This document shows, piece by piece, positions 1 to 64,000 of a stretch of DNA of 64,000 nt. The DNA lies in the NCBI GenBank assembly GCA_018389105.1, contig JACATO010000933.1, positions 62,001 through 126,000 on the forward strand, in the 5' to 3' direction. The notes beneath the pieces were generated by a model. The model saw nothing but the letters and a program-made list of their open reading frames with translations. It did no database searches and was not told where the DNA came from. Source of the stretch: Nautilus pompilius. Its lineage: Eukaryota > Mollusca > Cephalopoda > Nautilida > Nautilidae. The translations under genes and the position numbers were made by a program. Within the stretch, counting starts at the first letter, position 1, and each line of letters begins with the position of its first letter.

Positions 1-560
1 ATGCCAAGGGGCGGACAGATGAAGTCCTGGTGCTAGACTGGGTGAACATTGTGCAAGTTCCTGTCGCTGGCCACCTTCAGATGCCACTGCATGGAGTCCA
101 CAAAGACAGCTCTGAAGACTTGCACAGACCTTGCCATCATCCCAAGGGGTATGACATCCATACTGCAGGTCAAGGATGTAGCTTGCAACTGCCCAATCAA
201 GCATGGTATCTAGCAGAGGTGAAATGCACGAATGATGGAGTGCAAACACACCTTCAACCCAAATGGTTGCATACGCCAACCCAAAATGTCCACCATCGCC
301 ACCTGATCAAAATTGTCTGGGAAGTAGACCCAAAGATCAAGGACTTCCTCAGGTGCTGCCTGTCCAATGTCATGGAAGGAACTGAAGATAACATCCTGTT
401 GTCTGAGCCAAGGGATGACAAGGCAGTAGAAGCATCAGGTCTTTACAGGATGCAATGCCATTGACAGAGCCTTGCTCTGAAGTCCAACTTGCTCAACAGC
501 AACAACAATATTATCTATGGCACAACTGCTACCATGGCTGATGAAGTTCTTGCAGTGGAG
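1..560 (+). pseudogene. Tigger/pogo DDE transposase remnant (3' part)
   Basis: Frameshifted remnant of a pogo/Tigger-type transposase entering from the left edge. Conceptual translation, with a frame change near 85, gives fragments typical of the DDE core: TDLAIIPRGMTSILQVKDV at ~124-183 matches the family signature TDLAVIPGGMTSxLQPLD, and FLRCCLSNVMEGTEDNILL at ~344-400 matches FKKCCISNAMDGTEDD. Stops and a frame shift break it. The 144-codon frame at 30-464 mixes correct and wrong frames and is not a gene. Family assignment is from remembered motifs; no terminal repeat was recognised at its right end. Confidence 0.8.
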
Positions 561-3300
561 AGAAGACAGCAGGGATGAGTTTAATGTGTTTTAATCTAGA
601 TGTACATCATATCAATGCCTGTCACTTATTCTGTATTATATTTATAAATTTTATCAAATTTCAATAAAATTATGAAAAAAATATTACTCGTTTTTGTTTT
701 TGTGGTTAAATTTTAGAGTTTCAGTATGAACTCCTTGTTGTTTCTACCAATTTCATTGCCAATATCAATGATACTCAACCCAGTGACCCCAAAACTACTA
801 TCTTTTATTGATATTCAGTCAAATTGCCACATGGAGTTTTCCAATGTATATGTATTATTGATTGTTCACTCATCTGTCACCAGTGATGGCCCCAGACAGT
901 CTGGGGAAAAGTCTGCGGTGTCTGATATCTTGCATAATATGCACCCAATTTTTAAAAGTAAATTTTCTTTAAAAAAAAAAAGAAACTACGTATAATATAC
1001 AGCACTTTATTGTAAACAAGAAATGGCCTCGGGAACCAGAAAGAATCATGGCAGTCTTTGGAAGAATGTATAGGGCTGTTTAACTGTGGTAAAATTTAAG
1101 ACAGAATTCTCCAAATTTGGATTAACTACTCATGCCTCACAAGCAACTACAAATCACTGGCTTTAGTCCAAAGAAACACTGACCTACCCAGAAGGATTTT
1201 AAAAATTGGGGTCATAATTGAGATTTCTCAGGTATTCAATGCTACATATATTTTAACATTTTACTGAAAATACTGAACTTAAATGAAGCCTTCCACAGGG
1301 TAAATGTATGAGTAATGTGGCAGTATTTTACTTAATTCACAATAGTAGTTCATTGTTATTCTTGATTAATCTGTATGTATGTACTGATAAAAAAACTTAA
1401 AATCTTAGCTCTAGTACTTTGTAACTTAAATTAAAACAAAGTAATGCTGTGACTTCGTGTAGTTAGCTGATAATCCAAAGACCTAAATAAAATGTAGCCA
1501 AAAGAGTATCAAAATCAAAAAAATATTTGCTGAAAATTTTTTTTTCCATTTTGAAGATATTCTTCTTAAAAATGTACACTCAAAATGTGAAAATATTTAT
1601 CTTATCTTATTCGGTGTCTCTTTTAAAAATGAGCTTGCCAAAAATACCAATTGGCCAATGGATCAAATATAAAAACTGAAATGAAAACAAAAATATTTAA
1701 TAAATATAAGCATTTAATAATATTTGAAAAGTTAATTGTTAACAAAAGTCTGATTTTGTGGACATAAAGATATCCACTGTGGGAATCCTGCAACTCAGGT
1801 GATAATCCATTTATTGGATTATTCATGCCTCTACATTGCATCACGAGATAAAGCAATATTAATTTCTGCCAAACGATTTTGTATTAACAAATTGTTCAGC
1901 AACTGTAGATGTTTTCATTATCATCCTCACAGCAAGACAACCCAACTAATCTGACATTAATAGATCATTAAAGTAGAAATTCTTGCTTGAAAACTTAATT
2001 AAAAAAAAAAAAAAAGATTTAAGGGAAGAAAAACTCCTGGAAATTGGAAAAAATTTCAATTCATCGGTCACAAAAACCAGACTAGTGCCCACTGCAGAAA
2101 CATCCAACTTCGTAGTACTGAACGCCCTCCTATCCAAGCTATATAGACTTGAAGAAAGCAAAAAAATTTTTTAATAAAATGACATGCTGTTTACTCAGAT
2201 TTTATTTCACTTGTCTCTACAGTATGTAAAAATTGTGTTAATTATTTTAAAATGTTCATAATTTTTTTCCATGTCATGAAGTCAATGATTTCATGTCATG
2301 AACATAGAAATTAAGCCAGGATAGGGGCATCAGATGAATTTCTAAGAAAAATTTAAAAAAAAAAAAAAAAGGCAAATCATTTAACTTCTAGATTGGATAT
2401 TTTTTAAGTGAAAGAACCAAAATGATGTCTGCTAAAATCGATAATTCAGAGGCCTAAAATCTTTCAAGTCAGATACGGACAAAATGTCATTTCAAAAATT
2501 TTCTGCTGTCAACCATTTCACTTATATCATCCTTGAACATACAATATTATAGAGAACCAACCTGTCATTTTCATTAAATAACGTTCTGGTTTCTTTTCAT
2601 ATGTTCAGAAGTTTCCTACCAAAATCATCCATGCAAATATACGAGTATAATTCTCATTTTCATGATCTCTTTAATATTTTACAGTAAATCAGTGTGGCCA
2701 ATCTTTTAAGTATATTTTATTTTTCCTAATTTTAGCAACAAATTAAAATAATTTTACTACAAAGTCTAATTATATTTGTAAATGTTAAATGCAGTTTTAT
2801 GCAAAAAAAATATAAGCATACTAATGTTCTCATATTCAGAGTTAATGGTATTCATTTAATAAATACCATAACCACCTGGTTTATTCACTATGGTTTTTAA
2901 AATTAAACAAAGTTGTCAAATATTAAGTTTTAAAACGGTAATGTCACTGATTATTCACCCTTCGCTATTGTTGTTTCTACTACCATTTGAATGGGCTTCC
3001 TAACATTAATTGAAAAATAACGTAGGAGTATCCAGGTAAATTAAACGCATGCATGCCTGACAAGTGTAAATTTTAGCACACAAATACTATTCATTTGCTT
3101 GTTTTTTTTATAATTATATTAGAAATGAATAAAAAGCATCACATTTTCATTATCATACTGCAGAAAGTCAGACTGCTTATTTAATGTTCCGAATGTGGTG
3201 TCTGTTTGTCCAGTTCCATAGCATGGTGCTTTATTTTTTAAGGTCTTACCTGCACTCTCAGACTACTTTTTAAATACTCGTTTACCTGCTATTTAGATTT
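561..3300. other. AT-rich intergenic stretch, no supported gene
   Basis: AT-rich sequence with A/T homopolymers and no recognised exon or element. A 63-codon plus-strand frame at 1983-2174 is followed directly by AATAAA (2174-2179). Its left half is an A-run, and I recognise no protein, so it is not called. Confidence 0.5.
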
Positions 3301-3752
3301 CGACCACGGGCTACTTACCGTTAACAGAATTTGTTGCAATGCGATCAGAACCTTTAGAACCGTGACTGCGCGCTCCTTTCAAAGATGGTGTTCAAAAGGC
3401 TGAATTCCAACCGTTTCTGGTGTTTTACCGCAGTCGTTGATCAGACACAACCCGTTACTATAAAGCTGATCAGACTATTGCGCTCGTAATTTTTTCGGTC
3501 CTGCACGAATGGAGCCATCTCTTAGAGGTCGGCTTCATCAACCAAAAGGCCTCTCGGAGCAGCACATACGTACATCCGCCCCGAACTTAACCCTGCACAC
3601 CACCAACAAAGGAAACAAACTTAGGAGAGAGACGTGAACTCACCATTCTGAAAGGCCGGCCAGCTTAGAAGGAAGGCAACGATCCTGAAAAGGAGGAGGA
3701 GGAGATGGGCATCAATCGCTCGTATGAACGAAATGTCGATATACAACAACAA

Positions 3753-3753
<1 letters not shown>

Positions 3754-3793
<40 letters not shown>
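3754..3793. repeat. (ATT)n microsatellite
   Basis: About 13 perfect ATT/TTA triplets inside the CpG-rich block, preceded by ACAACAACA. Confidence 0.95.
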
Positions 3794-3795
<2 letters not shown>

Positions 3796-4087
3796 ACCGC
3801 AAGGTGTTAAGAGAACTTAACTCAGCGGCGAGAACAGGGTTTTTTTGTTTGTTTTTTTCTTATTTCCGATATTAATTCGGCAGAGCAAATCCGGAGCCAA
3901 CGGTTTCCATGGCGGCTCGAGGCCACGAACATCAGCGAAAAACAGACGCCAAACCCAAAGAAAACAGTTAGGCAGCAAACCAAAAGAGACCGTGATAAGT
4001 AATCCACGCTTAGTACCTTCAGATAAATGAGTGTTGAGCGATTTGCGAAGAACGATGAGACGGATTCAAACGCGGGATAATACTCAC

Positions 4088-4109
4088 AGAGAGCAGGACA
4101 GCCCACCAT
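4088..4109 (-). CDS. Candidate first coding exon, unknown gene
   Basis: Read on the minus strand, an ATG just inside the CpG-rich block opens MVGCPAL and then meets a strong splice donor (CTCTCT|gtgagta). It sits ~35-60 bases downstream of the ETS/E-box/ETS cluster, where a first exon would be expected. Unspliced, the same frame stays open for 95 codons (3822-4109) with one hydrophobic stretch. I do not recognise either reading, and no downstream exon was identified before the left edge. Confidence 0.25.
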
Positions 4110-4800
4110 ACGGGAGGCAACGATGTGAGAGAACGAAACCGGAAGTCACGTGAAAAATTCATTTCCGGAACCGCTGCAATTCTAGTTGTTGTTGTTGTTT
4201 TGTTTTTTTAAGACAACGTCACATCCGTTATCCCTTCCCCATCCGTGGGGTGGGGGTGGGAGGTGATCCGGTGTCCATAGCGACATAGCCGACGGGCGAA
4301 ATAGGTGGATTGGTGGCTGCTGTTCTCATCAGTCAAACAGAATTGAGAAAAATAAAACAGTTACCGAAAGGAATCATCCATCAAGGAGAAAATAGCTGGA
4401 AAGTAGTTAAGCAAAGAGAGGCGTGCAAAAGTGGTCTCCCCCTAACGCCGGTGGGCGTGTGTAGGGGTCGCGGTGATCGGTTCGTTAATGGTGGGTAGTA
4501 CTCATAAACCTACCTCTGGACCGCCTGCATCTTCGGGTGGGGAGTCTTATTTCTGCGAAAAACACGCTCCTGTTTCATCTGTAGTGTAGGAGGAGGGAAA
4601 AAAAACAACACACAAAACATTCTTCCTTTATTTCTGTTTGGTTTGCTCTTTTCACTGTCGTACCTGTTTATTACTGCAGTGGGAGGCCGGGCTCCGAAAC
4701 CTCTCCTCATTGATCTTTAGGTCCTAGCAGGTGCGCACAGCCGGGGGTCTGGAGCAGATTCCGTCTGTGGACTGGGCTCCGGGAAATCAAAACCTCGTGG

Positions 4801-6883
4801 TCAGGACTGCAGTTTCAATAGATTGTCAACCAAAATAAGTGGGCAGCCAAAAGGAGATGCATTGAAACTGTTTGCTCAAAAGAACAGTTGCAAGTTCCAG
4901 ATGAAGATCCTTTATTGACAGAATTTCTTCCTTTGACAGATGAACGTATATAGATGGTTCTAAGACTTCAATCAATAATGGTTGATCAGTTTGTTCATAT
5001 TGAGTGTGATACTAAAAAGTTGCTAAGGATCAAGGCATACAAAATCATGTCATAATTTTGTTAGTCACCCTATGGAAAGAAAAGTTGGAATGTATATAAA
5101 CCATATTTTAAAGGGACATTAATATTGGTAAATGTCAAAGATAATTTGGAAATTCATGTTGAGAAATTAGTTTAACATTTTGTGTGAGAACCTCTGTCAC
5201 GAAGTTCTTGGCACTTGCATCTCATACTTCTGATGAGTCTTTGAATATGACCAGATTGTTGTATTACTCCATGGGGGCATCACAAAGTTTTTGCAAGGTT
5301 TGTGGTAGCACAGAACATCTGAAGTGTGTTCCAAGTGTGTTTGGATTAAAGTCTGGAGAATGTGCTGACTACTACAAACTGTTGCTGCCTGTTTCAGGTA
5401 CTGGTCACCTAACTGGGAGTTATTCTCAATATTACTATGTATGCCATCACACAAGCATCAAGAATCTGTGCTTTAAACCTGTTTGTTGCACTGGTCATTC
5501 CAGCTAATCCACCATCAATGAGCCACTTTTATGTCAACCATGGTCAGCAGCATTAGCATTTTGAGATCTTCCCCCCCCCCCTGGCTTTCTCTACACTTTG
5601 GCATGTTTATCTGTAAAATCCAGACAAAATTTGGACTTAACCATGAAAATTACTGGGGTCTAATGTCTCATTCAACCCTACATAGTCTATAACCAACTCC
5701 TACCATTCCCTGTGGTGACCTATGGTTAGTGGTACATAAATACAAGCTTTTCTTGATTGTTCACCATTAACTCAAAACCAATTACATTTTCAAGTTTTCA
5801 TTTCAACACAGTTGTTCCTTGAAAATGGTCAGGAGCACTGACTACTTGGATTGGCCACCACCATGTTCTAGCAACACTGCCAATTATACTAAGTCCAAGC
5901 ACTAGAAATGGCACTCATTACTTATTACAGTATGCTTCTCTGCTACATTAGAAATTGCTTCAGTCTCCAGCATAACAATCTCTCTGGCAGTTTTATGGTT
6001 GTCAAATACAGTCTTTGTTTCTGTTGCACTATGCTGTATCGGCCGGCATTTTAAAAATGACCAACTTGTGAATTAAATAATGTCAAAAAGACAGCATGAA
6101 GCACATTGACATTCAGGTAAAAATCATGTTCACATGCATCTCAAACCTTGATGCACTGGAAGTAATTCAATCACACTAGGTGAGGATCTTAAAGATGAGA
6201 ATTTAATAAATTGTACTAATATTGTATTTAATATTTATGGTTTCTTTTGATAATAAAGAGTACTTTGTAACAGTGAGATTCTCATTAGTAACTAGCATGC
6301 ATGCTTCACAATCTTTACTGTAATTTTGTTTACCATTCTCTCAATTTTAAGGTATGGCAGAGATGAAATTTTAAAAGGGTTTCTTCCTCTTTCACAAAGT
6401 TACATCTTTTCAAATGTATTGTTAATCTAAAAAAATTTTCTTTTGATGTTTGATGACTAGGTATTAATACTACTATTTAGATTATTTTACTTAAATCAAC
6501 CTGGTAATTAGTTGTTTGCTTGTTTTTATTTTAATTTATCTAAGCAAAAGTTAGCACTTATCATGGGCCCATCCACAAAAAACGTAGGATTCCATAACAC
6601 AGCATGCTTTGCACTGTACCATGAGAATGGCCAGCTCTAAGCTTTTAAAATAATTGGAAGTCATCCATTGGTGGTGCATTCCCTGTCAGTGGCAACAGAG
6701 GACTGTTGTGTGCATAACTGATTATGAGATGGAGAGCTAGGAATATCAATGCATGCAATAAACTGAAAATTTTTTCAGTAAAATTTTACTGGTTTTCAAG
6801 TGATCAAAATAAGGAAAATAGCAGCATACGGGTTTTAAATCTATCAGTATTTGTTGGAATGTTTTGAAGAGTTTTATACTGTG
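4801..6883. other. Intergenic stretch, no supported gene
   Basis: No recognised exon. A 107-codon plus-strand frame at 5184-5507 has no family resemblance I can name and overlaps an antisense frame of similar length, so it is left uncalled. A C-run lies at 5571-5581. Confidence 0.45.
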
Positions 6884-7345
6884 TACCATAATTTCTGGGT
6901 TATAAGATGAGACTCTTGGAAATCTGTGGCTTGTCTTATAATCCAAATCAACCTTTACGTGGATAAAATTTAAATTTCTCAATATTGAAAAAAAAAATGC
7001 ACTCAACCCAAAAACTCGGCTGGAAAGTTAACATGAAACTACTTGGTGAACACCAGTTTTTTTTTCAGTAGGACCAGTGTTCAGTGTTCATTAAAGCATG
7101 CTTAATTATCCAATTAACAACAAACCACTGTCATCTTGATTATTTTTATTTTAATTGAGTATAAAAACCATTCATTTTCAAAATGCCACCTGTTACATTG
7201 TGAAAGCCCTACACAGCAGCCTTCAAACTGGAAGTCATAAAATTTGCCAAGGAAAATGGAGGAAATAAAACCGTTTTGTTTTTTTAACGCCCAAGAAAAT
7301 CCCGATGTTTTAAATTTAACTAGAACGTGTTTTCCTTGCACAGTC
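6884..7345 (+). mobile_element. Tigger/POGK-like transposon fragment, copy A
   Basis: Begins TACCATAATTTCTGGGTTAT, the terminal sequence also found at the end of the longer copy at 23576-25069. The two copies stay alignable for ~400 bases, for example GCTGGAAAGTT, GAAACTACTTGG and GTTCATTAAAGCATGCTTAA. At 7219-7275 the plus strand reads AFKLEVIKFAKENGGNKTV, matching the N-terminal brinker/CENP-B-type helix-turn-helix of pogo transposases. The rest of the transposase is missing, so this is a 5'-end fragment. Confidence 0.75.
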
Positions 7346-8066
7346 TAATGCTACAGATTTATGGATGTCACGTATTTGTTGGAGTTTAAATAAGCAAATT
7401 TAAAAAGAGAAAAATGTATGTATGTATATTCATATTTAGGCTTACCTTACTAACCCTCTTTAATATAAGATTCAAAATGCAAACATCTGGCTGTTATCTT
7501 GATGTTTCTGAACAAAACAAAATCATGATTAAGGGGAGTTGGCAAAACAAATTTAATAACTATTTGATGGTTTACTGTTTATGTAAAAATAAAATGTTTA
7601 CAAGTCTTCACAGTTGTTTACTTTTCTCCATAAATGTAAGATTCTATTTATGTAGTTGCATATTTAAAATTTTAGAATTAATACATTTTTTTCCTAAATG
7701 ATTAAATTTAATCTGCATTACACCAGCAGTTTCCAAATAGGGTTGGAACAAGACTGGACAGGGTTTGAAGCTAGCTGGCTTCTTCATTTTTATGCAACAT
7801 TTAATCTTTTCACTGCTGTTTGCATGCATGCACACACACACACACACACCCCTTAACTCTTTTTACAGTAGCTTAAAAACTGACAGTGAAAGGCAAAATA
7901 GCTTGGATTTAACATGATGAAAACTAACAATTTTTCTGCCAAAAAGGAATCAGCATCATTGTAAATTTATAATTTCCATTTCCATGTAATATATACATAC
8001 ACACGTTTTAATTTTAGCATTGACAATGGAAGATAGTGTGTGCGACTTATGAGGGGAATTAAAATA
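7346..8066. other. Intergenic, with (CA)n at 7831-7849
   Basis: AT-rich sequence. The only clear feature is a (CA)n microsatellite preceded by GCATGCATG. No coding region is supported. Confidence 0.5.
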
Positions 8067-8840
8067 CAGGGGTTCCCTGATATATGTTGTTTGGCAAATA
8101 TGTCCATAGGTTATTAAGGAACGTCTCCATTATATGTCCAACTTTGCTCCGCATTTATGTCTTCTTCCCAGTCTGTCCTGTGCTTTTGCTGACATATGGG
8201 ACTTTTTGTCATGTTTTACAGTTATAGTCATGACCTTGTGCAAAGGACGAACCTGCAGGTAAGAGGCAACACAGTAGCCCGACTGCTGATGTGAGGATGG
8301 ACATAGTTAATAAGAGCAGAGAGCTGATATACCTCACCATCTTAGTTTGCCGCTAATGACTGCGCATACTATTTTGAAGAGTGCTGATATCTTGGAGGGT
8401 GGCTCAGCAGGCTTCAATCAAGATAACTTGCCAACAAAGCCAGGTGATGGAAAAAATGGAGGGGATGCTTAATACCTGGCTGAATGATCTTCATGAGAAG
8501 AACACGCCAGTCACCCTCGCTCTCCTGTCATTAGCTTGTTCGAGGACATTCAGAGAGAGCAGCAATGAGGAATCATTTACAGCAAGCTGTGGATGGTTCC
8601 ACCGATTCCAAGACCAATTAATTTGTCATAATCATTGTTGAGTGTTGTTATACTGAGGTATAGGAAGGACGCAGAACCTAACCCTCCCTTATTCCATTGG
8701 TCGTTGAGATGACGCGCCTCACTTTCCATCTAATAGTGGATATAAAGTACTTACTGGAATGCACCCCCACCCTTATTACCTCAATTCCTACAGGAAATAT
8801 AATGTCCAACTTTTCTGCAATGTATACTGGGAACCCCCTG
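8067..8840 (+). mobile_element. Internally deleted Tigger element with terminal inverted repeats
   Basis: Complete short element bounded by TA dinucleotides (8065-8066 and 8841-8842), as expected for Tc1/mariner-superfamily insertion. The left end CAGGGGTTCCCTGATATATG pairs with the reverse complement of the right end, CAGGGGGTTCCCAGTATACA, and the inverted similarity continues inward to GTCCAACTTT(G/T)C. Between the ends, a plus-strand frame at 8381-8641 reads SFTASCGWFHRFQDQ and VTLALLSLACS, remnants of the CENP-B/Tigger DNA-binding domain (family pattern FTASxGWFxRFK). The DDE catalytic part is missing, so it is non-autonomous. Confidence 0.85.
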
Positions 8841-11800
8841 TACCGACTTCTACGTGTAAAATAATAGATGTACAAATGGCAATTGTTTAAATTTGTCAAT
8901 ATCATCATCAAAAAACCTAATATCTTTTTGTTAATTCATTCATTGATCTGACATTGTGTTAAATACATAAAAACTTAAATGGCTAGAAGAAAAAAGTGAT
9001 AATAAAACTGCTTAGAATAAATGGTAATCGTAATTAAAAGTAGTAAAGATTTACATATCTTATATAATATAAGTTTTGAATTTACAGTTTGTCTTAGTTC
9101 TTTGTACAACAGTATGGAGACATATATTGGTCACAGTGACAGACATGCACTTGAACCGTATTAAATCGTTGATATGAAAATAAATTCATTCAGACTGCAA
9201 GAAAAAGCATTCATTCAACGAAATTTCTCATCTGCGCGATCTCTCTCTCCTGTGTTTTTTTTTTTTTTTCTCAAAAATGTCCTGATTTTACAAAGTGGGA
9301 AATTGCCAGGTATATGACACAACAGCAAGCAAATCTCGTGCAGAGATTTCAGTAAAGCAAAGTAAATACAAAAAGGGGCAGGTAATTTTGCTGCATTTGA
9401 ATTGGCTATTATGCTGAAGGTAATGGCGTCATGCTGCCATAACTATGAAAAAAAACACAATGCAGTAAACAAACACTGAGAAAAAGTATAAAATTAACGA
9501 GACTTGCATGGTATAATATTAGAAGTTTTTGAAAATTATAAATTAGCCACTTAACAATTTCCTTTAAATGGCGCTTGAAAACTAGATTTAACTAAACTAA
9601 ATCGGGATTTTTAAAAACTTTAGTACAAACTGAAGTTTAATGCTGTTGACTATAAATTATCTATATTACATAAACAAACATATGCCTCAGACAAATGTAA
9701 TACACAGATTCACTGTCGCCAGTCATGGTCCTGGAAAACCAGCTTTAGTTACCAAATCATTGCTGAGATAGGTGGATGGGTGTTTGTTTTTCTACTGCTT
9801 CAGAACAACTGAATATTACCAGATAGCAAACATTCGACCAAAGGTATCTAAGCAGTGGGCATCTAAATCCATAACTTCAAAAAAAAATTAGAGAGAGGGA
9901 ATTTGTCTCAGTATATATTACAGTCAACTGAAGAATTATTTTTTTTTTTTTTAGAGTTATGGAATACTGTAAGAAAAAAAGTAATGTCAAAGATGAATTT
10001 AGCATCAATAAACTTTATTTTCAAAATTATATATATATATATATATTATATATATATATAGATAATTAAGCAACATTACAGATAAAGTACACAATGGCTA
10101 CACCTAGAGAGAGAGAGAGAGAGAGAGAGCTCTCAAAACAGGAATTTCCATTTTTGTTAAAAGCCATTTTTAGGAATAATTACACAACTGTTTGTGTTAT
10201 TGGTTACTCACCAGAAGTAGGCAATATTCCAACAGAAAAAAACTGCTTTATGCATGGTTTTTTTTAAAAAAGAAGAAATCAAAATTCAACAAAGTAATCT
10301 TTTTTCTTCTAAATAAACAAAAAAAAATTGTAACTGGTTCTAAATGATTCCTTGGCAACGGTATCAATGATGCCTGGAGAAACTTCAATTTTTATTAGTA
10401 AATCTGCAAAATGCAGAATGTTCTCTTCCCCTATAAGCAGCACATGAACTCTTTAGATTAGCCAGCTCACCATAAGAAAATAGTCACTGTATGTAGGATT
10501 AAAAAAAAAAAAAAACTAAATGAAATTCTGTTCAACCAGGCCAGATATTTAATGAAACTTTTATCAAACGTTTAGTGGACTTAATTATCAAAACAGCATA
10601 ATTAAACTCAACTCTAAGTGATCTAGATGCACACAATGGAGATTTTAATAAATGGTCTCTATTTAATTATGGCAATACAACAAAAAAAATGTTCATTTGC
10701 CTCTGAAGTACAGGTACATGGCCAGCTGGCTTTTCCAAAATGTAATAAGTAGATAATCAGAAGGAAATTCACTTTCTCCATAAAAACCTGATGGTTTTCC
10801 TCAGAGAAGGAAGTTACACATCATGACAGTCATCTAGCAGCTCAAGTAGAAGTTTATGTTGGTGATTTTGCATATTTTAAAATGTCTAATGAAACAGGTA
10901 ATATGAATAATTGACAAGGCTACAGAAAAGAACGTCGTCATTAAAAAAGTCAGATGAAAATCTAGGAAAACTTGCTAATGAACTGTGAGCTAGTTCATTA
11001 TGACAAAAGTTGTTAATAAAATGGATGAGGTTAAAAAATTTGCTGGCCTAGAGAAACAGAATGAAAAACTGAATAAAAGAATATCAACAAGTTTTTTTTT
11101 TTTTTTTGCAAATAAACGAAAAATTTAGAAACCATTTATAACAGTATATTAGGTGGTGATGAGTGTAGCACAGCTTCAGTAAAGCCTGGTAGTGAATTCA
11201 TTCGCATTTGAAGATGCATTTCAAAGCAAGGTCCTTGAAGACTTGATGACCTAGTGTGATTATTGTGCACTACCATGGCCGGACCTGATTATCAATCTGA
11301 CATGATGATTATCTCAAACATACTGGTAATTCATCAACAAAGTTGATCTTTAAATTGACGGATTGGCAGCACATGAACACAGAAAGGTCACAAGAAGCTT
11401 GAAGGAGCTCCTTCATGCATGAAGAAATGTCAATTCAGGATTTTCTTAACCAGTACGCAAACGCACTCAAGTACACCCCAAGTCTAAAGGTGCACAAATT
11501 AAATATTGAGATACTGAGTACTTTCAATATTTAATTTAAAAAACAACACTATAATCTACTTTATCAAATAAATGAAATTGTATTGAAAAATTGTTTACAT
11601 ACATATTTATGAAACAAATTTGTTCAGTTTGATGTAATATTCCCATATTTCTACTATTGTGTACAAGCATTTAAAGTAACCTTCATGTCATAAACATCTG
11701 TACTTTTTAACCCTTATTTCATGGAGAAAATAATGATCTAGAACCGTTTCTTATTAGTCTTTCAGGTGTAGAAGAAGTTGATAGAAATTATGTAAATACA

Positions 11801-11909
11801 GGATAAGCTAGATATTTTTAGTAGTATAAATTAAGTTTGCTTTATTACTGGAATTAAAAGATTTTAATTTGCTTTTTTTTTTATCCAAGATGGTTGTGCA
11901 CATAACAGT
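8841..11909. other. Intergenic, with (AT)n and (GA)n repeats
   Basis: AT-rich sequence downstream of the integrin-like gene. It contains (AT)n at 10027-10061, (GA)n at 10106-10129 and several T-runs. I searched its minus strand for integrin transmembrane or cytoplasmic-tail exons (HDRREF, KWD and NPxY equivalents) and found none. Confidence 0.5.
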
Positions 11910-11915
11910 TTTATT
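11910..11915 (-). terminator. Poly(A) signal of the integrin-like gene
   Basis: AATAAA on the minus strand, 139 bases after the TAG stop at 12055. A second AATAAA lies at 11841-11846. Position and orientation fit a 3' end for this transcript. Confidence 0.5.
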
Positions 11916-12054
11916 ATTTTAAAAAATATTTTCTTATACATTTTAAGTTCTGGATCTCAGAACTGTCTAACAAAGCTTATTCCAAAAAAATACACATGTG
12001 AAATATACTAATTCCTATAACTGAAGCCATTAGTGTAGGAAGCTTTGAAGCGTT

Positions 12055-12092
12055 CTATGGTGATCTACGTCCAGTGAGACCAAAACCACATT
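12055..12092 (-). CDS. Integrin-like exon 20 (terminal, stop codon)
   Basis: Acceptor TTATTTTCAG, then 12 codons ECGFGLTGRRSP and TAG. It joins in phase after exon 19. In vertebrate integrin beta genes the matching exon starts at the same EC residues and runs straight into the transmembrane helix; here it ends instead. A weak alternative donor (GGAC|gtagat) exists, but no downstream exon was found. Confidence 0.65.
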
Positions 12093-15000
12093 CTGAAAAT
12101 AAAACAAGTTTCCTGTTGTGAACCATAGAAATATCAACAAGTTCAGAATAATACTTCAGATTTTGAATTGTTAATTTTTTGAAATGCAGTAGCATTACTA
12201 CATAATGCATTAATAAATATAGTTTAGTTAAATAAATCAAAAGTTTAATTTAAAATTAATCAAATTTAAGTATTAATCACAAATTAATATGTAAGATGTG
12301 ATGCTCATTAATAAAAGACTATTTATATATCAAAATTAAAAGCACTAACTAAATACTCGTTTTTACTCCTCTGGAAGAATTGTGGCTTACAAACAAGTTA
12401 TTTGATAAATAAGTTAATTATCACTGTTTCAGATATGGTATAAAAGACTTTCTTGTGATAAATTTTAATTTATAAAAGCTGACAGTTCTATCTGTCACAA
12501 TGAGAGCTACTATTTTAGCCAATGAATGGTCCGAGCTGGTGGTCTGTGAAAAAATTTCTGCCTGATACATCAGCGAGATTTCTGTTTGTCTATGCCAAGG
12601 TTGGCAGTGTTTTTATGAAAGATGGTTCCCTAGCTCACACTATCCACTAATGCCTGGCCAATCACTAGACATGAATCTCTTTGAGCATAAGTAGGCTGTA
12701 CTCTACTGAGAATCTGTAAATGCACTTTCTGCAGTTCCCTAATACAGATTCTGTGCCAGAGATGATGAATACTCATTTTAGTCACATAATATATCAGCAT
12801 GTAAGGGCTACACCACAAAGTATTAACCCCATATATTTTGCAAGTACTATGTATAGTTTGAGAATAAACCTGTGTTCTGTCAAACTTGGGTGTCTTGTCA
12901 AGTTTCTGCATTAGATCTAGATCCTGACATGAATAGTGGTGAAGAAACTACAATGATCATCAACATTCGTAGTTATACATATGCATGCTCGTGTTTACAC
13001 AGTTAATTCTACATATACCAGTAAAAAGGAGAGGTTAAGTTAGTTAAAAAAAATTAGTGACTGTAATCAACTCATACGAAAGTGGTAAATTTAAAATAAT
13101 GTTAAATATAATAATGTGGTTTAAAACATAGTACCAAACAGTATTTGGAAAAGGCTGACAGAAAATGTTAATTGTTTTGTAGACTCTCTGTACCTCAAAA
13201 ATTAAGATTAACCTGCTTGGTCTAAAATTGAGAAATACAGTTCAGCTATAGCACAAAGCAGTAGAAAATGTCCAGCTATAGTCAGTAGACTCAGTGCTCC
13301 TCATGCCAAAGAAAACTTTGCCCAGAGATAACTGGCTACCAGGTCTAATCTAACACAAAGGCAAGGGTCACTCAATGTTAAGCATAAAAACTATAAATGA
13401 AGCAACAAAAGGCTGCTAACACTGAGAAACCTAAATACAAATGATTCAACATGGTTTGAGTAGAAATGGCTAATTTCCAATTCCCATCAGAACTATGGAA
13501 ATGTTTGAAGTATATAATCATAAATCAAAAACATGATTAAATTAGAATATTTTACCAACTCAGATAATATGCATAAAAGTTTAAAATGGCAAGAACTAAC
13601 TAAAACAAGATTGGTAGTTCATTAACTAAAATTATACCTTTCCGGGCCAATGCTAGGATTTTCATGTTAAAACCAACTTTAATACCAAATTGTATGATAC
13701 AATCATCAGCGTCATCAATAAACTGACAAAATCTCATGTATGGTTCATCACCTATACAAGAAAAAAAAAACAAAGATTTGAAGATATATACACACTGTAA
13801 TGGGTAACATCACAGTTGTCAATGAGAACTGTTACTTTAGCAAGTCATTTAAAAATACTTTATAATTTGTCCAGCAGAGCAACATACTAAGAAATCTGAC
13901 ATGTATTATAATTTTTAAGCTCTTATCGCTAACACTGTTGCTATAAATAACCCACATTTCAGAAAAACCATTTGCGTTGCTTTTTTCTCAGGGTCTTGAG
14001 AGGATCCCGGTTTGTTGGTGCAGGCCAGCTTTGAACCCCAGCCATTAAGGATGTATCTTATAATATACTCGTATATATATAAAGACTATTTAGCATACAT
14101 TTTAAAAACTACGTCACTAAATAACAGTGTGGGGTGTTCATCCTATTAAACGGACAACATGAAATTATCAAACAAACAAATACTGCATCTGATAGCAGAA
14201 ATATTTTGGATGTTTGCATAAATGCTGTATGGTAACTACTTACACGTCTGGAAAGGATGATACCTTTTATTTTTTTTTTGATTACCATTAAATTTGTTTG
14301 AATAATTGATACGATAGAAATAAAATAGGGGTGGACGGGGAATAATTTACCCAATCGCTATAATAGAAATCATGCTGGATATGGTAAATATGGCAGTGGT
14401 ATTGTAAAATGAGCACATCATCCAGATAAAAGCTCAGTGAGGTGAAGTTCTAGAACAGAACTGATTTCACTCATTGCTCAATGGTCGCTTCGCTATTTTT
14501 TTAAAGTCATTATAGCAAAACCCCTTCCCCGTCCCTAAAGGAAATCTGGAAATTCTTTGACTTTGCTTTTTTTTTTTCGGGGCTGCTGCCTAACAGAACA
14601 TGCGGCAGCTGCTGAACATGAAAAGAAAGAGCAGAGGAAGGTACATACGGAGCTCATCGACGAGTTCGATTGGCGGGCAGCGCAAGCACTCCTCAAACGA
14701 TAGGCCGCCAGTCCCAAACACCCGACAAAGGACGCACTCCTTGTTTGCCGAGCAGAAACCTCCACATACCTGTGGGAAAACAAAAAAAGACCAACCAACC
14801 AATTCAAGGTACGGAAGAAGGCTGAAAATTAAATTCCAATGCATTAAAATAAATTCTAAATTTTATCAAAATTCCCAAAATTATTACACTGCACAGAGAG
14901 AGAGAGAGAGAGGTGACGTCAGTACAGAGAGAGAGAGAGAGAGGTGACGTCAGTACAGAGAGAGAGAGAGAGAGATGTGACGTCAGTACAGAGAGAGAGA

Positions 15001-18000
15001 GAGAGAGATGTGACGTCAGTACAGAGAGAGAGAGAGAGGTGACGTCAGTACAGAGAGAGAGAGAGAGAGATGTGACGTCAGTACAGAGAGAGAGAGAGAG
15101 AGAGAGAGATGTGACGTCAGTACAGAGAGAGAGAGAGACATGGTAACATTTATTCAGTTCATGAAGAAGACACATCTAAAACAATTCTCCATAGGGCTTA
15201 TTAGACTTTATGACAGACATTTCCTGGCTATAAGCCTTGTTACAAGCATGAAAAAATATGAAACATTAATGCTAGTTATCCACAACTTGCTAACCATATA
15301 TTATGTAAAACACTGCTCAAATTCTTAACTAGTAACAACTAAATTTAAACACGAAATCATGTGAAATGTAAAGTGCTAAGAATCGATGAAGGATCCATTA
15401 AGCAAGCAAAGTAGCTGCAGTGGAAGGTTCTATTGGTCAACGTAATTTGTTCTTATCAAGTCTCTTGAAACTCAAGATCAACCACTCATATATAAATGGA
15501 GGAGGAAAAAACATGCTTGGAAAGAAATTAGTCTAGTTGTAATTTTGCTATACTGCAAACTGCTGTAGTGATCATAAAAGGTGGTGGTGGCGCACTTTAC
15601 TCGATTATTTGGTAGAACGGTTTACATCTCTGTAAATCAGCTATGATAAGTATGCTGCCACCACGTACCCTAATGGACTGTTTCTCTCTGGCCCCGAAGT
15701 TGTCACCTAATGCTCACTATAATTAGTAAACTGATTAGGTGGAAAACAAAAAGTCTGCATCTTTTTAATTTAAAGTATTTTCTAAATGAGGGCGAGCAAT
15801 AACCTACTTGCTATATAATACATCTTTTTTTTTAGAAACAGAAAACCCAGAGCTCTACTCACAGGACACTCCTCACAGGTTGGGCCTCTGTAGTAGGAAT
15901 CACTTGAACACTGGCACGTCCCACCAACACACGACCCAAAACCATTACAGATTTTCTGTGCACACATATAAAGACAAAACAACTCAGGAACACAAATATA
16001 CTTTAAAAAAAAGGAAAAACTGAACCTGTGCCAGTTGATGTAGATACTATGACTTAAGGTAAGGATGATCTCTAAAACTGCATGGTATACAAAAGCAAAT
16101 AAAACTCAAAGAGTCTGACAGTAAAATAAAACATACACCATTCACCGCTCTACACGTCTCAACTGAAGTGGTCAGCTGACAGGCATCTCCAGTAACACCC
16201 TCCCTGCACTCACACTTCCCACACTGGCACTCTCCCTGCTCAGGACCTGGTTCGGACAAACACAAACAGTTATCCAAAGGTAGTTCACAATACAGACACA
16301 AAGGTTTTACTTAAAGGCAAGTTAAAATACTGTTGCTTTTTTTTCCCCCCTTGAACTAAGATAACACTGCAAAGTCAGCAACTAGGGTTAGGAGATCTTA
16401 GACAAAGTGAGATAAATGAGAATTATGAAAAGATCAATACACTAAACTTCAACAGCAGCAACGTAAAACATCCGGAATTATACGTCAGTTTGCTTTCGAG
16501 AAAAAGTAACAAACTTTAAGTATCATGGAAACAAAATACTGAAAAACGTCTTGGCTGCTGGAGAGATTAAACGAATATATAAATTAGTGGGGAAAAAAAA
16601 TAAAGATGAGCAGAGGTACTGCTTATTTAAAAAACTAGATTCAAATGTTTAATAGATAAAAATTCCTGAATCTGAGGTCCCAACAAAATGTGGTCTGTAA
16701 CTGCATCAAACAAAACAATTTTGACTCAAATTTAAAGTGACATGATAGACGATGGCATAAACCCTCCTCCTAGACAGACCTGTCCTGCTTGAATGTTTTG
16801 CTAATCAATTTGCATATTCCCTTTTTTCAGTCTTAACATGACATGTTCTCCTCTTTCTTTTTGAAAATGTCTGGTTTTTGCATCACAGTTTGTTAAAAAC
16901 AAACTGACATTAACTTTTAAAATGTCCTAGTTTTTTGTATTTTTAACTCATGGCATTTATTACATCAAGTTTTTAAAGTAAGGAATTTTGCCACCTAAAT
17001 TTCTCTCAGATCTACTAAACAGGTTTGCAACTTTTATTACATAGTTGTCGTCCTGTTAACTGACAGTCACGGGTGAACTGATTTTAAAGAATGCTTCTTC
17101 CAGACAGTTGCTAAAGTGATTGTAAACATCAACTCACCTGCACACAGCTTCCCTCTGTACCTGTTGCAGCTAAAGTTGTCGCACTCACAGAAAACTCCAG
17201 TGTAAGCTTTTTTATGCTAGGGAAAGAAAAAAAAAGCGCTTCCTTAGAACTTATTTTATTTTAGAATAAAAACCCTTTTCTAGAAGCTGAGAAATAGTCC
17301 TGAGATTTTCTTTAATTTTAACAACCTAAAATAAAAAAAGGCAAAATGGATTTACTCCAAATTTGGAACAACTTGACATTAACAGAAATTTTCAATTTAT
17401 TAACTAACTGTTCAAAAATTGTTTTAAGTGTAGACGCTGTCCATATACATGTATATAAAGTTTTCTAAAGAATACAGAGGAAAGAAAAAATTATAATCCA
17501 AGTACTATAGGGACGGGGGGTTATAAAAGAGCAGTAACAGCTAATGGCACCAAACTACTACAAGGTAGGAACTAGTAAAACCAGGTTCTCCATTCAATGT
17601 TTACTCAGTCCCAAAGATTCATAAAACCAGAAATTTTGTCAGACCCATCCCACTAAATGAATTTCTTAGTCCCACCAGCCATTATCAGGTCCTTTTCTTC
17701 TTATTTAAAGGCACTATCAATACTCAAGCAATCTACATTTTTTCTTGGCCACAAATCAATCAGGTAATTTTCCATTTACAGATCTCTCTTTCTCACTGAA
17801 ACAGCGTTTGGACCATTAACCCTGTCCCATCAACATGCCACTTTTAAAGAACAGCACTTTCTCTATAGTGTCTTTTTGTGTACTCTCTGTTTCTGTTCCA
17901 CACCATCCCATTCTGGTCTTCCACACAAGTTGACGATTAATTCTCTTTTTTAGAAGAGGTTCATGGTTTATTACTAGACCCTAGTATTTTTTTTTGTTAC

Positions 18001-21000
18001 CCAGAGATTCTTTCGTCTCTGGAAAGCTACTTTAAAAAAAAAGGCTCAAGAGTTTTCCTTTATTAAAGATGCTCAACATCAACAAATATCTACCAGAGGA
18101 ACTTTCAAAGTGGAATGTATGTATGCTTGAGCAGGAGTAACATTTACTATGTATTCCTATCACAATCTTATTATAAACAAAACAAACAGTGAAAAATGGC
18201 AGTTTTGTTGTATGTGATGACCCTTGTTGACTCATATTTGTACGATCTCCAATAAAAAAAAAGGCAAACAGTGTCATATAAAAATAGATAAATTTAAATA
18301 CCTTTTGGTCACACATACATTTGCAACTGCAGTAGCTAACAGATGAAAAGAGCCTGTTTACTTTAACAATAAACTTAAAGATACAATTCACTGTTAGTGA
18401 TGAATAACTATGACAGCACAGCATAGTTTTCCATGGAAGCCTTGAATGGTCATGACATAAACTCAGAATATTCTGGGGATGTTATACAGATGGCCTGCAT
18501 TCAGGTTTATAACAGAAAGAGTTCTGCTCAGAATGTATTGTAATGGAAAGTAGTTTTAATCTTTTTTTAAAAATTGACCCCCATTTAAATAATAGTTATT
18601 GTATTATTCAGTGTAAATAAATTGCAGTATGTATTTCAATAGAAGTACTATTGTTACTGTTTTTATTCTTTAGTAGTAAGTAATTGAAAGATGTAAATTA
18701 AGTATATTTGTGATAGAGAATTCCCTCTTAATAAAACAGAAATATAATTAGCTAAAGTATTGCCAATCATTCTTTGTCAAGATGTGCTTTTGGCATTTAT
18801 GAGGAATCCATGCTTGTTTTATCATTTTTCACATTTCCACACAATCAAATAGTAGTTCCCTTTCTGCGTTTGGTAATTTTTAAAAGTTTTTAAAGCACAG
18901 GGAGCATGGCCTTTTACATTGTGCTGCTCCATCAGGTTACCATTCATCCCTAAGTTTCTATTTGTCTCACTCACCTGTTTAGGTTGGATGTCATGACCTA
19001 TTGACCTCAATCTGGAATGCATAACTTTTTTGGTTGAGATTGGTTATTTACCTTTGCACTCCCTTTATTTTTCTTTCAAACCAAGTTAGACTTTGTCATT
19101 CTAGCAGCTCATTGTGGGCTTGCAACTGCAGCAGATATTTACTGTCATCACATTAGCAATCTGCAGCAACTTCCACAGACAATGCTTTATGTCACGTGTT
19201 ACAGGAGTGACAGCGATGACACCGTTTAAAGCTGATTTGCTGAAAGTGCTCTTCTCCAGGAATGATTCCTGGGCTTTCAACAAATAATACTGTACACTTT
19301 TTTTTTCATTTTGCACTATGCATTAAAACATTTGTGTGAACATCTAATTGACATTTCAAGATGGATCAACTTATCTTAGTGTATTGTACTTTACCTGTCT
19401 CTGGTGACAGCTGCACTGACCGCTTACACACAAACCTCGTCCGGAACATACCACACTAGAATTGCTATCATGTAAAAAATAAATTAAATTAAATTAGATT
19501 TACAATATTTTAAAGAAAAGAAAATATTCATGATTAGCATATTTTAAAACACACTTCCTACTTAATTTTGTTTCCAATGCTTGTACCAAAAATTAACAAT
19601 GTTTCCAGTATCCATTTAAGGAATTTTGTTGTTGTTTTTTTTTAAATTTTCTTATGATTATTAATTAGATAAAGTAACAGTAATGGCAGATAAAGAAATG
19701 CGTTAATTCCATTGATAATTTCAACAAAAGACATTAATAAGTACAAATTACACCACCCAGATGTAAATTTCATATTCATTCAAAAAACCTCCAGGCAACT
19801 GAAGCAAAGAGAACTTTCAAATTAGAAATGGGTCAGAATTTTAGAAAAACATGATACTGTTGCATATTTATTCTCTTTTTTACTGCATGACTCCAGCATC
19901 GTAACTAATTTTAATATACTCTGTAAGAACAAAAAAAAAAATAAAACTGTACAAAGGGCTTCTTTCTAAATTTACACATTATCTCCAAAAGAGCCCTTCA
20001 AGATGCAGTCACATTATCACAGAGAGTCCATTTATTTGCGATTTACAGTTTGTACCAAGCAGAATTTCTTAGCATGGCTGACCAGAATCAGTTCTCATCA
20101 AGGTGGGAAATGAATGAGGAACCTGTGCAAGCAAAATTTCTGAAAATGATATTTGTGAACTTTTACTAATTAGTGCTAATTTTATTTAAAAGCACTGTAT
20201 GTGAGCTTCAACCTGCCAAAACATGGAAGCCTCCAAACAGCATAAAAATCACATTTGTAATATGACAGAAAATCCACACAGGCATTTAACATAAGTACAT
20301 GTGGATTGTCTGAACAAATTGTTTTAAACAGCTAGTGGAGACACAGTGAAGAAGCCATACACTCTAGTGAATAAGTGTAATAGCAAAGAGTCTTGTCAAT
20401 CATTTTAAAAAGTGAGAAATTACTTGTAAATAAAGTGTAGCTGCTTGTTCAACAGCGTTCTAGATGATGCCATCAGCTTAATCTTATTTAGGCATTATAA
20501 CAAAGAATGTCTACTGGGTACATGTATAGTTTGAGAATCTAAGTTACAACATTTAAAAATTCTGGAGCAGATTGTGCTTCCAGTTTCTGCATTCACAAAA
20601 ATCTACCATATATTTTGCTATTTTACTTTTCCACAAGTCATTACTTTAAACGGAAGGTTCCACCAAGTAAAGGAACTTAAAAAACTGCCGTTGATACTGT
20701 AAATTAATTGCGGAAATGAATCTTATAAATGCAAAGAATTATGAAATTCCATAATACAAACACCAGCAAAACCGACAGATCAACAGCAACTTTTCTGATG
20801 TTTAAAGTAGTGTGCTGTAATTCATACAGGTGAGAAAAAAGTCAGGCCACTTACGGTGCTATGCAAAATTTTCTCTCTTTTGCACCAAATGCAGTCTAAA
20901 AACCGAAAAATAAAATTTTTAAAAATCAGAAACTACAAAAGCAAGTAAATTTAAAAAACCATAAGGTAAAAATGTATTTAGAAGTATGCATGGTTTTATT

Positions 21001-24000
21001 AATATTTAAATCAAACTTTTCTTTCAATAGAGAAAACAGTTCAGAGTGGTTAGATCGTTTTTACTTTTCCATGTTCAAAGTACACCAAAGAAAAACAACG
21101 GCATACAGTTGAGTAAAACTTGTCCAAATGAAAAAAATACAAATACATCTGTTTGCAGTAAATCTTATAAATAATTGAAATTAGAAAAATTTACAAAAAG
21201 CAAAAGTAATGTGAAATACAAAAAAATACTACTATCACACACACACTCACTCACTCATCATGCTCAAGTCATTAACTGTGTAACCAGTTGTTGTTTGCTA
21301 TTCTGCATTTTCTTTTAAGTGTTTAAACATTTTGAAAATTTTTTTTTTAATTTATTTATTTACACAATCAGTGGTAGAAGTTAATATTTTCTAATTTGGC
21401 ATAACAAGTTTGATATCTGCATGATTATAAGTTAGCATTCTCTTGCCAGCTTCCCTTTTGTGATACGGTCGCTCAAGTAGATAGAAAGGTAAACTGAAAT
21501 TCAACGCTGATCAACAAGACCATAACCCTCCCAAAAAAGACACTTCAAAGAAAATTACCACATCATTCAGTCACTAAATATTATAACAATCTAATATTTA
21601 GCACCTTTTTCTTTTACATTACAAATGATATTTAATTTCACGTAACATTTTGTTTACACAAATACAATAAAACCATTCAAGAGATTTGAAGTAATCACTA
21701 TTAATACTGCACTGGTTATTTTCTCAGTGTTTTTCATTATATTCATTCTAAAGTATTCTTCTGGTTTTTCAAGGAAGTAAATCAAACCCGTACCAACAAA
21801 AAGGGATCCAAGATAACTTACCTCACACAATGGGCCGCCATAACCACCCTCACACACACACCTGTTGTTTACACAGATGCCATGACTGCTGCACAAAAGC
21901 TGAAAGTACAGAACTGCTCACATCAAAATCTCAAACCGATACCAACAACAATCTAAAATCAATTTACTGAAATTATTATTATTAACTAGCTAAACTAAAA
22001 TGGGGGTGAATAAGTATCAGTTTTATTTTTAGCAAAAATAATAACTAAACTTACTTTGTAAAAAATAGCAAAAGATAAATATGTATGGTATATCTTTCCC
22101 CTTTATTTGTCTTCAGCTAATATTTTTAAAACAAAGAAAACCCATGAGCAATACAGAAGCAATGTTGAAAGAAACAGTATTATTTAATGTAAAAAATCTG
22201 ATAAATCACAACTAAAAAAACCAATCAAAAAAAGCAGCCCTTTAAGTCCATAAAGTCTCTCCCCCACCCTTCCAGCTTGTTTATTCTGGGCAGACAGTCA
22301 AACAAGTAAATTAAAATTGTTGTCTGCCCAACTTACAGCAATGCTGGAAGACACACAGCCCTTGGTAGACAAGGACACCTCACAGGCTTTTCCTATGTAT
22401 TCAGCCTTACATCTGCAGCGTCCACATTGGCATGAACCATGTTCACCTTAAAATGTGAAAAATAAAACTATTTAAGAATTTGTGAATCAGAAAACTAAAT
22501 AAGTTTTCATCATAATATCAGGTCTTTAAAAAAGTTTTGTCAGTTTTTATATTAAGTTAATTTGGGGTTCAGTTTTTGCATGCTTGTGAAGGTGTATGTA
22601 GATAAGTTATATATCGTTTTGTAGCTGGTGCTTTGGTGTACATTATGCACAACCTACCGTCTTAAAAATCATAAAATGGATATTTGTTTCAGGGTTCTGA
22701 GTGAAGTTTGGACAGAAAAGATTTTCATGCCATTTTGCTTCATGAATTTAAACGAAGCCACGAAGCGAGCGGGGCAACTCATAACGTTAAGCAGGCATGG
22801 GGCGAGGACAAAGCAAATGAGTGCACAGTACAACGATGGTTTACAAACTTTCGATCAGGAGATGTGAGCCTCCAAGATAAGGAACGTAGCAGATGTCCGT
22901 CCAGCTGTGATGGTGACCGTCTGAAAGCCTCAGCTGAAGCCGATCCAAGAAAAACAGTGCGAGAAATTGCTGAAGAACTTGACAAGTGGGTGCCTCATGA
23001 GATGAATGAACAACAACAACAAAATTGTCAATTGGAGATCATCTCTTCCGTTTGTCATAAGAAACAAAAACCATCACAGCTGAAAGGTACTGTGGTGAAT
23101 TAAACATTGTTCATCAGAAATTCTCCCAACAACAGCCGGCATCAGTGAATTGAAGAGGTCCAATCCTGCTCCACGACAATGCTCATTCTCATGTTGCAAA
23201 AGTGACTCTTCAGAAACTGAACACGTTGGGGTACGAAGTTCTCCCTCACCCAGCCTATTCACCAGACCTTTCTCCCACAGACTACCACCTTTTCAAACAC
23301 CTCAATAGCTTCCTCCATATGAAATCCTTCTCCTAGCTGCAATTGAAACTGCCTTCCAATAGTTTATCAACTCCAGAAATCTAGATTTTTTCAAAATGGT
23401 AGAAATGCACTCAAAACTCATAAACTTCACGAACAGTAATGATATGAAGTCTAATTATTGCAGTAAAAAATCGACAAAACTTTTGTAACAACCTAATAAT
23501 AAGTAAAAATTTGAATACTTTGACTATAATTTTCATATCATCTCTATTGTAGATAATATTTTTAAAAACTGCTGCTACCATAATTTCCAAGTTATAAGTC
23601 AATGTAGATTCATTTTTCTTAACTTCATTCTTAAATAAAGTGAACCAGATTATAAGACAAAGCTAAATAAGATAAAGTTGCTGACCAAAACCAGCCAGAA
23701 CATCACATGCAGTCTTGCAAAACAGCAACAAAAAAACTGTATGAACAGTACTTCCATGCTCATGAATATTAATGAGCTCTTTTAAACTTATCAGTAAACT
23801 ACTTTGTGAATAAATCCTCTGAATTCATTGCTACAATAAATTTTTTACATGTTTTGAATTATGAAGAGTATTTTGAAATTCCCTGTAAGTATTAAAATTT
23901 AGATATTCAACTCATATGATTTTGCATAACACATGCTGATATGCAAGATATAACATTTTAGACATCCACATCTCTCTCAGCTTAGATTGAAGCATCTTTT

Positions 24001-27000
24001 GACAGAAATGTTCAATGACTGTAATAATTTTGTCATCCCCCCAGCAATAATACCTAAAACAGACTTCTTTCCAGCCACTCTAGCTTGTTGTCTTCACTGA
24101 TGTGCGCATGCATAGAGTCTATGATTAGCATGGATTTCTTTATCTGGAAAAATCCATCAGCCCAACACAAGTAGCACTTATCCAGCCATTTTTCATCATG
24201 TTGTTGTCCATCCATCCTTTCAGATTCACCTCCACCATAACTCCACTCACTAAATTCTTTGGCATAGTCTTAAATATTACCAAGGGGATAATTTCCTACC
24301 ACTGTAAAATTCGATTTTTCATGTCATGTTATGTTGTTCTGATGTTCATCTTTGCTTTTCCTTTGATATCTATGGTTTTATTCATAGGAATATCAAATGT
24401 TAACGGTACTTCATCCAGGTTGATGATGTTCAACATTTCAATATTATCTTCCTCTAACTTCGTTGTGTCAAGTTCTCGAAAATTATCTAACTTCTCTTCA
24501 AAATCTTCAGGCAGTTTCTGTGATGTGGTCATGCACTGCCTGATGCACAACTTCTTCTATGCATAAAGTGAAGCAGTCTGAGACATGCAGCACGTTGTGA
24601 TAATACATACTCTTCTAACCTGGACCCTTTGAGGTGTACACCTGTGACTTGCCTTCTTAGCTTATTTTGTTGTTGCAGATCATGCTTTACCTTGCACTAT
24701 TCTTGGACATTTTTCACCGATACCATACTTATGATGAGCAGCCATATTCCCTTCATTTTCCAAAGAAAATTTTAAGACTTCCAGTTTGAAGGCTATTGCA
24801 TAGGATTTACATGATGTAACAGGTGATAATTTTAAAATGAATAGGATTCTCAATTAAAATCAAAATGTCAGTGGCTTATTATCAAATGGATAATTAAGCA
24901 TGCTTTAATGAACAATGAACACTGATATTACTGAAATAAAAACTGATTTTTGCCAAGTAGTTTCATATGAACTTTCCAGCCAAGTTTTCAGGTATAAGTC
25001 AATTTGGATTATAAGACAAGGCCCAGATTTCCAGTAAAAAAGAGTCTAATCTTATAATGTAGAAATTACAGAACCTAATACCATCATGGTTATGCTAAAA
25101 GAATGTATCTTATAGAAAAGTAAGTCTATGTAACACATGAAATCTATCCAAGTAGAAACCACGCTACCACCTTGGTGCTGAGTCACTTCATTGTGACTAC
25201 TGTTCAATAAATTCAGTTTGTACCCATGTCGAAAAAGGTCAGGCAGTCGATTCACTAGCATTCGGAGACATTTAAAGTTTTCTGTCATGTTTTCTTCACA
25301 AGGACATCATCCTCCCAGAGCTCTTCTGAAGATTTCCACCAGGCTTTCTTGTCTGCCAGACAATTTACCACAAACAGACAAAACGATAATATGAGAATTA
25401 ATCAATCAGCATTTAATGGTCTGGCACTTCATCCACCTGAATTATGAGGCACATCAAAACAGGTGAACAAGCGCACTGGCTAGAAAAAGTGGACCGAACA
25501 ATACTACCTCCACAAAGCAATCCGCCGGACTTCGGACAGGACTGGTCGTCACACTCGCAGAACTTGCCAGAGTAGCGCCGCCTCCCGAGCTAAAACAGAG
25601 TTTCATAACTTCAGTGTGTTTTTTTTTGTTGTTTAAAGTGCCGCCCGCATTTTCCAAGATCTCATTTAACGTTTATAATTAGTCTACCGCCCACATCCTT
25701 AAATCAAACCGTACGTCACATTTATTAGAGCTGATATAACAATATATTGGACAAAAATAAAACAAAATTAGCTAGCAATTTTTTTTTTAAAAAATCGCCA
25801 TGAAGCTGATTTCACCGGTCGCAGCCACTGCTCACTTTATTAGTGAGGCAACTCTGAATGTTTTCCTAATCAAGAATGGACTTACTGCACTCACCAGAGA
25901 ACATTTGCTCTCTCTAGACTACATGTACTTCCTTATTTAAGATTATTACTAAAATTTGCAAGTTTGTTTTTTAATCTGATTATGCATATTTTTTTATCAT
26001 CACCCCACCAACCAAGTTCTATCATTATTTTGTTTAGCTTTTTTTTTTCATCAAAAAATTGTTTGAGTTCTGACCAGCTGAACAAACATCAGTCGGTCCA
26101 CAAGCAGTCAGTGAATGAATGACTTCCACTCCACAGAGATCTAACTTTTCTGAAACGACACACCCCCCTTCCCATCCCCTAGCAGAAAAATAGAAGGAAT
26201 TTTTAAAAACTGCAAAAACATTTTTTCTACAATACTGAGAGCAAAGCCCTCTGGTGCGTGCGCAAGAGGTTTTCAAACAAGAGTTCAGCTATGAGTCACA
26301 TGCCACCATTTGGTTTTGAAAACGCTTTCAAATATGGAGTCCAGCTTCATTAAACAATCAAACTTTATGTTCAAAACATTATACAGTTTTGCATTCCTTA
26401 AGTTCACTTGCCATTTTCTGTTTGTTGTTTTGTTAAATGTAATTCTTAATCTTCTCAGTATTCATACAAGTGCAGGAAGGCTGTGTCAATGTACACAGAA
26501 CCAGTCTACTTGAACACAAAGACAAACAAAATGAACTTACTTTATCCAAGGGGCATCTGCAATAACCGCAAATACATTTTCCAACACCGGAGCAAGGTAA
26601 CTGACCACGTCTGCAAATAATCAGTTCATAAAAGCTTTTCAACAGATTCTACAATTTCAAAAATTGCCAAAACAGGAAAAAGATTGCTATTGCACACTAT
26701 CGACAACTAGTCATGGTTATCTGAAAAATGTTCTGTTGCCACTAGACAGGGTCAATCAAGGAACTCACCCTGAGAGCTAAGCGAGACTCCTTCAGTCTCT
26801 CCCTTTTCCCAGATGGAGGGCAACAATATTCCAGTCTTGCTACCAAGCGCTGTGAATGTCTTACCCTTTCCCATGCAACTTTTATATTTTTCACTAACCC
26901 AAAGCACTTTAAAAGTTAGGTTGCATGATAAATTCCAAAGAAAGAGCATATCTTAGATTAAATCTTCAGCATAGTTTAAGTGGTACAGATGATTGGGAAT

Positions 27001-30000
27001 TGACTAGCTGTGAGCCAGACAGAGAGAACGTGGGTGCTATTAGATTTATTTTATCAACATGTCATCATTTTGCTAGCCCAAAGATATGGATTATCCTTCT
27101 TGCTTACCTTTCATACTCTTTCCACCTGGTGATAAAGGTCATGCAAAAAACATTTATATGCCATAAGCATCAAGATTAAATAGACAGTCTATACATAAAT
27201 TACATTCTGAAGAAGGTTGATGCTCATAATCATGGTCTGATGACAGTCAATGCTTAGGATTATCCACTACAATTAATCCAAACACAATTATCCACAAAAA
27301 CCATATTCTATTATCAGAAGGTATTAAATTTGGAGTGTCAGAATTCCATTTAAATGAATCTTCACACAGCTAAAACAACCACAACATTATTAGTAAAGCA
27401 CTACTTAAAACATTGTTGTAAGCACACACAGTACTGTACTACTCTTTATTTGAAGTTATATTATTCAAAAAATATCATACAAAATTAATCGGTCAAATAG
27501 AAATATAAATTGTAAAAGTAAAAAAAATCTAAAAATTAAAGATCTAAACTTAAAAATTTTAAAGTATATTTTCTCTTTGATGGACAACTCGAGTTTTGAT
27601 ACATTCTAATGTGAAGACTCTAAACAAGACTTTAATGTACACACATTTCAAGATATGTATGTTGCTCCCACAGCTAGAAAGGAGCAGCATTGTTATGTTA
27701 GATAGTCAGTCATGAGATTTCTCCCCACCCCAGAAGACAGCATCAGTAAACTGCAATAATTTAAACTAAACAACATTTACTTTTGAGTCCAGTGATCATT
27801 CACCGCTGTTCCTCTTTGTTAACAGACTATTTCCCACCTGCAACCCCCCCCTCCCGTCTGTTAAGAGAAAACACCATACAAAGTGTAATATCAAGAAAGG
27901 TTAAAAGGTTCAATATATCAGCTGAAAGATTTGGTTAAAAATGCCGAATACCTCAAATGTCCCTGGTAATTGGGCTACAATTGGAAAGCTTAGGAAAAAA
28001 ATGTAATTCAATCAAAATGAAGAAGCAGAGAAAGAGAGAGAGAGAGGATAAAAGTTTGGCACTAACGACATGGTGCACTGTCGTTCGGGGTTATCCATAT
28101 TGCAATCGCACTGACCGCACACCAGCTGGCCTACACCATGGCAATATGTATGATCCATTTTCTAGAAGAAGAAAAATATTTTTTTTTTTTAAATGTATTA
28201 ATTAAAGTTTTGTGCACTGCAGATGAATTAAAGATTCACAATAAAACTTTAGGAGAAAAAAAACAAACACCTGAATGTTTCTCTGAATATATTATTTGCC
28301 TGGTTGTATTAATCCAACAACTTTACGTGATATTCTCTTATACAGGAGTCATCAGAGCTGTCTGTGTCTCTGTCTCTCTCTCTGTGTCTGTCTCTGTCTC
28401 TGTGTCTCTGAGAGAGAGAGAGAGAGAGCAGCCCAGATGGATTCCTGCAGTATTACAAATACCTGATCACCTACCAACCAAGGCATCCTATAAAATGGTC
28501 ATGTCCTTGTCTTGAGGTAACCATCTTAAAAAAAAAAATGTTATTGCCCAGACCTTGGTACATGTATAGTAAAAAATCTCCAAATAGCATCAGAAAGACA
28601 GCCCTGGTGGTTTTTAGCCTACCATTCAAGATTGTAAACAGGTGAACACTGGAATCTAAGGCCCACTTTACATGGTATTAAATATGGTCATTGGTTCTTT
28701 AGAGTACTCATCAAAGAATAAGTAAAGAAAAATTTGTGGTTAGTGTTTGTTGCAAGTAAAATAATGTGCTGTACATAGTACACAATAAAAAATACTACTA
28801 CCAATGTATGCTAGTTCTGGAGATTCTTACTATTTAAGATTCCAAGGCTTCACCTTTTGTATGATATACTGGTATAATAGACAAAGAAATCCCTAAAAGG
28901 CCCCATCCCATTCTTCCAGACTTAGGCCTTTTTTCAAACAATCTTCCTGTGCCTACCAAGATGAAAACCTTAAAGATACAACTTTTTGAGGTTTAGCAAG
29001 TTATTTTTATACAATGATTTCAGACTTTTACCAAACAAACTGAGTACTATCTGAAACTAAAACTTACCTTTAAAGATTTCTTTGATTCACAATCACACCC
29101 ACATTTAGAATATACATTCAAATGCATTTGTGGTTTCTTCACACCTGGAACTTTGAACTTGATTCTGTAGCAAAATATTCAAAGGAAAAAAAAAAGTTAT
29201 ATTGTTTGTAGCTAAAATCCAATTTTTGATGTCATCTTTATGTAACTTTTGTCATATGTTAACTGGTTGAATACAGTAAGAAAAGAAAAACTGATAATTT
29301 GTGCCAGAAAAACTTGCATAATTAACAAAATTGCTACCCTCAGCTATTTTGAAAGCTCACAACGAATATAAAACCAAATACAATTAAAAATTAGGAATTC
29401 AAGAATCAAAGTACTTAATTTTGTTTTAAAGAAAAAACTGTGTACATAAAGAGAAACAATCCTGATACATTAAATATCAGACAAATTCAAAATAGAATAC
29501 ATTTTTTTAATCTAAAGGAGGTTAACCAAAATATACAAAGATGAGTTTTTCTATAGTTTGTGTTATACAGGATGTTTATTAAGTGTTTGAGGAGTTTCAG
29601 TGTTTAATAACTGCTGAACTACATAAGACAGAACCAAAAAAAGGTGCATCAGGAAGCCATAGGGTTAATGTTTTTGACTGATGCAGCAGAGAATTCTCAG
29701 ACTTCTACAAAGCTGCTATCTTCAGTGGTGCAGCATCCAATCCTATTTGTCAATACCTTGAACACATTCTCCAGCTGTTGGAGCTAAATTTTATTAATTG
29801 TTGAAAAGGATGAGTTCATGTGAAACAGTAAAGTGATTTTCATCACTTCTTTAAAATGCTTCTTCAACAGCACCTCTTCTACCACATAAGCCTGTTTCCT
29901 TAAACATTTTAAATCCAACTCTTAAAGAAGTTGTTTTAGATGATGGATTTTTGTTGTAATTTCCCCTAAACATTTGTTTCACTATTGTAGCCGACAAGAT

Positions 30001-33000
30001 GCAGTTAACCTTGTCAATTGGTCAATTGTCACCATTTTTTATTCACAGAAATCTGAACATCAAAAGAAAATGAAAAACTCTTAAGCACCTGACTTTGCTT
30101 GTAATCCAACTTAATTTTAGTTTAATAGTTATTAAACATTAAAACTTCTCAAAACGTTTATAAACTGAAATAACTCACCTTTTCTTCTTTGAGAAGCACT
30201 GATCAATTGAGATATTAAGTGTAAAGGTCACCTACAGAAAGAAGACAGCCTTGTCATGAACAATGCTAGAAATAATAACTGGAATAACTTTATCATAAAT
30301 ATTTGTGCTAATAATGCAGGTTTAATACATAAAACATAAAATTTTTTAAGCTACCAGTTTTTTTTTAATCTCACCCCCCCCAATTATAAACTTTCTATAG
30401 TTGCATTCAAGCAGCTTATTTAGGTTATTTCCAAGGTTTTAGGTGATACTTCCCAGCATATTTTTCTTTTAGAATTTTATTAGTGTATTGTTTTATTTCT
30501 GCCTTTTTAAACTTTTTTTTTTCTTTTTTAAATCGGAGCTGTGTTTCATGAAGTAGTTCTATGATTTTACCAGTTTTCCAATTTTCACACCATCACACAC
30601 TGTGATCTTCTTTGGCAATTTGAACCTAAAAAGTACACAATAAAAAATCCAACTAAATTATCTGTGATCTTAAAATAGAGCAACTCACATTCATAATATA
30701 TTTTAGTTTCACTTTAAAACGTTTAGGGTCTTAAGATATTTGGATAGATTAATAAGCTCTAAAAACAAGACTTGCCAAAAGTTCAAAAATTATGTAATTA
30801 AAAGTTCCCTTCTATACATCACATACAGAGACATTGGACAACTTAAAATAAATAAAATAGTAGTAGTAAAATTGTGAAAATAAGGAATTTGGCAGCAGTT
30901 AAACCTTTCTGCAGAAGAGATCATGTAGCAATGGAAAGCAGCCATTCAGATAACAGACCAACAGCAATTATACTCACCTGTGAGCGCAATCACTAAAAGC
31001 CTCAATTTTTATATGATTTCGTGCATTAAAAGAGATGGCTGCTCTCTGTAATATAAAATAAAAGCATTCACTGAAATGAAAGTTCAGCAAACAGCAGAGT
31101 AATGGCATACTGATAGGAACCAACTCATCAAATATCCTTCCAGACTAACGACACTTAAATGTGTACGAGAGGGTTAAGTTATTAACGTTGACACTAATGA
31201 GCAGTTCAGTTCAGGTATCTCTTTACACACAGACAGAAAAGTCAATTATTTTAAGCACAAAGAACCACACCAGAGAAATGGTATACTCAGAAAATTAAGA
31301 GCCACTAGAGATTAGCAGCAAAAGATTTGAGTTTCAGAAAAAACTTTTTTCTTTTTTTTTACAGTAAGAAACTAATAAAATTATTATAAATAATATAAAA
31401 CTCCAGTCGAGAAGGTTGCATTTTTCCTTATAGTAAATGCCATAAATATCAACAAATTTATCTATGGGAGAAAATCACTTTAGTTTACATTTTATGCATC
31501 ATTGTAGCTAATTATTGTAAAAAGTCATAAATTATTTACAATCTGTCAGAAGAAATTTCATAGGAATTGCAAAGTCTATTAAGAGAGAAGCTACAATTAG
31601 ATTTTCTCAGTTTCATTCCTTTCTACTATCTGATTTGCCGCTGGTTCTGCATCAGAACTGAGAAACCTTGGGTTTTATTTAAACAAAATTGCACGACAAT
31701 ATGGAGTATAGTGCATGCAAATAATATTTATAAAATCAGCTTTAGATGTCTTTCAAGACCAAGCAATACATTTCCACAATGCCATTCTAATGTTCTTTGT
31801 TACATTTTCACTACATTTCTGCAAAAGAGTATTTAATTTCACTGGATTAGGATTTCATTAAGTGTAACCAGAAACAAATGAAAATATGAAACAGTAGATT
31901 ATCATAGATCAGGGCTGGGAACGTATGACCCACGACTTTCACTTCATATAGCTTACACTTTCGAAATGGTCGGCATACAATATTTATACATCGCTACAAG
32001 CATCTTAGCAACACAACTCCAAGTAATAAGAATACTTTTAGCTTGGAGAAACTGTTTCCAATTTTATTATCAATCCCTTTTGTCATGTAAGTGCCGCGTG
32101 TTCGGCTCACTGTCACGTGTGTAGATAAGCCTTGCACTTGTAGACATCCCACACAATACAGCGATATAAAGTAGCAAGTGCAAGTAAAAGTAGTCAGCTA
32201 CAAGAGGCCACTTATTCCAAGAAAAAGTGAGTCAGGGATATTTCTTTGTTGAAGTTAATGGAAGTTTGCTGTTGTGGGGAGAAACTTTGGCAGGGTAATG
32301 AAGGCTAACCTAGAATGCCATCACACAACAATGGAAAATACGCAGATCAACAGGACAAACAGCCACATGTTGACAAAGAGGTGATTCCTTAAAGAAAAAT
32401 AATTACTCAGCAGTGTGTTTACCAAGTAGAAAAGAGAAGTAGGCAACATTTTGTGTGTTAACCGTGCAGTGAGTACACTGATAGCAAGAAAACTTAAAGC
32501 CGTATTCAGATACAAGTTTGTTAAGAAGTGTCTAGTACTAGTTGGAAGTATTTTGTGCACCAAGAGGAGGAGACTGTTTGGAAGTGTTAGTCTGTCCTGC
32601 AGGACTCTCTCTGATTGAATTCAGGATATGGTTACAAACATGGAAGGATCTCATTAAAAAAGCACACATTAAACTTTGGGGCCCTGTTCTCTCACCATAT
32701 ATGACAGTGCTGATGTCACCAATATAAGCCAATTAGCCATTTTTTGTTCATGGTATCACAACTAATTTTGAAATCAGGGGTAACTGACTGCACTGAAACC
32801 TATCCATGACAACTAAAAGATAGAACATGTTAACTGAAGTCAAGTAACAATGGAAGAACTTGCCCTAAAATTTGATAAATTTAGTATCACTGCTGATCAA
32901 GCCCCATCCCCAGCAAGATTGCAAAAGGAACTGGTGCTAACTCCACTCAGAAAAAAAGTAGAGATGCTCAATCTGGACACTTCTGATTTCATTGTGTGCC

Positions 33001-36000
33001 AATGCATGATTCATAAAAAGAATTTCACTACACAATCTGACTGACTCTAGAATGTGATGTCACTTGTGGCATCAACTGTAAATTTCAGCAAAGATTGAGG
33101 TCTATCTCAGCAGCACAGAACACTGAAATGATTTTTCAAACTCGAGAAAGCAGCAAAGTTGTTTATGGAGATGAAGGGGAAGCCTAAAAGAAAGTTCAGC
33201 GACTGCAAATGGTCAGCTTATGGCTGATATTACTCAACGTTTATCAGAGCTAAATATAAAGCTGCAAAGCTCTAAGCATTTGAAAACAAGCTCCATTTGT
33301 AGGAAAGTCATCTCTGAGAGGAGGGGACACCACATTTTCCAACACTTGCACAAACAAACCAACTGAAGACCATGCATGTGAGATGTCAGCTATGCTCAAA
33401 CAATTTACAAAAAAAAAAAAGGAAAAAATGTTCTGAAATTGTTTTTTCAATCCTTTCAATGTGGACATTGCCAGTGCTGCTGAACATCTGCAGCTAGAGC
33501 TGATTGAAATGAAAGCCAACAATGATCTGAAAATAAATATAACAGCTTACCATCATTGATGGAAGAACTACACACGGAAAGCAGTGAGTTCCTGAACTTG
33601 AGAAAGCATGCAATGACAAGTGTATCACTCTTTGGCAGCACTCACTCGTGCGCCCAATTCTTATCAAAAATGAAAATCGTGGGATACACCACCAGAACCG
33701 GGTTAACAAACGTGAATCTGAAAAACTGACTGTGATTTGTAAATGAAACTTGACATCAACTCTTTAGTGAGGAAAGCAAGCACATGCATTGCATTAGTGC
33801 ACGCAGTAGAGATGAGCCCCAATAATTCTCCACATTATTATCAAATAAAGCTAAGGCGTATTAATGTGCCCCCCTCAAATTTGAAGTCTTATTCAGTTCT
33901 TAGTAAGGAAAAGGTTCTCCACCCCTGCTGTAGGTAAAGTAATCCCAATGAATTTATTCACTACTGATAATAATAAAACAAACAAACATTTGTGTGCACC
34001 CACTGATTGTAATGTGATCAGCACATGCTGCCTTTTTTTTTCAGTAACTGATAACTTGCAAAGCAATTTCATTTAACTGAAAGTAGAACTGCTGCGACTG
34101 TCTGCTTCTGCTTCAGTCTGTGTAAAATGCACATTCAGTTTGTGAAGTTTAGTCCAGTCAATGAATAATACCACAGCCATTTTATTAAACTAAAGCTAAT
34201 GTTATAAAAATGTTTGAAACTTCATACATTTCCAATGATTCCATCTTCAAAACCTAGTAGCAACCAATAAAATTTCTAATCAACTTTGGTCATTATGCCA
34301 TATAATGATAATACTAATTTGGCAACCTGCTGTTATTATAATATGCTTGTTACTTTGTTGCAAAAAATAACAAAAAGACAAGCAGTAGTGTGAAATTCTT
34401 TATGTTAGTAATATCAAGGCATCTTTTAGCACAAAGACCATTTACATTGTTTGGCACTAAATCAACAGGATTTTGTAACATAGCTGAGTCTAGGTTACTT
34501 CATTGTGAAAGCTCTCTTTAATTCAAACATATTAGTGGGACACAGAAGTTACTCTCAGTTGATGATCCAGATATTCCCAAAGGTGCCTGACTGAATCCTT
34601 ATCAGTTATTCAGGGTATCCAGTGAAGATGTAGAATGCCTTAGTTCCACTTCCATAGCGATCACATGAGATATGACACGGCACCATCCTCCTGAATAATA
34701 TAGACATTGAATTCCAGCCTACCTTAATACAATGGTAGATCTATCTTTAAAATGACAATGTAACCAGCAAAATTAAAACTGAAATGTTCATCAACAAATA
34801 CCAATTCTGTTTCTACTGTGCCAAATTGCAGCCTATCTAACTCCTGAGTTAAAGGTCTCTGTGAGTGGCACAGTAGCTCACTAGTAGACTACTGGACTGC
34901 TAAGGTTAAGAGCCAACATTCAATTTCCACAAGAAACCAACTCATTTTGGCATACTATCTTCCTTGCATGATTTCTTCTTCTTCAAAAAGTTGCATGGAG
35001 TTTTCCCTGCCAAAGTCAGATTTTCCTGGTTCCATTTGGCAATGCTTCCTAGAGAACTACACTTCCTCACCAGGGTTGGTTCCCCTGCAGGTATCAATGT
35101 ACATTTAAAAAAAAAAAAGCCACTGGTCTTTTCCGAATCCAGTTTGAAATCCAGATGTGAACTGCCAAAAAATGGAAAGGAGAGTTGTCATCACCAGTAT
35201 CCTTTGATGTGTCTTTTTATTCATACAGAACAGGAATTGTTTCTCCCATGCTACATCATTTCTTCTGTAGCTAAGTCAGTAAAAATGGCACTGCGCCATT
35301 CTTTGGCTCATTTCTGTTGCATAGGCAATGTCAGCTGGTGGGTGGAGATATGGCCAGTAATAGCACATTCTTATTGTCATATCATTGCTGCAGTGACATT
35401 TTCCTCGTTGAACTTCATGATAATATTGGGCACAGATCCACAAGAAATTTCAAGATACTTAACAAGTTATTGGAGAAATACCATAGGGTCTGCCCTTTTT
35501 TCCAGTATGACGACTGTGCACACTGGTTATCTGCCCGTCTAACATCAAATAAATAAAGTCACAACTGAAATGAATAAATGAATGCATCTGACTGAAATGT
35601 AATGCAAATGGTGGTAATGCTTTGTAGTAAGAGATAAGTGAGCAGAGGAGCTGGTGGTAGAGTTATTTAGAAAATGTCTAGAATTAACATACTCCAGTTG
35701 ATCCACTGTTATTTGCAATGGGCAGTACACGAGCCTTTACTGAGAGGACAGACACTGTATCTGAAAAGACAGATTCACCCATTGATCATCAGTAGAGCAC
35801 ACCTTCCTCGGTATACCCAGCAAACAAAAACAATACCATACATGCTCTAAAATCAATGTAACAAACTATAACCAAGTTCTTTATTTTAAAATATTTTTAT
35901 TCCCATGGTTATTTTTAATTGATTTAAGTATAAAGTTAATGAAAGCAAGACTAAAAAATTTACAAATTTTCTTAAATTATAAATGTTTTTTGGTTTACAA

Positions 36001-39000
36001 TTAGAGATTTCCATATGAAACTAGAGCAATTCCTGCATCATACTATTTAATAGTTGTATCTTACCTCTGAAATATTACAGCAACTAAAAGCAATAACCCT
36101 CTAACCAATCATCAACAGAGGGTAAAATTAAAGGTGTTATTAAATACTTGAGAAGAAATGTCAGTCAGGAATTGTTATTAGAACTATTAATTCTAATATG
36201 GAATAAAAATAAATCATTTCTGTACATTTTCAAGGGAGAAATAAAAAGTAAAACTTTGGTAAATATTTTTAGTATTTTCATTATGTAGATAACAATAAAG
36301 GGAGGTAGCACAAAAAAATTTTCTTTTCATAGGATTTCACTAAACATTTCACGATCAAGTTAATATTACTCGACTGACTTCTGTTTCCGGGTCCATTCAG
36401 AATAGTTTGCTGCCCAAAATAATCAGCATCCCAAGACCACCCATGTGGTTTGGTATCCTGTGGATATGATGAAAAAGTTGATGCATGTTGGATTATGAAC
36501 TTGTGGAGCTGTCAGGTGTTCCCAAACTTAGTAGAGTTCTGGCCCAAACGCAATCATTCTGATTATTTGGTTTTCTGATAGAACACAAAAAGAACTTCTC
36601 AGAGAGCCAGATGTGATCAGTCATCCTCTGTCCAGTCTTTTGAGTTGTTCACAAAATCTAATACAATTTACTGAATTGTAGGGGACTTCTACCATTTTCC
36701 ATGGTTTGATATTTTCTCAATTCAAATGTCTCCAGACCAATGAAAGGTGAACTTTCTTTCTCTATGATTTGCCAATCAACCTTTGGCTTTCTGGCTGTTG
36801 ATTTCACAAAATCTTCCTGGACAGATTCCGTTGTTGCCATGGTCCAGTTGTCCTTCCAATGAGGCTGAAAATCTCTTTGTTGCAAGTCTTCTTTCTACCA
36901 CCGTTTCACAATTTTCCGAGAAGTGTCCGGTATCCATTTCACATCGACTGAGCTTTTAAGTAGAAACTCTTCAGACGTTGAGTTGGACTGCTATATTGCG
37001 AATCACCTGAGAAAACACCTGAAGCCACACCAAAAGCTGCAGAAGCAATGCACCATTGTAAAACAAACTGTTGACAGCGACTTTTTCTGAATTTACCCCA
37101 AATGATGTTGAAACAAGAATTAGAAACAGTGCACTGATGTTATGTGCAAGGTCAGATAAACTTAATAATTTCAGACTTTGGATTGCAGCATAGACAATGC
37201 AAAAGGCTACTAAAATGTCTGAGACCAGACCTAAACCTGAAATACTGAACAATCTCTTTGAAAAAGAACATTTTTTGTGCAATTCCCCTTAATGTCTGTC
37301 ATACTCATACACATGCAGTTCTACTTTTAACAGAAGTGTGTACATACTTGGAACAAGATGAAGAACCACTCGTTGGGGTTTCAGAAGTCTTTTCTTATTT
37401 ACAATTTTATCCTGTAATAAGTGAAACAAAAAAGTAAACAGCATTAAAACACCTAAAAGTTTCTCTGGGCTGCTTTTGTGACTGTTAGTAACAGTAAAAC
37501 AAAATTAAATATTTCTTAAACTAAGTTTTTTCATGTAGTAATTATATGATCCTTTCTCAAGTAGCTCACAATATCTTAGTTAAATATCTAATTAATTAAT
37601 CTGAATGAGGCTTACAGACAGAATAACTTATGTTTAGTTAAATTTATACAAAGAGAACAGAGAACCAATATTAATATCTTATATGGGGAAAAAGAAAAAA
37701 ACAAAAAAAAACTAGCAAACAACCAGCTAGGTATATAATTAGTGGTGGTAATTGATTTCAAATACCAAACCACCATCAGAAAAACAAAAAAGTTTCTAAT
37801 AGCTAGTTTGCAGCCAGATCAGATAATTTATAATTAAAACTTGCCAAGTATCTGCTAGGAAAGCTATGTTAGTAGATGATAAGCAAGCAAAGTAGCTGGT
37901 AGTAAAGCTACATATGTAGGTGATGAAGATGGTAGAAATAAATAGGTAAGTGACAAGAAAATGGAGTAGGTGGTGGTGAAGTGATGTTGTAAGTGATAAG
38001 TGAGCAGAGTAGCTGGTGGTAACTAGATACAGGAAAGAGAATCTGCAACCTAAACTACATATGCAAGCGACAAGGAAGCTAGTAGGTACCAAACTGCAAG
38101 CATAATTGATGGAGAACCTGATAAAGATATGTAAGTAATGTAAATAAATAACGAGAGACTACAGTAGTTGGTGGTAAAACTGCATGTAAAAGATAAGTGA
38201 ACAGATTAGTTAGTGATAAAGTCACGTATTAAGCAGTAAGTGAGCAGAGGAGCATATGGCAAAGTCACGTAGTAAGTGATAAGTGAGTAAGAGTAGCTAG
38301 TGGCAGTGTTATGTGACAAGTGTTAAGTGAACGAAGAAGCTGGTGATAAGTTTAGTCAGTATCAGGAGGCAGAGTAAAATATGGCAGAGATTTAATCATT
38401 TATTACATTTGTTTTTTATAAAAGCAATTCCAACTATTACCTAAAAAATCTTTGACAAAATTTATTTTAAAAAGTAAAATTTAATGACAAATTTTTAGTT
38501 AACTTTGATAAAGATAAAATGCAGTCTGTCTATTTTTCTTCTATTAAAAATACCTTGCTCACCATAATTTAATTATTTTTATATTGAGTATAGCAAAACT
38601 TAAAAAGATTATTTTTGTGTGGTAATATAAACCAATTTACTAAACAGAAAGTTTATTTTTCCAAACATCTTAAAAAATCTCCAGTTTATTTACCTTTCTC
38701 AGATGTGCACTGTTTGACGAATAATATATTGAATTCTGGGGGCAGCCTTCCCGCAGCAATGTTCTCTCACTTGCACATCTTGAATGTCCACTGAAATCCT
38801 GAAGAAGTTATATTAAATCAGCTAACAATATTGAGAAGGTTCATGTTTCTTGCAGTTGAATCCAATAGTAGATATAAAAGCAATACATTCAACTTAAGGA
38901 AGCATGGAGAGAAAAGAAACACAGTAGACAACAAAGAACATCAATTCCTGCCATCTAGGTTAATCAAAACAAAAATATAAGCCAGAAGTCAGTCACCTTT

Positions 39001-39307
39001 GCCAAACCTCGTACAGACTTAACATAACATTCTGTATTGAATGCAGAAACACTTTTAAAACAGTAAGAAAGGGGTTAATTAAACCAATTCTCAAACACAT
39101 CCCTTCCACACAGTTGGAAATGAGGTTGTATTTTAATTATTATTAATAGTTTGTGAACTTTCTGATCGTCATATTTTTAAGGATATACTGATCTAAAACT
39201 AGAAACAATCATGGTTTCACTCACAGGAAGCATACACCAAAAACAGCTGCCATTAGCCTGAATACAAGTTCCACAGGTCTTTTGCAAAGAACATACAGAA
39301 GCAGAGG
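12055..39307 (-). CDS. Secreted-type integrin beta-like protein, no beta-I domain (20 exons, start missing)
   Basis: Twenty exons joined by GT-AG introns in consistent phase encode ~538 residues of an integrin-beta-related protein. Domain order: PSI domain (~1-62, seven cysteines in family spacing, CGTCIQANGSCFWC); hybrid-domain strands (~63-158); I-EGF1 (~158-206); I-EGF2-4 (~207-320); a second I-EGF2-4 set (~321-448); beta-tail domain (~449-526); then ECGFGLTGRRSP and a stop. Normal integrin beta chains (~800 residues) have a ~240-residue beta-I domain inserted in the hybrid domain, four I-EGFs, one transmembrane helix and an NPxY tail. Here I found no beta-I exons, no transmembrane segment and no tail. 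Every exon is intact, which argues against a dead pseudogene. The signal-peptide exon was not identified; it must lie between 39308 and the PMS2 end at 45237. Likely a secreted or matrix protein (inference). Confidence 0.85.
13638..13751 (-). CDS. Integrin-like exon 19 (beta-tail)
   Basis: Reads DEPYMRFCQFIDDADDCIIQ and a following beta-strand segment. It matches the beta-tail pattern HCKEKDVDDCWFYF of integrin beta1, with both cysteines kept. Phase 1 in, phase 1 out. Confidence 0.85.
14649..14769 (-). CDS. Integrin-like exon 18 (end of EGF4b, start of beta-tail)
   Basis: Reads VCGGFCSANKECVLCRVF, matching the integrin motif TCLGVCAEHKECVQCRAF. Acceptor TTTTCCCACAG, donor GTATGT, phase 0 to 1. 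GC-richer than the surrounding introns. Confidence 0.93.
14890..15139. repeat. CRE-bearing (GA)n minisatellite, seven units
   Basis: Tandem array of (GA)n tracts separated by a conserved core TGTGACGTCAGTACA or GGTGACGTCAGTACA. The palindrome TGACGTCA (full cAMP-response element) starts at 14914, 14945, 14978, 15011, 15040, 15073 and 15112, at spacings of 29-39. It lies in the intron between exons 17 and 18, ~120 bases upstream of the exon 18 acceptor in gene sense, where it is a long TC-rich tract. Long open frames on both strands here are low-complexity artefacts. Confidence 0.95.
15863..15955 (-). CDS. Integrin-like exon 17 (I-EGF4, second copy)
   Basis: Reads KICNGFGSCVGGTCQCSS and then YYRGPTCEECP, matching QICNGRGICECGVCKC of integrin beta1. 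31 codons, phase 0 to 0. Paralogue of exon 12. Confidence 0.93.
16137..16246 (-). CDS. Integrin-like exon 16 (I-EGF3, second copy)
   Basis: Reads PEQGECQCGKCECREGVTGD and ends CRAVNG. 110 bases, phase 1 to 0, exactly the length and phase of exon 11. The donor is taken as GGT|gtatgt because the earlier GT would break the frame into exon 17. Confidence 0.92.
17138..17216 (-). CDS. Integrin-like exon 15 (I-EGF2 second half, second copy)
   Basis: Reads YTGVFCECDNFSCNRYRGKL, almost the integrin signature YSGKFCECDNFNC. Phase 0 to 1. Paralogue of exon 10. Confidence 0.93.
19395..19455 (-). CDS. Integrin-like exon 14 (I-EGF2 first half, second copy)
   Basis: Reads VVCSGRGLCVSGQCSCHQRQ, matching ICSNNGECVCGQCVCRKR. 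Phase 2 to 0. Paralogue of exon 9. Confidence 0.92.
20855..20895 (-). CDS. Integrin-like exon 13 (linker between EGF sets)
   Basis: Short exon TAFGAKERKFCIAP with good splice sites (TTTTTTAG, GTAAGT) and phases 0 to 2. It has the same phases as exon 8 and a single cysteine, so it may be a shortened copy of exon 8. Confidence 0.75.
21822..21899 (-). CDS. Integrin-like exon 12 (I-EGF4, first copy)
   Basis: Reads LLCSSHGICVNNRCVCEGGY and GGPLCE. 26 codons, phase 0 to 0. The upstream acceptor (TACTTTCAG) is used because it gives the in-frame LLC start. Confidence 0.92.
22337..22446 (-). CDS. Integrin-like exon 11 (I-EGF3, first copy)
   Basis: Reads EHGSCQCGRCRCKAEYIGKA and ends GCVSSSIA. 110 bases, phase 1 to 0, with an AAG acceptor. 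Matches [20 protein letters not shown] of integrin beta1. Confidence 0.92.
22560..23496 (+). mobile_element. Mariner element, broken transposase
   Basis: Decayed mariner in the intron between exons 10 and 11, opposite to the host gene. The N-terminal helix-turn-helix region reads ILLHEFKRSHEASGATHN and ADPRKTVREIAEELDKW (22730-22990). The middle is deleted. The C-terminal part reads LLHDNAHSHVAKVTLQKL and YSPDLSPTDYHLFKHL (~23165-23310), the mariner catalytic signature around the third aspartate. The right end is the reverse complement of TTAGGTTGTTACAAAAGTTT, followed by TA (23497-23498). The left terminal repeat is not recognisable, so the start is approximate. Confidence 0.85.
23576..25069 (-). 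mobile_element. Tigger/POGK-like transposon, copy B
   Basis: About 1.5 kb, bounded by related inverted ends: TACCATAATTTCCAAGTTAT at the left and the reverse complement of TGTAATTTCTACATTATAAG at the right. On the minus strand it reads, in order: AFKLEVLKFSLENEGNMAAH (~24800-24740), the pogo DNA-binding start; SQKLPEDFEEKLDNFRELD then INLDEVPLTFDIPMNKTID (~24520-24360), with the first catalytic aspartate; and IIAGGMTKLLQSLNIS (~24050-24000). In the last piece the usual LQPLD is LQSLN, so the final aspartate is lost. Several stops make it inactive. Confidence 0.85.
25508..25589 (-). CDS. Integrin-like exon 10 (I-EGF2 second half, first copy)
   Basis: Reads YSGKFCECDDQSCPKSGGLL, the integrin I-EGF2 signature. 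Phase 0 to 1, donor GGTAGT. CpG-rich relative to its introns. Confidence 0.94.
26541..26610 (-). CDS. Integrin-like exon 9 (I-EGF2 first half, first copy)
   Basis: Reads RGQLPCSGVGKCICGYCRCP then LDK. Phase 2 to 0, donor GTAAGT. Confidence 0.93.
28067..28161 (-). CDS. Integrin-like exon 8 (I-EGF1)
   Basis: Reads KMDHTYCHGVGQLVCGQCDC and then NMDNPERQCTM, matching KCHEGNGTFECGACRCNEG of beta1. Phase 0 to 2; the donor TC|gttagt is fixed by the phase of exon 9. Confidence 0.9.
28358..28428. repeat. Adjacent (TC)n and (GA)n tracts
   Basis: A run of CTGTCTCTGTGTCT-type pyrimidine-rich repeats passes straight into ten GA dinucleotides, forming an imperfect inverted repeat. Confidence 0.85.
29068..29164 (-). 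CDS. Integrin-like exon 7 (end of hybrid, start of I-EGF1)
   Basis: Reads IKFKVPGVKKPQMHLNVYSK then CGCDCESKK, matching [24 protein letters not shown]. Phase 2 to 0. Confidence 0.92.
29570..30080 (-). mobile_element. Possible decayed DNA transposon
   Basis: Intron block opening ACAGGATGTTTATTAAGTGT. Broken minus-strand frames read VGFKMFKETGLCGRRGAVEE and VFKVLTNRIGCCTTEDSS. These recall the helix-turn-helix and C-terminal parts of some mariner-like transposases of invertebrates. The signal is weak and the boundaries are guesses. Confidence 0.35.
30179..30231 (-). CDS. Integrin-like exon 6 (hybrid domain)
   Basis: Reads VTFTLNISIDQCFSKKK, matching VQFEISITSNKCPKK of integrin beta1. Phase 0 to 2. 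Confidence 0.9.
30571..30625 (-). CDS. Integrin-like exon 5 (hybrid domain)
   Basis: Reads FKLPKKITVCDGVKIGKL, matching ENGRKCSNISIGDEV. The cysteine would pair with that in exon 4. Phase 2 to 0. Confidence 0.88.
30978..31045 (-). CDS. Integrin-like exon 4 (hybrid domain after the beta-I position)
   Basis: Reads AISFNARNHIKIEAFSDCAH, matching GVTISYKSYCKNG just after the beta-I domain in integrins. With the first acceptor AG (start 31045) the incoming phase is 0. Using the next AG (start 31041) it is phase 1, which fits exon 3 directly. So exons 3 and 4 can be spliced together without any beta-I exon. Confidence 0.87.
31910..33927 (+). mobile_element. hAT transposon, decayed, with terminal repeats
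   Basis: A 2,018-base element in the intron between exons 3 and 4. The left end CAGGGCTGGGAACGTATGAC pairs with the reverse complement of the right end, CAGGGGTGGAGAACCTTTTC. The flanking 8-mers TCATAGAT (31902-31909) and CTGTAGGT (33928-33935) match at four positions and differ only by transitions at the other four, as in an aged 8-bp hAT target duplication. The plus strand encodes broken fragments of a GTF2IRD2/SCAND3-type hAT transposase, ending FLNLRKHAMTSVSLFGSTHS (~33590-33650) and SKMKIVGYTTRTGLTNVNLK. Multiple stops; not functional. Confidence 0.87.
34860..35118 (+). repeat. tRNA-derived SINE with A-tail
   Basis: The head GTGGCACAGTAGCTCACTAG, then TAGACTACTGGACTGCTAAGG, resembles a tRNA gene 5' half with a pol III A box. 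ACATTCAATTTCC sits where a decayed B box (GGTTCRANNCC) would be. An unrelated body follows, and the unit ends in a run of 12 A (35107-35118). A 192-codon frame at 34964-35542 runs through it and is not a gene. Confidence 0.65.
35119..37347. other. Intron 3 remainder, including a broken retrocopy-like block
   Basis: No integrin exon seen. At ~36650-37310 the minus strand has two long overlapping frames that look like one protein broken by a frameshift: an N-terminal hydrophobic part (SISGLGLVSDILVAFCIVYA, 36971-37282) and a polar part (KVDWQIIEKESSPFIGLETF, ~36680-36960). I do not recognise the parent. A single copy of the 41-bp minisatellite unit lies at 35633-35664. Confidence 0.4.
37348..37411 (-). 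CDS. Integrin-like exon 3 (hybrid domain before the beta-I position)
   Basis: Reads DKIVNKKRLLKPQRVVLHLV then P, matching EDITQIQPQQLVLRLRSG of integrin beta1. It ends in phase 1, where beta-I coding exons normally follow. Confidence 0.85.
37870..38345. repeat. Degenerate ~41-bp minisatellite
   Basis: Diverged tandem units in the intron between exons 2 and 3. Clear copies of GATAAGTGAGCAGAGTAGCT followed by GGTGGTAAAGTCACGTAGTAA-like sequence start at about 37878, 37995, 38191, 38236, 38278 and 38322. Some units are very degenerate. Shifted or isolated copies occur at 35633-35664 and ~15400-15418. Confidence 0.75.
38694..38798 (-). CDS. Integrin-like exon 2 (PSI second half)
   Basis: Reads DFSGHSRCASERTLLREGCP then QNSIYYSSNSAHLRK. 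The two cysteines match [20 protein letters not shown] of beta1. Exactly 35 codons, phase 0 to 0. Confidence 0.9.
39225..39307 (-). CDS. Integrin-like exon 1 found (PSI first half)
   Basis: Reads SASVCSLQKTCGTCIQANGS then CFWCMLP, matching [22 protein letters not shown]. Acceptor ATTTTACAG. The exon begins with two bases completing a codon, so at least one more exon (signal peptide and start codon) lies upstream. Confidence 0.92.
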
Positions 39308-42300
39308 CTGTAAAATAAATAAAATTGTGAACAAAGGTACAACACAAACTTACAGACTTGCATGGATTTTCCATCACACTAATAAATTCCGTTACACATT
39401 CTACACATAATTATAGTTATCCTGTCTAATTTGATTTCACCCATGAGTCAAGGATTCATAGGAGGCACCAAATCTGTTTAGCTATTGTTTGTGAGGAGGA
39501 TTTTCCTTAAAAATTAATTATTTGGGAAGAATGCCACAACACGTTTTTGTCCAAGGTTCAGTAAAATTGTTTAGACATTTTGGCAAGCTGAAAGTTGACT
39601 GTAATTTTTTTAATCAGCATCTTTCTGCAGTTAAGGGCTACTAAGATGTTCATGGCCTGATATTTGCATGACACATGTTTCCGTCATGTGTCTACTCCAC
39701 TAACCGAATACATTTTACAAATCCTGGATAGGAAAAATCAAGAGTCTGATAAACTTCTAACACTTTTTCTATCAAAGTTTTAGCTAAATAACTGAAAAAA
39801 AAAAAAAAAAAGCTTTTTCTTTTTTTTTATTCGAGTTTTATTTACTGGTCCTTAATTAAACTGGAAGCTATTCTTGGTGGTTTACTCGCACTCAGCAATA
39901 TATCAGTCCTGTTCAGGACAATTGGTAGGAAACTAAAAAGGGTTGTCACTCCGCGTCTGTCTGTCCGTCCATCCGAAGCTTGAGGGAAGATTGGTGGTAA
40001 CATCATAAAACTGCATTAAAGAACAAGCTAAGCTTTGCTATAGTGTATTTCAAATCCCCCCCTACCTTAATCCTACTAGGAATGGGCCTGGAATCTATAC
40101 TGACATACTTACTGATCATAAAAAAGCCAAAAAAAAACAGGCTGGTACAGAGGCAGCTGGAAATCATCTTTGTTCTGATACTGGAAAAACAACAGAGCAA
40201 TATTCAACTTATGCACGATTCTTAAAATGAATTCCCAGAGTACAGGGCAAGATCAGCAGAGGAAGCACAACACAATTTGCTGTTACCCAATTAGTGTATG
40301 ACCTACTACACTATATTGTACTTCCCCATTTAATTTTCCTTTTCCACACACCAGTTCAACATCAAAAGATTTTTAAAAAGTTAACACAAGATGCACAGTT
40401 CATTTTTAATGAGATTTCCAAAGCTTATTTTTATATTTAAAAAATTTAACAAAATAACATTTATGCAATGTGTTTGTTTTCGTCTTCAGCAAGACTGTTA
40501 CTGATTAGTCTTTTCATTTGGCTGCTGGAAATAACTAAACTAATTAATAAAGCTGAGCACTGAGGCAGCCAAGGGAAAGAGGTCATCCAAATCCAGCATT
40601 ATTAAGTCACCTAGGTAAGAGCTGATAGAGTTACACAAAACACAACTGAAGCACTATCAAGGGTGAACATTTCAGATAAACTATTAAAACAGCAAGCATC
40701 ACTAATGAAAGACCAATGCTTATAGCTATGTACAAAGACCTTCGTTTCTACCAAAAGCAGTCTTTTTCACAAATATCTTTAATGATGAGCTTAAACTGTA
40801 TGATCTACTAAGTTAAGTGTGTGGCAAATTTAAATTAAGATATCCTGTTTAACTCACTGATGTCCATATTTAATTAGCTCTTTGCACTGGCATTAAGTTT
40901 ATAAATAGATTCTTCACTGCATTCTGAAATCTATCTTCAATTCACTGTATTTTTAATAGGCATCTACTGATTGCTGACCTGCGCACAATGAGGCTATCAC
41001 CGAGTTTCTAAAACTACAGGGGTGTAGTCTTGTGGGACAAGAGGCTACCTTTGTTTCCAGTTGGTCTGTTGGTTTTAACAAGGCCCAGGTTTTTTCTAAG
41101 TCAGTCTGTTTAAGGTATCAGAACACTTGGCTAACTACAAATGAAAAAAGGGAGCAGTACATAAACAGATAAAACTAGTATCAAGAGACCAGAAAAAACA
41201 AAATTTGTTAAAATTCAGCTTGTCTTTCGTCCGCCAAACATTTTATACCATTTTGTAAGCAAATTAGAAGACGGTAAAGAAGTACCTAATTAAATAAGTA
41301 AATGATTTCAAAAATAACTGTTAGGTCCAAAGTGTCACAAGGTCCTTAGCTAAAAAATAAGCAGCGTTCTTAATAAGATATTAAGAGATCCTTTCCTGGC
41401 AGAGTTTACCAACCATTATAGCTGATGTAGAAAGCAAAAACACTTTTAAAAAAGACCCCGACTATCTATTTTCCACATGATGGTATCTGTTCAAGTGTAA
41501 AAGAAATGTGTGGCTGGCTGAAAATTAATTTTAGAATACAGATAAAAGGAACCACCCGCATTGAAGAGCAGCATCCATCTGCTCTGGTCACAGATTCAAA
41601 ATCACAAGTGATAATAATGGGAGTACAATGTTTCAGGAAAGAAAGTAGATTGGTAAATCTTCAAATGATGCTTATCTTCAGTGTTGCTGTTTTAAACATA
41701 GCCAGTTTATATAGTGCTTTCATGGCACCAGAACATCTCCAGGTCTCTGAACTAAGACTCCCAGAAGGTTAGCTATTATCCAAGTGGTGCCAAATGGTCA
41801 AGTTAGTACTGACATCTAATCGTTAAACTCTTGGTCATATCTGGCACCCCCCACTGTTTACCAATATCTGACAGTCTATCAATGTGATGTTCATGACAAT
41901 ATAAATATTAACTTGTTTCTCTTTATATTAGGTTAAAACCCAAAAACAAAAATCAGTCTAATAAATTTAGCCTTTTCTCATAAGAATTGCTGTTTAATAA
42001 TTCTTTGAAATAAAAAAATATAACATAGCTCCCAATTCCAGTCAGAATCACTAAATAAAATGACATTATTTCAGTTTAACACTTTAAAGTTAATTTTTGC
42101 ATTGTAAAATTGTTCAGCAACATTTTTACACTAGATCAATGTTTGTTGCCAGTTCCTTACAGATATCTTGACAACTATCAACAGGAAACTAGAGTTAATT
42201 AAAAACAGGACCTTATGCACTGTATTCAGCTTTGTTTATATGATATCCAATGGCTGACATGCTTTCCTACTGTAATCCCATCCCTTTGCTTAACCAGCTA

Positions 42301-45236
42301 AATAGTAATATGACCACCACACTGCAAAGTTATACCCAGATTTAGAGAAGGCATAAAAATTACACCACCCAATTAGAATATGCACCACAACACTCCAACT
42401 GGCAACAAAACATTAATGCAAGTCTAAAGCAACTGTCAATTCACTATCTTCCTAAAGAAAATGTATTTCTATTTGTTATAACTAACGTGCAACTATGCAT
42501 AAAAGGTGATGTTTATCAACATGTGCTTTGTATTTTATAGGATTTTTATCCCTTTTCATTATAATTATCTGCTTCACAATATTTACAAATGCTTACCTTA
42601 AATAATAAGACTATGGCAGGCATCAATACAAGTCTGCTCTTTGTTAGCTGTTTTATGGTTCCATAGCATGTATACAGATTATATCCTCTCCCCAGGAGGT
42701 CAGACTATACTTGCTCACCTCAACTGCTGGTGATAGTGAAGATCAGGTTTCCTGGCTTGCCACTGCTGAGGTTATTATCCTCCTCCCACTGTCAGATGGC
42801 AGAAACAAGTACAACAGGAGACTGGGACACAGACAAGAACCAACTTAAGTCATGGCAGAGAAAATGGTGAATGCTTCAGCGAAAATATTTTTCAGTGTAA
42901 CTCAAACAAATATGTAGTAGTATACATTAGATAGTAAACAACAAATCTACTGGCAGTGATCCCACATTTGGCTTCAGAACATTTCATTTAGCACTAACTC
43001 TTGTTCTTTAATGGCAAAATGTGTTGTTTTTTTTTATCCAGAGTATTTCCATCCTCCAACCTTTTGCCTCCCACTGCTGGCAACAACAACGATGTAAACA
43101 TTTCTCAACATTAGTAAAAATAGATAAATCCTCAGATATGCAGCAGCAGCTAAACATGGGATTTATTTAAATTGCACTAATCAGTTTTTTAATCTATTTA
43201 CAAATAATATAAACTTTTTTCTTTAGTTTATAAATTTTTGCCCCCCCCCCCTTTTTTTAACCCCAAAAAACAATTTCTTCTGCTTTATCTTAGTTTTTAT
43301 TAAAAAAAAATAGGTAGAGTTCTACCTACAGACGACTATCATCTGAATGTTCTGTAACGTTACATACATGAAAAAAACAGTCTCCATGGTTCATCTTTTT
43401 AACTGTCTTATTTACATTTTACTATATTAATTTAAATGCTGACATCTGTTGGCATTAAGTTCTAACAATGAGCTGCTTTGAAGTTACAACTCTGGAAAAA
43501 ATTATTCAAAAATAGTCATAATAATAAAATGCTAAATGAATTACAAGAAATATATAAATAATTAGCCTGAATTACAAAAAAAAACACACCAACCTCTTCT
43601 GAAAATACTGCAACTAAGATGCAGCCTGAGCATTTCTGAATACACCTGACTATTAGAAGGGAGAAACATTCAGGATTTTTCACAAAAGGCTATTAACATA
43701 AATGATAGTAACTTATGTGTACTTAACTAATTCAGCCATAAATATAAACAAAACATCGAGGTGAGTTTAGCTTGACGAGTTTGCCAAGGGACTAGGCGAG
43801 AAACACAAAAATGAAAACACTGCCACTTTTGGCAAACCCAGAAATCAGGATAACTGGGGGAGAGAGAGAGAGAGAGAGATGGAGATGCTTGCATCTTCTG
43901 ACAATCAGAATATTACATTAAAAACTAATTCCAGCAAAAAAACCAAATGGATTTACTGTTATTTGATAATAAAATTTATTGCATAGCTGCCAAATTTAGA
44001 GAAACAAACTATGTTTAAAAAATGCTTGGAAGGCTAAAGATTGAAAACTAGAGTTAAATTTTACCTATTCTCACTTGCACACGTTGTTGTTGAACAGAAT
44101 TCAAAATGATCCAACTGTATCTGACATTGGGTTTAAAGCACACCTATTGCAGCAAGACATGTTGTAGCTATAGTAGGAAAACATTATAACAGAAATTTAC
44201 CAGCAGTGTACATAGAGACTAATTAAAATGTAATAGAGAATTTCTACTACTATTGTATTTCTTTTGCATTCTAAAATTATACCAAGGAAATTGTTTAATG
44301 CCTTTTAGCATTTAACTTCACAAAACCACCCATAAACAGAGGATGTGTCTTGGTTTACAAACACTGAAGAAGGCTCAGTAACTTTTGTTAAAAATACAAT
44401 TTTTTCTAGGTTACAAGAACTAATGAAACAATTTTAAAAAAAAGGAAAATCCCAATATTTAACTGCAGAAAATCAAGAAAGAAAAAAGCAGTGCTAATAA
44501 TTATATTTTATTATTAGCTACCAGTGACAATGCTGATTTTAAGCCAACTACCAAAAAAAATTCCCAATATTAACCATCTCTGGTTAAATTCAAGGTCCCT
44601 CAAAAGCCAGTCAAATACCATTCTGTTGACCACTGTCAATTTAAGGAACTGTAAGCTCAGATACCACCTATTATTTAAATCCTTTTCAAACAGTACCCAC
44701 ATTTTACTGGATGCATGTCAAACTTATCCAAGTGGAAATTTGTTTCTGCCAGTTATTGTTAGAAAGTTATCTGAAGTCTCCCTTGAAACTAGCATGTGAA
44801 CAGCTCTCATGTTTTTTTGTCATAATGCAAAGTCATGAAACAAAGGACAAACAACCAGTAAAAATTCTCACAAGCTTACAAAAAATTTTAATTAAAAAAT
44901 ATGGAATGTATAAATTTAAAATTTTTTTTAAATGTAAAAGCATTTTATCATACAAATTATCCTGGCTAATCAGTTAACAATAAAATCTATGGATATCTTT
45001 GTTGATAGTTATCAACCAGTTATCTAAAAGATGGGAGATTTTTAAAAAAACTGTCTAATAAAGATGAGTTTGTTGATTGATATCCTACTGGTGTGTGGGT
45101 AGAACTGTCTGATTAAATTCAGCCACAACACATGATTTGACTGTTTGCCACTCAGGAAAATGTTTCTAAATGTCAGCAGGACTGCAGAAGCACTGTGGAA
45201 GTGCATCAATTAAAAGGAAAGCTGGGTGAAGGAACA
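39308..45236. other. Region between the PMS2 stop and the first integrin-like exon found
   Basis: Should contain the promoter and first exon(s) of the integrin-like gene and the PMS2 3'UTR. Minus-strand candidate donors exist, for example GTTGAG|gtgagc near 42715 and TTTAAG|gtaagc near 42597. The second follows MPAIVLLFK, but it ends in phase 0 and exon 1 needs phase 1. No start exon is called. (GA)n lies at 43861-43879 and a C-run at 43241-43252. Confidence 0.45.
44507..44512 (-). terminator. Possible PMS2 poly(A) signal
   Basis: AATAAA on the minus strand ~725 bases after the PMS2 stop codon. Placement is plausible but unproven. Confidence 0.3.
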
Positions 45237-45299
45237 TCAGTGTAGCAGCATATTCAAGTTGAGGAGATGTCTCATTGTAGGTCGGCCATGAGGACAATT
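45237..45299 (-). CDS. PMS2: PMS2 last exon
   Basis: [20 protein letters not shown] then TGA. Contains the zinc-binding CPHGRP motif; acceptor TTCTCTCCAG. The tail after RHL is lineage-specific. Confidence 0.95.
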   Translation of the reverse strand, partial: NCPHGRPTMRHLLNLNMLLH

Positions 45300-48200
45300 C
45301 TGGAGAGAAGAAAAAAAAATCATGCTGATGTGCATAGACAGCAGATTTTGCAATATTTTTCTGGCTTTGATGTAAGCTAAAAATTTTAAAAAACAACAAA
45401 GTGCCAGGTAAATTTATGAGCTTTCAGTAACCCATATAAATTTTAGTGATGGTCATTTAAACAGGGCGGGAAGATGGACTTCCATAGCCAAATACTGACC
45501 AGGAAACTTAATAAGCCAAAAAAAGTTTAATTTTCAACTATATGGACATAAAAAAACAACACATGCATAAACATTAAAAACAAGGCTGGAAAGAGCTAAA
45601 ATGCGGACAAATTCCATTTCGTACTAAACACTTCCTAACTTCTTCAAATAAGCCATCTTGATATCAAACTAATTAGTGTTTTAGCGTCTCAGCAACTGTC
45701 TACTAAATTCTGAAATAATCTTTGTGCATAGGTTAGTAACCAATTTTCAGCAACACGCCCATCATTTCTTTACTGTTTACCTTTTATTTCTCTGAGCATC
45801 ACTATTATTTATTTCCAATGGAGGTCCTTCACCTTTTGCACTTATAAGAAATGCTTTTTTAAAAAACAGTAGTAAACGCTCGCAGAACCATCAGTAAACA
45901 TCATTTCAGGTGGTGCTGATAATAAGAGCCTGAAAAACTGTCCAATGTAACTAGAAAACTTACTGAATACTCCTGACCTTTGTGCCCTTATCTGTTCGTT
46001 GCCAACGTTTCAGTTATTATTTGAATCCTATTGTCTGTAGATGCATGTCGCATTTTGAATGGCAAACTGAGAGTAAACACAACTGAAGTTTTAAGTAATC
46101 TTTATAATTTTGTTTCTGCGCATAAGCAAACAAACAAACAGTTAAAATCTGAAGTGGCCCGTCCTTTCATAGATATAAAAGAAGGCAACGTTTTTTTTAA
46201 ATTACATAACAGGAAAAAATAGCATCAATTTGTAAGATTTTATTTAGCCAATCTACAAAAGAGACAGAAAAAACAATATTATTTACTAATGTATTTATTT
46301 ATTCTGAAGCTTTATATGATCCCACTGGATCTTGTCAGTGGACACTATCAGCTTGATATTTCCCCACAAACAAGGTTTGTCTTATTTAAAGAAATCCATT
46401 CAGCTATCTTCGCTACAACGTCTCATTAAGTATTGTTCTTTCAATATAATTTACTCGTACATTCACTTACACCATAAGGTCTCCGGTCAGAAGTGAAGTG
46501 GAAGGACAAAGCATGAGCAAGATTTCTTATTTTTTATTTTCCACTCTCCATCTAACCAAAACAGTTTTCAATCAGCCACACAACTGTCCACAAATTAAGC
46601 CATCCTACAAGTTGAACGCATTATTTAGAAAAATACATCATTAAGCGCTTTAAGAAAAGAACAAACTGACTTACCCATGGCTGATCTATTTCACCCATAT
46701 GATACAATAGCTGAAAGTAAGTAGTCAGTGACAGATTAAATTGTTAAAAAAAAAATTTTCATTACATTCTTACAACATTCACTTTTTAAAAAGAAAATAT
46801 TAACAGGTACTAATGTTTTTTGTCGGTTTTGGTAAATAACTGTAAGTCTAGTAATGTCTATGTGCACACATGGATGCTAGCACACACCACACACACTTAT
46901 TTCTCCAATACTGCTACAAAATCTGACACTGGACAGTAAAGTTAACATTCATATAGAAGTCCAATTTTTTCTTCCCTTGAGAGCCAAACATCTGCTATTT
47001 TAAAAAAAAAAAAAAAATTAGAATAAAAGGAAGTTTGAAAAGTCAAAATCTCGGCTGCATATTTCATAAATAAAAGTCCACCAGCAACATATCAGAAACC
47101 TTTTATGAAGTAAGAGGGTATCTAAATTTGGTCCTTGTAGTCCCATAATCATCACAAATTATTTTTTTTTTGTTGTTATGAGGCATTAATTATTATTTCT
47201 AAAAATATCATTACTACTGGGACACCACACACCAGTACTAACAGAATCACATCTTTCAAACAGGTATTATGGGAGGTTCAGGGAGCTTCACCACCACACA
47301 TGCAAACACTTTTTAAAAAATCCTTCTATAGATAATATGGCACCAAAACCATTTTTAAAATATTGCAGCATTCAAAGAACCCATTGCCCAGAAGCAGCTC
47401 TGTGATTCGCTGTTTACTGCAGCAATTTAGGTATCATTATCCGTTGCCAACCAGCTGATGTTATTTATCTTTGGAAAAGTGGAAATTCCCTCTAAATATG
47501 CCACAGAAATTTCAACAGCATCCCCGGCACATTCACATCACGTACCTGCAACAGGAAGTAGAGAACAATATAGATGAAAGAAATAAAGATAACTTTAAGC
47601 AAATGTGTAAGCACAGAAATGAAGCAAGCATTAAAATTAGTGCTACTTTCAATTTACATAAAAATTGCTTACTAGTATTAATACATTGAATAATAAGTTT
47701 CCTTCTGATACTCTCAGGATTTCAGAGCCATTGCCACTGAAGTGTAATGTCTGAAATCAAAATATTCAAGATACACAAAGAGCATTTTATCAATACATAA
47801 GTAACAACGGGAGACCAGAGATGAAGCCTGCAAACACAATGTGTTTTATGTGGACAGAATTTTGACAAATGTTGTCATACAGAGAAGACCACAAGTTTCC
47901 TTGATGCCACAGTTTATCATGTAAACCCATACACCGCCTTTGCTGATGAATAGTTCAGGGAGGGAAAAAAACCAACAAGCGTCAAAGGCTGGCACAATTT
48001 GCATACTTGTAAAATGTGTTCAGTAATAACATGACGATGGAAAATAAATCTTATGAAAAATTGTAAACTTGTACAACTATAATTTATAGTCTTCTGCAAA
48101 TGTTTCAAGTTTTAGGACACTACTGATTATATGTACACAATGTCAGTTTTCTGATATGCATATTTTCAGAAATATCTGAGAACTAATCTTTTGATAGTTT

Positions 48201-51200
48201 AAACAACTTCCATCATAAAAATGATTTCTTGAAAAATATAGGAGGGTGTGCATTTGTAACTGACTCTGAAGTACAAAAAGTTGACCATGCTACAATTCCA
48301 CTTCAAGAAATCATGTCATCAGCAACAAATACTGCACAATGACAACTCTTCAGACAAAAAAAACAACAATTTTTTCCAATGTATCCAAGTTATCATTCTT
48401 AAAAAAAACACAAGTATCAGCATATTTATATTTACTCTTCTGAATTTGTTGTTTGCAAGCATTATAATGTCAATCTAATTTTAGGCAGTATTAGAGAATC
48501 ACCTATATATAAAAACTGTTTGTTTAACTCAGCTTGGCCAACCTACTGCTTTTCATACCATCAACCCAAAATCTTACTGTAAAATCTTATCACAAGCAAA
48601 ACAAATCACTAGCAATAATATGAAAACACCACAAAAAGCTTCAAAAACCTTAGCTGTGGGATTTGCTCAAATCTGAAACAAACTTCACCAACATCTCACG
48701 TGTGCTAAAGGCAAGACAATGCCAGCTAGCTACCTCATTGTGAATAGTTAAAAGACCCCAATGTGATTTTCAGTGAAATCAGGCATTCACAGTAAGAGAA
48801 AACATGTTACACCTGAACACTTTACTGAAAGGTCCACAACAACAATGTAGTGAATAATGAACTGTCAGCTAAATATATCTTCTTACCTTTTGCATTTCTC
48901 GTCCACTAAGAGCTGTTCCAACCATGATGGACTTGCGACAAGCTCTGGATGCAAACATCTGCCTGATCCTAGATGGCCGACACATAACACCCTGAAGAAA
49001 AACAACAACAACACTTGTACAAAAGAATTATTATTATTGTACAATTATATCTTCGTGTTAAATCACTGCTGAAAATATTTTAAGTAATTTTTAATAAATA
49101 ATTTAAAAAAACAATACAATGTAGCAATATGTTGGAGATATGTAAAAATAAAGACAACTAAAAATTCTTTCTGTTCACATTTTTCATAATTATTTAAGTA
49201 ACAATTAACAAACATTAGTCAGTCATAAACTAAAAATAGTATTATAATTACAGGAAAACAAATAATTTTTACAAATATTTAATCAATTCGCTAAAAATAT
49301 TCTAACAAACTGTCAGTTTTTAAATTGAAAGTTTTAGTGTCATACGACTGTTTAACATTTCATAGCACCCACTAAAAGAAAAACTTACTAGTAAAAGCTG
49401 TAGTTTATCATTTTCAGAAAGTTACCAAACCTTTTAACTTATAAACTCACCCACTATCATTAACAATAAGAAGAAGAATCTTTAAACAATTCCCAATTAA
49501 CCAGCACAGCCAATGCTTTGGTAATAATTACATTAGTGAATTTACCATCCAGACTTCCAATGTATAAATGACAAACTTACGGGTAAATCTGTAAGCATAA
49601 AGATCAACTCTTCTATATCTGAAATTTGTTTTAAAAAAGCTGGTAAAAATATGCAATCCAATTTAGAAAGTTATATCATAAGTATATCAATTCAATAATA
49701 TAAAAAGAAACATTTTTATGAAGTATATCCAGACAGGGCCAAGCTTTCAAGTACCATGAGTGATGGAGGCCCAAGATCTCTAGATGTAGATCTATAACAC
49801 TCTGCTACAGATGCAATGTTTCGTACACATCTGGGCATACAGAAAAGTGTAAGCAAATAAGTTCAGTAAGAAAACTGTTTCTTGCGAAATTCTTTTGGTC
49901 AGGCTATACTGATGGATAATCTATTTTGCTTAAACTGGATAAAGGAATATCATCCAAGCTGATTCAGTTTAACCAAAAACAAATAAAAGAAATAAAAGAC
50001 AGGTATGAAACAGTTCAGTGACATAGGTACTGGCAGCATGGCTGTTTTTCCACATTTTCAACCACAAAGTTAGTGTATGATATTGCATGATGCCAGGCTG
50101 CACAGCAACACCAGACCTACTACAGGGAGGACAGCAATAGTCGCATCTTGAACTGTTTGACCAATTTCTTTGTTTTGTTTGTCATCATTCTGCACATAAC
50201 TAGCTGACATTTTAATTTCAAGCGATGAAATTAACCAGATATATAGATGGATCGTACAACTTTTGACCACAACTATTTTATTATCAAAAGCTTCAATGCC
50301 ACATGATTTGTCACTGATTCTCAGATCAGAACCTTCCACATCTATCATGACTCCGAGCGTGTTCTAAGTGAATTCTTAAGCAACTTTGTATATTAACTTG
50401 CAGCCACCACTTGTTAGTCAACTAATCTGTGCTAATGAGAAATCAAGTGTTTCGTTTTACTCTTTTTATTTGTAATCCATTCAGCATTAACGAATCACCC
50501 ATTTCTATGCATTTCTTTTACATGCTATACGAGTCCAACCTAAATTTGACCAATAAAAACATGTTATAAAATGGTTTGCAGGCAAGTGTCCTCCCAGAAA
50601 ATTAAAATGATACAGGTGAGCAGCGACACTGACAAGTCACATTAGTGGATTTGTGACAATGTCACCTATGAAATTGTATTACAATCCAGGCAGATTCACA
50701 ACTGGTCATCTCTCAGTTATACTCCCGATGACTGACACCAGAATAAACAAGAATTATTCAATTCACAGCACTTTCTGCTAAACTGAATGATGCACTTTTC
50801 TGTTGTTGTCATCTCCAGGGTATACTATGGAACTCATATAAACAAAACACTTACAACATAACTTGTCTCAAGATTTCCATCAATCAATGGTACATTTACA
50901 AACAAATGGAGAATATGCTACCTCCAAAAATAGTAGTCAAAGATTTTAACTATTTCGTTTTAAATATTTCTATTATATTCAAAAGAAATGTAACAATTTT
51001 TAATATATGATGAATATATAGTTTTCTTCTTAATATTGCTCAGATTATGACAAGAAGAAGAAAAGGTGTGGTACAATTTTCATTATTAAGATAAGAACTA
51101 ACCATCTTTTCCAAAGTTCCAGTTGTTACTGACTGGCATCGAGATTAGCTTCAGACGGCATCTCGGAGGTGCTAAAAAAGAATAAGCCAGACATAGGCAC

Positions 51201-51368
51201 TCAGAAAAAGCAGGCATTTCTTTAAAACTCCTATAGAGAGGTCAAAAACTGAACATCTAGACTAATTTTTTAAATGTTTGCACTTTTAATTCCACTATTT
51301 GGTTTGGAAAGACAGTCAAGATTACTAAACAAATTTTTTTCTAATTCTAATGGAAAGCATTTATCTTG

Positions 51369-51411
<43 letters not shown>

Positions 51412-54400
51412 GTGCTATAGCTTCTTGTGATTCTTTAAATATTTTCAGAAACAATACTGCATACCATGGTGAAACTGTATAGAGCACACACACATGTGTG
51501 CGTGCGTGTGTGTGTCTATATTCAGTAAATTGCATGACAAACTGCTGAATGCAATGAAGGCCACTTATATCTCCCCATACAAAGTGCCACTAAATTTGTT
51601 TTCATTAGGCACACTGCAACAAACTCTTTAAAAAGCACTGCACTAACTAATCAGCACAACCCTGTCACATTATTTAGTTACTGCTCCTGACTTAATTCCT
51701 TTTATTTTTGTCAGATGTAACATTAGCACCATTATTTTTTTTGTTTAAAAAGGAATAACATGCCGTCTTCCTAATGCAAACCTGTACTTAAAACAAATCT
51801 GTACAAGGAGACTGTTGCTCTTTAATGTTCAACAGTGCGAGAAAACCATAGATCGTTGTTTGAAAGAGTTCACCACGTCAGTGGAACAAAATTAAGGCAA
51901 GCAAACTTACTATAGAAAAGGAAGGAAAACACTGAAATATGAAGAATTCCTCAAATCTGCTGTTTTTTTCCATAAATAAGTATGCTTTGTCTATACAGTA
52001 AAAAATTAATTTGCCCAAATTGCTTGGAATCTAACTGACTTTGGATAATTGGACATGACTCCCTCAGATGAGCTTGTTTCTTCACACTTTGCTTTGGGTG
52101 GTGTCTCTCTTTCTGTTAATCCTTTATCTTTTTCAGTATCAGCATAAAACTTGAACAGTTTGTCTTTCTGAGCCAGAACACCAGGCAGAGTAGATGCGCC
52201 GGTATTTAATTCATTTATGATAAGTTAGCTGCTCTGCTCAGCAAGTATCGTTTCCTTTTTGTTGTATGCTAAGCACACCAAGCTTATGCTTCTTAGCAGC
52301 AGCGTCTGTAGAGGCCATGGTAGCAAGATTTGCTGTACTTAGATAGAGGAAATGCAAAGATTAACAGCAGCAACAGCTTTGCACCCACACACTTGGGAAA
52401 CAATGTGATAAGCGATTGTGGCATGAAGGATGCCACGCAGTGGCAGCTGTAAACAATTAAAGCAATGATCAAAAAATATAAAATAAATAATTCTGCTCCA
52501 AGAAATATGAGAGTCAAAGTATGGATCAAAAAATGTTGGTTTATTTGAATGCTTCGAGTTTAAAACTGATTGGGAGTTTATGAGCAAATTTGGATAATCA
52601 AGTTTTTCAAAATGAACTTTTACTGTAATGTGATTCAACAGTGTAAACTGTAATTTCAAACTTAAATAAATAGATGAGGAAAGTATACAGGAGAACATTT
52701 ACCAATCACTTGACAAACACTGTTTTCATTATATTTTGTTTTTCCAGAATAAGATCATATCTGATGCACCAGAGTTTGTTTATTTCTATTTCTTCTGTTT
52801 AGTGGCACAGCAAGTGCACAACCATTTCCCTAAAAACTTAACATGGAATGCAGCTAAAAATAGTTTTTAGAAGAAAACAATATCATGATGTAACAAGCAC
52901 CAGATTTCAAACTGAAATTAATTCAAAAATTATAATTTTAAATGTTACAAGATTTTTTTACCTATTCCCAGAACGTCTGGTTTCCTGCTCTTGATGATCA
53001 AATAATCAACTCTTCTTTTCTTTCCCTTTCTTGAATTGAAAGAATTAAGTTGTTTGTCCAGAACTTAAATGCTTATAGATTTCATAATAAAAGATAATTT
53101 AACTTCACACTTCTCTAACACTTAAACTAGTTTACTAATAAAATCGAACCTTACCTGATTCATTAATTATAAAGTCAAATCCATTTTTCTTGAAGATTTC
53201 CAAGTTGTCTATTAAAATCATCTCATTACTGACAGTAAGTTCCAAGTTCTGAGGTCTGAAAAGGCATATAACCCATTTTAAATTCTTCCAAAATAGGTTT
53301 AAAACAAGATCAGATTTCCCAAAACACTGCTAAAATCTCCGTTTATTTTCTCGCCTTTTCCTATTTAATACACCTTGTATGAGATATCAGTGGTGGTAGC
53401 CACAAAAAAGTAATTATTTGTTGCTTCTGTATCTTAGCTTATAAAACAAGCAAACAAAAACATTTATAAATTCAAATTGATACCATCTCTGAATACACAG
53501 ATTTTATTTCAAAGCCAATTATTTCATTTAACAAACTTTTTTTTCCAGAATCAACTGCTTTGGTTATATTTTAAATTGAAAATTCTTTACATTTTGTTAA
53601 ATGTATTCCCTAGTAATGGTTCTGTTAAACCTGCTAAAATCTGAGGATCTAGTGTTCTTAATTAAAGTGCAGAAAAAAGGGAAAGTACGACAGATCAGTT
53701 TCAGAACAGAAAGACATATTCCACTTACTGTATCAGCTTCTGACTCTGGATGACTGTGTTTTTCTCTAACATTTCGAAATTGTATTTCTCATCTGCGGCA
53801 TGCTGGTCAATTATAAACAAATCCTGGCCAAGTAGGGTTATGATGAAACCCTTGTTAAACTGGGGAAAACAACAGACGACTAAAATATTAAACAAGCTCA
53901 CAAAGGAGGTAAATCATGAAAATACTGTATAGAAGTCCACATAGTACAGATTGTATTTATCAATCCTAGTAATCACTAGACTTTGGCAGTAAGAATCTCT
54001 CTGATTACACAGTGCATTGTATTCTACTAGGATGACTTGAGCCTGTATGCATGCATATATATTATACACACACACATACAACCAGCTTGTAAATCAAAAT
54101 AAGTATTTCTCTTTCCTTGGGGCATTAAAATGATATCACATACAGTTATGCCACTGAATTAGTGGTGGTGCATTAACAGCCTAATCTAATTTCGATTTGT
54201 TTAGAAAGAATTACTATGCAAACATATGTCAAAGAGGGTTAATACTACTGCTACAGCAAATCTAAAACAAAGTATTTTCACTTTTTTTTTTTCTCTAGTA
54301 ACTGTATCTGCTGCATATAAAAGATTGTCAATTCTGCTTTATCTGATATGTGCAAAATTTACTAGAGATTCAAGCACAGATCATCTCTATATCAAGATGT

Positions 54401-57400
54401 TTAAAATGCACAAATTCTTAGCTTATGTAATTATTCCTGAATAATCAATATTTTATTTCTGTAGTCAAGTTCTCTGCCAATAATCAAGTATAACTGTCAA
54501 AAAGATTGTTGTATCAAAGTATAATTGTTTATTTCTATACAATAAAATATTTAGATAATAAAAAATCTCTCAATTATATTGTCACTTAATCATCAGAAAA
54601 CAGTATACCGCTGTATGTGAACTAAATATGTAAAAATTATAGAAACAAAGCAATGAAAAAAAAAAAAAAAGCAAAATTAAACATAATAATAAACTTAAGA
54701 AAAACAAGTCTCACCTGTCCAAGAATTTCCATCTGACTGAACATGTCTTTTCTACAAAACAATATATTGAAGTTAATGGATGAATATTCCAATACCCATA
54801 TCAGAGCTAGGATAATAGCAGAGGCAAAGGAGAGAGAACAGGGTAGCTTATATAGTCAGACAGGTTTAATTGTTTTTCACAGATTTCTAAATGAACCTTT
54901 ACTAGTAACTGCAGTGTACACCCCGTTAATGAACTAGTACTCTCCTCCTGATGGTATGAAGTTGTAGATTTAGTTCTGTCCACTAATAAAAGCAGCACAA
55001 AAAACACAGATACGGGTTTCGTTCTAACCGCCTGCCTCTCAAACTTTATCTCGTTTACATAAGGAACAGGGGTCAGGGAGATAATCTAACCAGAAAATCT
55101 CATGGCCAATATAAGCCAAGCTAATGTCGCTGCAGATATCTTTTTCAAGTAAATAACAGGAATTAACACAGCTGCCCCATTACTGTTCCCAGAAGTATAT
55201 GAACATGAAAAGAAAGAAACTGCTTCAGAATTGTATTTCCTTAATATATATATATATATTTTTTAAATTTAAATACTTACTCAATCTCCTTTTGTAATTC
55301 TTGTACAGCAGCTTCATTTTCTGATGGAGAAATCTTTGCTCGGAAAGTCCGACAAAATGAGGAAGTATTTGATTTTGCTTCTATTTAAAAAAAAAAAAAA
55401 AAAAATTTCTGTAATTAAATAAAGCTGAGGCAGAAAAACTAAAAATTAAATTCTATACTACTCATTTGTGGATTTTTTTAAAAATATATTAAAACATGGC
55501 AAATTTCCATTTACTATATTGTGCAAATTGAGTAAAACCTGACCACCACCAGCTATCCAGGCAGCCAAGTGGTCTGTTTCTTAAAACAGAGAGTGACAGC
55601 TCTTGCAGGCCTCTGAAGACAGGTGGCCTTCACTTTTATTTCAGAGATGTGCATCACTCAGCAAACAACTGAGCACAGTGTGATATCGTGGAGGTTAATT
55701 TCATTGCATTTACCAGCCTGCACAACAAAACAGAGCTACAGACATCGATGTATGCATGTTCTTGTATATATGACAAAGTGTCATGTAACTGATGGGATAT
55801 TCCAAGTCACTTCTCATTACAGGTGCTGAAGTGTCTCTATTGGCAAAGGCCAATGTATATTCATAATAATAATAATAATAATAATAATAATGGCTGTTTA
55901 GAAAATTCTTAAATATTGGTTATCAAGTAAACAAAAAACCAAAGTTGTTAGTTTTATGCAACAAATAATGAGTGGCACATTTATTAGCAGTCCGTTAAAA
56001 CAGTTCTGAAGATTCTGCTGTGTTGTTGCTAAGACATCTTGATCAGGAATGGAAATGGATTTTAAGAACAAGGTACACACTTGGGAAAAGGGCACACACA
56101 CACACACACACACACGCACAGACACACACGTACATATGTCAGTAACTTTCGGTGAAACTAAAAATTCTAATTAGGCATGAATTACATTAAATAAATATGC
56201 ATAATTATTTATAATTTTATTGAGAATAATAGCATATACTTTACAACTTTACATATATACTGTATACATACAATGATCATACAATATATAAATATAAGTA
56301 CATTAATGAACAAATGCAGCAGTCAGGTGTATTAGACTCAGTACAGAATGTCCCATAAGGATATATAATCATTTTTTCTGTCACCTCCTCCTCCTTTCTG
56401 CATGCCTTCTGCCGCTAAGAAGCCATGTCTTCACATATTCTTCAGGGTTGAATTTTGACAAGGGAGGTCCTACTAACTTGATAAAGAAAAGAGTTGAAAG
56501 ACGATCAATTTCAAGTCGTGCATGTTGTGATGACACAAATTCATTCCACTGAAGCTTCTTTCACATTCTGCTGTTGACACCGGAATTGTACTTACAGCTG
56601 TTAGCAGCTGCTGAAGATGTGCAGAAACTATCTTTCCTTTTAGAGTCCTTAAATTCTCTGTAGGCTCTGATACATAGCCTACCATTTAAGCCAAACTGTT
56701 CTGCCATTTCTTCGATATCATTATTCCCAAAGGTAAAAATTGAATCTTCTGGAATATTGTTAATATCTCAAAATTTCAACAACAACATATGTGGAAATGT
56801 CTATCTGAAGACCAACCTATCTCTATATTACTGATCATATCCTCTCTGTTGCTGAAAACTAAATCTAGTATATTCTTCCCACGTGTAGCTTCTAAAACAT
56901 GTTGATGGAGGAAATTTTTATATTTTTATAATTAGGTGCAGAAAAACACTTAATTTGGTCATTACGGGGCCATTAAGTAGAGAATCATATATATTCTAAT
57001 ATCTGCCAATAAAATGTCCTAGACACGTAAACATGGGCACTTCGGGTTTTCTCAATTTGTTGTGATAACGTTGTTTGTGTGTATTGTCATGTCCGACAGA
57101 CATTAATAAACCTGTCCTTGAACCAATCCTTCTCTCTCTGTGTGTTTCTTGCCATCAACAGTTACAAAACAACAGAACACTAGCTAGAAAAAACAGGGTG
57201 TTACAAGTTCAGTGAAGTAGATATCATTTTATGCAAAAACACCATAACAGGATGTAATTAAGTCTTCTGTGAAGGCAGAAAGGTCATCGTGAGATCGTTT
57301 GACCATGACTGCGGTTATCATTAGGTCTATTTTGATATAAATGACATAGGCCTTCTATCGCTAATTATGAATGGTTTTACAATTAGAAGTTTAAACCTGA

Positions 57401-60400
57401 TCTCGTCATGATCACTTCTTCCTAAGGACCCACCCACCTCTCTATTGCTGCCCATATCCTCCTCTCTGTTGCCAAAAACTAAAACTCCAAAAATTGAACA
57501 TAAACATGGTACAGGCCATGAACTCGCATATCCCCATATTTCCATCACTGATCTTGACAGCAGCAGCAAAGATTATGTCCCTTGATGACCTGCAATATGT
57601 CTAAACACAATATACCTATTTCTCAAATATTTCATTAGATATTCAGCATGAAAACAGAATCTTCTTCAAATGTCCAACAACAAAAAAAAAGAAACAACAC
57701 TGAATAATAAAAACAAAATCAACAAACAAATATTTAAAAAATGCTGCAAAATTATGTCAGCACTGGAGAAAGCTAATAGCAGCAAGACCTCATCCGGGAA
57801 CGCACTTGCTGAAATATTTAGAAAGCAGGTCAGAAATAAACAACAAAAAGCATCTAAGTCAGGTGGAAAAAAAAAATCTGCTGAAGTATTTATTTTAAAA
57901 AACTTGGTCAGTGAGTGTGTTTCAGGCCACAAGTGGAGACTTTCAATGGGCACTGCATAAAACAAAGGAGAAAGGGTTTTAGCAAAGATTGTGAACTGTT
58001 AACATGGACAAAGTGTTTCAAATGTTGTTAGATTATATTTCATAAATGTTGGTGGTGGTATGCTTCATTTTTTGGTCTTGGATCCAAATGTTTTGATATT
58101 CATTAATGATACTGGAACAATAGTGACATCAGAAAAGGCGTATGAAAGAATAAATAATACGGAGGATAGGGCACAGATTCAGAAATCACTCAAACATTCA
58201 ACTAGCCATGCAGATGCGATATGTTTAATGTTTCTAAATCCAAATGTTCTGGGTGTGGTGATGAGGAGTGGCAGATTATACAATGGGTCATGAAGAAACT
58301 GCTCAGACATGAAATGGAAGTAATGCTTAGAAAGAAAACAAAATTTTGGGAATGTTAATCAAGACAATCAAGCAGAGAAATTAGGCTTCCCTCTTTATAA
58401 GGCTTTGATTTAGACCACATTTGGAATATGTATACCCAAGACAATTTAATCAAATACACAAGGGGCATGGATAATCTGAACTATATGGAGCAACAAGAAA
58501 CACGTAAACTGCCAAATGTCACATAGGAGACAAAAAGAGAATTTTTAATACAGGTACCTAAAATATATAAAGGGTTTGAAAATGTTATTTTGAAACATTT
58601 TTATATCAGCTACTTATTGGTAGGAGAGCCCACCAGTTTAAGTTATTTAGATCTAGGAGTAGATGTGACATTCGTATGTTTTTCTTTAGTGGGTGGATTA
58701 TGAAATGTAGATCAGTTTAAAAACAGACCTCATAAATATTTCAAGTTCACAGAAGCTATAGACTTCTTGCCCCTACTGCAAACTATACTAAGAAGTCTAA
58801 GTCTAAAAAGTGAACAATTGTGTAGGTCTTGAAATGCATTATGGAAGATTGTTTCATTGAATTTACAGAAATGTGATTAATTAACATCAGAAACTGCCAA
58901 AAGAAAAGTATGGAACAAACTTATCAAAACATACCACATGAGAATGCTGCTTACGCTCAACTACAACTGAATTTTCAGCATGGAATCATGAAAAATGGCA
59001 GTAGTTCAAAAAATCAATGACAAATAAAGTTTGATGGCTTGGCTTGGTACTTACTTTGTTTCTTAAGTAATTTCTGTTTTAGAAGATCCAATGAAAACTC
59101 AACCATCATTTCTTTCTTACATTTTTCTGTCGAAGAGTCCTGAAAAATAAATCTATTGTAATGTTTACTTGCTTTAAAATTGTTGATACAAAATATAAAC
59201 ATTTCTAGGAAAAAATATCAGTATTTTTGAGGTTGTTGCTATATTAACTTTCCAATATATTTTTTTTTAATTCAGAATGGCAGTTCATTAAATTGTAGTA
59301 ATTCAAAGAAATAAGCAAAGCTATCTACATTATCATATATTCAAAAAGGAATTAACCCAGCAAACAAACAAACAGTATAAAGCCAATAATGCTTATGAAA
59401 CTAAAAACAGACAAGACACAGTTGGCAAACTTTCTAAAATAAAAATATGATTCAAAGAATGTATTTTTTTTTAGAAAGATGGAAGGGATAACATCCAGCT
59501 AAAAAATTATTTACATAACAAGAATGATATTCATCAATGTCCCAAAATTTGTTTGTAAGAAAGCTTGCAAAGTCAAGGAGTGATCTCATCAATTGGGAAA
59601 TTACTGAACCTTGCATTGCCCTCACAGCTGTATCAAATTTAAATGCATAAAAAGAAAGAAAAACGTGATTGAGTTATAAAATATCAACTGTATTTTACAG
59701 ATGATATATTTATTTCTTTACACCTTGGCTATGCAGTTGGAGATGAGTCAGTAATAACTATTTATTCCCCAATGGTCACACCATAAAGAAAGGAATACTT
59801 ACAAATTTCTGCAGAATTATTTCACGGTTTGGCTGTGTCTTCTCACAAACATTGGACAGATCCGTCAACAAAGACCAGTCAGAAAGTTCTTTTTGATCAT
59901 CACAACTCCTATCATTCCCAGTATATCCAGCTTCATTTTCAGAATCATCAATTAACAGATTGGAGTCAAATAAACTGGCTGCACAGGTCTCATCTACCTC
60001 ATCCTGACCAGCAGCTTCTGCAAGACTTTCCTGACTACTTCCATGATAGACATACTCGTTTTTAATATTTCCTGTTTCTGATGCTGCCTCAGTCTTGCAA
60101 AACTCTGATGATAACTTATCAGTGTTGGTGTCTGCCCAGGCATCACATTTCATATCTTCCATAACTGGCTTCTTGTTCTTCACCACCCACTTCTTTATTC
60201 CTTGATCTTGTTTACAATCCACCTGACCACAAAGTCTTCTTTCTAAAATATATCAAAAACCATCATCCAGTTTTCAATGTCAAGAAATTAGCTGAGTTAT
60301 TAAAGAGAATGCAAAAAAAAAAAAAAAAAAAAAATGCTGCATTATGATTTAGTCTTCATGAATAATTAGAGTTCCAATCACAAGTATTCCATTAACAATC

Positions 60401-62957
60401 TACAATTTCATGCAAGATCCTTTTTTCCTTTAGTCACATGACTTTTTTTTTAATGGGGGGGGGGTACAATTAGCACGTAAATTTTTTTGTCTAATCTCCA
60501 ACCAAAAAACTGTAAGATCTCTGAAATTAAAAAAAGAAATATTTTTCCATTTTAAATAGCACAATAAAGGTATTATAATGTTTGAGCTGAACCAAAAGGA
60601 GTTTGAATTATCTAATTTATTCAACATGTTTAAGAAATCTAATAACGCAAGTAAAAATTAAAGACTTTGGCAGCAATTTAATGTGAACAAATATTACTCT
60701 GTTTGTATGTAAATAAAAGATATTATGTATTTAGAAAATAATTATTTACAATCATTGTTGCTGACATGTAGAAAATGAAATCAATTAGATTGTTACTTCT
60801 CAGGCTGAAGGAATCCACATAACAGTTGTGCCTCCCTCTCATTCCAACACTACTGAACAAAAACTCCTAGCACATCTGTCTTTTTTTTGTTGTTGTTGTT
60901 GTTCGAAATGGGTTTGCCAAGTATGTACGAAATCTGTAATGTGTTTTAACAATGTCAACAGAAGAAATGAAGCAATACGTTTGGTATTCCAGTCTTCATA
61001 TCGTAAACACACAGCATCATCTTTATCAAATGCACTGGAAAATGAACGTTTCAGCTGAGACAGTGTGCTTGTTAAACTGTTCTGTAACAGAGAAAAAGAG
61101 CAAATCAGATTTTAAAAACAGAAGAAATTTCAACATTTTGAAGATGTTTAACAGACTGTAAAATAAAATTAAAATAAAAATTAATTGAAAATATATAAAA
61201 ATTGAACAAACCAATTAACAAGTTTTAATTTTATCTGAAACCATTATATTTGTAGTATGAAATATTTGAACATTATAAAATGAGTGAAAAGCTGCATAAA
61301 AATCTTTCTCACCTTTTGATTTCTTGAATATGAACAATCTTCCTCTTTACCCAGCCTGTTACAGAAAGAGAGAGACAGGTACAAATTACCAAAAAACACG
61401 AGACCATAATGCTATACAATTTATCTATGCAAACAGAGAAACTAAAAACGGCCAGAAAAATTTGATTAAAACTATTTTTTCACATTCATAAAAAGCTATT
61501 TATTTATAGAGATGAAGCTTTTCAAATTTATTTTTATTAAAAAAAAAAAAAGACTTGCATACAACACTTTCTATCCTCATCAGTTATTTTATCTATACTT
61601 TGTACAATGTACCCCATTTATTCCCAAAGATTCTAGTACAAATTTTGAATGTTTAAAATGTTCTTTTTGTTTTTTTTCAAAGTACAATTACTTTTGGTGG
61701 TTGCTATGCATTTTTTCCTTAAACTGAATTTTTACTTTAATAACCTTTAGAGTTTACTTTCAAAATAATATCTACCATCAGCAGCTTTCTTTTATAGCTG
61801 CACAAATTTCTCATTGATGGAAATACGGCTTTAGAAACTAATTTAACTTACAAATCAATTCTTTTCTGAAAATTCTCACCTTGTCTCATCAGACTTCAGT
61901 TCATATCCTTGACCTGTAAAATAATCTAATTGAAGAAATAAAACCACAAACCAAAATGTAACAAATTCTTTCAATTGAATTATAAATTGAGTAATAAAAG
62001 TCCTAATGGAAATCAGTTTAAAAATCAAATAACCATTTCTCTTTCCTGAAGCCTCTGATTAGCTACGGTATCAATAGAAGTATAATTTAAGTTTGTTTTT
62101 TTTTTTAACTTGTCACTTTAACAATCAACGTCAGGGAGATCACTCACAATTTACCAAGGATTAGAAGTTAACAAAAAATGAAGTATGAAATGTATAAAGA
62201 AAATACTCATTAGGAAGTTTTGTGAAGAGCAAATTTTGATGACTACACTACTCACCGTTTTTAGGCTGGTTCAGAATATTTACAGAATAAATGGAAGATG
62301 AAGGCTCAAATAGGTGGATCAAAGATGTCTGCAAAGAAAGGTACAGCCATATGAATTTAATGCATCATATTGAATAATAATAGAAATTAGTTTTCCAATT
62401 TTGATAACTATTTTTTTTGGAAAAAAACTAGATCTGATTTTGAAACTAGAAACCTTTATCTATCTTTTAACAAAAAGTATAAAGGTTGAGAAAAATCTAT
62501 TAAAAAATCTTTCTCAACTGAAAGTACATGGTTTTTTTCCAAAATAAAGAGAGTTTTAATCTGCACTAATTGGTGTCTATTTCTTCAGGTATTTCTTAGC
62601 ACACAGAAAAATTACCTACTGATATAATTTAACAAAAAATGTAAAATAACTATAATATTTAACATAAACAAATAATTTTAATATTCTAATTATGTTAAAG
62701 AAACTGTTTGAATGGCTAAGACAGAGATCATCAGCTCTGCCAAGTTTCTTTCTTTTTAGATTTCCTTTTCAGAAAGTTAATTTTCTGCATAGAAGCAACA
62801 CATTTTTTGAGAGCAGCTCTGACAGTGTTTCTGTAGAGTAGCAGAAACTGAATGCACCTACAAAATCTCGTACCAACCTTGATTATGGCAAGTAATAGCT
62901 TTTCATTCTCCATGAAGATCTGACGTTTATCAGGAGTAACATTTACATCAAAAGACT
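45237..62957 (-). CDS. PMS2: DNA mismatch repair endonuclease PMS2, C-terminal 16 exons (5' part outside window)
   Basis: PMS2 pairs with MLH1 to form MutL-alpha, which nicks the new DNA strand after MutS recognises a mismatch. Sixteen exons join in perfect phase to give ~511 residues. They start at [20 protein letters not shown], the end of the MutL transducer domain, and pass through a poorly conserved acidic linker into the C-terminal dimerisation and endonuclease domain. Visible signatures: [14 protein letters not shown]; the metal-binding [12 protein letters not shown] (family DQHA(X)2E(X)4E, intact); QKLIQP, fitting the clamp-binding pattern QXX(L/I)[10 protein letters not shown]; and [11 protein letters not shown] before the stop. 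The presence of the endonuclease motif and overall similarity separate it from MLH1 and PMS1. The first ~340 residues (ATPase) must lie beyond 64000. It is followed on the same strand by the integrin-like gene. Confidence 0.96.
46675..46710 (-). CDS. PMS2: PMS2 exon ([12 protein letters not shown])
   Basis: Twelve codons matching LITHMGEMDHPW of human PMS2. Acceptor TACTTTCAG, donor GTAAGT, phase 0 to 0. Confidence 0.95.
48887..48991 (-). CDS. PMS2: PMS2 exon (ASRACRKS)
   Basis: 35 codons beginning [20 protein letters not shown], near-identical to the human segment. It carries the conserved cysteine of the ACR motif. Phase 0 to 0. Confidence 0.97.
49581..49618 (-). CDS. PMS2: PMS2 exon ([12 protein letters not shown])
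   Basis: Matches VDELIFMLSDSP. 38 bases, phase 1 to 0, donor GTAAGT. Confidence 0.94.
51103..51171 (-). CDS. PMS2: PMS2 exon ([14 protein letters not shown])
   Basis: Reads [20 protein letters not shown] then KD, matching [21 protein letters not shown]. Phase 1 to 1. Confidence 0.94.
51370..51410. repeat. (GAT)n microsatellite
   Basis: About 13 perfect GAT units in a PMS2 intron. Its antisense frame reads as a histidine run and is not coding. Confidence 0.95.
52010..52330 (-). pseudogene. Tigger transposase N-terminal remnant
   Basis: From an ATG at 52318 the minus strand reads [20 protein letters not shown], the typical start of a pogo/Tigger transposase (KRKxLSIEQKxxIL). After a stop and frame change it continues [20 protein letters not shown], matching GVSxSTLxxILKxKDKL. 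No catalytic part follows. Confidence 0.7.
53155..53255 (-). CDS. PMS2: PMS2 exon ([11 protein letters not shown])
   Basis: Reads [20 protein letters not shown] and [13 protein letters not shown], matching [21 protein letters not shown]. Completes the QKLIQP motif across the upstream junction. Phase 2 to 1. Confidence 0.96.
53729..53859 (-). CDS. PMS2: PMS2 exon (endonuclease motif)
   Basis: Reads [20 protein letters not shown] then [11 protein letters not shown]. The DQHA(X)2E(X)4E metal-binding motif is complete. Acceptor TTTTCCCCAG, phase 0 to 2. Confidence 0.97.
54715..54751 (-). CDS. PMS2: PMS2 exon ([12 protein letters not shown])
   Basis: Matches KTMFAEMEIIGQ. 37 bases, phase 2 to 0. 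Confidence 0.95.
55281..55380 (-). CDS. PMS2: PMS2 exon ([13 protein letters not shown])
   Basis: Reads [20 protein letters not shown] then QKEI, matching [20 protein letters not shown]. Phase 1 to 2. Confidence 0.95.
55862..55891. repeat. (TAA)n microsatellite
   Basis: Ten TAA/AAT units in a PMS2 intron. Confidence 0.95.
56092..56128. repeat. (CA)n microsatellite
   Basis: Interrupted CA dinucleotide run (CACACG, CAGACACA interruptions). Confidence 0.95.
56385..56760 (-). pseudogene. hAT transposase C-terminal remnant
   Basis: The minus strand reads [18 protein letters not shown], the hAT dimerisation signature (VSTAxCERSFSxMN), followed in a shifted frame by [20 protein letters not shown], typical of KIAA1586/ZNF862-like hAT proteins. 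Preceded by [20 protein letters not shown]. Stops and frameshifts show it is dead. Confidence 0.82.
56820..56960 (-). pseudogene. LINE endonuclease fragment
   Basis: The minus strand reads [20 protein letters not shown] then [13 protein letters not shown], the C-terminal part of the apurinic-type endonuclease of CR1/L2-like non-LTR retrotransposons (family TRGxNxLDLVFTN, usually followed by GxSDH). Confidence 0.8.
57338..57520 (-). pseudogene. Second LINE endonuclease fragment
   Basis: Reads [20 protein letters not shown] then [14 protein letters not shown], the same endonuclease segment as at 56820-56960. This copy keeps the SDH motif. Two copies of one segment ~500 bases apart mean two insertions or a rearranged one. 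Confidence 0.8.
58030..58830 (+). pseudogene. CR1-like reverse transcriptase fragment
   Basis: The plus strand reads [19 protein letters not shown] (~58157-58213), then GFPLYKAL, and [20 protein letters not shown] (~58626-58690). These match the C-terminal half of CR1/L2-like reverse transcriptases (NNxEDxxxLQxDLxxLxxWA; LPLYKALVRPHLEY; RGHxxKLFKxRxRLDIRKxFFSxR). Several stops and frame changes. The strand is opposite to the two endonuclease fragments nearby. Confidence 0.8.
59055..59139 (-). CDS. PMS2: PMS2 exon (linker end)
   Basis: Reads [20 protein letters not shown], corresponding to [20 protein letters not shown]. Phase 0 to 1, acceptor TTTTTCAG. Confidence 0.9.
59803..60242 (-). CDS. 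PMS2: PMS2 large linker exon
   Basis: A 440-base open exon encoding a polar, acidic, low-conservation segment (for example [20 protein letters not shown]), ending REIILQKF at donor GTAAGT. Its position equals the large variable exon 11 of human PMS2. Needs one base from upstream, supplied by the exon ending at 60979. Confidence 0.88.
60313..60334. repeat. A22 homopolymer in PMS2 intron
   Basis: Uninterrupted run of 22 A just upstream (gene sense) of the large PMS2 linker exon. Confidence 0.9.
60979..61081 (-). CDS. PMS2: PMS2 linker exon ([12 protein letters not shown])
   Basis: Strong acceptor TTTTTCTCTGTTACAG, then [20 protein letters not shown], resembling human VSISRLREAFSLRHT. Called because the flanking exons do not join in phase without it: 103 bases, phase 0 to 1, fits both. 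The donor AAAC|gtattg is weaker. Confidence 0.72.
61313..61355 (-). CDS. PMS2: PMS2 short linker exon
   Basis: Reads [14 protein letters not shown]. Acceptor TCTTTCTGTAACAG, donor AAAAG|gtgag, phase 2 to 0. Confidence 0.82.
61880..61913 (-). CDS. PMS2: PMS2 short linker exon
   Basis: Reads [10 protein letters not shown]. 34 bases, phase 1 to 2. The other two frames contain stops. Confidence 0.8.
62256..62328 (-). CDS. PMS2: PMS2 exon ([14 protein letters not shown])
   Basis: Directly continues LLAIIK with [20 protein letters not shown], matching human [20 protein letters not shown]. Phase 0 to 1. Confidence 0.94.
62878..62957 (-). CDS. PMS2: PMS2 exon (VNVTPDKRQ)
   Basis: Reads [20 protein letters not shown] then LLAIIK, matching [25 protein letters not shown]. 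First PMS2 exon in the window from the 5' side; incoming phase 1. Confidence 0.97.
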
Positions 62958-64000
62958 CTAAGAAAATTGGAAGAGAGAATACAATAATTGAAAATTATGT
63001 AGTTGGAGTTTCAATTTATTGCAGATTTAATGTACCAATGGTTTCAACAGTCCAATATTCAGTTTACTAGTCTTTTGAAATATGCAAAAATACATCACAA
63101 TGCATATAGTTTGTTTGTTTTTTTTGCCTCCTGGTAAAACTGTAAATTGTGGAATATTTAAAAAAAAAAAAAAGAAATTTGTGAAAGAAGAAAAAAATGT
63201 ATTCAGCAATTGTAGATGGTGGGAAAGGTCTCTGTGCACCAAATCATAAGAATTTAAGTTTATCTTACTGGCCTCAAACAGCCAGAGATAAAAACATTCC
63301 AGTTTCTTTGTTAATCTGGTACAAGCTAAAGCTAATACATTTGTGACCTTGTAAGAAATTAGTGATTTCAAGTGCTAAACTGGATGGCTGCAGTGTTTCA
63401 AAGAGCATCATGATCTTAAGTTTATGTCATCATCAGAGAAAAATCTGGTATGGATACTACAACCATCTTTAGTTTGTTGGAAAACATTTTCCCAACAATA
63501 GCAAGACTTCTAAAAAAGTAAAGAATAATTGTTTTTTCTTTAGAAAATTACCGAAATCTGTTATAATGAACATTTCTTTGATATTGCAATCTTCTCACCA
63601 TTTCATGGAGATTCACTATAATGAGGTGTTACTGTATATACAGATCAGCACAAGTTATAGTAGTTCAATAACTGTAACATAAAACCAATTTGTGTTTTGA
63701 TAGTTTATAACACTGCACTATTTATGTAGTATTTCAGAGTGAAGCTAATTTTATGTACTATAAAAAGTTCTAAATGTTTACCACATAAACATCTCCAGCT
63801 AGAACAGCTTATTGATCAGATATTCAGAGTACCTTTAAGCACTGCAACTTAGTGTTATTTGTGTACAGATCTGACAAATAAATTTTATTAATGAAAACAC
63901 CATACTGTACTTCACAAAATAACCAGAACTTTAGCAAACATATTTTTTTAAAGTCCTATTAAAAGTGTAAATATGATATGAACAATTTCTTTTAAATAAC
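62958..64000 (-). other. PMS2 intron at right edge
   Basis: I searched for the preceding PMS2 exons (QYPFVVLNI, FFINRRPCD equivalents) and found none, so this is intron sequence and the N-terminal exons lie beyond the window. Confidence 0.6.

What the first reader, a model, noticed from the sequence alone, without database searches (positions are those of the whole stretch)
31046..37347. Integrin beta-like gene with no recognisable beta-I (ligand-binding) domain
Exon 3 ends at the hybrid-domain strand just before the beta-I insertion point (LLKPQRVVLHLVP), and exon 4 resumes just after it (AISFNARNHIKIEAFSDC). The 6.3-kb intron between them contains a hAT element, a SINE and a broken retrocopy-like block. 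A manual scan of the minus strand for the MIDAS pattern (D-L-S-x-S-M in all codon forms) found no match. Exon 4 has a second acceptor AG (31041) whose phase fits exon 3 directly. Every flanking exon is intact. An integrin chain keeping PSI, hybrid, EGF and beta-tail but without the beta-I domain could not bind ligand or an alpha beta-propeller in the usual way.
Basis: partly seen in the sequence, partly recalled or inferred. Interest (0 to 1): 0.85.

Follow-up and report, generated by a model that had tools for sequence, protein, structure and literature searches.

The report
Integrin beta relative missing its ligand-binding domain
An animal gene that looks like an integrin adhesion-receptor chain has lost the ligand-binding domain and probably the membrane anchor, yet the rest still reads as one gene, so it may make a free-floating integrin stalk that regulates or decoys normal integrins.

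Summary
The finding holds. No beta-I sequence lies between the two hybrid-domain exons: best E 3.4 in the intron and 3.9 in the whole window, whereas leave-one-out profiles find 5-7 beta-I fragments at E < 1e-4 in each of four canonical integrin-beta genes of the same genome. All 16 PF00362 hits scored genome-wide belong to those four.

A 68-nt exon, 35760-35693, fits both phases and would complete the hybrid strand; it scores best of eight alternatives but is unproven (40 of 200 shuffles score as high).

Also found: a duplicated EGF block, and no convincing transmembrane or cytoplasmic exon. The 22-exon model is open for 582 codons and keeps 44 of 48 invariant cysteines.

Most likely a secreted PSI-hybrid-EGF-beta-tail "integrin stalk"; nearest precedents are ITGBL1 and zebrafish truncated beta-1 chains. 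A recently dead gene is the main rival. No transcript or orthologue was available, and the species is unidentified.

The parts
40113..40167 (-). exon 1, ATG and signal peptide (MISSCLCTSLFFFGFFMI), ends phase 1
   Evidence: donor score 7.6; signal peptide judged by eye
39225..39307 (-). PSI domain, first part
   Evidence: PF17205 hit at G000:C889:101228-101296, E 0.0033; PSI_integrin 41.6 bits in the assembled protein
38694..38798 (-). PSI domain, second part
37348..37411 (-).
   Evidence: same phase in 4 of 4 paralogues
35693..35760 (-). candidate bridging exon X (68 nt, phase 1 to 0), NTVSVLSVKARVLPIANNSGSTG; would complete the hybrid strand and replace the beta-I domain with a short loop
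   Evidence: splice score 16.7; best of 8 alternatives under a paralogue PSI-hybrid HMM, 79.7 bits against 66.0 for direct splicing, but 40 of 200 shuffles reach it; 19 of 49 windows hold a splice pair as good; the spliced alignments did not choose it as such
31046..37347 (-). interval where the paralogues carry their beta-I exons; no beta-I sequence found here
30978..31045 (-).
   Evidence: acceptor 9.5 at 31045, -2.1 at 31041; for phase in paralogues
30571..30625 (-). HYB3, hybrid domain
30179..30231 (-). HYB4, hybrid domain
29068..29164 (-). HYB5, hybrid domain to start of EGF1
28067..28161 (-). EGF1
26541..26610 (-). EGF2 first half (EGF2 is split by an intron absent in the four paralogues)
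25508..25589 (-). EGF2 second half
22337..22446 (-). EGF3
21822..21899 (-). EGF4, first copy
20855..20895 (-). short exon (41 nt, phase 0 to 2, TAFGAKERKFCIA), probable remnant of a duplicated EGF1; restores the frame
   Evidence: 8 of 110 control windows hold a comparable one, so moderate support
19395..19464 (-). EGF2 first half, second copy
17138..17216 (-). EGF2 second half, second copy
16137..16246 (-). EGF3, second copy
15863..15955 (-). EGF4, second copy
14649..14769 (-). beta-tail domain, first exon
   Evidence: PF07965 six-frame hit at C889:76659-76757, E 0.2
13638..13751 (-). beta-tail domain, second exon, ends phase 1 as in the paralogues
12055..12092 (-). last exon found: ECGFGLTGRRSP then stop, where the paralogues start their transmembrane exon with xCP
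   Evidence: acceptor 12.9; the only phase-1 exon starting xC with acceptor score 6 or more in 13630-500; AATAAA at 11915

Best explanation
A single-copy, long-diverged integrin beta paralogue that has lost the whole beta-I domain and apparently also the transmembrane segment and cytoplasmic tail, and has duplicated its EGF stalk. It probably makes a secreted protein: signal peptide, PSI, a hybrid domain closed over the excised beta-I domain by a short loop, eight full or partial EGF modules, and beta-tail. Shown: the absence of beta-I in this assembly, the exons and phases, the open frame of the model, the retained cysteines. Inferred: exon X, the short EGF exon, secretion, expression. Function (inference, from ITGBL1): without beta-I it cannot present a MIDAS or hold an alpha beta-propeller in the usual way; a free PSI-hybrid-stalk could bind integrins or matrix through its stalk and lower integrin activity.
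For: No beta-I. 22 exons in consistent phase, 582 open codons, ATG to stop, in a model where X and the short EGF exon were chosen partly because they fit the phase. Pfam PSI_integrin 41.6 and EGF_integrin 72.7 bits, no PF00362 or PF08725 at E <= 0.1. 44 of 48 cysteines invariant in 5 canonical chains kept. Codon positions 1/2/3 of the internal duplicate agree at 0.55/0.58/0.39 over 112 codons, and the third position agrees at 0.51 in 45 identical-residue codons, as expected of long purifying selection. With no disabling change in the model, time since any death is bounded at about 0.01-0.02 neutral substitutions per site. The best PDB matches of the assembled PSI-hybrid part are beta-2 chains (2p26, 5e6v, 5e6w) that align in one continuous stretch (E 7.5e-11 to 1e-10), which implies chains solved without beta-I: a hybrid domain closed in this way can fold. 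No PF08725 hit on the contig at E <= 1. No second copy among 31 matches of the assembled protein in the genome.
Against: No transcript, protein or orthologue was seen. Exon X is not statistically secure: 19 of 49 windows contain an equally good splice pair (the 49 include the window's own two strands), 40 of 200 shuffles of X score as well, 38 of 464 control candidates scored as high in a first strand test and 21 of 721, true exons included, in a second. The spliced alignments did not pick X itself (one used part of it, 35739-35689). If X is wrong and 31041 is not used, the frame breaks, unless HYB1 is skipped (PSI second exon to HYB2 is in phase). Three hydrophobic phase-1 reading frames with weaker acceptors (3.2-4.0) at 13299, 12876 and 10961 leave some room for a transmembrane exon. 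Four invariant cysteines are lost and EGF1 is reduced. Identity to all relatives is only 31-36%, with the longest branch in the tree (5.54), as in relaxed constraint.
Confidence: 0.58

Rival explanations
1. A recently dead integrin beta gene: beta-I and membrane exons were deleted, and the remaining exons have not yet decayed.
For: The retained phases (1 then 0) do not match without an extra exon, as left by an exon deletion; exon X is not secure; four invariant cysteines lost; long branch.
Against: No stop or broken splice dinucleotide in the 22 exons of the model, which would limit death to about 0.01-0.02 substitutions per site, while no beta-I exon is recognisable. Two separate phase breaks are each bridged by an eligible exon.
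Confidence: 0.27
2. Assembly artefact: the beta-I exons exist in the animal but were dropped here.
For: The interval was not checked against reads; the genome is in 2558 contigs.
Against: No N in the window; all 16 beta-I hits scored belong to four other genes, so no orphan set was seen; no second copy of the gene; the missing membrane exons would need a second independent error.
Confidence: 0.07
3. Direct splicing of HYB1 to HYB2 at the 31041 acceptor, giving a beta-I-less chain without exon X.
For: The phase fits and the frame stays open.
Against: Acceptor GAG at 31041 scores -2.1, below all 74 acceptors used to build the matrix, with a 9.5 acceptor four bases upstream; its hybrid model score is the lowest of 8 alternatives, 66.0 against 79.7 bits.
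Confidence: 0.08

Closest known systems
ITGBL1 / TIED (vertebrate integrin beta-like 1)
   Same: Signal peptide, integrin-type EGF repeats, no ligand-binding domain, no transmembrane or cytoplasmic part; called a stand-alone integrin stalk in the title of a paper cited there (passages of PMC7563769). Secreted and inhibits integrin activity (abstract of PMC8921176).
   Different: ITGBL1 is ten EGF repeats alone; this gene keeps PSI, hybrid and beta-tail exons. Orthology was not tested.
Zebrafish truncated beta-1 paralogues (beta1tr-1 to -3)
   Same: Divergent integrin beta paralogues lacking transmembrane and cytoplasmic domains, transcribed, apparently from separate genes (abstract and passages of PMC1538996).
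   Different: They keep the beta-I (A) domain with MIDAS residues and stop after EGF-4; here beta-I is gone and beta-tail is kept. The same paper mentions sponge and human splice forms truncated inside the hybrid domain, again not this arrangement.
Canonical integrin beta chains (four in this genome, human beta-3)
   Same: PSI, hybrid, EGF and beta-tail exons with matching intron phases.
   Different: No beta-I, no transmembrane or cytoplasmic part found, duplicated EGF block with split EGF2.
Beta-2 fragments without beta-I (PDB 2p26, 5e6v, 5e6w)
   Same: PSI-hybrid-EGF chain in one continuous alignment with the assembled product.
   Different: Laboratory constructs, not a natural gene; that they were cut this way is inferred from the alignment and recalled, the papers were not read.

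Membership tests
Integrin beta subunit | PSI_integrin domain | tested here: met
   PF17205 41.6 bits, cut-off 27
Integrin beta subunit | beta-I (VWA) domain with MIDAS, PF00362 | tested here: not met
Integrin beta subunit | hybrid domain | tested here: inconclusive
   Both halves present with conserved phases; completeness depends on exon X
Integrin beta subunit | integrin EGF modules | tested here: met
   PF23105 72.7 bits, cut-off 27; seven recognisable plus one remnant, not four
Integrin beta subunit | beta-tail domain PF07965 | tested here: inconclusive
   Aligned by spliced alignment; Pfam six-frame E 0.2, below cut-off (the canonical genes also stay below cut-off exon by exon there); not listed at E <= 0.1 for the assembled protein
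Integrin beta subunit | transmembrane segment and cytoplasmic tail PF08725 | tested here: not met
   note that the paralogue C451 also escapes PF08725 but has a tail by spliced alignment, and three hydrophobic frames with weak acceptors remain
ITGBL1 / TIED | secreted integrin-type EGF stalk without transmembrane part | tested here: inconclusive
   secretion not shown
ITGBL1 / TIED | consists of ten EGF repeats only, no PSI or hybrid | tested here: not met
   ten-repeat definition from PMC7563769 passages
Decayed pseudogene | stops, frameshifts or lost splice sites | tested here: not met
   continuity depends on exon X and the 20895-20855 exon

The most novel reading that the evidence does not exclude
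A natural integrin beta chain from which evolution has cut out the ligand-binding domain at the domain border, leaving an uninterrupted hybrid domain, and which is secreted as an integrin stalk that acts as a regulator or decoy of the four membrane integrins: a stand-alone stalk like ITGBL1, but with PSI, hybrid and beta-tail kept.
Probability: 0.45. Interest if true: 0.72.

Novelty: new variant of a known kind. Interest (0 to 1): 0.55.

Why it matters
Integrin beta chains are defined by the beta-I domain. A long-kept gene without it would show that PSI, hybrid and stalk have a use of their own, and would give a natural test of whether the stalk alone can regulate integrins. It would also show an inserted domain being lost from its host domain, the reverse of the usual account. 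I found no report of a natural integrin beta keeping PSI and hybrid without beta-I in nine full-text searches of open-licence papers; those searches use exact words, three of them returned nothing at all, and of the listings I looked into passages or abstracts of five papers only.

Tried and rejected
Rejected: direct splice at 31041. Rejected: recognisable beta-I exons in the intron or elsewhere in the window. Rejected: displaced beta-I exons elsewhere in the assembly, as far as one search scored (its 16 hits all lie in the four gene models). Rejected: a second copy or haplotig (31 matches, all own exons or the four paralogues). The extra PSI hit on C1380 was read and looks plexin- or semaphorin-like by eye; the sub-cut-off C339 and C122 hits were not read. 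Led nowhere: hAT confirmation by Pfam; tRNA scan (none); species identification, because the mollusc haemocyanin family (PF14830) and COX1 (PF00115) searches did not complete, so the taxon is not known; a six-row tree with no supported fork. Tests that went against exon X. One search tested 7 of the 14 candidates plus direct splicing; the other 7 are variants of the same exons with other starts or donors. Scripts stopped with an error after printing the numbers cited from them. Paper searches returned nothing.
Full report
SETTING. The window is bases 62001-126000 of contig C889 in a 728-Mb assembly of 2558 contigs. The taxon was not identified. The gene lies on the minus strand from 40167 to 12055.

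WHAT WAS CHECKED FIRST. Genome-wide six-frame search with the beta-I family PF00362 gave 16 hits at E <= 0.001 among 25 scored candidates: 5 on C595, 5 on C2555, 4 on C556, 2 on C451, none on C889. I fetched these four genes and modelled them with a spliced protein-to-genome alignment of my own. All four are canonical integrin beta genes with PSI, hybrid, beta-I, EGF modules, beta-tail, transmembrane segment and cytoplasmic tail; a few of their small exons are low-confidence. In 4 of 4, the hybrid exon before beta-I ends in phase 1 and the exon after beta-I starts in phase 0.

THE ABSENCE IS REAL. A beta-I HMM built from the four paralogues and human beta-3 finds nothing in 342 intron fragments (best E 3.4) or in 3562 fragments of the whole window (best E 3.9). 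In the corresponding intervals of the four paralogues, profiles built without the target find 6, 7, 6 and 6 fragments at E < 1e-3 (C451, C2555, C556, C595), of which 5, 7, 6 and 6 are below 1e-4. Smith-Waterman agrees. There are no N in the window.

HOW THE TWO HALVES COULD BE JOINED. The gene keeps the ancestral phases: exon HYB1 ends in phase 1, HYB2 has a strong phase-0 acceptor at 31045 (score 9.5). A bridging exon of phase 1 to 0 is therefore expected. Among 14 candidates in the intron, 35760-35693 encodes NTVSVLSVKARVLPIANNSGSTG and has the second-best splice score. It would take the place and phase of the first paralogue beta-I exon, whose first residues form the last hybrid strand before beta-I (structural statement recalled from integrin beta-3). 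Under a PSI-hybrid HMM of the canonical chains, the model with this exon scores 79.7 bits, the next of the eight alternatives tested 74.1, direct splicing 66.0. Against this: 40 of 200 shuffles of the exon reach its score; 19 of 49 windows of the same length contain a splice pair as strong, the 49 including both strands of this window; 38 of 464 control candidates matched the strand profile as well in a first test, and 21 of 721, true exons included, in a second; and the spliced alignments did not choose it, though one used part of it. I hold exon X as more likely than not, not as shown.

THE REST OF THE GENE. With exon X the model has 22 exons, consistent phases and 582 open codons. The EGF block is EGF1-2-3-4, a 41-nt exon that looks like the end of a second EGF1, then EGF2-3-4 again; EGF2 is split by an intron in both copies and in none of the four paralogues. 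The short exon restores the frame and places a cysteine nine residues before the next, as in the four paralogues and human beta-3, but 8 of 110 control windows contain a comparable exon. Other exon combinations in phase, such as EGF3 joined straight to the second EGF4, cannot be excluded. The last exon found reads ECGFGLTGRRSP and stops; its cysteine sits where the paralogues start their transmembrane exon (xCP). No other phase-1 exon starting xC with acceptor score 6 or more was found down to base 500; three hydrophobic phase-1 frames with acceptors of 3.2-4.0 were listed and look unconvincing. No PF08725 hit at E <= 1 lies on the contig. Pfam on the assembled protein gives PSI_integrin and EGF_integrin above cut-off and neither beta-I, beta-tail nor cytoplasmic tail at E <= 0.1; the beta-tail exons rest on the spliced alignment and a weak six-frame hit.

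ALIVE OR DEAD. For life: open frame and intact splice dinucleotides throughout the model; 44 of 48 invariant cysteines kept; in the internal duplicate the third codon position has diverged most. If the gene were dead, the absence of disabling changes limits the time to about 0.01-0.02 substitutions per site, by a calculation that assumes the model is right. Against: low identity (31-36%), longest branch, loss of four cysteines, dependence on two small inferred exons. A search with the assembled protein gave 31 matches, all its own exons or the four paralogues, so I see one copy.

MECHANISM. Inferred. Without beta-I there is no MIDAS and no beta-propeller interface, so conventional pairing with an alpha chain and ligand binding are not expected. 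Without a membrane anchor the product should be secreted. ITGBL1, a secreted integrin stalk, inhibits integrin activity (abstract of PMC8921176), though one study cited in PMC7563769 found no direct ITGBL1-integrin interaction (passages). The most likely role is of that kind: a soluble stalk that engages integrins or matrix and lowers adhesion. The PSI-hybrid part aligns in one stretch (9-192) to beta-2 chains 2p26, 5e6v and 5e6w, while chains that include beta-I match in parts, for example 5e6r chain B at 9-92 and, with the whole product, 92-246 at chain positions 306-460; so a hybrid domain closed without beta-I appears able to fold.

COMPARISON. Zebrafish has transcribed beta-1 paralogues without membrane and cytoplasmic parts, but with beta-I (PMC1538996). 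ITGBL1 lacks beta-I, but consists of EGF repeats only (PMC7563769). Passages on the Ciona and Acropora integrins describe beta chains with a conserved MIDAS (PMC1145181, PMC2397394). This gene combines both losses while keeping PSI, hybrid and beta-tail. It fails two defining features of an integrin beta subunit (beta-I, transmembrane/cytoplasmic), so it is filed as a derived relative, not as a subunit. Nine literature searches found no such natural protein; the library is limited to open-licence papers.

Noticed in passing
window 22705-23100, + strand: Mariner-type transposase fragment (HTH_48, E 1.1e-11) inside the EGF2-EGF3 intron.
   Followed up: partly
window 26610-15863: Tandem duplication of the EGF2-3-4 block with an extra intron inside EGF2 in both copies, absent from the four paralogues.
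   Followed up: yes
G000:C451, model at reverse-complement coordinates 13424-28670 (L046-L050): A divergent canonical paralogue with DLTGSM at the MIDAS position and a cytoplasmic tail too diverged for Pfam PF08725 at E <= 1.
   Followed up: no
window about 15140-14890: Tandem array of a TCTCTC...TGTACTGACGTCAC unit in the intron before the first beta-tail exon; it holds repeated TGACGTCA (CRE-like, recalled) palindromes.
   Followed up: no
window about 38360-37880 and 35660-35590: By eye, a similar imperfect repeat (accaccagctactctgctcacttatc-like) lies between the second PSI exon and HYB1 and again directly after the donor of exon X; possibly involved in the rearrangement that removed beta-I.
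   Followed up: no
L051 about 1975-2040 (G000:C1380): PSI domain exon that looks plexin- or semaphorin-like by eye.
   Followed up: partly
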